Source: Thiobacillus sp. 65-29 (lineage in GTDB: Bacteria; Pseudomonadota; Gammaproteobacteria; Burkholderiales; Thiobacillaceae). From it: a DNA stretch of 39,138 nucleotides. The notes beneath the pieces are model-generated. The model was not told the origin of the DNA and ran no database searches. It worked only from the letters and a program-made list of their open reading frames with translations. The number at the start of each line of letters is the position of its first letter. The first letter of the stretch is position 1. Below, piece after piece: positions 1-39,138 of the stretch. The DNA is taken from contig MKWN01000045.1 of NCBI GenBank assembly GCA_001899775.1, forward strand, positions 1 to 39,138, written 5' to 3'. Position numbers and translations under genes: made by a program.

Positions 1-193
1 CTTTGTCGCGCCTCCTTGCAGGCCCCGGCCTGCGGCGTCGTTGCTTCGCGGCAGGCACGCGAGCAGACGTACCATCGGGCGCGTCCAACTGCGGTTTCTA
101 GGATAATGCCATGATAATGGGTCCGCCGCCCGTGTTGGCACGCGGTGCGATGCGGACGCAAGAGATCGTCATGTTTTCGGAAAGCCCTGCACC
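1..193. other. Upstream non-coding stretch
   Basis: No convincing gene is seen here. The stretch is GC-rich up to about 100 and slightly more AT-rich around 100-120, which could hold the promoter of the plus-strand polysaccharide genes. I found no clear -35/-10 pair. Short open frames starting near 145 are out-of-frame shadows of the following sulfotransferase gene. Confidence 0.4.
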
Positions 194-1111
194 TTGCGCG
201 AATTCCTGCAAAAAGTGAACAAGACGCTTGCCTGGCATGCAAGGCGCCTGCAACGCGGCATCCGGAGCGTGCGGTGGGCGCTTGCGCCACGGCCGGCGGA
301 TCGTCCCGTCATCGTGGTGGGATGTTCCCGGGCGGGGACGACGCTGGTTTACAAGACGCTGTCGGAATCACGCGAACTCGGCAGCCTGCAACGCGAAACC
401 CACGACTACTGGACGACCCTGCACCCGCTGGCGGACAAGCACTGGAACACGCACGCACTCGGCGTCGAGGATGCGAGCGCGGCGGACCGCGATGCAGTCA
501 GTCGCTACTTCCATGCCTGGACCGGCCACCATCGCTGGGTCGACAAGAACAACCAGAATGGCTTGGCCGTGCCGTATCTGCACGCGCTGTTTCCCGACGC
601 GGTATTTGTCTTCGTCAAGCGCAGCCCCGGTGACAACCTCAACTCGCTGATCGAGGGCTGGCGCAAGCCCGATGAATTCGCCACGTGGTCGAACGCGCTT
701 CCGGCGAGTGTGGCGGTGGAGAACGGCACGCTCACCCAATGGTGCTTTTTTCTGGCGGAGGGTTGGCGCGACTATGTCAATGCACCCGTCGAGGATGTCG
801 CGGCCTTCCAGTACGCCGCGATCAACGGTGCGATTCTCGATGCCCGGGCGCGTATTCCGGCCGGACAGTGGATCGAGGTGTTCTACGAGGATTTCCTGCG
901 CGATCCGGTGGCCACCTTCCGGCGCATTTTCGAGGGTTGCGGCCTGCATTTCGACGAGCGACTCCAGGCCCATTGTGCCGACGTGCTCGACATTCCCTAC
1001 AACGCCTTTTCCGAAATCCGGCTCGACAAGTGGAAGGATGGACGCAATCGCGACAAGATCGAGCGCGTGCTGCCGAAGGTCGCCAAGGTGGCGACGCGGA
1101 TGGGATATTGA
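194..1111 (+). CDS. Sulfotransferase family protein
   Basis: The 305-residue product is a PAPS-dependent sulfotransferase-fold protein, expected to move sulfate from PAPS to a carbohydrate hydroxyl in the cytoplasm. The 5'-phosphosulfate-binding loop is visible at residues 40-56 (VVGCSRAGTTLVYKTL). A 3'-phosphate-binding segment follows near residues 137-155 (VFVFVKRSPGDNLNSL), with R143 and S144 as the expected contacts. The N-terminus is basic and not a classical signal peptide. The start used is TTG at 194, the first usable start in frame; no strong ribosome site decides it, so a few residues may be wrong. It opens the plus-strand run and lies 55 bases before the deacetylase-like gene. The acceptor substrate cannot be read from sequence, but the neighbouring glycosyltransferases suggest a surface polysaccharide. 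Confidence 0.8.
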   Translation: MREFLQKVNKTLAWHARRLQRGIRSVRWALAPRPADRPVIVVGCSRAGTTLVYKTLSESRELGSLQRETHDYWTTLHPLADKHWNTHALGVEDASAADRDAVSRYFHAWTGHHRWVDKNNQNGLAVPYLHALFPDAVFVFVKRSPGDNLNSLIEGWRKPDEFATWSNALPASVAVENGTLTQWCFFLAEGWRDYVNAPVEDVAAFQYAAINGAILDARARIPAGQWIEVFYEDFLRDPVATFRRIFEGCGLHFDERLQAHCADVLDIPYNAFSEIRLDKWKDGRNRDKIERVLPKVAKVATRMGY

Positions 1112-1166
1112 TGCGCGGCATGCTCTCCGGCGCGTTCCGGACGACACCTGGACGAAACGGCGCGGC

Positions 1167-2366
1167 ATGTCGATGACGACGTTCGCGCTCGTCCTCGGTG
1201 CCGTCGTTTGCCTGTGGAGCGCTGTCCTGCTGGTCTTCGCCCGCCCGCTCGTCGCGCGCTGGCGCGAACCGGTGTTCCGCTTCCCCATCCTCGGCATCGA
1301 AAGCGACGACTGGGGCGCGGGACCGCTCGAGCAGGCGCCGGTCCTGCATCGTCTGGTGGATGTGCTGGCCGGCGTTCATGATTGCAGCGGCCGGCACGCC
1401 GTCATGACGCTGGGCGTGATTCTCGAAGTGCCCGACGGTGCGCGCATTGCTGCGGGCGGCTACCGTGACTATTACGCGATCGAGCTCGACGATCCGCGCT
1501 TCGAGGCGGTGCGCGAAGCGATGCGTGCGGGAATCGCGGCAGGCGTGTTCGTGCCGCAACTGCATGGCCAGTGCCACTACTGGCCCTCCACGGTGCTGGC
1601 GGCAGCGCACCAGGACGAGCAGGTGCGCGACTGGCTCGCCGGCGCCGAGCCCGCCGCGACGGAGGCGTTGCCGTCGGCGCTGCAAAGCCGCTGGGTCGAC
1701 GCCGCGTCGCTGCCGTCGCGGGACTTGCCGCAACGCGACATCCAGGCGGCGGTGGCGGTGGAGGCGAGCGCCTACCGCCGCGTTTTCGGAACCGCACCGC
1801 AGGTGGCGGTCGCAACGACCTTCGTGTGGAACGATACCGTCGAGGCCGCCTGGGCCGTAGCCGGGGTCGATGCGATCGTCACCCCGGGGCGTCGCGCGAC
1901 ATGCCGCACGGACACCGGCGCACCCGGCTGCGTCGATGCCACCATGCTGACCGGCATGCAGTCCGCGGCGGGTCCGCTCTACCTGGTGCGCGACGTCTAT
2001 TTCGAGCCTGCGCTGGGCCACGCGCCACAGCGCCTCGTCGAGGGTCTGCGCCAGCGCAGCAGGCAGGGTCGGCCCTGCCTCGTCGAGACCCATCGCTTCA
2101 ATTTCCTGCAGGCGGGAGAGTCTGCCGTGACGGCGCTGGATGCGGGGCTCAGGGGCGCGCTGGCGGCCTTGCCGTCGCTGCGCTTCGTCGCTCCGGTGGA
2201 CATTGCGCGGGTATTGCGTAGCCATGATCCCGCCTGGCTGGAGCATCGTCTGCACCCGCGGCTTGTCGCCTGGGCCGCCCGGCTCGAGGAGATTCCGCGC
2301 TTTCGCCGCGTGGCGACCCTCACTGGCCTTGCGTTGCCGCTGGCGCTGATCGGAGGCCGGGCGTGA
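1167..2366 (+). CDS. Polysaccharide deacetylase-like protein, N-terminally anchored
   Basis: This 399-residue protein starts with one membrane segment (about residues 5-23, ALVLGAVVCLWSAVLLVFA). It is followed by a domain with features of the glycoside hydrolase/deacetylase barrel. An acidic pair occurs in the IESDDWG segment near residue 50, and an HGQCHYW segment near residue 130 could supply the two metal-binding histidines of an H-x3-H motif. A later VETHRFNF segment also carries a histidine. Similarity to NodB-type deacetylases is by motif only, so N-deacetylase or O-deacylase activity is an inference. The ATG at 1167 is chosen because it begins just before the membrane segment. A longer frame runs upstream to 672 but only shadows the sulfotransferase gene. 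Its stop overlaps the next start by 4 bases (GTGA), which suggests translational coupling. Confidence 0.6.
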   Translation: MSMTTFALVLGAVVCLWSAVLLVFARPLVARWREPVFRFPILGIESDDWGAGPLEQAPVLHRLVDVLAGVHDCSGRHAVMTLGVILEVPDGARIAAGGYRDYYAIELDDPRFEAVREAMRAGIAAGVFVPQLHGQCHYWPSTVLAAAHQDEQVRDWLAGAEPAATEALPSALQSRWVDAASLPSRDLPQRDIQAAVAVEASAYRRVFGTAPQVAVATTFVWNDTVEAAWAVAGVDAIVTPGRRATCRTDTGAPGCVDATMLTGMQSAAGPLYLVRDVYFEPALGHAPQRLVEGLRQRSRQGRPCLVETHRFNFLQAGESAVTALDAGLRGALAALPSLRFVAPVDIARVLRSHDPAWLEHRLHPRLVAWAARLEEIPRFRRVATLTGLALPLALIGGRA

Positions 2367-3289
2367 GTCCGCGCTTTTCGGTCGTGATTCCCGCGTTCAA
2401 TGCGGCGGCGACGCTGGCGCACGCCATCGAATCGGTGCGCGCGCAGAGCTGGCCCGCACACGAAATCATCGTCGTCGACGATGGCTCGACCGATGCCACC
2501 GCCGAGGTGGCTCGGCGATTCGCCGATGTGCGCCTGATCCGGCAGGCAAACAGCGGGGTGTCGGTTGCGCGCAACGCCGGCGCGGCGGCCGCCAGCGGAG
2601 ACTGGCTGGCCTTTCTCGATGCCGACGACAGCTTTGCGCCGGACCGGCTTCGCTTGCACGCGGAGTGGATCGCAGAGGATCCGACATTCGATTTCCTGAC
2701 CGGCGACTACGAATATCGCGACGCGGCTGGTACGCTGCTCGGCACGTCGATGGTCCAGCATGTTGCGGGGCGCGCCATGCTGGCGAAGGCCGGAGGTGCA
2801 ACACGGGTGGTGATGGATCGGCCTGATGAGATTGCCGCTTTCGTCGCCGATCATTTCGGCGACACGCATACCCTGTCGGTACCGCGGACACGCTTCATCG
2901 AACTGGGGGGCTATCCGACGGGCTTCAAGGTGTGCGAGGACGTGCATTTTCTCGCGCGACTGGTGGCGCACGGCCACCGCATCGGCGTGATCTGCCAGAG
3001 CCTGGGGGTGTACGTCATTCATGGCGCGAGCGCGACACGGCGCGATCCCGTGGCGGCGCAGCGCGAGAACGTGCGCACTCTCATCGATCTCTCCCGCCGC
3101 GCTGTGCGTTTCCCCGCACCGGTTCGCCAGGGTATCGCACAGCGTCTGGCGAGCGCCCGTTACAACCTCGCCTGCGCCTTGAGCCGGCAGGGGGAGCACG
3201 GTGCCGCGATCAGGGCGGTGGCGCCCTCGCTGCACGAGCGACCGGGCTGGCAGAGTGTGCGCACCCTGTTGTCGATACTGAAAGGCTGA
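2363..3289 (+). CDS. GT2 family glycosyltransferase
   Basis: The 308-residue product is an inverting GT-A fold glycosyltransferase of family 2. The nucleotide-sugar fold opens with FSVVIPAFNAAATLAHA at residues 5-21. VVDDGSTD lies near residue 38, and the metal-binding DxD-type motif LDADDS lies near residue 88. It lacks membrane segments, so it should act at the cytoplasmic face, adding a sugar to a lipid-linked precursor. The start is GTG at 2363, overlapping the previous stop, and the next gene begins 4 bases after its end. Donor and acceptor sugars cannot be predicted. Confidence 0.88.
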   Translation: MSPRFSVVIPAFNAAATLAHAIESVRAQSWPAHEIIVVDDGSTDATAEVARRFADVRLIRQANSGVSVARNAGAAAASGDWLAFLDADDSFAPDRLRLHAEWIAEDPTFDFLTGDYEYRDAAGTLLGTSMVQHVAGRAMLAKAGGATRVVMDRPDEIAAFVADHFGDTHTLSVPRTRFIELGGYPTGFKVCEDVHFLARLVAHGHRIGVICQSLGVYVIHGASATRRDPVAAQRENVRTLIDLSRRAVRFPAPVRQGIAQRLASARYNLACALSRQGEHGAAIRAVAPSLHERPGWQSVRTLLSILKG

Positions 3290-3293
3290 ATGC

Positions 3294-4427
3294 GTGAACC
3301 GTCTGCTGGTGCTCAGCGAACTCTTTCTCCCCACCAGGGGCGGTACGGCCGTGTGGGCGGCCGAAGTCTACAAGCGCCTGGGGGGCAAGGAAATCCACAT
3401 CGTCACCGCCGATGTTCCCGGTGCGGCGGAAGTGGACGCCGCTCATCCGAACACCATTCATCGCCTGAACCTCAGGCGCGTGACCTGGCTCAGACCGGAA
3501 TCCCTGGCCATGTATGCGCGCCTGTTCGCCAGATCGCTTGTGCTCGCGCTCACGCATCGTTTTGATGCCATTCACGCGTTCCGCGCCCTGCCCGAGGGGC
3601 TCGTCGCCTGGCTGGTGGCACGCATGACGTTCCGCCCGGTGGTGATCTATGCGCACGGTGAGGAACTGACGTCGTGGGGACGCGGCGGCAAATACCGGGC
3701 GATGCGGTTCGCGCTGCGTCATGCCGATCGTGTGGTCGCCAACAGCGAACACACGCGTGCCACGCTGCTCGACATGGGCGTGCCGCCCGCGCGCATCACC
3801 GTCATTTATCCGGGCGTCGACGTCGCGGTTTTTCGCCCGGGACTGGATAGTGCGGGGGTGCGCGAATCCCTGGCTATCCGTCCCGACGAGAGGCTGGTGT
3901 TTTCGGTCGGCCGCCTGTCGCGGCGCAAGGGTTTCGATCAGGTCGTCCGCGCGGTTGCACAATTGCGCGCCGAGGGTGTCGCGGTGCGTTATGTCATCGC
4001 CGGAATCGGCGAGGATGCGGACTATCTGGACGGCCTGATCGCGCACCACGCACTGCAGGGGATTGCACACCGGATCGGGGCGGTCAGCGAGGCCGATCTG
4101 CCGCGCTGGATGAACGCGTGTGATGTCTTCGCCATGCCCAATCGGGAGATCAACGGCGATAATGAGGGCTTCGGCATGGTCTTCATCGAGGCTGCGGCGT
4201 GCGGAAAACCGAGCCTTGCCGGCGAGGCGGGCGGCACCGGGTCGGCCGTGCTGGATGGCGTAACGGGACGGCGCATCGATGGGCGCATACTCGTAGACGT
4301 GGTGTCCGCGCTGCGGGATTTGCTGACCAACGCAGAACAGGCGAAGCGATGGGGCGAAGCCGCCCTCGCGCGTGTGCGCGGGGAATTCGACTGGGAACGC
4401 GTCGCGGACAAGACACGCAGACTTTGA
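3294..4427 (+). CDS. GT4 family glycosyltransferase
   Basis: This 377-residue protein is a GT-B fold retaining glycosyltransferase. The N-terminal domain has a glycine-rich loop (LFLPTRGGTAVWAAEVYKRL, residues 10-29). The C-terminal domain begins near FSVGRLSRRKGFDQ (203-216), where the Arg and Lys typically hold the donor diphosphate. The E-x7-E signature is at E291 and E299. The GTG at 3294 is taken as the start because the protein then opens on the expected first beta strand (NRLLVLSELF). The nearby ATG at 3290 is in another frame. It is a soluble cytoplasmic enzyme and part of the same tightly packed run as the two genes before it. The sugar transferred is unknown. Confidence 0.88.
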   Translation: MNRLLVLSELFLPTRGGTAVWAAEVYKRLGGKEIHIVTADVPGAAEVDAAHPNTIHRLNLRRVTWLRPESLAMYARLFARSLVLALTHRFDAIHAFRALPEGLVAWLVARMTFRPVVIYAHGEELTSWGRGGKYRAMRFALRHADRVVANSEHTRATLLDMGVPPARITVIYPGVDVAVFRPGLDSAGVRESLAIRPDERLVFSVGRLSRRKGFDQVVRAVAQLRAEGVAVRYVIAGIGEDADYLDGLIAHHALQGIAHRIGAVSEADLPRWMNACDVFAMPNREINGDNEGFGMVFIEAAACGKPSLAGEAGGTGSAVLDGVTGRRIDGRILVDVVSALRDLLTNAEQAKRWGEAALARVRGEFDWERVADKTRRL

Positions 4428-4479
4428 ACGACATCATATGAAGCTGATCGCAGCGCTACCACGCATGGGGCAACGGACA

Positions 4480-5286
4480 ATGAGATTCACATCAATCCTT
4501 CCCGCTTTTTTTCTGAGCCTGTCCGTTACCACGGCAACGGCCGACGTGTCGGTGCTGCCGGAGGCGGTGTCGGACGCCGAAATGGCGCGGTTGCCTGATT
4601 TCTGTGCAGCAAGGATGAAGACACCGTGGGGTTCACCCGAATCGAGAGCATGGACTGCCCGCATCGGTGAAAATTTCGTTGATTTTTTTCACTATTGTGC
4701 GGGTTTGAATTTCGTCAATCGCTATTGGGCTGCGACCAATGCACGGCAACGCACCCATTACCTGCAAAGAGCCGACGCCAATTTCAGCTACATCGTCAAG
4801 GCGCTGAAGCCGGATTTCACGATGGGGGCGGATCTCTTCACAAATCGGGGTGAAGTGTACAAGCTCATGGGACGCAAGGCCGACGCGATGAAGGACTTCA
4901 GGCGGGCGACAAGCATCGATCCAGCATTCGTCAGGGCGTACCTCCAACTGGCCGATGTACTGGCCGGGAACAAGGATCGGACGCATGCACTTGAAGCCGT
5001 CAGCGAGGGCCTCCGGCACGTACCCAAATCGACGGCCCTGCAGCGGCGCTATCTCGAACTTGGAGGCAAGGAGCCGTTTCCTGCGCCTGTCGTGGACAAG
5101 GAAGCCCCGGTTCCGACCCCCAATCCCGCGCCGCAGCCCGCTGAACCGGCACCGGCGCCAGTGTCTGCACCAGCACCTGCACCTGCACCCGTGGACCCTG
5201 CACCGCAACCTGCCGCGCCGAACGTCGCGCCACCGGCCATTGGCACGCCCAAGAACCCGTACTGCCGGTTCTGCCCGCCCGAGTGA
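4480..5286 (+). CDS. Secreted TPR-repeat protein with Pro/Ala-rich tail
   Basis: The ATG at 4480 gives a 268-residue protein with a clear signal peptide (MRFTSILPAFFLSLSVTTATA) and a GGGG stretch about 8 bases upstream. An ATG at 4438 in the same frame would add 14 residues before the signal sequence and is less likely. Tetratricopeptide-like helices occupy the middle of the protein: the segments around LFTNRGEVYKLMGRKADAM and VRAYLQLADVLAGNKDRT are spaced like TPR units. The last 65 residues are mostly Pro and Ala, ending in a short Cys-containing tail (YCRFCPPE). It is probably a periplasmic or envelope scaffold serving polysaccharide assembly, as TPR proteins often do in such clusters. That role is inferred from position only. 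It converges with the next gene, leaving a 10-base gap and no visible terminator. Confidence 0.7.
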   Translation: MRFTSILPAFFLSLSVTTATADVSVLPEAVSDAEMARLPDFCAARMKTPWGSPESRAWTARIGENFVDFFHYCAGLNFVNRYWAATNARQRTHYLQRADANFSYIVKALKPDFTMGADLFTNRGEVYKLMGRKADAMKDFRRATSIDPAFVRAYLQLADVLAGNKDRTHALEAVSEGLRHVPKSTALQRRYLELGGKEPFPAPVVDKEAPVPTPNPAPQPAEPAPAPVSAPAPAPAPVDPAPQPAAPNVAPPAIGTPKNPYCRFCPPE

Positions 5287-5296
5287 ACCGCGCGAA

Positions 5297-6391
5297 TCAG
5301 GTGCGTACGTAACTCAGCAGCAAGGACTCGAACTCGCGGATCGGGCGCAACGCAAAATCGTGCTCGATTCTGGCGAGGCCGGCGTCGCCCATGCGGCGCC
5401 GAAGATCGGGATCGGAAATCAGGCGTATCACGCGTTCCGCGAGTCCGCCGAGGTCACCCGGTTCCACCAGGAAGCCATTCACGCCGTCGTCGATGACTTC
5501 AGGTATTCCGCCGGTCCGTGTCGCGACCACGGGTTTGCTGCAGGCGCCGGCCTCGAGGCTGATGAGCCCGAGAGGCTCCTGCCAGCGTGAGGGCACCACC
5601 ACAATATCCGACGTGTGATAAACATCTTCAACCCGCGAAATGTAGCCGACGTAACGAATGCGGGTATCGCCGTCGATCATTGCCTCCAGGTCGCGTTCGG
5701 AATAGGAGCCGTGGAACTTGTCCGGGTCGCGGCATTCGCCGGCAATCAGGAAACGTGCAGCCGGATCCGGAATGCGGTGGGCCATGGCAATGAAATCGGC
5801 GACTCCCTTGATGTCCCGGACTTGTCCCAGAAATGTGACGACGCAGGCATGCGCGGGAAGGTGCCAGTCCTCTCGCAGATTTCTGCCCTTCCTGAACCGG
5901 TCAAGGGATACGGGGTTATGGATGACGTGCTTGCGAAGCCCCTTCGGAATGGATGTCTCCGCCACGAAACGGGAGACGCAAACCGCCGCCTGGCAGTGCG
6001 TCATGAATGTTCCGCGCTGCTGGTTGACCACGTGAAAGTGGACGAGCACCGGAATCCTCAACAGGATGGCAGCCAGTACCTCGGCGGGGCGCCAGAAGCG
6101 GTGATTGACATGAAGAACGGCAATGCGCTCACATCTGAGCAAGTTCATGGTTCTGAACAGCACCCTGATATAGGCGAGCCGGCCTCCAGGTTCGTGAGCG
6201 TGTCCCCAGGGCAGGCAGCGAATACCGCGGCTTTCCAGTTCGGCCCGCATGGGACCTTCACCCGACAACAGCACGATGGGCTCCAGTCGTGTCAGGTCGA
6301 TTTGCCGCAACGTGGTGTAGAGGACGCGGCTCGCCCCGCCCCATTCGGCGTCGCTGCCGGTCAGGAAACCGATGCGGGGGCGGCCGTTCAC
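5297..6391 (-). CDS. GT4 family glycosyltransferase
   Basis: This is a 364-residue GT-B fold transferase. The N-terminal domain starts with RPRIGFLTGSDAEWGGASRV, a typical glycine-rich acceptor-side loop. The C-terminal domain carries TFLGQVRDIKGV, where R and K should bind the donor diphosphate, and the E-x7-E motif at E272 and E280. The GTG at 6391 overlaps the stop of the upstream sulfatase fusion by 4 bases (GTGA). A longer frame to 6784 is rejected because it lies inside that gene and has no domain sense. It is the last gene of the long minus-strand run. Its substrate is unknown. Confidence 0.86.
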   Translation of the reverse strand: MNGRPRIGFLTGSDAEWGGASRVLYTTLRQIDLTRLEPIVLLSGEGPMRAELESRGIRCLPWGHAHEPGGRLAYIRVLFRTMNLLRCERIAVLHVNHRFWRPAEVLAAILLRIPVLVHFHVVNQQRGTFMTHCQAAVCVSRFVAETSIPKGLRKHVIHNPVSLDRFRKGRNLREDWHLPAHACVVTFLGQVRDIKGVADFIAMAHRIPDPAARFLIAGECRDPDKFHGSYSERDLEAMIDGDTRIRYVGYISRVEDVYHTSDIVVVPSRWQEPLGLISLEAGACSKPVVATRTGGIPEVIDDGVNGFLVEPGDLGGLAERVIRLISDPDLRRRMGDAGLARIEHDFALRPIREFESLLLSYVRT

Positions 6392-9300
6392 GCTGGGCCG
6401 GGCGGCGGCTGCGGGCTGGAGTGATATTGCCCGTCCGCTTGCAGAAAGGTTTCGAGTCGCGCCCACAGGGCGGCACGAATCTCCGGATGGGAATCCGCCA
6501 GATCGTGCTGGCAGGCGGCATCCGCTTCGAGATCGAAAAGCTTCAGCAGATAGCCCGATTCCAGCGGCTGGTAAACAAGTTTCCAGCGCCGCTGGCGAAC
6601 CATCCGGTCCTTCGCATGCATGATGCGCTCGCAATACTGGGCCTTGATGGCGAGGGTACCGGTTTCGCGGTCGGGTACTTCCATGAGTTCGAGCAGATCC
6701 GGATAGCGAGGATGCGCGTGCGGCAGACCGGGAATGTCGGTAATCCAGATTCCGGTCTCGTTGTAGGCGTCGCTCTGCGGGCACGCGCTGGCCGGGTCGA
6801 AACAGGGCACCAGCGAAATGCCGTCCATGGGAGAGGCGGGTGCGGCGCCCACCAGTTCAAGCAGGGTCGGCGCCAGATCGATGCTGCGCACGACCTCGTT
6901 CACCGTACCCCGCGGCGGCCGCCGCGGGTCACGAATGACGAGCGGGATGCGCGGGCTGTAATCGCCCACGGCGGAATTGCCTTGTCCCCACGTGTCGTGC
7001 TCGAAGAATTCCATTCCATGGTCGGAGTAGACGACGACGATGGTGTTTTCCGCCAGACCGCATGCATCGAGATGCTGAAGCATCCGGCCGACTTCGTCGT
7101 CGAACTGGGCGACGCAACCGTCGTAGAGATCGATGATCTGGTCGAGATCGAACTCCTCCTTGGGCGCGCCCTGGCGGCGAATGATCTCGAACGGGTCGGT
7201 CAGTTTGGCCATCGCGAATTTCGAACTCCCGCGGTACGCGGGGTCGGCAAAGCGCGTATACCAGGGCCATTCGGAAGCGAACGGCGGGTGGGTCGTCGAG
7301 TAGAAGACGTTGAGAAAGAACGGCTCCGGACTGGCGGCAAGGCGCGAGACCAGCCGCCTCGCGCGGTGTCCCATCTGCGATGTCAGCGGCACGCCGCCGA
7401 GGTAATACAGCTCCGGCAGAAACAGCCGCCCCAGCCGGTTGTGGGTGAACAGCGAAATGAACAGGCGCAGATCCTTGGGGCCCTGGCGGATCAGGTACTT
7501 CAGGTTCCACTGGTCCTCGGGGAGATCCGTGTAATCGAAGCCGAACGACAGTTTGCCCAGGTCGGCACCGCACCAGTCCGACAGTGCGGCCGTTCGATAA
7601 CCAAGTGGCTTCAGGAGCTGCGGCAGCGCTGTCACCCGCAGGCGGGTTTCCGCATCCGCGACATAATTGTCGCGAATGCCATGGCGTTGCGGCCAGGTGC
7701 CCGTCAGCAGCGAGACGAGGCTGGGCGCGGTGCGTGCGCAGGGTACGTAGCAGTTGCCGAACAGGATGCCCGCCGAGGCGAGTGCGTCGATGTTCGGGGT
7801 AAGGGTACGGTGATAGCCGAGGGCACCGAGTCGGTCGGCGCGCAAGGTGTCGGAGCCGATCATCAGGATGTTCGGCATGTGTCCGCCTGAAGCTTTGAAC
7901 GTGCGTGGGGCACGGGCCCGGGGCATCCATCCGGCCCAGACGATGGTTGCGCCATATGCGATGCTGACTGCCCAGAACGTGATCAATTCCGCAAGCTGGT
8001 TCCGCGTCGCCAGTTTCCAGGACGCGCTGACGAACAGGACACCCGCCATCACGATCAGGCCGCCCTGCAAGGTGCGCAGACGCGCCGGTGTGGCGTGCGC
8101 CCAGAGCGGATAAAGCCGGCTGGGGCGATAGTGCATCGACGCGATCAGAAGCCCGGGGTTGAGCCGCAATTTGCGCACGAATTGCAGCGATGCGCCGCCC
8201 AGGACCCCGGTTGCCGCAGCGAGCGCCGCCAGCCAGCCGGACCCGCCGTGGCCCAGGACGATGTTGAGCGCGTGATAGACCAGCACGCCGCCGCCACCGG
8301 TGAACAGCATCAGCGCGAAGGCCCACAGCCCCAGGCGTGCCATCGTATAAAGGGTGTATCGCCGGTAGTGGTGCAGGATTTCCTTGCGGATGCGCGGACC
8401 CGTCTGGGAAAAATCCCGGAAGGATTTCGTCAGCAGGACGAGCGTGCCGGCGAGCGCCACGGCGGTGAGCGGCATCATCGTGGCTCCGCGGTGGCCGGCG
8501 CTCGTGAACCAGGCCAGCACGCCGCAGGAGATGATCAGCAGCGCGAGCAGCTCGACGGCGACACGGCCGCGATCCGCAGGAAGCGCAAGGCCGCGGCCGC
8601 GATGCCCCGATTCCCGTCTGCCCTGGATTTCGCCGATCGCCGCCGCCGTGCGAACCAGGTAAAAGCGCCGCTTGGCCCAGGAGAGGCTGAACAGGCTGTG
8701 GAAGCCATATTCGGCCATCTTGCGCCACATGAACAGCGGGATGCGTCCGGTGCCGTGAATGCGTGATGTGGACCGCGTGCGCTGATAGCTCTTTTTCAGG
8801 AGATAGCCGAGCTTGAGGCGCTCGGTGTCGACGTAGTGATGCTGAACGATGCGCGGCGCATACCGGCAGGATGCGCCACGCGCCATGGCGCGCAGGACGT
8901 ATTCGCTGTCCTCGCCACCGCCCAGGTCGTGTCCGTGCGGCCCCAGTTCGGTGGAGAATCGCCCGGCCAGATCGAATACGCCGCGGCGCACCACGAGGTT
9001 GCCGCCACCTGGAATCGGACCATGCTGGGCGGTGATCTCGCGCGGTGCGTCGCCCTGATCAAAACGCGGGACAGGCAGTGGATAGATGCGGTAAGGCCCG
9101 TCGTCATGCACCCAGGCCGGCTCGCTGCCGTCCCAGTCCGGCAGAATGCGCCCGCAGTACAGGCCGGCGTCGGGCCAGGTGCGTGCGGCTTCTTCGATGG
9201 CGACCAGGTAGTCCGCGTCGACGCGATGGTCGTCGTCGACAAAGGCGACCAGTTCGCTGTCGATGAGCGGAATGGCCTCGTTCAGCGCATGCGATTTTCC

Positions 9301-9522
9301 CGGGGTCGGGACCTCGATGACGCGCAGGGGCAGGTTGTCTTGGGTCGATTCATGTGTTGGGTAGGCGCGTAGTTGCGCCACGGTGTCATCCGTGCACGCG
9401 TTGGCCGCCACCAGAATCTGCACCGGCAGGGTAGGGCGGCGGGCCGCATTCAGGGAGCGGATGGCGCGCTGCAGCAGCTCGACCCGGTTGTGGGTGCAGA
9501 TGAGGACGGTAAGCCCTGTCAT
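6388..9522 (-). CDS. GT2 glycosyltransferase / membrane region / sulfatase-like fusion
   Basis: One uninterrupted frame encodes 1044 residues. Residues 1 to about 300 are a family 2 glycosyltransferase (LTVLICTHNRVELLQ, then VAFVDDDHRVD). Residues about 365-545 hold some six hydrophobic segments, for example ELLALLIISCGVLAWFTSAG and GGLIVMAGVLFVSASW. Residues 549-1044 are an alkaline-phosphatase-superfamily sulfatase-like domain (NILMIGSDTLRADRLGALGY; late metal site VVVYSDHGMEFF). The sulfatase signature C-x-P-x-R is not present; the corresponding segment reads T-A-P-S-L before VSLLTG. The start ATG at 9522 lies 2 bases after the previous stop. An internal ATG at 7878 has AGGCGG about 6 bases upstream, so a free sulfatase-like protein could also be made. 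The membrane part probably places the C-terminal domain outside the cytoplasm. Confidence 0.78.
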   Translation of the reverse strand: MTGLTVLICTHNRVELLQRAIRSLNAARRPTLPVQILVAANACTDDTVAQLRAYPTHESTQDNLPLRVIEVPTPGKSHALNEAIPLIDSELVAFVDDDHRVDADYLVAIEEAARTWPDAGLYCGRILPDWDGSEPAWVHDDGPYRIYPLPVPRFDQGDAPREITAQHGPIPGGGNLVVRRGVFDLAGRFSTELGPHGHDLGGGEDSEYVLRAMARGASCRYAPRIVQHHYVDTERLKLGYLLKKSYQRTRSTSRIHGTGRIPLFMWRKMAEYGFHSLFSLSWAKRRFYLVRTAAAIGEIQGRRESGHRGRGLALPADRGRVAVELLALLIISCGVLAWFTSAGHRGATMMPLTAVALAGTLVLLTKSFRDFSQTGPRIRKEILHHYRRYTLYTMARLGLWAFALMLFTGGGGVLVYHALNIVLGHGGSGWLAALAAATGVLGGASLQFVRKLRLNPGLLIASMHYRPSRLYPLWAHATPARLRTLQGGLIVMAGVLFVSASWKLATRNQLAELITFWAVSIAYGATIVWAGWMPRARAPRTFKASGGHMPNILMIGSDTLRADRLGALGYHRTLTPNIDALASAGILFGNCYVPCARTAPSLVSLLTGTWPQRHGIRDNYVADAETRLRVTALPQLLKPLGYRTAALSDWCGADLGKLSFGFDYTDLPEDQWNLKYLIRQGPKDLRLFISLFTHNRLGRLFLPELYYLGGVPLTSQMGHRARRLVSRLAASPEPFFLNVFYSTTHPPFASEWPWYTRFADPAYRGSSKFAMAKLTDPFEIIRRQGAPKEEFDLDQIIDLYDGCVAQFDDEVGRMLQHLDACGLAENTIVVVYSDHGMEFFEHDTWGQGNSAVGDYSPRIPLVIRDPRRPPRGTVNEVVRSIDLAPTLLELVGAAPASPMDGISLVPCFDPASACPQSDAYNETGIWITDIPGLPHAHPRYPDLLELMEVPDRETGTLAIKAQYCERIMHAKDRMVRQRRWKLVYQPLESGYLLKLFDLEADAACQHDLADSHPEIRAALWARLETFLQADGQYHSSPQPPPGPA

Positions 9523-9524
9523 GT

Positions 9525-10448
9525 TCAGCGTGTCGCGGGGCGCGGTCCCGCGATCCAGCCGGCGAGGTAGCCGAGGAAGTACGCGACGTTCATCTCCTTG
9601 CGCAGGGTGGTATTGCGCCCGGATGTGCGATATTCGCGCCACACGGCTCGCGCCGCGCGCAGGAGTTGTCCGAAAAGATAGCCGGGCGGCAGTCTGGAAC
9701 CCGCGCCGCGCTTGCGGATCGCCTCCATGCGTCCCATGCGGTAGTGCAGGTCGTGGAAATAGGACCGTTCCAGTTTGGCCGCCTGGATGCGGTGATGGAT
9801 CACCGCCTCGGGCGTCCACCACACCTTGAAGCCGGCGTCGAGCAAGCGGCGGTAGAACTCCACCTCCTCGCCGCCGGTGTTGTCGCTGCCTTTGCGGCCC
9901 AGCATGGCGTCGAAGTGGCCGATTGCCGAACACACGGATTTGCGGAATCCGAAGTTCCCTCCGAAGAACGACGTGCCCGGCTGCGTCAGTGGCGCAATGG
10001 ATTCGGCACGGTTCAGCTCGCCGAGAAAACCGAGCAGTTCGTCGGCAAGCCATGCCGGCCGGATGTCCTCGAACAGCACGCAAATGCGGCCGCCGAAGGC
10101 ATCCGGGTCCTTGTCGCGGATGAGCCGTTCGTACGCGCACAGCCAGTCCGGATCGGCGGTTTCGTCGTCGTCCATGAAGATTACATAGTCGCCCCGCGCT
10201 TCCGCGATGCCGCGGTTGCGGGCATTGGAAAGCCCGAGCTGTTCTTCGCGGACGATGCGCACGTTCCAGCCAGCGGGCCAGGCGTGCCGTGCCAGAAGCG
10301 CCGGCGTACCGTCCGTGCATCCATTGTCGATGATGAGGAATTCCCATGGTGCCTGCGGCGGCTTCAATGCAGCCAGATCGGCAAGGGTCCGCTCCAGACG
10401 GTCGGCGTGGTTGTGCGTGCAGAGAATGACGCTATAGGCTGGGTTCAT
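9525..10448 (-). CDS. GT2 family glycosyltransferase
   Basis: The 307-residue product has the family 2 opening YSVILCTHNHADRLERTLAD at residues 5-24. The motif IIDNGCTDGT and the acidic triad FMDDDETAD follow near residue 92. A conserved GGNFGFRKS and a GGEEVEF segment follow, typical of GT2 enzymes that use an ED-type catalytic region. The ATG at 10448 has a strong upstream GGGAGGGCGG and overlaps the preceding stop by 4 bases (ATGA). The product resembles the N-terminal GT2 half of the next gene, which begins 2 bases after its stop, so the two may act in succession on the same glycan. The sugar specificity is unknown. Confidence 0.87.
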   Translation of the reverse strand: MNPAYSVILCTHNHADRLERTLADLAALKPPQAPWEFLIIDNGCTDGTPALLARHAWPAGWNVRIVREEQLGLSNARNRGIAEARGDYVIFMDDDETADPDWLCAYERLIRDKDPDAFGGRICVLFEDIRPAWLADELLGFLGELNRAESIAPLTQPGTSFFGGNFGFRKSVCSAIGHFDAMLGRKGSDNTGGEEVEFYRRLLDAGFKVWWTPEAVIHHRIQAAKLERSYFHDLHYRMGRMEAIRKRGAGSRLPPGYLFGQLLRAARAVWREYRTSGRNTTLRKEMNVAYFLGYLAGWIAGPRPATR

Positions 10449-11242
10449 CGCCGCCCTCCCGGCAGGCGCTGCGTGACACGGCCAAGGTAATAGCGGACGG
10501 CATGGGCCAGGCTGCCGTCGTTGCTGCCGAAGCGCATCTTGCGCAGCAGCATGGCCGGGGTGTCGGTGCCGAAAACGTCGAGCCGCCGGATGCGGTAGGG
10601 ATTCACGTCACGGCGGTTGAATCCCGGTTGGGTCGAGAAGGCGGCACGGTAACCTGCGGCGCGCGTGGCGGCCTCCACGCGCGCATCGAGCCGGCCGAAC
10701 GGATAGGCGATACAGTCAACGTCGTGACCCAGCAACTGTGTCAATGCCGCACGCGATCCCGCCAGCTGGTCGGCAAGCGCCTCGTCGTCGAGCGTGGGCA
10801 GGTCGGCGTGGCTGCGGGTGTGGGAATGGAAACTCACGTTGCGATGCATCATGTCGCGGATTTCCGCTTCGTCCAGCAGTGGATAGGTCGCTCCGGAAGG
10901 ATTCTCGGTCCGTGTCCAGACGTCTTCCGCCCCGATCAGATCGCTGACCAGGAACACGGTGCAGGGCCAGCCGAGCCGTTCCAGGACCGGCAGCGCATGG
11001 TCGCGCACCCCGCGAAAACCGTCGTCGAAGGTGAGCACGAAGGCACCTTGCGCGAGTGCGGGTCCGCCGTCGAGCCAGGCGACCAGATCCTCGAGGCGAA
11101 CGGCGTGGAAGCCCTTGCGCGCCAGCACCCGCATCTGTGCGGCGAAATTGTCCGGGTCGATGCTGTAGCGCGCTTCCCAGGCGTTCCCGGCCGGGCCGAC
11201 ACGGTGATACATGAGGACGGGCACACGCCCTACCGTGTTCAT
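10445..11242 (-). CDS. Polysaccharide deacetylase (NodB-type, CE4)
   Basis: The 265-residue protein is a carbohydrate esterase 4 family metal-dependent deacetylase. It opens with VPVLMYHRVG. The NodB motifs are intact: LTFDDGF (catalytic and metal Asp) near residue 73, HSHTRSH (metal His pair, H-x3-H) near residue 138, and AYPFGR. It should remove acetyl groups from amino sugars of the polysaccharide. There is no signal peptide, so it may be cytoplasmic or use another export route. The ATG at 11242 is preferred because GAGGTG lies 6 bases upstream. A GTG at 11251 in frame would add three residues. It follows the FG-GAP gene by 18 bases and overlaps the next GT2 by 4. Confidence 0.88.
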   Translation of the reverse strand: MNTVGRVPVLMYHRVGPAGNAWEARYSIDPDNFAAQMRVLARKGFHAVRLEDLVAWLDGGPALAQGAFVLTFDDGFRGVRDHALPVLERLGWPCTVFLVSDLIGAEDVWTRTENPSGATYPLLDEAEIRDMMHRNVSFHSHTRSHADLPTLDDEALADQLAGSRAALTQLLGHDVDCIAYPFGRLDARVEAATRAAGYRAAFSTQPGFNRRDVNPYRIRRLDVFGTDTPAMLLRKMRFGSNDGSLAHAVRYYLGRVTQRLPGGRR

Positions 11243-11260
11243 GTGCGACACCTCGTCGAT

Positions 11261-13390
11261 TCAGTCATGATTGCCGGATGTCTCGTCGATCCGCACCACC
11301 TGGTTTGATGCGACGTCATGGAGCACCTGTTCCCTGCCGTCGGGCCAGACGACGCGGAGGGTCGTGGCCTTGCCGTAAGCACCCAGACCAAAGTGAAGCG
11401 GCACGTCGTTCTGGGCAAAAAGCAGTTTCGTGCTTGCACCCGCTTCCTGGAGCTGCGTGCCTGCGGGTGTGGTGACGAAGACCTTCGCGCCGTAGCCGCT
11501 GCGGTTGCTTGCGTTTCCGGCAAGCCTCACCTTGATCCAGCGGTTGCCGTTGCCAGTGTTCCTCAGAAGGAAGTGCGTGCCAGGCGTCTTGCCCTTCATG
11601 AACGCCAGGATGCGAGCGGGCAGGGGCTCGGGCGCCGCCTTTGCGGCACCGGCGGCTGGCGGTTTCTGATGTTGGGGATCCTTGGGACGGCGGGTCGCGA
11701 GGAACAGATCAAGGAAGCCATCACCGTTGTAATCCATCCAGGTGGCAACCCCTCCGGCATGCGTGCGCAGGGACCACTCCAGCCGGTCGGTCAGTTCGAG
11801 GTTCATGGCGTGGGTGACGTCGACGAACGTGCCGTTGCCCTTGTTGCGATACAGCCGGTTCGAGGCGGGATGCGGGCTGATGGTGTACAGGTCGATGTGG
11901 CCGTCGTTGTCGAAATCGCCCCACAGCCCCTCGGTCACGTCCTGCAGGCCGCCCAGCCCGGCACGTGCGGTAACGTCGGTGAATTTTCCGTCGTGCCCCG
12001 CGAGGAGACGGCTTTCGCCGCCGCCGAGTCCGCTGGCGATGAACAGGTCCAGGTGCCCATCGTTGTTGAAATCGGCGACCGCCGCCCCGGAACCCCAGAA
12101 CAGCGCATCTTTCAGACTCGCGTAGCGGCGCGCATGTTTCAGGCCCGCCGCCTCGGTGACCTCGGCGAAATGGCCCTTGCCGTCGTTCAGGAAAAGCCGT
12201 TCCGGGTTGGAGAAGAGGATGTCGGGATGCCGGTCCCCGTTGAAATCGGCCCACACGAAATGGGTCGGGCCGGTGAGGTCGAGCCCGGCGCCGACAGCCG
12301 TTTCCTCGAACACGCCATGACCGAGATTGCGGAAGAGCAGATTCCTGCTGCCCAGGTTGCTGACGTACAGATCCAGCCGGCCGTCGTTGTCGTAGTCGAC
12401 CCACTGTGCGTCCCGCCCGCGCCCATAGTCGTTGCGAATACCGGATTCACGGATGACGTTGGTGAAGCGGGCGTCGGGACCGTTCCTGAACAGCTCCTCG
12501 TGTTTCGCGCCATGGGGTGGCTTCAGCAGGCCGACCATCGCTCCGCGCGTCACGAACAGATCCGTGCGGCCATCGTTGTCGAAATCGCCCCAGACCGTCG
12601 CGTGGCGGTCGCCCAGACTCAGTGAGAGCGGCAGCGCCGGCGGCGTGACGCCGCGCGGGCCGATGTGGACACGCTGCGGTTCGGCCTTGCCATCGTAGCG
12701 AAGATCGAACTCGACCGTGGATTCCGGGAAGGTGCTGGTGAAATCGATGCCCTTGGGTGTGCCATCGGCAACGCCGGTGAAATGGATCACACTCTCCTCG
12801 GTGCGCAGGGTGTCTGTCGCGGAAAAACCGACCTTCTCGGCGCGCGCGATCCTGGCGTTGGTGGTCAGCGTGCCGCTGACCGGCGTGGCCGCCGGCGCGA
12901 TCCAGCGAATATGCCAGGTGCCGCTGAGGCGGGTGGCGGGGTCGAGCCAGACGAAGAAACCGGGTGTTGCGGAAGAAATCCGTGGTGCCCCGAAGACCGG
13001 CCCGACCGGGTTTTCCAAAATGCCGATTTCCTCATACACCTCGGAAAACGTCGCGTCACCGTTGTTTCGGTAAAAGTATGGCCGGTGACGCTCGTGATTG
13101 TTGACGAACAGGTCGGCGTGGCCGTCATTGTCGTAATCCATCACGCTCACGCTGAACGTGCCCAGCCAGTTGGCCCCGGCGTGATGTCGCTTGAGGCCGG
13201 CGCGCGCCGTATCGTCGACGAATGTCTGGGTCAGGTTTCCGCGTAGCCGGTCATATCCGCCCTTGAGGTAGGGATAGAAGAGAAAACATCCAGCGGCGAT
13301 GGCGCCGACCGTTCCCAGCGCCAGGGCGACGCGCGGCCATTTCGGGCGTGAACGCGTGAAGGATGGACGGCTTTCGCTATGCGTTTTCAT
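11261..13390 (-). CDS. FG-GAP/VCBS repeat protein with C-terminal UnbV/ASPIC domain
   Basis: The 709-residue protein has a basic N-terminus and a single membrane segment (about residues 21-41). The rest is predicted to lie in the periplasm or outside the cell. Seven calcium-binding FG-GAP-type loops are visible, for example DYDNDGHADLF at 85-95, DFDNDGRTDLF near 269, DYDNDGRLDLY near 332, DFNNDGHLDLF near 440 and DYNGDGFLDLF near 553, consistent with a beta-propeller. The C-terminal part (about 610-700, NRWIKVRLAGNASNRSGYG and VVWPDGREQ) matches the UnbV/ASPIC domain often found after such repeats. Its function is not established. A carbohydrate-binding or scaffolding role is inferred from its place between glycosyltransferase genes. 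Confidence 0.85.
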   Translation of the reverse strand: MKTHSESRPSFTRSRPKWPRVALALGTVGAIAAGCFLFYPYLKGGYDRLRGNLTQTFVDDTARAGLKRHHAGANWLGTFSVSVMDYDNDGHADLFVNNHERHRPYFYRNNGDATFSEVYEEIGILENPVGPVFGAPRISSATPGFFVWLDPATRLSGTWHIRWIAPAATPVSGTLTTNARIARAEKVGFSATDTLRTEESVIHFTGVADGTPKGIDFTSTFPESTVEFDLRYDGKAEPQRVHIGPRGVTPPALPLSLSLGDRHATVWGDFDNDGRTDLFVTRGAMVGLLKPPHGAKHEELFRNGPDARFTNVIRESGIRNDYGRGRDAQWVDYDNDGRLDLYVSNLGSRNLLFRNLGHGVFEETAVGAGLDLTGPTHFVWADFNGDRHPDILFSNPERLFLNDGKGHFAEVTEAAGLKHARRYASLKDALFWGSGAAVADFNNDGHLDLFIASGLGGGESRLLAGHDGKFTDVTARAGLGGLQDVTEGLWGDFDNDGHIDLYTISPHPASNRLYRNKGNGTFVDVTHAMNLELTDRLEWSLRTHAGGVATWMDYNGDGFLDLFLATRRPKDPQHQKPPAAGAAKAAPEPLPARILAFMKGKTPGTHFLLRNTGNGNRWIKVRLAGNASNRSGYGAKVFVTTPAGTQLQEAGASTKLLFAQNDVPLHFGLGAYGKATTLRVVWPDGREQVLHDVASNQVVRIDETSGNHD

Positions 13391-13453
13391 GGATGTGCGG
13401 GCTGACGAATCTGTTTTCGGGGTACCGGGGTGCGCGTGTGGCGCTGTTTTCGT

Positions 13454-14464
13454 TCATCGCGACGCATGATGGTGCGGGTTTTCCGGATGGCCTGACGAAT
13501 GTCTGCCGACCAGCCAGCGATGCAGGCGCCAGGGCAGCAGCGCGGGCAGCATGCGTTTCCAGTCCGTCGCGCTTCCGTAGCCACGTTTCATGACCTGGCG
13601 AAATATCGCGCGCGCAGAGTGCAGGTCGTCGCCCCAGTAGCACTGATAGCCCCGCCTGAGCATTTCGCCGACCGTAAGCTCGCGGAGTTTTCGCGCCCCC
13701 AGTGTCGTGCGAAGCGCCGGATTGTGCGCCAGAAAGTGCTCCTGGGCGCCGAGGTGGTTGACCGCCATGCGCAACAGATTGGCTGTCGCCCGCGGCCCTT
13801 CGTGGTGGAAGTAGAATGCCAGCACCTCGGGAACGCGAACGATCGGATGCCGCGCCACGATCTTCAGCCAGAGGAGAAAATCCTCGGAAGTCGGAAATTG
13901 CGGATTGAATCCCCCCGCGTCCCGGATGGCGGCGGTGCGGGTCAGTGCGGCGTGTATCGGCCAGCGGCAATTCTGTAGCCATCGTTCCATTTTTTCCGGG
14001 ATCTCGTAGTCGGGTGGAATGTAGGGCTCGCCCCGTTCGCCCGCGAGGCCGACATTCTGCCAGCCGCAATAGGCAAGTGCGGCAGAAGGCGTTCGCGAGA
14101 GCGCGTCGTGCAGACGTTCGAGGCAGTCGGGCGCCCAGGTGTCGTCCGAATCGAGGAAGGCGATGCAGGCACCGCGCGCTTCGCGGATGCCGCGATTGCG
14201 CGCTGCGCAGACGCCTTCGTGCTTCTGCTCGATGACACGGACGCGGGCGTCCCCGACGGCGTGTGCGATGGCGAGGCTGTCATCGTCCGAGCCATCGTCG
14301 ACCAGGATGAGTTCGAGCCTGTTGAACGACTGGCCCCGCACGCTCTCGATGGCGCGTGAGAGGAACGCGCCACCATTGTAGTTCGGCATGATGACGGAAA
14401 TCACTGGCGTGCCGGCGTCGCCACCGGCGTGCGCCGGGAGCAACTTTTCCCGTGACTCATTCAT
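13454..14464 (-). CDS. GT2 family glycosyltransferase
   Basis: A 336-residue GT2 enzyme. ISVIMPNYNGGAFLSRAIES starts the fold at about residue 22, LVDDGSDDDS follows, and the DxD-type motif is LDSDDTW near residue 108. Its C-terminal helical region (GYQCYWGDDLHSARAIFRQ and the following leucine-rich stretch) resembles that of the GT2 at 19748-20716, so the two are likely paralogues. The ATG at 14464 lies 8 bases inside the end of the upstream sulfotransferase gene. A 63-base gap separates it from the FG-GAP gene. Soluble; the substrate is unknown. Confidence 0.87.
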   Translation of the reverse strand: MNESREKLLPAHAGGDAGTPVISVIMPNYNGGAFLSRAIESVRGQSFNRLELILVDDGSDDDSLAIAHAVGDARVRVIEQKHEGVCAARNRGIREARGACIAFLDSDDTWAPDCLERLHDALSRTPSAALAYCGWQNVGLAGERGEPYIPPDYEIPEKMERWLQNCRWPIHAALTRTAAIRDAGGFNPQFPTSEDFLLWLKIVARHPIVRVPEVLAFYFHHEGPRATANLLRMAVNHLGAQEHFLAHNPALRTTLGARKLRELTVGEMLRRGYQCYWGDDLHSARAIFRQVMKRGYGSATDWKRMLPALLPWRLHRWLVGRHSSGHPENPHHHASR

Positions 14465-15251
14465 AGCCGTAGCGTCTCATTTCGGCATCCACGATGCGGG
14501 ACAGACGCCGTCGTTCCATGAAGCCGAGCCCCTGGTCATGGTGGCTTTGCCAGTCCGCCCGGTTCACTTGCGTGAACTGGCCGGACAGGTCGGCGACGCC
14601 GATGTGGCGGCCCAGCCGTTCCTGGGCCTGAGTGTCCGAAACCAGATCCTCGTACTTGACGAGCTGACCGAAGTCCGCGGCGCGGAATTCACCGGCGAGC
14701 CGCGCCCAGTGGCGCGCGTAATATTCGAGAGCCTGCGGGTCGCCGGGCCGGTCGAGCCAGTCGCGCCGCTTGATTGACGTCAGGCAGTCGTACGGATGGC
14801 GCACCAGGAAAATGAAGTGGGCAGCCGGGTAGAGTTGGTGCAGGAAGCGTGCGGCTTCGATGCCCGACTGCACTTCCTTGATGCCCCAGCGCGCGTAGCC
14901 GAGCTCGGCAGCGGGACGCGCGTAAACGCTGTCGAAAAATGAGTGGAACGCATTTCTGAATACGCCCGCGGGGGGATTCATGCACGCAATCCACTTGTTG
15001 AAACCGTCCTTGCCGGCGGCCGTGAAAGCTTCGTATTCCTTGGCGCCGTTTCCACCGAAGCCATGCTTGAAGCGCTGGCCGCCCGGGCCGAGCATCTGCT
15101 CGTAACAGGCGTGCGTATCGGCAAGCCGATCCAGCGCGCCGCCGGCCTCGCCCCAGATCAGTGCCGCCTGCGTTCCCGTGATGAGCCGCTGCAGCATGGT
15201 GCTGCCTGAGCGCCAGCCGGCGGAGAAGATGAAGATGGGTTGGTCCGTCAC
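14457..15251 (-). CDS. Sulfotransferase family protein
   Basis: From GTG at 15251 the product is 264 residues and starts directly at the first strand of the fold. The PAPS 5'-phosphosulfate loop is at residues 7-22 (FIFSAGWRSGSTMLQR). The 3'-phosphate site is IFLVRHPYDCLTSIKRR (147-163), with R151 and S159 as expected contacts. A longer frame to 15341 would overlap the upstream glycosyltransferase gene and adds a segment with no fold, so the GTG is preferred; AGGAAC lies about 9 bases before it. It belongs to the minus-strand polysaccharide run and is the second of three sulfotransferase-fold proteins in the island. The acceptor is unknown. Confidence 0.82.
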   Translation of the reverse strand: MTDQPIFIFSAGWRSGSTMLQRLITGTQAALIWGEAGGALDRLADTHACYEQMLGPGGQRFKHGFGGNGAKEYEAFTAAGKDGFNKWIACMNPPAGVFRNAFHSFFDSVYARPAAELGYARWGIKEVQSGIEAARFLHQLYPAAHFIFLVRHPYDCLTSIKRRDWLDRPGDPQALEYYARHWARLAGEFRAADFGQLVKYEDLVSDTQAQERLGRHIGVADLSGQFTQVNRADWQSHHDQGLGFMERRRLSRIVDAEMRRYGYE

Positions 15252-15297
15252 GGCGTCAGGTTCCTGTGCGTGGTGCGTGCCGGGAGAAGAAAACGGG

Positions 15298-16461
15298 TCA
15301 TCGCCACAGTCCTGCCAGCGACGCCCAGCGACCGACCGCATCCTCGCCGCGCATCAGCACCGATCGTCGGTTCAGTTTTTTCGGATTCTTCGCCACGTTG
15401 TATTCCGAGTACATCAGCACGTCCAGCAGCGTGTCGTCACGTACCTCGATCTTTTCGACGAAGGTTTCGGGACGCAGGTTTTGTTCGTAATATTTCACGG
15501 CATTGTCGCGCAGCTCGGCTTTTTGGGCCTCGCTCATTTCGAGGGCCAGATGGATCTTTTCGATCAGGTCGTCCTCATTGTCGAAAACGATGCAGTTCTT
15601 CATGTGTTCGAGTCGGGGAGAGATCCACTCCGGATAGCTGGTGATCGGAATCGTGCCGATGGCCATCGCCTCGATGAGATTGTGGGACATCGGCATGACG
15701 ATTCCCGGCGGGCAAAGAAAGAAATCCGCACGTGCGATGACGTCCATCCAGCGATCCCACGGAACCCGGGCGCCGTCGTTGTCGACGAGGACGAATTTTC
15801 GCACGTACGTGGAATCCAGCAGGCGCGCCAGGTCTTCAGCCGTCATCGCAAGTTCGAGACGGTCGCCCAGGCGCGCCTTCACCGTCGAGATGACGTCGAT
15901 GCGCGAGAGCTTTTCCTTTGGATGCTTGATCCATCGCCGTTTGTATCCCTGCATGTCGCCTGCGAAAAGGACCCGGAGCCGGCGCGGGAGATTTCTCAGC
16001 GCATGCAGACTCTCGCCGGTAACGCGGGTGGCGTGCATCGGATGCACGTTATAGGGGAGCAGGACCGGCTTCGAGAAATGGAAGGGCGAAAACAGGTCGA
16101 AGCGGATCCGCAGGCACTGGCGCCAGGAACGGGCGCCGAGTCCGGCGTCCTTCCTGTCGAAAATATAGAGGCCCCTTTCAGCCGCAGGCGGCGGCGACGC
16201 GACGATTTCGAGGCCTGGCAGGGACATGGCCAGCCGTGCGGGAGGCGGCCAGTCCGCCACGGAATCACCGAAGAGTTCCGCCAGCCGTTGCCGCACCGTG
16301 TCGTCGAGGCACACCCGATATCCCGCGAGCAGAAACGGATTCAGGACCGCGAAGATGTGGCGGCCGTTCTCGCGGTAAGTTTCCGCTTCCAGAAACTTCA
16401 CGTAGACGATCTTTTTTTCACTGCCTTGCATCGATTGTCGGTGTCCTTCCTGTGTTGTCAT
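15298..16461 (-). CDS. Exostosin-like / GT-B glycosyltransferase
   Basis: The 387-residue protein lacks membrane segments. Its C-terminal half resembles exostosin-type and GT-B donor domains: an acidic FVLVDNDGARVPWDRWMDVI, then FFLCPPGIVMPMSHNLIEAM, then GTIPITSYPEWISP, in the order expected for a nucleotide-sugar site (S/C-P-x-G and the later conserved Glu). The N-terminal half is not recognisable to me. ATG at 16461 is used. A second ATG at 16431 has GGAAGGA upstream but 13 bases away. A longer frame to 16569 would run into the preceding gene. It should transfer a sugar in the cytoplasm, probably for the same glycan as its neighbours. Family assignment is tentative. Confidence 0.6.
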   Translation of the reverse strand: MTTQEGHRQSMQGSEKKIVYVKFLEAETYRENGRHIFAVLNPFLLAGYRVCLDDTVRQRLAELFGDSVADWPPPARLAMSLPGLEIVASPPPAAERGLYIFDRKDAGLGARSWRQCLRIRFDLFSPFHFSKPVLLPYNVHPMHATRVTGESLHALRNLPRRLRVLFAGDMQGYKRRWIKHPKEKLSRIDVISTVKARLGDRLELAMTAEDLARLLDSTYVRKFVLVDNDGARVPWDRWMDVIARADFFLCPPGIVMPMSHNLIEAMAIGTIPITSYPEWISPRLEHMKNCIVFDNEDDLIEKIHLALEMSEAQKAELRDNAVKYYEQNLRPETFVEKIEVRDDTLLDVLMYSEYNVAKNPKKLNRRSVLMRGEDAVGRWASLAGLWR

Positions 16462-16525
16462 TGTCACAGCATACGGTCCGCCAGGTCCCTGCAATTGCCA
16501 TTCTGCGGTGAGGACGGGGGCGGAT

Positions 16526-17833
16526 TCATTGTATGACCTGGGCGTCGGATTCGACCGCGACGCAGCCATGGGTCAGGTGTTCCGTGTTGTAGCGGAGCGC
16601 CTGGCCGGTGTGGCAGTCGTAGACGCGCTTGCCGGCCGTCGTCGCGATGAGCTGCGCGGCCGCGGTCTGCCATTCCCGGCATGCATCGTTGCAGATGCAC
16701 GACGCCATCCGGTTCGCGGCAACGCAGCACATCCTGAGTGCAAGGCTTCCGTCGTTCGTCAGGGGGAATGCGTGAGCGGCATCGATGGTGCCGGGCGCCG
16801 CGTCCGCGCCGAGTTGTTGCGGTGCGTCGCTGCCGTGCGCCATGAAGGCGCCCTGTCCCAGGCGGGCGTAAAAGGCCGTGTCGGTCACGGGAGCGTAGAC
16901 CACACCGTAGATTGGCACGCCGTCCTGAACCAAGGCGATGTTTACCGTGAAGTGCCCGGTCCCGGCGAGAAACCCGGCAACGCCATCGAGCGGATCCACG
17001 AGCCAGACGTGGTTCCATCTGGCACGGTCGTGGTGGGAAACGGCAGGGGTTGAGGCGGACAGCATCGGGACCTGGGGATTGAGCGTGCTCAATCCTTCCG
17101 CGATCAGGTCATGGGTCTTGCGGGCGGTCCGCTCCACGGCAGCCGCATCGCCGCCGCGCAAGGTTCGCAGCGCCTGCTGCAACGGGCGGGCCGAGCGCTG
17201 CGCCTCGCAGGCTTTCAAGGCGGCGCGCCCCGCCTCCCTGGCGATCGCCACGATGTCGTTGATGTTCATCCAACTGATCTGGGTGACGTTGGCCTTGGGG
17301 AAGGGCAGGTCCGGTGCGGCACAGCCGAGAAACGGACACAGCTTTTCCCACCCCTCGCCGGCGGTCACATCGATGACCAGAAGATCGCCCGGCCGATCCC
17401 TGAAATAGTCCAGGACGCCGCGAACGAATCTGTCATATCCGTCGCGAAAGCGTTGTTCTTCGAATGCCGTGCAACCGTAGAGATCCAGGAAAAGCTGGTT
17501 GTGCGCCTCGTTCTGTTTGGCGGCGAGCTTCTCATTGAACTGCTTCTTGCAGGACTTCAGCCAGCCTTCGGCTGCGCGCACCGTCAGAATGAATTTCGCG
17601 CCCGGATAGCGTTGGTCCAGCTCGCGGTAGAAGCTGGGGATGGGCGTATCGGTCAGGGCGTCGTACGCATCGACCACCGCGAGATCGACGGATGACAGGT
17701 CCCCTGCGCGATAACGGCTGAGACCCGGATAGTCCTTGGTTCTGTAGCCCAGAATTTCGAGCGCGTGTGCAAGACTGGTGGTTCCGGTCTTCGACAGGCC
17801 GATACCGAATATCTTGGGGCGGGTCGCGGTCAT
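16526..17833 (-). CDS. Sulfotransferase fused to degenerate CysQ-like domain
   Basis: The 435-residue protein has two domains. Residues 1 to about 185 are a sulfotransferase: the PAPS loop is at 10-21 (GIGLSKTGTTSL) and FILTVRAAEGWLKSC at 81-95 is the 3'-phosphate site. Residues about 190-435 resemble CysQ, the 3'-phosphoadenosine 5'-phosphate phosphatase that clears the by-product of sulfation. Conserved landmarks are AREAGRAALKACE, WLVDPLDG (277-284), HFTVNIALVQDG and VVYAPV. Catalytic positions differ from active family members: the SEE motif is SAS at 259-261, DGT is DGV at 283-285, and WDTAA is WQTAA at 388-392. The second domain may therefore bind PAP without cleaving it. ATG 17833 overlaps the flippase stop by 4 bases. 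Confidence 0.82.
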   Translation of the reverse strand: MTATRPKIFGIGLSKTGTTSLAHALEILGYRTKDYPGLSRYRAGDLSSVDLAVVDAYDALTDTPIPSFYRELDQRYPGAKFILTVRAAEGWLKSCKKQFNEKLAAKQNEAHNQLFLDLYGCTAFEEQRFRDGYDRFVRGVLDYFRDRPGDLLVIDVTAGEGWEKLCPFLGCAAPDLPFPKANVTQISWMNINDIVAIAREAGRAALKACEAQRSARPLQQALRTLRGGDAAAVERTARKTHDLIAEGLSTLNPQVPMLSASTPAVSHHDRARWNHVWLVDPLDGVAGFLAGTGHFTVNIALVQDGVPIYGVVYAPVTDTAFYARLGQGAFMAHGSDAPQQLGADAAPGTIDAAHAFPLTNDGSLALRMCCVAANRMASCICNDACREWQTAAAQLIATTAGKRVYDCHTGQALRYNTEHLTHGCVAVESDAQVIQ

Positions 17834-19332
17834 TGATCAGTCCTTTTCGGATGGGGGAGCAGGGAGGAAGGGAGCCGGAGGGCGCGCGCCGCCTGCCGGC
17901 GCCATCGTTCCGCTTCGCCCCGCAAGGCGGGAATGGGCAGGAACAGGAACATCGCCGCATACAGCACCGTCCCGATGAGGGCCATCAATGCCAGATAGGC
18001 CAGCGGCACGGTGTTCCGGTAAGCGGCGAGCAGGGTGTCGGCGAGTGCAAGCAGGGCGAACAGCATCACGTTCAAAGCCAGGCCCGGCAGGATGGCAGGG
18101 AGCAAGTCCCGTGCGCGCGTACGCAGGGTGCGGCAGACCAGGATATGGACGGCGGTCGTACCGAAGAAATAGCTGAAGACCAGCCCCCAGGCCACGCCGG
18201 TGAGCCCCCACCGCAGACCGATGTAGCAGGCGGCCAGAATGACGAACAGGCGCGCGACGAGCACGTACATTTCCTGGGTGAGCCGGTTCCGTGCATCGAG
18301 CAGGACGCCGCTGGGGAACATCACCGTAAAAAACAGCCCGGCGATGACCAGTATTCGCATCGGTTCGGCCACGGGGAGCCATTTCTCACCGTAGACCACT
18401 GCAATGAACGGTTCGGCCGTCCACCACATGCCGACGTAAAGCGGCGTCGTGTACACCATCAACAAGGTGATCGACCGGTAGTACAGGTAGCGGGTCTGGT
18501 CGAGGTCGTCCTGGATCTTGCCCATTGCGCGGAACAGGGGCTGCATGGTTGCCGGCATGACAAGATCGTTGGGCATCCGCCCGAGGCTTTCGCTCTTGTT
18601 GAAAAGACCGAGGAAGGAGGCGCCGGCGAGCTTGCTGAGCAGGAGATTCTTGCTTTCCCGCGTGAGGTAGCCAAGAAAGTCGTTGACCGTGATCTTGAAG
18701 CCATAGCTGCTGTGGCGCCGCATCGCGGCGATGTCGAAGCTGGGGCGCAGCTTCAGCGGGGTGATCAGCATCAGCAGCAGGTTGTTGACGAATGCGCCGA
18801 CCAGTCCCGAAGCGACCAGGCTCCAGACACCGAAGCCGCGCCAGGCCATCCACACCCCGCAGACGCCCGTGACGAGTCCGGTGACGACCGCTGCGAACGA
18901 GCGTTTCCTGAAGTCCATCTCGCGGTTGAGCCAGGCCGTGCGCATGAGCGCCGACGGGCGCAGGAAAAACACCAGCGCGGAGACGCGCAGCAGATCGGCA
19001 TACAGCGGGTGATGGAAATAGTCGGCGACGAAGGGCGCGGCGGCGAACAGAAGGGCGTAGAGCATGGCGCTGAGCGCCATCTGCATGGTGAAGATGGCGC
19101 GAAAATCCTGTTCGGTCGCGCTTTGGGCGCGGATCAGCGACTGTCCCATGCCGCCGCTCATGATCATGCCGGCAAATCCCGTGAAGACGGAGATGGTGAC
19201 CATCATGCCGAAATCGGCCGGCACGAGCAGACGCGCCAGCGCAATGCCGAATGCGAATTCGAGGAAGCGGCGTCCGACATTGCCGGCCAGCAACCAGGCA
19301 GTCCCCCTGCGGATGCGTTGGCCGAGGTTCAT
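17830..19332 (-). CDS. Wzx-type polysaccharide flippase
   Basis: A 500-residue integral membrane protein with roughly 12-14 hydrophobic helices, of the polysaccharide transport/MOP exporter family. It moves lipid-linked oligosaccharide across the inner membrane. The N-terminal signature (IRRGTAWLLAGNVGRRFLEF, then LARLLVPADFGMMVTISVF) and the central FLGLFNKSESLGRMPNDLV are typical of this family. Length is usual. It is the second gene of the minus-strand run and is followed by the sulfotransferase/CysQ fusion with a 4-base overlap. No Wzy polymerase is seen in the window, so polymerisation genes must lie elsewhere or use another route. Confidence 0.87.
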   Translation of the reverse strand: MNLGQRIRRGTAWLLAGNVGRRFLEFAFGIALARLLVPADFGMMVTISVFTGFAGMIMSGGMGQSLIRAQSATEQDFRAIFTMQMALSAMLYALLFAAAPFVADYFHHPLYADLLRVSALVFFLRPSALMRTAWLNREMDFRKRSFAAVVTGLVTGVCGVWMAWRGFGVWSLVASGLVGAFVNNLLLMLITPLKLRPSFDIAAMRRHSSYGFKITVNDFLGYLTRESKNLLLSKLAGASFLGLFNKSESLGRMPNDLVMPATMQPLFRAMGKIQDDLDQTRYLYYRSITLLMVYTTPLYVGMWWTAEPFIAVVYGEKWLPVAEPMRILVIAGLFFTVMFPSGVLLDARNRLTQEMYVLVARLFVILAACYIGLRWGLTGVAWGLVFSYFFGTTAVHILVCRTLRTRARDLLPAILPGLALNVMLFALLALADTLLAAYRNTVPLAYLALMALIGTVLYAAMFLFLPIPALRGEAERWRRQAARALRLPSSLLPHPKRTDQ

Positions 19333-19747
19333 CTCGATTGGGTCACGACCCTGACGGGATATCGTTGGACACCACGGACGCGCACGGCTCTCGTGGCGGA
19401 CGCGCCGTCATGCGGGCGTATCGCCGCTGCACCGGCTGTCGAGAGATGCGCGCAAGTGACGATATCGCATCCCGATGGAGAACGGGACACGGCGTCGCGC
19501 CGCCTGGCGCGGGCCGCGTCCGCGCGGGGAGGTGTTGGGTGTGTAATGGATCGGGGCGCGACAATGCGGGAAGTCATGAGAACGCCTATTGTATGTCGTG
19601 CGAGGCTGCTGCAAGCGGTATGCCAGGCCAGCCACCCTGGCAACCGGCGTGCTTGACCTTCGGTGGGTCGGGTGTGGCGGGTGTGCAAGGACGGAAGCCA
19701 GGCTGTGGCGTCCGCGCACGGCGCATGCGCGAGCCGAATCGGCAATC
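19333..19747. other. Non-coding gap upstream of the flippase operon
   Basis: About 415 bases lie between the start of the flippase gene and the end of the upstream GT2. No protein with recognisable features is encoded; open frames here are shadows. The minus-strand promoter candidate at 19588-19614 lies within it, which would leave a leader of roughly 250 bases before the flippase start. I saw no terminator hairpin with a T-run, so readthrough from the GT2 is also possible. Confidence 0.5.
19588..19614 (-). promoter_or_regulatory. Candidate sigma-70 promoter for flippase operon
   Basis: On the minus strand, TTGCAG (19614-19609) is followed after 15 bases by TACAAT (19593-19588). The -10 element matches the consensus at five of six positions. 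The spacer is short, which weakens the case. It is placed to drive the flippase and downstream genes. Confidence 0.38.
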
Positions 19748-20716
19748 CTACCTCCCGGTCTGCGTGCTGCGTCGCCCCGTCACGGCATCCGCCAGCATCC
19801 GGTACGCCGTCGCCGGCAACAGGCTCGCCAGCAGATGCTTGAGATCGCCCGCTTTCCAGTCGGCCTGGCGGAACGCCCGCCGGAACAGGCGGCGCGCCGA
19901 TTCGGTGTCGTGGCGCCAGTGGCAGCGATAGGCCTCGCGCAGCAGGGGGGTGTAGATCAGTTCGTCGAGGCGCGCCGGGGTGTAGTGCGCGACGGCGTCC
20001 GGGTGACGGCGGGCGAAGTCGCGGCGCACCGCGACCGCGTCGGAGACCTGCTGCCATTGCGGGATGCGCGCGTCGCCGCGCGGGTACAGGCGGCGCTGCG
20101 CGAGCGTTTCAGGCACGCTGGCGAGCACCGGGGCGCCCGCCAGCAGGCGCAGCCAGAGGTCGAAATTCATCGCCGTCGGCAGGCGTTCGGAAAACCCGTG
20201 CAGGGCGTCGAGCCGCGGGCGATGGATGAGCAGGGCATTGAGCGGCCAGGTGCCGTGCTCGAACGCATGCTCGAGCGCCCCGGCGGCGTCGGCCGCGGGC
20301 GGCAGGTGGGGCTGTGGGACGGTCGCGACGGCGCCCGTGGTCTGCCAGCCGCCCCAGGCAATGTCGGCGCGCGCGCTGTCCAGGGCGGCGTGCAGGCGTG
20401 CCAGGGCTTCCGGCACCCAGGTGTCGTCGGCGTCGAGAAAAGCGATGAATTGGCCATGCGCGCGTGCCAGCGCGTGGTTGCGCGCAGCCCAGGGGCCGGC
20501 GCGGTTCTGGTAGACGAGGGTGATGCACTCGGGGTGCGCCGTGGCGAGCTGTTGCAGGATCTCCGACGAACCGTCGGTCGAGCCGTCGTCGACGATCACC
20601 AATTGCACGTGCGGATATGTCTGCGCGAGCACGCTCGCCACCGCCTCGCCCACGTAGGGCGCGGCATTGTGGCAGGGCATGAGGACCGAAATCAGCGGGA
20701 GCTCGAGGCTGTCCAT
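19748..20716 (-). CDS. GT2 family glycosyltransferase
   Basis: A 322-residue GT2 enzyme: LISVLMPCHNAAPYVGEAVA at the N-terminus, IVDDGSTDGS near residue 41, and LDADDTW near residue 95. The region after the catalytic core contains YRCHWRHDTESARRLFRR, shared in pattern with the GT2 at 13454-14464. No membrane segments. The ATG at 20716 lies about 65 bases downstream of a good promoter, making this the likely first gene of the minus-strand polysaccharide run. The sugar is unknown. Confidence 0.87.
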   Translation of the reverse strand: MDSLELPLISVLMPCHNAAPYVGEAVASVLAQTYPHVQLVIVDDGSTDGSSEILQQLATAHPECITLVYQNRAGPWAARNHALARAHGQFIAFLDADDTWVPEALARLHAALDSARADIAWGGWQTTGAVATVPQPHLPPAADAAGALEHAFEHGTWPLNALLIHRPRLDALHGFSERLPTAMNFDLWLRLLAGAPVLASVPETLAQRRLYPRGDARIPQWQQVSDAVAVRRDFARRHPDAVAHYTPARLDELIYTPLLREAYRCHWRHDTESARRLFRRAFRQADWKAGDLKHLLASLLPATAYRMLADAVTGRRSTQTGR

Positions 20717-20781
20717 GCGCGAAACAGGCGGTGATCGCTGACGCGCAGGCGATTTCCCGGCCGGATGAGGAACACGCTTCC

Positions 20782-20810
20782 TGTATATCCTGCCGGCCGC
20801 CTTTGTTCAA
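20782..20810 (-). promoter_or_regulatory. Sigma-70-type promoter upstream of GT2
   Basis: On the minus strand, TTGAAC (20810-20805) and TATACA (20787-20782) are separated by exactly 17 bases (spacer 20804-20788). The -35 matches four and the -10 five of six consensus positions. Transcription should start near 20775, before the GT2 start at 20716. It lies just after the end of the ArsR-type regulator gene and would make the polysaccharide genes independent of it. Confidence 0.62.
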
Positions 20811-20828
20811 GACGGTGATGCGAAAGAC

Positions 20829-21158
20829 TTACTTGGTGAAGCCGCAGAACACGTCGCGCATCATGCCGAGCAGCTTCAGGGTGCGGGTGTCGCCGACGCG
20901 GTAATAGACGCGGTTGGCGTCCTTGCGGGTGCGCAGCACGCCCTTGTCGCGCAGGATCGCGAGGTGCTGCGAGATGTTGCTCTGCGAGGTGCCGACATGG
21001 TCGACGATGTCTTGCACGCTCACTTCCTTGTCACCCAGGACACACAGGATCTTCAGGCGCAGCGGGTGCGACATCGCTTTCATCGCGCGCGACGCCTGCT
21101 CGATGTGCTCGTCCTTGTCTAACAGGTCGATCTCGTCCCAATCAGCTGCCATGTTCAT
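20829..21158 (-). CDS. ArsR-family transcriptional regulator with paired cysteines
   Basis: A 109-residue winged-helix regulator of the ArsR/SmtB family. The helix-turn-helix is VSVQDIVDHVGTSQSNISQHL at about 46-66, with the wing around TRKDANRVYYRVGD. It has only two cysteines, C39 in the helix before the HTH and C105 in the C-terminal helix. Their spacing of 66 residues equals that of the redox or persulfide-sensing pair of SqrR and BigR (recalled from the family). No metal-binding CxC motif is present. A thiol-based sensor is therefore possible, but its signal and targets are unknown. It is divergent from gpmI; the 161-base gap holds an AT-rich palindrome that could be its operator. A second ATG at 21152 is a plausible alternative start. 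Confidence 0.82.
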   Translation of the reverse strand: MNMAADWDEIDLLDKDEHIEQASRAMKAMSHPLRLKILCVLGDKEVSVQDIVDHVGTSQSNISQHLAILRDKGVLRTRKDANRVYYRVGDTRTLKLLGMMRDVFCGFTK

Positions 21159-21319
21159 TACCTCGATCCTTTTCCTGGTGTACCCTAGCCAGTTTGGGTC
21201 CCGATGCGCGAGGCGCCCCGGTCACGATGCCCCGGCCGGAGGGACCTCTCTATAGATTAGCAATCACGCATATATTAAAATATTTCCACAAGAACGAGAC
21301 GGATTAGATAAATTTTTTC
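21159..21319. promoter_or_regulatory. Divergent control region, arsR-type gene / gpmI
   Basis: This gap separates two divergent genes. It is unusually AT-rich around 21265-21315 compared with its surroundings. It holds an inverted repeat ATATT-AA-AATAT at 21272-21283, a candidate ArsR-type operator. Hexamers such as TATATT and TAAAAT could serve as a -10 for gpmI, but no convincing -35 was found. The ribosome site before the gpmI start is weak. Confidence 0.4.
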
Positions 21320-22861
21320 ATGAAGACCGTGCCGGCCCTTCTCATCATCCTCGACGGCTTCGGCTGCCGTGCCGAACGTGCCGACAATGCCATCGCCCAG
21401 GCGAACAAGCCGAACTTCGACCGTCTGTGGAAGGAATGCCCGCACACCGAAATCCACGCCTCCGAGTCGGAGGTCGGCCTGCCCAAGGGTCAGATGGGCA
21501 ATTCCGAGGTCGGACATCTCAACATCGGCGCGGGACGTGTGGTGTACCAGGAATTCACCCGCATCGACCGCGCCATCGAGTCCGGGTATTTCTACGCCAA
21601 TCCGGCGCTCCTCAACGCCGTGCATCTGGCGCGCGACCACGGCAAGACGCTGCATGTGCTGGGCCTGCTGTCCGACGGCGGGGTGCACAGTCACGAAACG
21701 CATTTTCACGCGCTGCTCGATCTGGCCGCGCGCGAAAACCTGCACAAGGTGTGTCTGCACGTGTTCCTCGACGGCCGCGACACCCCGCCCAAGAGCGCCG
21801 AAATCTACCTGCACCGCCTCCTCGGCAAGATCGAACAGACCGGTGTCGGTCACATCGCGTCGATGATCGGCCGCTACTACGCCATGGACCGGGACCGCCG
21901 CTGGCAGCGGGTGAAGGCCGCCTACGACCTCCTCACTCAGGGGCGCGCCGAGTTCCGGGCGGAGAATCCGCTCGCCGGACTGGAGGCCGCCTATGCGCGC
22001 GGGGAAACCGACGAGTTCGTCAAGGCTACCGCCATCCTGCCACCCGACGGCAAACCGGTGACAATGGAAGATGGCGACGCGGTGGTGTTCCTCAACTTCC
22101 GCTCCGACCGCGCGCGGCAGTTGTCGCGGCCATTCATCGAAAAGGATTTCGGCGAGTTCGAGCGTGAAGTCACGCCGCGCCTCGCCACCTATTGCACCCT
22201 TACCGGCTACAGCGACGATTTCGATGTCTCCGTGGCCTTTCCGCCCGAGCGCATCAAGAACGGGCTGGGCGAATACGTCGCCAACCTCGGCCTGCGCCAG
22301 TTACGCATCGCCGAGACGGAGAAATATCCGCACGTCACCTTCTTCTTCAACGGCGGCGAGGAGATATCCGCCCCCGGCGAGGACCGCGTGCTGGTGTCAT
22401 CGCCCGACGTCGCCACCTACGACCTGAAGCCAGAAATGAGCGCCTTCGAGGTGACGGCCAAGCTGGTCGCGGCGATCGAGGGCAAGCAGTACGACCTCAT
22501 CATCTGCAACTATGCCAATCCCGACATGGTCGGCCACACCGGCGATCTGGCGGCGGCGACCCGGGCGATCGAGACGGTCGACATCTGCCTGGGCAAGGTG
22601 GTCGCCGCGCAACTCGCGCGCGGCGGCGAGGTCCTCATCACCGCCGACCATGGCAACGCCGAACTGATGCGCGATGCGGTCACCGGGCAGCCGTACACCG
22701 CCCATACCATGAACCTGGTGCCGTTCATCTACGTCGGGCGTCGCCGCGCCAGCGTGGCCGAGACCGGTGCGCTGGAGGACATCGCCCCCACCCTGCTCGA
22801 CATGATGGGGCTCCCCAAGCCGCCGGAAATGACCGGTCAGTCCCTGCTCCATTTCGAGTGA
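21320..22861 (+). CDS. gpmI: 2,3-bisphosphoglycerate-independent phosphoglycerate mutase
   Basis: The 513-residue enzyme interconverts 3- and 2-phosphoglycerate in glycolysis and gluconeogenesis, using two manganese ions and a phosphoserine intermediate. D12 opens the metal site (LIILDGFG). The phosphorylated serine is S62 in GQMGNSEVGHLNIGAGR. FLDGRDTPP and NYANPDMVGHTG carry substrate and metal ligands, and the C-terminal TADHGNAE holds the remaining metal residues. Length is normal for the family. ATG 21320 is the only sensible start because it lies directly before the first strand. The envC-like gene follows 30 bases later, so they probably share a transcript. It acts in the cytoplasm. 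Confidence 0.97.
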   Translation: MKTVPALLIILDGFGCRAERADNAIAQANKPNFDRLWKECPHTEIHASESEVGLPKGQMGNSEVGHLNIGAGRVVYQEFTRIDRAIESGYFYANPALLNAVHLARDHGKTLHVLGLLSDGGVHSHETHFHALLDLAARENLHKVCLHVFLDGRDTPPKSAEIYLHRLLGKIEQTGVGHIASMIGRYYAMDRDRRWQRVKAAYDLLTQGRAEFRAENPLAGLEAAYARGETDEFVKATAILPPDGKPVTMEDGDAVVFLNFRSDRARQLSRPFIEKDFGEFEREVTPRLATYCTLTGYSDDFDVSVAFPPERIKNGLGEYVANLGLRQLRIAETEKYPHVTFFFNGGEEISAPGEDRVLVSSPDVATYDLKPEMSAFEVTAKLVAAIEGKQYDLIICNYANPDMVGHTGDLAAATRAIETVDICLGKVVAAQLARGGEVLITADHGNAELMRDAVTGQPYTAHTMNLVPFIYVGRRRASVAETGALEDIAPTLLDMMGLPKPPEMTGQSLLHFE

Positions 22862-22891
22862 ACGCGGGACGTCTGCGTTAAGCTTCGCCGG

Positions 22892-24145
22892 GTGAAGCTG
22901 CGCTCCTTTTTTGCCCTCGCGGTACTGACCCTGCCACTGGCCGCCGTAGCCGACTCGGTTGCCGGCAGACAGTCCGAACTCGACGCCCTCAAGCGCCGCC
23001 TCGACGCCCTGCAACAGGAGGCCCGTCACACCGAGGCGACCCAGAAAGAGGCCGCCGACGAACTGCGCGCATCCGAGCGTGCCATCAGCGATGCGGTGCG
23101 GGCCCTGCGCGAACTGGACAGCGCGCGCCAGCAGACCAGCGGCGATCTCGCCGCGCTGAACCGTCAGGCGGAAAGCGTCGAGGCACGGGTGCGCGCGCAG
23201 CAGGTCCGCCTGGCGGATGCCTTGCGCGCGGCACACCGGCGCGGCGAGGCGGACGCCCTGCGCCTGCTGCTCGACGGCAACGACCCCAACCAGACCGCGC
23301 GCGAACTGCGGTACCTCGCGCACATTTCGCGCGCCCAGCAGGGGCAGATCGAAGCGCTGCGCAGCGAGCTCGCCACGCTTGCCGCCCTGCGCGACAGGAT
23401 CGAGCAGAAGAACGCCCGCCTCGTGCAGCTGCGCACGGCACGCGAGACCGAGCAGCAAAGGTTGTTCGCCGAGCGCACGGCGCGCGCACAGGTGCTCGAC
23501 ACGCTCTCCGCGCAGATTCGCCGGCAGCGGCGTGAAATCAGCACTTTGCAGCGCGACGAGCGCAACCTCACGCAACTGGTCGAGCGGCTCAACCGGCTGA
23601 TGGCGCAGCAGGCCGCGCGCGACGCGGCACGCGCCCGTGCCGCACGCGAGGCGCAGGCCAAGGCCAGGGCGCCGGGGCGCGCAGCGCCCGATGCGCCGCG
23701 GCCGCCGCTGGCGGTGAACACCGAAACCCCGGTGCCGTTTCGTGCCGACCGGCCGTTTTCGCAACTGCGGGGCAGCCTGCGGCTGCCGGTGCCCGGGGAA
23801 CTCATGAACCGGTTTGGCGCTCCGAGGGAGGATGGCGGCGTGAGCTGGAAGGGCGTGTTCATCCGCGCCGCGCAAGGCACCGCGGTCAAGGCGATCGCGG
23901 CCGGAAGGGTGGTGTTTTCCGAATGGCTGCGCGGCTTTGGCAACCTCATCATCGTCGACCACGGCGAAGGCTACATGAGCCTGTACAGCAACAATGAAAG
24001 TCTGTATAAGCAGGTGGGCGAGCAGGTCCAGCCCGGCGATGCGATCGCCACGGTCGGCAACAGCGGTGGCCAGCCCGATACCGGTCTGTATTTCGAAATG
24101 CGGCACCAGAGCCGCCCCCTGAATCCCCTGGTGTGGGTGAAATAA
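22892..24145 (+). CDS. EnvC-type murein hydrolase activator
   Basis: The 417-residue protein starts at GTG 22892 with a signal peptide (residues 1 to about 21, FFALAVLTLPLAAVADS). A long coiled coil follows (about 24-245), then an Ala/Pro-rich linker and a C-terminal LytM/M23 domain (about 300-417). The zinc ligands of active M23 peptidases are not seen: the HxxxD segment is replaced by the sequence around GVSWKGVFIRA. This is typical of EnvC, which activates cell-wall amidases at the division septum rather than cutting the wall itself. It acts in the periplasm. Position between gpmI and ctpA fits a conserved betaproteobacterial gene order. The ctpA start lies 3 bases after its stop. Confidence 0.86.
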   Translation: MKLRSFFALAVLTLPLAAVADSVAGRQSELDALKRRLDALQQEARHTEATQKEAADELRASERAISDAVRALRELDSARQQTSGDLAALNRQAESVEARVRAQQVRLADALRAAHRRGEADALRLLLDGNDPNQTARELRYLAHISRAQQGQIEALRSELATLAALRDRIEQKNARLVQLRTARETEQQRLFAERTARAQVLDTLSAQIRRQRREISTLQRDERNLTQLVERLNRLMAQQAARDAARARAAREAQAKARAPGRAAPDAPRPPLAVNTETPVPFRADRPFSQLRGSLRLPVPGELMNRFGAPREDGGVSWKGVFIRAAQGTAVKAIAAGRVVFSEWLRGFGNLIIVDHGEGYMSLYSNNESLYKQVGEQVQPGDAIATVGNSGGQPDTGLYFEMRHQSRPLNPLVWVK

Positions 24146-24148
24146 GCA

Positions 24149-25564
24149 ATGACGCAAAAGACAAAACTCATTCTTGTCGGCCTGGCGGGCCTCGTCGCCG
24201 GCGCCGCGCTGACCGTCAATCTCTCGGCCATCGCCAACAAGTCGGCCGACACGCCGCTGCCGGTCGAGGAGCTGCGCGCCTTCACCGAAGTGTTTGCACG
24301 CATCAAGAGCGACTACGTCGAGCCGGTCGAGGACAAGAAGCTCATCAACGAGGCCATCAACGGCATGCTGACCGGGCTCGATCCGCATTCGGCGTATCTC
24401 GATGCCGAAGCCTTCAAGGACCTGCAGGTCGGCACCCAGGGCGAATTCGGCGGCCTGGGCATCGAGGTCGGCATGGAAGACGGCTTCGTCAAGGTGGTCG
24501 CACCGATCGAGGACACCCCGGCGTTCAAGGCCGGCGTCAAGGCGGGCGATCTCATCGTCAAGCTCGACGACACGCCGGTCAAGGGCATGACGCTGAACGA
24601 CGCGGTCAAGCGCATGCGCGGCAAGCCCGGCTCGTCGATCAAGCTCACCATCGCACGCAAGGGCGTGGACAAGCCGGTCGTCCTTACCCTCACCCGCGCC
24701 GTCATCAAGATCCGCAGCGTCAAGTCGACCATGCTGGACTCCGGCTACGGCTACGTGCGCGTCACCCAGTTCCAGGAACACACCGGCGAACTGCTCGTCG
24801 AGGCGCTGCAGAAACTCTACAAGGACAACAAGGCGCCATTGAAAGGTCTCATCCTCGACCTGCGCAACGACCCCGGCGGCCTGTTGAACGGTGCCGTCGC
24901 CGTCACCGCGGCCTTCGTCAAGCCGGACAGCCTCGTCGTCTACACCGAGGGCCGCACCGAGGATGCGCGCATGCGCCTCACCGCCAGTCGCGAACACTAC
25001 CTGCGCCCGATGCAGATGGACTTTCTGAAGGACCTGCCCGAAGGCGTCAAGCAGGTGCCGATGGTGGTGCTGGTCAACGGGGGTTCCGCCTCGGCCTCCG
25101 AAATCGTCGCCGGCGCGCTGCAGGACCACAAGCGCGCGGTGGTCATGGGCACCCGCACCTTCGGCAAGGGCTCGGTGCAGACCATCCTGCCGCTCGGCAA
25201 CAGCACCGCGATCAAGCTCACCACCGCACGCTATTTCACGCCGAGCGGCCGCTCCATCCAGGCCAAGGGCATCGAACCTGACATCACCGTCGAGGATCCC
25301 GCGATGCCTGAATCGGAAGAGAGCTTCGGTATTCGCGAGGCCGATCTCGACAAGCATCTGGCCAACCCGGCGGGATCGGAACCGGCGCCCGCCCCCGCAC
25401 CGGCGAAGCCAGCCGACACGATCAAGGCGCCGCCCGCGGACAAGCCGGGCAAGGGGAAGAAGGCCACCCCGCTCGAACCGGGCGAGATCGTGTCGAAGAA
25501 CGATTTCCAGGTGAACCAGGCGCTCAACCTGCTGAAAGGCCTGCAAATCCTGCAGGGGCGCTGA
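24149..25564 (+). CDS. ctpA: C-terminal processing peptidase, S41 family
   Basis: The 471-residue serine protease trims or degrades envelope proteins from their C-termini. One membrane segment or signal anchor spans residues 7-27. A PDZ domain lies at about 98-170 (GEFGGLGIEV and KAGDLIVKLDD). The catalytic Ser is S315 within GGSASASEIVAGAL and the general base is K340 in GTRTFGKGSVQT. Q344 is the third conserved residue, with spacings equal to those of E. coli Prc. The tail is rich in Pro, Lys and Ala. It is expected to work in the periplasm, with wall-hydrolase regulators as possible clients given the adjacent EnvC-type gene. Confidence 0.94.
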   Translation: MTQKTKLILVGLAGLVAGAALTVNLSAIANKSADTPLPVEELRAFTEVFARIKSDYVEPVEDKKLINEAINGMLTGLDPHSAYLDAEAFKDLQVGTQGEFGGLGIEVGMEDGFVKVVAPIEDTPAFKAGVKAGDLIVKLDDTPVKGMTLNDAVKRMRGKPGSSIKLTIARKGVDKPVVLTLTRAVIKIRSVKSTMLDSGYGYVRVTQFQEHTGELLVEALQKLYKDNKAPLKGLILDLRNDPGGLLNGAVAVTAAFVKPDSLVVYTEGRTEDARMRLTASREHYLRPMQMDFLKDLPEGVKQVPMVVLVNGGSASASEIVAGALQDHKRAVVMGTRTFGKGSVQTILPLGNSTAIKLTTARYFTPSGRSIQAKGIEPDITVEDPAMPESEESFGIREADLDKHLANPAGSEPAPAPAPAKPADTIKAPPADKPGKGKKATPLEPGEIVSKNDFQVNQALNLLKGLQILQGR

Positions 25565-25633
25565 CGCGGCGACGGGGCTTCCCCCGGCCGCGGTTGGCGC
25601 TATACTGAACCCCTGCTGTCCGGATGGGATACC

Positions 25634-26029
25634 ATGCGCCCCTGCGACCTCGAGAAAATTCGTGAGATCGTCTTCCACGAACTGCCGGTGGGCCAGGCCG
25701 CGCGCGCGCACGTGCTGCTGCAGGGCCTGGAAGGCCTGAGCGTGACGTGCCGGGAGGACGGGCGCTGTCTGGTGGTACGCTACAGCGTCTGTGAATATAC
25801 CCTCGAAGGTCTGGAGACCGCGCTCGCGCATCAGGGTTTCCACCTCGACAACAGTCTGCTGTCGAAGCTTCGGCGCGCCATGGCCTATTTCTGCGAGAGC
25901 GTGCAGCGACGCAACGTCGCCGCCAACGAACCCGACATCAAGTCGCAGCGCGCGTTCATGCGCGTCTACGAATCCCATCTGCACGGCGACCGCGACGACA
26001 CCCCGGAAGAATGGCGCCGCTACAAGTAG
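25634..26029 (+). CDS. Small conserved protein with HMA-like fold, no CxxC
   Basis: I cannot name a function for this 131-residue soluble protein. Residues about 22-72 show the beta-alpha-beta-beta-alpha-beta pattern of heavy-metal-associated domains, for example LQGLEGLSVTCREDGRCLVV followed by LEGLETALAHQGFHLD. The metal-binding CxxC at the end of the first strand is missing. The C-terminal third is charged and helical, with conserved-looking tryptophan and arginine residues near the end. ATG 25634 has GGGATACC just upstream. A TATACT hexamer at 25601-25606 could be a -10 element but lacks a clear -35. It is flanked by ctpA and moeB and ends 10 bases before the latter, so it is probably cotranscribed with it. 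Confidence 0.7.
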   Translation: MRPCDLEKIREIVFHELPVGQAARAHVLLQGLEGLSVTCREDGRCLVVRYSVCEYTLEGLETALAHQGFHLDNSLLSKLRRAMAYFCESVQRRNVAANEPDIKSQRAFMRVYESHLHGDRDDTPEEWRRYK

Positions 26030-26039
26030 CGCCTTCCCC

Positions 26040-26810
26040 ATGGAACTGAACGACGCCCAGCTGCTGCGCTACAGCCGCCACATCCTGCTGCCCGAAGTCG
26101 GCGTCGACGGCCAGGCGCGCATGGCCGGCGCCTCGGTGCTGATCGTCGGTGCCGGCGGCCTGGGCTGCCCGGTCGCGCTCTATCTCGGCGCGGCGGGCGT
26201 CGGCCGGCTCGTGCTGGCCGATGGCGACACGGTCGACCTCACCAACCTGCAACGCCAGATCGGCCACGCCACCGCGTCCATCGGCGTGAACAAGGCCGAG
26301 TCACTGGCCGCGAGCGTGCGCGCGATCAACCCGGAAATCGATGTTCGGGCGCTGCCGGACACGCTCGACGGCGACGCGCTGCACGCGGTCGTGGCGACGG
26401 TGGACCTGGTGATCGATGCGTCGGACAACTTCGCCACGCGTCACGCCGTCAACCGCGCCTGCGTGGCGCGAAAGAAACCGCTGGTGTCGGGGGCCGCCAT
26501 CGGCTTTTTTGGCCAGGTCGCGGTATATCAGCCGGGCCACGGCGATGGGCCGTGCTACCACTGCCTGTTTCCCGATGCAGCCGGCGAACCGGAAGTGCGC
26601 TGTGCCGAGGCCGGTGTATTCGCGCCGCTGGTTGGCGTCGTGGGCGCCATGCAGGCGACCGAGGCATTGAAGCTCGTCGCCGGCGTCGGCGAAACCCTCA
26701 CCGGACGCTTGCTGCTATGGGATGCACTGCGCGCAGAGGTGCGCGTGATGAAGGTGCCACGCGACCCGGCCTGCCCGGTGTGCGGCCCCGCCGCCGCTCA
26801 GGCGGGGTGA
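26040..26810 (+). CDS. moeB: MoeB/ThiF-family adenylyltransferase
   Basis: The 256-residue enzyme adenylates the C-terminal glycine of a sulfur-carrier protein such as MoaD or ThiS, for molybdopterin or thiamine synthesis. The nucleotide-binding loop GAGGLG is at 37-42, D62 holds ATP, and D130 is in ASDNFATR. Two Cys pairs bind zinc: C172/C175 (CYHC) and C245/C248 (CPVC). C188 in VRCAEAGVFAPLVG matches the conserved cysteine of E. coli MoeB. ATG at 26040 is chosen; the frame runs further upstream but overlaps the small HMA-like gene. MoeB and ThiF cannot be separated by sequence alone. It overlaps the convergent slmA by 13 bases. Confidence 0.9.
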   Translation: MELNDAQLLRYSRHILLPEVGVDGQARMAGASVLIVGAGGLGCPVALYLGAAGVGRLVLADGDTVDLTNLQRQIGHATASIGVNKAESLAASVRAINPEIDVRALPDTLDGDALHAVVATVDLVIDASDNFATRHAVNRACVARKKPLVSGAAIGFFGQVAVYQPGHGDGPCYHCLFPDAAGEPEVRCAEAGVFAPLVGVVGAMQATEALKLVAGVGETLTGRLLLWDALRAEVRVMKVPRDPACPVCGPAAAQAG

Positions 26811-27382
26811 GCGTCGAGCAGGCGCGCCAGCAAGAGGTCGAGGTCGCCGCCCGGCGCGCGCGTGAAGCCGCTCTTGGCGAACTGGTGCCAGCGGCCCACC
26901 ACCACGCATTGCAGCAGGTTGGCGAGTGGCGCGCTGTGCTCGGCCAGACGGTCGCCGCCGAGGCGCAGGCATTGCCTGAGTTGCGCCTCGATGCGGTCGT
27001 GCAACTGGTTGATGCGTTTTTGCAGGCGCTCGTTCTCGTGCACCAGTGCCTCGCCGATCAGCACACGCGTCATGCCCGGATTCTTCGCCGCGAAATTCAG
27101 CAGCATCGCCACGATCGCCTCAACCTGCGCCGCCGCGGCCGGGGTTTCAGCCGTGATGCGCGCGATCAGGCCGAACAGCGTCTGTTCGATGAATTCGATG
27201 AGCCCCTCGTACATCTGTGCCTTGCTGGAAAAGTGCCGGTAGAGCGCGGCCTCCGATACGCCGATGCGCGCCGCGAGCGCGGCGGTCGTGATCTTTTCCG
27301 GTTGCGGTTCCTCCAGCATCGCGGCCAGCGTCTGCAGGATCTGCAAACGGCGTTCGCCGGGCTTTCTGGCTTCACCTTCCAT
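26798..27382 (-). CDS. slmA: Nucleoid occlusion factor SlmA (TetR family)
   Basis: The 194-residue protein has a TetR-type HTH at about 30-53 (ITTAALAARIGVSEAALYRHF). An all-helical C-terminal domain includes GLIEFIEQTLFGLIARI and RINQLHDRIEAQLRQ. The pattern matches SlmA, which binds specific chromosomal sites and blocks FtsZ assembly over the nucleoid. The ATG at 27382 has AGGGAG seven bases upstream and starts a protein of the usual SlmA length. The longer frame to 27877 adds sequence with no family match. The gene is convergent with moeB. SlmA sites (GTGAGTACTCAC type) were not found in the window. Confidence 0.85.
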   Translation of the reverse strand: MEGEARKPGERRLQILQTLAAMLEEPQPEKITTAALAARIGVSEAALYRHFSSKAQMYEGLIEFIEQTLFGLIARITAETPAAAAQVEAIVAMLLNFAAKNPGMTRVLIGEALVHENERLQKRINQLHDRIEAQLRQCLRLGGDRLAEHSAPLANLLQCVVVGRWHQFAKSGFTRAPGGDLDLLLARLLDAHPA

Positions 27383-27906
27383 CGAGTTCTCCCTGTTCTT
27401 GTGGGCGAAGAGTATTGCGTGCGGGATGCAGGGCCGGCCTGTGAACACCCCCGTGCCGTGCGCCGGAGCACGCGGTGCACGCGATTCTAGCAGTTCGGCG
27501 GGCGCACCCCGCCCCATCCCTGACATAACGGCATACAGCCGGAAAACTACAGTCGAAACGGCGCCACCGCGGAAAAACAGGGGCGTCGTGCCGACGAACC
27601 GAAGGCCAGATGCCGGGCCGTTGGCTGCAAGGACTTGAGCCGCGGGCGAGGGCGGTAGGTGACCGGAGCGCGCGGAAAGTCGCAGACGAAAGGCCGACGG
27701 TCGCACGGAATTGTCCCGCCGGTTGGCGGGCCTCGCGTCCCCGGCTTTTCTATGCCTCGTTGTGAATGAGGCGTGACGGCCGGCGCAAAAGACCGGGCAC
27801 GCCGAAGCGAACCCCATGATTTTACTGGTGGCGGGAAGTCTACTATCGAATAACTCGCTATTGGGGCCAATGAGCACGTCTGCGGTTTTCTACGCGCTCT
27901 TGATTG
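27383..27906. other. Non-coding gap between slmA and the parE-type gene
   Basis: About 520 bases hold no gene I can support. The only long frame is an upstream extension of slmA with a composition unlike a real protein. Visible structure includes a hairpin CCCGCC-GGTT-GGCGGG at 27715-27730, a weaker GCCTC/GAGGC stem around 27753-27774 and a short palindrome ATTGGGGCCAAT at 27860-27871. Neither hairpin is followed by a T-run on either strand, so I do not call a terminator. The left part probably holds the slmA promoter. The boundary between core genome and accessory genes falls in this gap. Confidence 0.45.
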
Positions 27907-28242
27907 TCACCCCCCAAGTAGACGCCGCGCCAAGAGTGACTGCATATCCCGCCGACCATCGGCGATCAGGTAGATGTAGACCTTCTGACCCATGACACGG
28001 TAGATCACTCGATAGGGCTTGAAGGCAGTCTGCCGATAATCCCGAATGCCGAGGGCAACCAGTTCCTTGGGATAGGCGCCACGCTCTGGGAACGCCGTTA
28101 GGCTTTCGACGACCTCCAACAAACGATCCAGGACGTAGTCGGCGTTGGCCTTGCAGTCGAATTCAGCGATGCAGTCGTAGATCGACTCCAAATCCTGCTC
28201 GGCATCCTTGGTCAGCAAGACCTCGTACTTGCGTCCGGCCAT
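27907..28242 (-). CDS. ParE/RelE-family toxin
   Basis: A 111-residue toxin of the ParE/RelE superfamily. The core contains YEVLLTKDAEQDLESIYDCI, typical of the N-terminal helical hairpin, then GIRDYRQTAFKPYRVIYRV and VYIYLIADGRRDMQSLL, where the basic residues usually act on the target. ParE members inhibit DNA gyrase and RelE members cut mRNA on the ribosome; the sequence does not decide firmly between them, though the pattern looks closer to ParE. ATG 28242 is used; a longer frame to 28284 overlaps the antitoxin gene. It follows the Phd-type antitoxin by 10 bases, which is the usual antitoxin-first order. Confidence 0.85.
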   Translation of the reverse strand: MAGRKYEVLLTKDAEQDLESIYDCIAEFDCKANADYVLDRLLEVVESLTAFPERGAYPKELVALGIRDYRQTAFKPYRVIYRVMGQKVYIYLIADGRRDMQSLLARRLLGG

Positions 28243-28252
28243 TACTTGAAGC

Positions 28253-28516
28253 CTACTTGGCCCGCAGCCTGGCGACAACGTCACGCACCGGTTTTACCTT
28301 GCCCGCCTCGATCTGCGCATTGCCCAGCGCAAGAATTTTCAGTAGCGCCAACGTTTCCTGCGTTTCTTCGTAGGAGGCAACATCCTGAATGACGGCCTTG
28401 GCCTCCCCGTTCTGGGTGATTACAAGCGGCTCTCGCCCCTCGGTCAATTGCGCCAAAACTTCGGCGGCGTTTGCCTTGAGGTAACTGATGGGTTTGACTT
28501 GTGATGAGTAGCGCAT
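28253..28516 (-). CDS. Phd/YefM-family antitoxin
   Basis: An 87-residue antitoxin: KPISYLKANAAEVLAQLTEG at the N-terminus is the Phd/YefM DNA-binding fold, and PLVITQNGEAKAVIQDVASY is its characteristic second segment. The C-terminal helix (about 55-87) should bind and neutralise the toxin. Phd proteins repress their own operon. A palindrome overlapping a strong promoter lies directly upstream, which fits. AGGAG lies about 3 bases before ATG 28516. The promoter reaches into the end of jetD, so this pair has its own transcription signal despite lying in line with the Wadjet genes. Confidence 0.9.
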   Translation of the reverse strand: MRYSSQVKPISYLKANAAEVLAQLTEGREPLVITQNGEAKAVIQDVASYEETQETLALLKILALGNAQIEAGKVKPVRDVVARLRAK

Positions 28517-28542
28517 GGCTCCTCTGCCTCCATTGATCCGAG

Positions 28543-28579
28543 AAAGACTTATTATAGTCTTTATTCAGTCTTGTTGCAA
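28543..28579 (-). promoter_or_regulatory. Promoter and palindromic operator of phd/parE-type operon
   Basis: On the minus strand, TTGCAA (28579-28574) and a perfect TATAAT (28556-28551) are 17 bases apart. The -10 sits inside a perfect inverted repeat AAAGACT-TATTAT-AGTCTTT at 28543-28562. Binding of the antitoxin there would block RNA polymerase, as known for Phd autoregulation. The -35 lies inside the last codons of jetD. Confidence 0.72.
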
Positions 28580-29746
28580 CAATTGGTCAATCCGCTCACG
28601 TACCCAACCGAAGCTCAGATGCTCCTGTTCCAGTCGCAACCCTTCGCGGATGCGGTTGTCACGCAGGTCGTCGTAGAGGCGCAGCTCTTCTTGCGTCAGC
28701 CTGTGTAGGTCACCCCGTTGTGGCTTTTCCTCCCGCCCCCAGAAAGCCACGTGGGCATCAAGCGAGGCCCGATCCATGAGGAACGACTCGACGTGGCCGA
28801 AGTGATGCCGCAGTTGATCCAGGATTGCAAAGCCATGGGTATCGATGTCGCCCCAATAATGGATCGCGCATCGCTCCAGCCACCGAGCCTGGGCGAGCGC
28901 TCCCCAGCCGTATCCGGAGCCAAAGATGGCGATCGCCCCCGGTATGTTCGGCAAGGCCAGGAAGTTGGTTTCATTCTCGGTGATGAATACCCGTCGCACC
29001 TCGATGGCCAGATGGCTGAAACTGCCGGCGTCCAGCGTGACGTCTGGACACGACGTCCCGGCGACGGCGTGAATCGAGGGATCGAGGATGCGGAAGCGAA
29101 TCCGTGCAGGTTTATCAAGAAAACCATACCGTGCAGCAAACTGTGCAACTCCAGTTTTGGCGGTGTCCACAGCGTCCGCAAGCAAGCCCAGGTCAAGCAA
29201 CTCGGCCAACACGGTACGATGTCTTTCGACGAACTTGCTGTGCACCCCGGGCAAGTCCACCTGGCGCAGGTAGATCGCTGGCCGAGGATGCCGTCTGACC
29301 CACTCCACCACGGCCAGCAAACGGGGCCACTCCTCTTCCAGTTCAAGTGCCTGCAGGGGCCGCTTTTCCAGCCAGGGCAACAGGGATGGGTTTTGTAGCC
29401 GGGTCATCTCAACCAGGCTTGAAAACCGATTCCACTCTCGACGCCTGCCGAGCCAGCCAAGCGCATCATCCATCGAGTCAATCCAGCCGCCCGATGGAAT
29501 CCTCTGCAATCCTTGTACCCGGTGGCGAACCTCCTGCCACTCCAGACGCAAGGGACTGGTATTGGCCAATTCCGTTGCCCATACGCGCACGGCATCAAAA
29601 CGTTCGGTGATATCCGCCGAAGCGGGGCCTTTGACGGCCAATCGCAAAGGAAATCGGTTGTTGCCGGTCACGCCATCTCGCAGCAGTTCACCTCGTTCCC
29701 ACAGCCGAGCCAACTGCGCTTTCAGCTCCTTCGGGGTCGTCCACAT
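28565..29746 (-). CDS. jetD: Wadjet nuclease subunit JetD
   Basis: The 393-residue protein has an N-terminal DUF3322-like region and a C-terminal DUF2220 Toprim-type domain. Acidic metal ligands are seen in VFITENETNFLAL (E257 or E259) and HYWGDIDTHGFAIL (D300 and D302). In the Wadjet system JetD is the endonuclease that cuts closed circular plasmids after loop extrusion by JetABC. ATG 29746 shares one base with the jetC stop (TGATG). GTG at 29749 is an alternative start. Length is usual. It is the last gene of the jetABCD order, and its end overlaps the phd promoter. Confidence 0.93.
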   Translation of the reverse strand: MWTTPKELKAQLARLWERGELLRDGVTGNNRFPLRLAVKGPASADITERFDAVRVWATELANTSPLRLEWQEVRHRVQGLQRIPSGGWIDSMDDALGWLGRRREWNRFSSLVEMTRLQNPSLLPWLEKRPLQALELEEEWPRLLAVVEWVRRHPRPAIYLRQVDLPGVHSKFVERHRTVLAELLDLGLLADAVDTAKTGVAQFAARYGFLDKPARIRFRILDPSIHAVAGTSCPDVTLDAGSFSHLAIEVRRVFITENETNFLALPNIPGAIAIFGSGYGWGALAQARWLERCAIHYWGDIDTHGFAILDQLRHHFGHVESFLMDRASLDAHVAFWGREEKPQRGDLHRLTQEELRLYDDLRDNRIREGLRLEQEHLSFGWVRERIDQLLQQD

Positions 29747-32700
29747 CACCCTGGAGTCTCCTGTGCAGTCTGCTGCGTCGTGGCTGCAGCATCCTTGGCT
29801 TTCTGCGCGCGGTACTCCTCAATGGACAGGTTACGCAATTTGGAGGCCCGGCCCCCCTCGTTGTGCACGAACCCTACGCTGGATACAAAGGGCTCGATGA
29901 TGTGAATCTTCTGTAGCGGCGTGATAATCAGCAATTGCAGATTGAGTTGCCGGAACAGCTTCAAACCGTATTGCGCCGACTCGTCCGATCCGCGCCCGAA
30001 CGCCTCGTCGATGACCACGAAGCGGAAGGAACGCGAACGCACTGCACCCCATTCCAATCCGAACTGGTAGGCCAGGCTGGCGGCGAGAATGGTGTAGGCC
30101 AGTTTCTCCTTCTGGCCGCCCGACTTGCCGCCCGAGTCCGAGTAGTGCTCGTGTTCCGTGTTGTCCTCGCGCCAGCGTTCGCTGGCCGCAAACAGGAACC
30201 AGTTACGCACATCCGTGACCTTGGCGGTCCAGCGCCGATCCTGTTCCGACAGGCCATCCCGGCCACGGAATCGGTCGATGATCGCCTTGACCTGAAGGAA
30301 CTTGGCTTCGGAATATTGGGCGTCGTCGGACCCCGTCACCGCGCCCTCGGTACAGGCACGCAGATCCTGCTGGAAGTCGCGGATCTCTGCATCGGGGCTG
30401 GCCTGCGACTCCAGCACGATGTAGCGTCCAGGGTTGTAGTCGATTTCAGAGAGCGACTTGTTGATGTGGGCGATGCGATCCTTGATGGTTTCGCGCTCGC
30501 GCGCCAACTGGGCATTGAAGTTGGCGATCTCGTTAATGGTGTTGACGTTCAGCAATTCCTTGAAGCGCGCCACGAAGCGCGGCAGATCATCGCGATTGAG
30601 CTGCGTCAGCAGGTTCTCGAACTCGAAGGCAGCTTCCAGACTGGCATCCATCTCGGCCGTTTCGAGCTTGAAGGTCTCCTTGAATGACGCCATCGCCTTG
30701 ATTATCTTTTCGGCCAGGCGCTTGAGTTTCAGATCCTCGGCATCAATCCGCGCTTGCAGCCAGGTACGGACGTCCTGCTCACGGTTATCGCAGGATTCCA
30801 CGGTCAGCTGGTGTTCACCCAAGGCATCGCCCCTCATGACTTCCAGGGTGTTCGATAGCGCAGCATCAACGACGACATCCTGAACCAACAAAGTCGTCTG
30901 CTGACGTAGTTCCTGAGCGTCCGAGCGGCGCTGCTCCACCTTGGCACGTCGGTCGCGAACGGATTGCAGCTCCTCTTCGGTGCCCTTGAGTGCCTGCTGC
31001 AGTTCCCGCAGGCGCTCATTCAATTGTTTGAGGACATCCGATGCCTGCTCCAGCATTTGGCGCTCATCTTCAAGCGCTGCGATGTCTGTCGCCACGCGGG
31101 CCCAATCGATTTCTTCGAAGCTCGTGAACTCTTCCAGGCGGGTCAGTGCATCAAGTCTGGCCTGTAACCCCTTGCGCTCGGCGTCGATCTTGCCGATCTG
31201 ACTGTCCACCTCGCCGAGGTGACTTTCGAGCTGGCGACGCTTGGCCTCCAGTGCGGCAATCTTGGCACTGTTGCTCCAACCGAGCACGTAGCGGCTACGA
31301 TCATCAATGCGGTGTCGGTCGTCTTTCTCGTGCCGGCCGCTCGGGTCTTTAATCTGGCCTGCGCGGGTGATGGCGCGCGTCTCCCGGCGGAATTGCTCCT
31401 GTGTGGCACAGCAGGCCACATCAAACCGATGGGGAAGCTCACGTTCAAGCCAGTCGTAGTGGGGCGAGTCGGGCTTGATCGCGAGCTTCCTCACCAACGA
31501 ATCTCGGTGTAGCTCCGGCAAATCCGAGGTCTTGCGGGCCCGCACATGGAAATAGACCAAGCGTCCGCGCAGATGGCTGGAGTCCACCCACTCGGCCACC
31601 GATTTGTAGTGGACATCCGGCACCAGCAGGGCCAGGCCGAAGCCGCGCAGCAGTCGCTCGGCCGCACCTTCCCAGTCGCGCTCATCTTCACGTACCTGAA
31701 TCAACTCGCCCGCGAAAGGCATCTCGTCCGCATCCAGGCCCAGTGCCGTGCACAGCGCGGCGCGTATCTGGATCTGCTGGTCGTCGATGTTGCTGCGTCG
31801 GCGCTTGAGGCTGTCGATTTCCGCAGTCAATTGGTCGTGCTCCAGCTTGCCTTGCCGCAAGCTCACGCCGTGCTCGGTCAGGATGTTCTGGAGATCGGCA
31901 TTGCGGTTGATGACTTCTTCCCGCCACACCTTGAATTGTGTCTGCTGTGTAGTAAAGGTGGCATCGTCGCTGGGCGCTGCCTCCCCCAAGACGGCCACCA
32001 AGTCACGGTAACGCCCATCCTTGGTCTTGCGCGCATCGCGCAGTTGCTCTTTCTTGCGGATATCAGCGGCGAGCCGCTCAAGACGGTCGCCACCGTTGGC
32101 GTTGATGGCCTGCTTCAGTTCATCGACCTGCCGACCTTGTTCCTCGCGCGTGCTGTCCAGGCGTTGCACCTGTCCATCGACCTTTTGCCACTCTTCATCG
32201 AGCAGGCCGAGACGTTTGTCCAGCAATGCCAATTTGAGGCTGGCGAAGTGCGCACGCAGGCCATCGCGACAATGCCGCAGATGGTTCACCTCGCTCACCA
32301 ACTCCCCATGACGCTTGCAGTCGGCCACCAGCGGGGTCAGCAATTCCACCTGTTGCTGGGCCTTGAGTACGGCCTGATGGGCGCGGTTGAGATCGTCGAA
32401 GTGTCCGATCAATGCCTGGATGCGCGATACCACCTCGAAAGGCTCCAGCATATGGTTGCGCACGAAGTCAGTCAGGTTACCCACTGATTTCATCGAAACC
32501 GTCTGGTGGAACAACTCCAGCGCCTGATCACTCTCGATGCCGAAGCGACGCCTGAACCACGCGGCATAGGGGGGAAAGCTGTCGTGCAGTTCGGCGCCGA
32601 TCCCGCGCAGCTTCTTGCGCAGGGCGGCAATGTCGGAGCCGAAATTGGCGAAGTCCTCCGCAATCGACAGGCCACGCTCTGCCCCGAGGAAGAACCGAGC

Positions 32701-33150
32701 AGGCTGCCCTTGCGCCTCCTTCATCCAGAATACCTGTGCCAGGCTAACAGTCTGATCGTAACCTGCGTTGTGGAACACGCCCAGGATGACGGAATAGCTG
32801 TTATGGTCACGCAGGGACACCGGCTTGGCCGCTCCCGTGACCTCATTGCGTTCGGACTTGTAGTGCCCCAACACGTAGGAACGCAAGGTTCGCTCCTTGC
32901 TGTCCGCACCGGCGGCCTTGTTGTAGGCGATGCGATGGGCCGGCACCAGCAGCGTGGTAATGGCATCGACCAGTGTGGACTTGCCGGAACCGATATCACC
33001 GGTGAGCAATCCATTCTTGCCGTCCAGTTGCAGCGTCCACACCCGGCCGTCGAAGGTGCCCCAGTTGAACACTTCCAGCCGGATAAGGCGAAAACCCGAC
33101 AACGCATCGTCCGCCACGAAATCCAGTCCCAAGGTCTGCGCCTCACTCAT
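29746..33150 (-). CDS. jetC: Wadjet SMC-like ATPase JetC
   Basis: The 1134-residue protein is an MukB/SbcC-like ATPase, the motor that extrudes DNA loops in Wadjet. The Walker A motif is at residues 51-59 (GDIGSGKST) and the ABC signature SGGQKEK is near 1010. Walker B is [11 protein letters not shown] with D1048 and E1049. Between them lie long charged helices with heptad patterns, for example around [20 protein letters not shown], that should form the antiparallel coiled-coil arm. Residues 600-680 contain a hinge-like interruption. ATG 33150 is used, overlapping jetB by 8 bases. A longer frame to 33213 adds residues inside jetB. ATP sites look intact, so the motor should be active. Confidence 0.95.
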
Positions 33151-33799
33151 CGCGCACCTCCCGGCTCGTCGCCGTTCCCGACAAGGCGGATTGGTAGACC
33201 GCCAGCCGGGCATCGAACTCGGCTAGCCATTGCGCATCAACAAAGGCCTTCAGGATGCGCCGAACTTCGTAATTGGCCTGCCCCGCTGCGCCACCACTGG
33301 TGGGCTTGAGCTTGTGCAGAAAGCCCAGCTCCACCACCTTGTTGATGGTGGCTTCGATCTGGTCGATCAGCTTGGCCTCGTTCGGCCCGTCAGGCAGGAA
33401 AACTCGCACCAGCTCGACAATCTCGTCGCGCGAAAGCACCAGACGCGTGTCACCGCCACCGGCATCGAATTCGGCCAGCTTCTTGCGCAGCAAGGCCAGC
33501 AACAGGCTGACCGGAAACGACAGGGGGCGACGCGCGACCAGGCGAGGCAGGCGCGGCGCCGGATCGTCCTCCGCAGGCTCCGGACGGCTTTTCAGGAAGG
33601 CATAGCCCTCTGCCTCGTCCAGTACCAAATCCAGATTGAGTACCGCCACATAATCCCGCACACGGGCTTGCAGGTTCAGCAGGGCTGCCCACTGGCGCTC
33701 ATCCTGTTCCCGGTACTGCACACCCTTGAGCAGCCCGATCAGCAATGACGACAAATCGGGTTCGGAAGTGGCAGCAGCGCTGGTGATCTCTTGGTCCAT
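33143..33799 (-). CDS. jetB: Wadjet kleisin-associated subunit JetB
   Basis: This 218-residue protein matches the DUF4194 family, which forms the KITE-like subunit JetB of Wadjet, homologous in role to MukE. It is built of helices and winged-helix-like strands, for example [19 protein letters not shown] near the start and [21 protein letters not shown] at about 142-162. It bridges JetA and JetC in the complex. ATG 33799 follows the jetA stop by 30 bases, the only real gap in the gene train from hsdM to jetD. It overlaps jetC by 8 bases. It has no recognisable enzymatic motif. Confidence 0.92.
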
Positions 33800-33829
33800 C
33801 CCTGTTGAATTTCCTGGTTCGTTCTCTGG

Positions 33830-35284
33830 TCAGCGCATGAAAATCACCCGAGGCAAGCGGGCCTTGCGCGTCACAGCCTCGCCATCTTCATCTTCAGCCC
33901 GCCAGTGAATGACTTCCGGCGTGTCCTCATCCACCACGGCGTTGAATGCATCGCTGCCCAGTTGCAGGTAGGCCACTAATTCTGCCAAGCCCTGTTGCAG
34001 TGGCTGGGTGGCGACCAGTTCGCGCAAGGTGATCTGTGCCCTATCCTGCAAGGCATGGCGGATGTGACGGGTCAGCCTGGCCTTGTCTACCACGACCTGA
34101 TCGAACAAGGCCGAAGGGTCAATATCCTCGTCGCCCGCCTGCAGCGCCAGGTTGGCAATGACCGGCTTCACCGCCGGCGTAAACAAGGGGCGCTCCATGG
34201 CCAACTCGATGTCGGCCTGTGCTTCGGCCATCTCCATCGCGGTGCCCGTTGGTAGAGTTTCTCGTAGCGCCAAGGCCTTGCTCTCGATGCCGTGCAGGAT
34301 ATCCATGATGCGGCGGTTTTCCAGCCAGGCCTGGTCGTCGAGAAAGCGCCGCAGTTGTTGCGACAAGGCCGCCACGGTGCGTTGGGTGTGTTCGCCGGCC
34401 TCCATCCAGTCGTAATGCACGCGGCGGGTTCGGGCATCGGGTTGCAAAGCGGCCACCGCCGGAAGCTGCAACACACGCCCCAATAGCTCGGTCAATTCCT
34501 CCTGGCGGCGGCTGGAGAGCAGAAAATCCCAGAACGCGCGGAAACTCTTGCCTTGATCGGAATCGGCAATGGCATCGCGCTCACCCATGATGTCCTCCAG
34601 CAGCGCCCCCTTGCTGCCCTCCCATAGCGCAATACGCTCCCGCACGCGCCGATCCAGCTGGCGGAAGTTGTGCTCCACCTCGCGAAAATCGGTGAGCAGC
34701 TCGCGTGCCCCCTGCATGAACTGCTGAAAGCGATCCTTCAGCGCCGTGTCGTCCAGTAGCGGCACATCGCCCGTCAGCACACGGGCGATCTCGGCATCGA
34801 TCTCGTCGCGCTTCCTGTGCAGTTCGGCAATGCGCTTGGCGGGGTCGGCCTCGCTACCCTCACTCATCTGTTTGAGCAGATCGAACAGCGTAAGCAGGCG
34901 CGATTCGGTGCCGACGAACTGCCGCTCAGAAAGTTGTGCCAGCCAGGCGATGGCCCTCTCGGTCGCGGGCGTCAGATCGAATTGCGCCTCGTCGGTACCG
35001 GGCCTGTAAAACTTGCGCAGCCAGCCCTTATCCGGAGATGCCCAGTCGTTCAGGTATTCGAGCGCAGGCTTGGGAAACGCTGTTTCACCCCGTTGCAGGC
35101 GCAGGGCGTACAACTCGTCTTCCAGCGCCTCGGATAGGTCGGCCGCCGCCATCACCCGCACATTGGGGGCCACGAATACCCGGTGCAGAAAACTCGCCAC
35201 CAGCGGTGCATGATCCGAACGCAGTAGCCGCCAGGCAGGGTGGCGGATTCGTAGGGCATCGAGGGTGGCGAAGTCGAGCGTCAT
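33830..35284 (-). CDS. jetA: Wadjet kleisin subunit JetA (type I)
   Basis: The 484-residue protein matches DUF3375, the JetA kleisin of type I Wadjet. The N-terminus has winged-helix features (DALRIRHPAWRLLRSDHAPL and DLSEALEDELYALRLQRG). The middle is a charged helical region from about 150 to 260, including RIAELHRKRDEIDAEIARVL. Kleisins close the SMC ring between JetC heads. DUF3375 at this position marks the system as type I. ATG 35284 overlaps the stop of the truncated hsdS by 4 bases (ATGA), so JetA translation is likely coupled to the restriction-modification genes in front. No mutation is seen. Confidence 0.93.
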   Translation of the reverse strand: MTLDFATLDALRIRHPAWRLLRSDHAPLVASFLHRVFVAPNVRVMAAADLSEALEDELYALRLQRGETAFPKPALEYLNDWASPDKGWLRKFYRPGTDEAQFDLTPATERAIAWLAQLSERQFVGTESRLLTLFDLLKQMSEGSEADPAKRIAELHRKRDEIDAEIARVLTGDVPLLDDTALKDRFQQFMQGARELLTDFREVEHNFRQLDRRVRERIALWEGSKGALLEDIMGERDAIADSDQGKSFRAFWDFLLSSRRQEELTELLGRVLQLPAVAALQPDARTRRVHYDWMEAGEHTQRTVAALSQQLRRFLDDQAWLENRRIMDILHGIESKALALRETLPTGTAMEMAEAQADIELAMERPLFTPAVKPVIANLALQAGDEDIDPSALFDQVVVDKARLTRHIRHALQDRAQITLRELVATQPLQQGLAELVAYLQLGSDAFNAVVDEDTPEVIHWRAEDEDGEAVTRKARLPRVIFMR

Positions 35285-35649
35285 GTGGTGCCTGACTCGC
35301 CGGGAGTAAACAGCGCAGATTCGAAGGTGGTCCAGCCGGACTGGCGCAGGGCGGCGGCTTCGGTGCGTTTGGCGTCGGCCGCCAACGTTTGGCGGTTCAG
35401 TTCTTCCAACAAGTCGCGCTGTTGAGAAATTGCAAGGTCGGGAACGGGAAGGCGTACCGTATTGGCTGAATAGGTGGCGATAGTCTTGCCTGCCATGTTG
35501 GGTAGCAGATTATCAACGCCTACGAATGTGGTTTCATCGACCTCGTTCGCATCAACGCGCGTGGTTGAATAGGCAGCAACGCTCCTCAACTCCTTGAACT
35601 CCACCCCCTCCGGGCAAAGCTCGGCAATCAGCTCGTCGATCCGACTCAT
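35281..35649 (-). CDS. Internally deleted HsdS specificity subunit
   Basis: At 122 residues this is about a third of a normal HsdS (around 400). It begins like a complete one (SRIDELIAELCPEGVEFKEL) and then shows the first strands of a target-recognition domain (FVGVDNLLPNMAGKT, about 42-56). After ANTVRLPVPDLAISQQRDL it passes directly into a typical C-terminal helix (LLEELNRQTLAADAKRTEAA). The rest of TRD1, the spacer helix and TRD2 are missing. The reading frame is intact and overlaps hsdM and jetA by 4 bases each, so the deletion has kept the coupling. It probably cannot direct methylation at a specific site; it might still dimerise or bind HsdM. Half-sized HsdS forms exist, but they are longer. 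Confidence 0.75.
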   Translation of the reverse strand: MSRIDELIAELCPEGVEFKELRSVAAYSTTRVDANEVDETTFVGVDNLLPNMAGKTIATYSANTVRLPVPDLAISQQRDLLEELNRQTLAADAKRTEAAALRQSGWTTFESALFTPGESGTT

Positions 35650-37220
35650 GCCGCGTCACCTTCCAGATCGGCGACGATGGCATCAATCTGCTCTCGCAAT
35701 TCCGTCTGCCGCGCCACGATGCGGGCGATCTCGGTGTTCAGCGCCTTGATGTCCACCGCCTCGCGCTCGTCTTTTTGCTGGACATACGAGGACACGGCAA
35801 TGTTGCAGCCGTTCTCGGCGATGTCGCTGTTGCCCACCAGCCTTGCGAAGTGGGCGATGTCCTTGCGCCCGGTGTAGGCATCGAGGATCTTTTGATGGTG
35901 CTCGGGCAGCAGCTTGTTCTTGTTGCCGCTGCGCACGAATTCGGCCGAGGCATCGATGAACAGGGTGGCGTTGTCGTGCTTGGACTTCTTCAGCACGATG
36001 ATGCAGGTGGCGATGGTCGTGCCGAAGAATAGATCGGGCGGCAGCTGGATGACGGCGTCCACGTAGTTGTTGTCGATCAGGTACTGGCGGATCTTCTGTT
36101 CCGCACCGCCGCGATACAGCACGCCGGGAAATTCGACGATGGCCGCCGTGCCGTTGACCGCCAGCCAGCTCAGGATGTGCAGGGTGAAGGCAAGGTCGGC
36201 CTTGCTCTTGGGGGCGAGCACGCCGGCCGGGGCGAAACGCGGATCGTTGATCAGCAGCGGATTGGCGTCACCATCCCATTTGATCGAGTACGGCGGATTG
36301 GAGACGATGGCTTCGAAGGGCTCGTCGTCCCAGTGTGCCGGGTCGGTGAGGGTGTCGCCGTGGGCGATGTCGAATTTCTCGTAATTGACGTCGTGCAGGA
36401 ACATGTTGATCCGGCACAGGTTGTAGGTGGTCAGGTTAATTTCCTGGCCAAAGAACCCCTGGCGCACCTTGTCGTGACCCAGCACCTTGACGAACTTGAG
36501 CAGCAGCGAGCCCGAACCGCAGGCCGGGTCATACACCTTGTTGACCTCGGTTTTACCGACCACGGTGATGCGAGCCAGCAGTTCGGAGACTTCCTGCGGC
36601 GTGTAGAACTCGCCGCCGGACTTGCCGGCGGTGGAGGCGTACATCTGCATCAGGTATTCGTAGGCGTCGCCGAACAGGTCGATGGTGTTTTCCGTAAACC
36701 CGCCTTCGTTGCTGGCCAGTGGCAGGTCGCCGATGGCGTCGAGCAGCTTGACCAGCTTTTCATTACGCTTGGCCACGGTGGGGCCGAGCTTGCTGCTGTT
36801 GACGTCGAGGTCGTCGAACAGCCCCTTGAAATCGTCCTCGCTGTCGCTGCCTGTGGCCGATCCTTCGATGTCGGCAAAGATGCGGGAAAGGGTTTCGTTG
36901 AGGTTGGCGTCCAGTCGTGAACGGCTGCGCACATTGGCGAAGAGTTCGGAAGGCAGGATGTAGAAGCCCTTTTCCTTCACCGTCTCGGCCCGGCCGAATT
37001 CGGCATCGGCATCGCTCAAGCGGGCGTAGTCGAAATCAGGCGTCCCGGCCTTGCGTTCCTGCTCGTTGAGGTAGCTGGTCAGGTTTTCCGAGATGAAGCG
37101 GTAGAACAGCATGCCGAGCACGTAGCTCTTGAAGTCCCAGCCGGCCACGCTGCCGCGCAGATCGTTGGCAATGCGCCAGATGGTCTTGTGCAGTTCCGCC
37201 CGTTCGTTGTTGTTGGCCAT
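35646..37220 (-). CDS. hsdM: Type I DNA methyltransferase subunit HsdM
   Basis: The 524-residue adenine methyltransferase subunit of a type I system. An N-terminal helical region (ELHKTIWRIANDLRGSVAGW) is followed by the SAM-binding motif DPACGSGSLLL at 231-241 and the catalytic NPPY at 308-311. Both look functional. ATG 37220 is preferred, with AAGGG about 4 bases before it; a TTG at 37232 is also in frame. It normally works with two HsdS copies that choose the target, but the HsdS next to it lacks its recognition domains and no hsdR is present in the window. Methylation may therefore be lost, or may rely on an HsdS elsewhere. Confidence 0.93.
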   Translation of the reverse strand: MANNNERAELHKTIWRIANDLRGSVAGWDFKSYVLGMLFYRFISENLTSYLNEQERKAGTPDFDYARLSDADAEFGRAETVKEKGFYILPSELFANVRSRSRLDANLNETLSRIFADIEGSATGSDSEDDFKGLFDDLDVNSSKLGPTVAKRNEKLVKLLDAIGDLPLASNEGGFTENTIDLFGDAYEYLMQMYASTAGKSGGEFYTPQEVSELLARITVVGKTEVNKVYDPACGSGSLLLKFVKVLGHDKVRQGFFGQEINLTTYNLCRINMFLHDVNYEKFDIAHGDTLTDPAHWDDEPFEAIVSNPPYSIKWDGDANPLLINDPRFAPAGVLAPKSKADLAFTLHILSWLAVNGTAAIVEFPGVLYRGGAEQKIRQYLIDNNYVDAVIQLPPDLFFGTTIATCIIVLKKSKHDNATLFIDASAEFVRSGNKNKLLPEHHQKILDAYTGRKDIAHFARLVGNSDIAENGCNIAVSSYVQQKDEREAVDIKALNTEIARIVARQTELREQIDAIVADLEGDAA

Positions 37221-37283
37221 CTCACCCTTCAATCATTCTTGTTCTACGACCTTTGTGCCGCCTCGCTTCGCTCGTGACGGCAT

Positions 37284-37311
37284 CCCGCTACGCGGGACCG
37301 CCCTTCGGGCG
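37284..37311. repeat. Tandem hairpins at the end of the TacT-like gene
   Basis: Two small perfect stems lie side by side: CCCGC-TAC-GCGGG at 37284-37296 and CGCCC-TTC-GGGCG at 37299-37311. They overlap the last codons of the acetyltransferase toxin gene and precede hsdM on the minus strand. Neither has a T-run, so they may attenuate or stabilise mRNA rather than end transcription. Confidence 0.45.
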
Positions 37312-37797
37312 TCCTTCGCCTTCGGCTTGTGCCGAAAGAAACAGAAGCAGCGGATTATCCGGCGCGGCCTCAAAGCCGAAACGGCGGTAGTACCCGGCCG
37401 CCGGTTCATCAAGCGCATCGACGAACAGGCCAATCCCGCCTGCCTCGGCATAGATGCGCCGCGCCCGCGTCAGGGCATCGACCAGCAAGAGCTCCCCCAG
37501 CCCCTTGCCCTGATATTGCCGGTCGACCGCCAGTCGGCCCAGTCGCACGCCGGGAATGCGGCGCGGCATTTTCTTGCGCCAGGCATCCGGCAGATGCCGG
37601 TTTTCGAGTTCGGCCAAGGTCAGCGCGTAGTAGGCGCAAATGCGAGCCGGTTCGTCCCCACGGATGGCGACGAAGGTTTTCGACAGCCCCTTGTCCTGAT
37701 GCTGGCGCGCGACCTGCCGCAGCCAGTCGTTCAGTTCCTGACGGCCACAATCGAACCCCTGCCGGTCATGGCTCCCAGTTAAAGGCATTACCCGCAT
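37288..37797 (-). CDS. GNAT acetyltransferase toxin (TacT-like)
   Basis: The 169-residue protein is a GNAT acetyltransferase of the TacT type, which blocks translation by acetylating aminoacyl-tRNA. HDRQGFDCGRQELNDWLR at the N-terminus is the family signature. The acetyl-CoA loop is RQYQGKGLG (93-101), and Y136/Y137 in GYYRRFGF is near the usual catalytic tyrosine. ATG 37797 is used; ATG 37788 is also possible. Its start lies 32 bases inside the end of the antitoxin gene, in an overlapping arrangement common for this family. The C-terminal ten residues are rich in Gly, Glu and Lys. Confidence 0.88.
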   Translation of the reverse strand: MRVMPLTGSHDRQGFDCGRQELNDWLRQVARQHQDKGLSKTFVAIRGDEPARICAYYALTLAELENRHLPDAWRKKMPRRIPGVRLGRLAVDRQYQGKGLGELLLVDALTRARRIYAEAGGIGLFVDALDEPAAGYYRRFGFEAAPDNPLLLFLSAQAEGEGRPKGGPA

Positions 37798-38077
37798 CGT
37801 CTCGCCTGGCTTTCTGATAACGCTTCATGGCAGCCTTCAACCTGGGCGTAGGCTTGGGCGGGTTTTCCATCAGGTCGAGCAGCCAGTTCCAGTCGCGGGG
37901 GCTGAGGCGGATGACCTCTTCGCGCTCGATGACTGCCTGCGCCTCTTTCAACGCCGCCTGTACTAGAAACTGATTGACTGTCGCGCCAGTCAGCTCGGCG
38001 GCACGGCAAAGCGTCTCGTACACCTCGTGCGGAACCCGAGCACCGATGCGGTCTTGCTTGGCAACTGCGGTACCCAT
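37766..38077 (-). CDS. DUF1778 (TacA-like) antitoxin
   Basis: A 103-residue ribbon-helix-helix antitoxin. Residues 8-45 (RIGARVPHEVYETLCRAAEL, then GATVNQFLVQAAL) form the DNA-binding fold and dimer interface. The C-terminal helix and tail (LSPRDWNWLLDLMENPPKP) should neutralise the acetyltransferase. ATG 38077 has GGAGG five bases upstream; a TTG at 38092 in frame is rejected. Antitoxins of this family repress their own operon, and a short inverted repeat lies about 30 bases upstream. This gene pair leads directly into hsdM, so it may also control the genes behind it. Confidence 0.88.
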   Translation of the reverse strand: MGTAVAKQDRIGARVPHEVYETLCRAAELTGATVNQFLVQAALKEAQAVIEREEVIRLSPRDWNWLLDLMENPPKPTPRLKAAMKRYQKARRDDAGNAFNWEP

Positions 38078-38105
38078 ATCAACCTCCAACAATCATTCGA
38101 GCTTT

Positions 38106-38118
38106 CAGTGTATCACTG
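38106..38118. promoter_or_regulatory. Candidate operator of the TacA-like antitoxin
   Basis: CAGTG-TAT-CACTG is a perfect 5-bp inverted repeat with a 3-base centre, located 29 bases upstream of the antitoxin start. Its position fits autoregulation by a ribbon-helix-helix dimer. Promoter hexamers around it are weak. Confidence 0.45.
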
Positions 38119-38229
38119 TCGCCATTTTGACGCCACAATGACAAATCAACCCAGATTGTCCATTAGCCATTTTTCGTGATTTTGATGCAAGCTATGATCC
38201 GTTGCCGCGGCGGCTGGGCGATGCGGGTT

Positions 38230-38246
38230 CTAATGGATACCATTAG
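38230..38246. repeat. Palindrome of unknown function
   Basis: CTAATGG-ATA-CCATTAG is a perfect 7-bp inverted repeat. It lies about 40-55 bases upstream of the transposase-like fragment, so it may be part of an insertion-sequence end or an operator. No partner sequence was found elsewhere in the window. Confidence 0.4.
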
Positions 38247-38283
38247 GGAAACCCATTGCGAATCAGTTGGATAGGTGAAGATC

Positions 38284-38400
38284 ATGGTGGGCTCAGTGCT
38301 ACAGGGGGACGGGTTTGCGATCAGCTTCAGCAACCGCGAGGTGACGGCCTGGGGTGGCTTGGCGTTGTTCAAGCAGATGCTAGGAGCCTGTCGGACTTGA
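38284..38400 (+). pseudogene. Transposase N-terminal fragment
   Basis: A 38-codon frame from ATG 38284 (or from GTG 38275) reads VLQGDGFAISFSNREVTAWG and then GLALFKQML. This resembles the start of DDE transposases of the IS1380-like type, recognised by pattern only. After the QML segment the sequence changes into the terminal repeat of the palindromic element at 38380 and meets a stop at 38398-38400. The fragment therefore looks cut by that element. No more of the transposase is visible, so it cannot be active. Confidence 0.45.
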
Positions 38401-38547
38401 GCACGATCTACTGCGCCGGTGGGATAGCGGTCCATATTTGTCCATTTTTTCGTTACATAGGCCCGCTATGCGCCTCAAAAATGGACAAATCTGTCCTCGC
38501 TCTCCCACTCGGCTCGCTACGATCGCTCAAGTCCGACAGGCTCCTAG
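38380..38547. mobile_element. MITE-like near-palindromic element
   Basis: The 168-bp unit starts with CTAGGAGCCTGTCGGACTTG and ends with its exact complement. The 23-bp outer repeats (38380-38402 and 38525-38547) match perfectly. Inside them the arms continue to pair imperfectly: GTGGGAtAGCG faces a complement of GTGGGAgAGCG, and ATTTGTCCATTTTT also has its complement. The whole unit could fold into a hairpin with arms of about 70 bases. The outermost CTAG could be a palindromic target duplication. No transposase is encoded. It sits 11 bases from the 3' end of the tRNA gene and interrupts the transposase fragment. Confidence 0.65.
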
Positions 38548-38558
38548 GCTTTTTAAAT

Positions 38559-38635
<77 letters not shown>

Positions 38636-38669
38636 GAAAGCGATACATCGCGCGTGAGGGCTGGCCGGC

Positions 38670-39138
<469 letters not shown>

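Follow-up and report, generated by a model that had tools for sequence, protein, structure and literature searches.

A stretch of 39,138 nucleotides from Thiobacillus sp. 65-29 (contig MKWN01000045.1, here called the window) carries a gene in which a sulfotransferase is joined to a CysQ-like domain that appears to be dead. As sulfotransferases of this kind make PAP and CysQ is a PAP phosphatase, the locus raises the question of whether the second domain still works, is decaying, or has been kept for another task.

The fusion gene and its setting

The fusion is encoded by an uninterrupted 435-aa frame with an ATG start (16526-17833, reverse strand). Residues 7-184 (17282-17815, reverse strand) match Sulfotransfer_4 (PF17784; E = 3.9e-35, 122.1 bits against a cut-off of 22.8), and this half also carries the PAPS motifs of that family. 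Residues 195-410 (16604-17251, reverse strand) match Inositol_P (PF00459; E = 3e-29, above the Pfam cut-off) and, by cut-off and fold alike, belong to the inositol monophosphatase superfamily. Between them lies a short linker (17252-17281, reverse strand) in which I186, W188 and M189 are common to at least six of the seven fusions described below. Both domains exceed their Pfam cut-offs in all seven, and the fusion claimed by the original prediction is thus borne out. Among NCBIfam models, that of CysQ (TIGR01331) fits the second half best, in the window as in every other fusion; at 125.3 bits the window reaches about half of the 228.8-bit cut-off and falls outside the CysQ equivalog, while the other six fusions score 84.5 to 155.0 bits and the E. 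coli CysQ control 376.4.

The sulfotransferase half has a GLSKTGT P-loop, TDTP with D62, R86 and S94, and GEGWEKLCPFL. GLSKTGT, TDTPIPS, R86/S94 and the GEGW-LC motif are found in every fusion in which the region is present (L006 is without its first 22 residues), with changes to GDDW and PIPVTN in G648. At the level of motifs, the PAPS site is thus intact, as had been claimed. According to PMC4618941, Asp91 of the schistosome enzyme is in contact with the acceptor's hydroxyl group; the TDxP Asp of the fusions, which falls within that aligned stretch, may be its counterpart. From its motifs we infer that the sulfotransferase half is active, and a surface sugar is the probable acceptor of the sulfate.

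The fusion ATG overlaps the stop codon of a polysaccharide flippase gene directly upstream (ATGA; Polysacc_synt_3, 17830-19332, reverse strand), so the fusion gene probably belongs to a polysaccharide operon; a flippase is directly upstream in L004 as well. The surroundings further include a second sulfotransferase (Sulfotransfer_3, 14457-15341, reverse strand), family 2 glycosyltransferases, a polysaccharide deacetylase and a 1319-aa frame (6388-10347, reverse strand) in which a family 2 glycosyltransferase is joined to a sulfatase; sulfate-adding and sulfate-removing activities may therefore be combined in one cluster. FG-GAP/ASPIC proteins, 27 to 46% identical, lie near the fusion in three loci (window 11261-13390, reverse strand; L005 971-3052; L069 4930-6939). 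Elsewhere in the window are a 1214-aa frame without a Pfam match at 1e-3 (22397-26041, reverse strand), a complete Wadjet set (28565-35284, reverse strand) whose JetD, JetC, JetB and JetA strongly match the PADLOC type 1 models, and an adjoining HsdM-type methylase (35646-37232).

Distribution of the fusion

Scans of contigs and genomes yielded six further fusions with the same two-domain architecture, making seven distinct proteins: those of the window, G394, L005, L006, G692, G648 and L004. A scan of contigs gave three of them, L004 from a Desulfobacula MAG and L005 and L006 from uncultured Burkholderiales MAGs, the N-terminus of L006 being cut by the contig end. With the sulfotransferase half as query, 10 of 117 genomes of the window's family matched at 1e-15. 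Four encode fusions: the window genome (G000), G394, G309 (same protein as L005) and G308 (same protein as L006). In G307 the contig ends inside the fusion, and the remaining five matches are frames of 200 to 244 residues without the CysQ half. At 1e-30, 7 of 369 genomes of the class matched, with fusions in the window, G692 and G648 and the sulfotransferase alone in four; at 1e-40 a phylum sample returned only the window (1/398). In the class of the Desulfobacula genome (G408), 2 of 241 matched at 1e-25, namely L004 and a 197-residue frame. None of these overlapping, partial samples (117 family, 369 class, 398 phylum and 241 G408-class genomes), searched with the sulfotransferase half at the four cut-offs given, contained an intact fusion as an evolutionary intermediate.

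A whole-protein search of 300 genomes of the order gave G224 and G284, among the matches listed, as crossing the domain boundary. Read as DNA, G224 proved to be a lone sulfotransferase, and G284 a homologue of inositol phosphatase that is free and intact; G173, G082, G404 and a second G231 gene were likewise rejected, as they hold no CysQ half. Among plasmids, 22 records match the sulfotransferase half, with identity below 60% (8 of the 22 listed).

The L004 fusion is longer (709 aa, 9164-11293, forward strand), with about 270 extra N-terminal residues. The extension contains GERNSGT, which we take to resemble a sulfotransferase P-loop, and its match to Sulfotransfer_1 is weak and below cut-off; alone (279 aa), it has no Pfam match at 0.01. 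The GC content of L004 is 0.38, that of two other G408 loci 0.42 and 0.44, that of the window 0.64 and that of the window's family 0.64 to 0.65. L004 may have been mis-binned into the Desulfobacula MAG; its GC content counts against an origin in the window's family.

Loss of catalytic and substrate residues

The family signature D..EE..DPIDST..D (in general D..EE..DPxDxT..D) comprises three metal sites and a water-activating Thr, as set out in PMC7948987. We compared the fusions with 27 free CysQ proteins, a set chosen with a filter that included the DPxDGT and GS[SA]LK columns (a single locus with a CysQ half failed, cut by a contig end). All 27 have all seven signature residues, and each fusion keeps two or three. 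By motif, D54 of INPP1 presumably corresponds to D41 of CysQ.

In the window, which keeps two of the seven and so lies outside the signature of lithium-inhibited phosphatases, A260-S261 (17051-17056, reverse strand) replace the metal-binding EE, V285 (16979-16981, reverse strand) replaces the water-activating Thr of DPLDGT, with D280 and D283 retained, and Q389 (16667-16669, reverse strand) replaces the metal-binding Asp of WDTAA. The SAS, DGV and WQTAA substitutions are exactly as first described, and because they align in register, shifted acidic residues are ruled out for the window. Further losses had been missed: TAAD has Ala in place of its Asp, GSSLK has other residues at G, at both S and at K, YPR has lost its R, and most of the SRSH stretch is gone.

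Similar losses mark the other six fusions, which rules out decay in a single genome. The signature letters are AASDDVQ in the window, SPESDAE in L004, DRLDDEH in both L005 and L006 (first letter uncertain, in a gapped alignment), TRDDDAK in G394, ARCDDDH in G692 and REKDKKE in G648. As regards conservation of the three substitutions, then, the kind of loss is shared while the replacing letters vary. D280 and D283 are each kept in six fusions, one being lost in L004 and one in L050. It is highly improbable that the domain remains a phosphatase by means of other residues or on another substrate. The retained DPLDG aspartates would fit such an activity, as would E or D at or near lost sites (SPE and WES in L004, SEK and WEI in L050, SRD in L055), but these three fusions have only one acidic residue at the EE pair and none has two, the signature Thr and the WDTAA Asp are absent from all seven, and every fusion is short of at least one protein ligand at each of the three metal sites, as these are defined in PMC7948987.

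The substrate side of the domain has changed as well. G179, S180, K183 and R197 of E. coli CysQ occur in 27/27 free CysQ proteins and S181 in 25/27; none of the five occurs in any fusion. The SRSH residues, in a gapped stretch, are nearly as depleted (S155 in 0/7, R156 in 1/7, S157 and H158 in 2/7 each). Thus the fusions stand outside the set defined by SRSH, GSSLK and YPR, which are near-invariant in free CysQ and which would be PAP contacts (including G179, S180, S181, K183 and R197). The stretch from column 112 to W204 measures 70 to 88 residues in the fusions against 92 to 109 in free CysQ, a shortening of the SRSH-bearing stretch in all seven. Of 67 near-invariant CysQ columns, 24 survive in at least six of the fusions, the two DPLDG aspartates included, and a further 12 survive in no fusion. 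Every fusion has retained the residues that correspond to W80 and W204 of E. coli CysQ.

These losses bear on the proposal, made in the original prediction, that the dead domain binds PAP (or PAPS or AMP) and tunes the sulfotransferase as a sensor or allosteric regulator. A PAP-related domain joined to a PAP-producing enzyme, with D280 and D283 mostly retained, would suit that role, and PAP could build up in the window genome, where no CysQ above cut-off was found and a DHH search gave one match, a 585-residue frame that by its length we take to be RecJ; the G000 genome yielded no second DHH protein. The proposal nevertheless loses ground because the substrate motifs have gone together with the catalytic residues, and one of the two aspartates is missing in each of L004 and L050. 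We therefore consider it quite unlikely, although PAP may be bound in another way or sulfation regulated allosterically. Across the fusion genomes, CysQ above cut-off is present in G648 and G692 and was not found in G000, G394, G309, G308, G307 or G408, several of these assemblies being incomplete; the fused domain is thus not in every case a substitute, nor in every case superfluous. Strong matches to APS kinase occur in G000, G394, G309, G308, G648 and G692, and a weak one in G408.

Fold, ancestry and selection

An AlphaFold2 model of the fusion, built from four sequences, has a mean pLDDT of 77, and the best structural match of its C-terminal domain is Bacteroides CysQ (3b8b) by both aligners; the domain is thus predicted to keep a CysQ-like fold. 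A quick tree that also held free CysQ and three IMPases grouped the fusions in a single clade (SH-aLRT 99). The place of this clade among CysQ proteins is unsure, the tree is rooted at its midpoint, and the L050 branch is very long. N274, H275, S363 and A365 of the C-terminal half are specific to the fusions.

Most pairs of fusions are saturated in dS or nearly so, and we rely on two that are less divergent (NG86). For L005-L006, dN and dS are 0.07 and 0.64 in the N-terminal half and 0.23 and 0.89 in the C-terminal half; for the window and G394 they are 0.16 and 1.29, and 0.41 and 1.80. The C-terminal half thus has dN/dS of about 0.2 to 0.3 and evolves about twice as fast as the N-terminal half relative to dS. 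These values indicate purifying selection on both halves in the two pairs, with the C-terminal half less constrained.

The faster rate, the shortened segment in all seven and the long L050 branch could instead mark a relaxed leftover, a partnerless passenger that decays slowly and is kept since its deletion destabilises the sulfotransferase. We regard this as rather unlikely given the low dN/dS in both pairs, the retention of W80 and W204 and a frame that is open in 7/7 fusions. On these sequences, the dead domain is genuine, common to the seven fusions and under constraint, and its presence in relatives from distant bacteria suggests that it has probably been retained for a new, non-catalytic job.

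A companion glycosyltransferase

A gene for a glycosyltransferase (15298-16431, reverse strand; start codon uncertain, 16431 to 16569) has a homologue at each of the seven fusion loci, with 39 to 61% identity to the copy in the window. In six of them it lies directly downstream of the fusion; in G648 it is encoded on the opposite strand, at a distance of about 2.2 kb. Within the window's family it was found at 1e-20 in 4/117 genomes, all with the fusion; in the fifth fusion genome, G307, the contig stops within the fusion. We give it no numbered family, as the structural matches of its model (pLDDT 70.8) are weak, with GT-B enzymes on top, and its Pfam matches are below cut-off.

This association suggests, tentatively, that the pseudo-CysQ domain docks the sulfotransferase onto the companion glycosyltransferase or the nascent glycan, so that sulfation would be tied to a single glycosidic step as the exopolysaccharide is assembled, and that the two genes have moved jointly between Pseudomonadota and Desulfobacterota. 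We consider this version possible and hold it with less than even confidence. The window copy of the glycosyltransferase has its closest counterpart in L004 (61%), and the window sulfotransferase half has its own in G394 (80%); the glycosyltransferase and the fusion thus do not simply co-evolve.

Proposed role and comparison with known systems

The explanation that we favour, by a modest degree of confidence, is that the protein is a PAPS-dependent sulfotransferase of an exopolysaccharide cluster whose pseudo-CysQ half would act as a scaffold or in docking. A CysQ-type PAP phosphatase would have been joined, probably once, to the C-terminus of a sulfotransferase; it would then have retained its fold but given up the usual substrate motifs, along with the ability to bind metal and activate water. 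Its present task would be that of a scaffold that lends the sulfotransferase stability or tethers it to the companion glycosyltransferase or to the glycan of that enzyme, and docking could allow one sugar to be sulfated during its addition. This scaffold reading needs to be weighed with caution: the faster C-terminal half fits a weak or replaceable role, the 24 kept columns show that the old active site has not been wholly erased, and both the unparallel kinship of the two genes and the separate position of the glycosyltransferase in G648 count against it.

Should docking or control be the reason for its retention, the domain would give a natural entry point to how bacteria direct sulfate to particular sugars, with a bearing on the production of sulfated polysaccharides. 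Annotation by domain alone would label these proteins PAP phosphatases.

Our searches of the open-licence PMC literature brought up no earlier description of a PAP-making enzyme that carries a dead PAP phosphatase domain; a sulfated capsule cluster with CysQ as a separate gene is described in PMC11766843. The second half of the fusions resembles CysQ, the 3'(2'),5'-bisphosphate nucleotidase (TIGR01331; PDB 3b8b, 5djg), in fold, best profile, core sequence and close tree position, but differs in scoring below the equivalog cut-off, in keeping two or three of seven signature residues, in having lost the substrate motifs and in its attached sulfotransferase. The first half shares the P-loop, the arginine-serine motif, the TDxP Asp and GxGWxxLCxFL with Sulfotransfer_4 proteins (PF17784; PDB 8y9p SgdX2, 9kf1 and schistosome SULT-OR 4mua), whereas the pseudo-CysQ domain is an addition; among relatives with at most 48% identity, those whose frames were read have no CysQ half. 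SuhB, an IMPase-fold Nus factor (PDB 6ib8, 6tqn), has the same fold and serves in a transcription complex, according to PMC6614801; unlike the fusions, it is free-standing and belongs to a different branch of the family.
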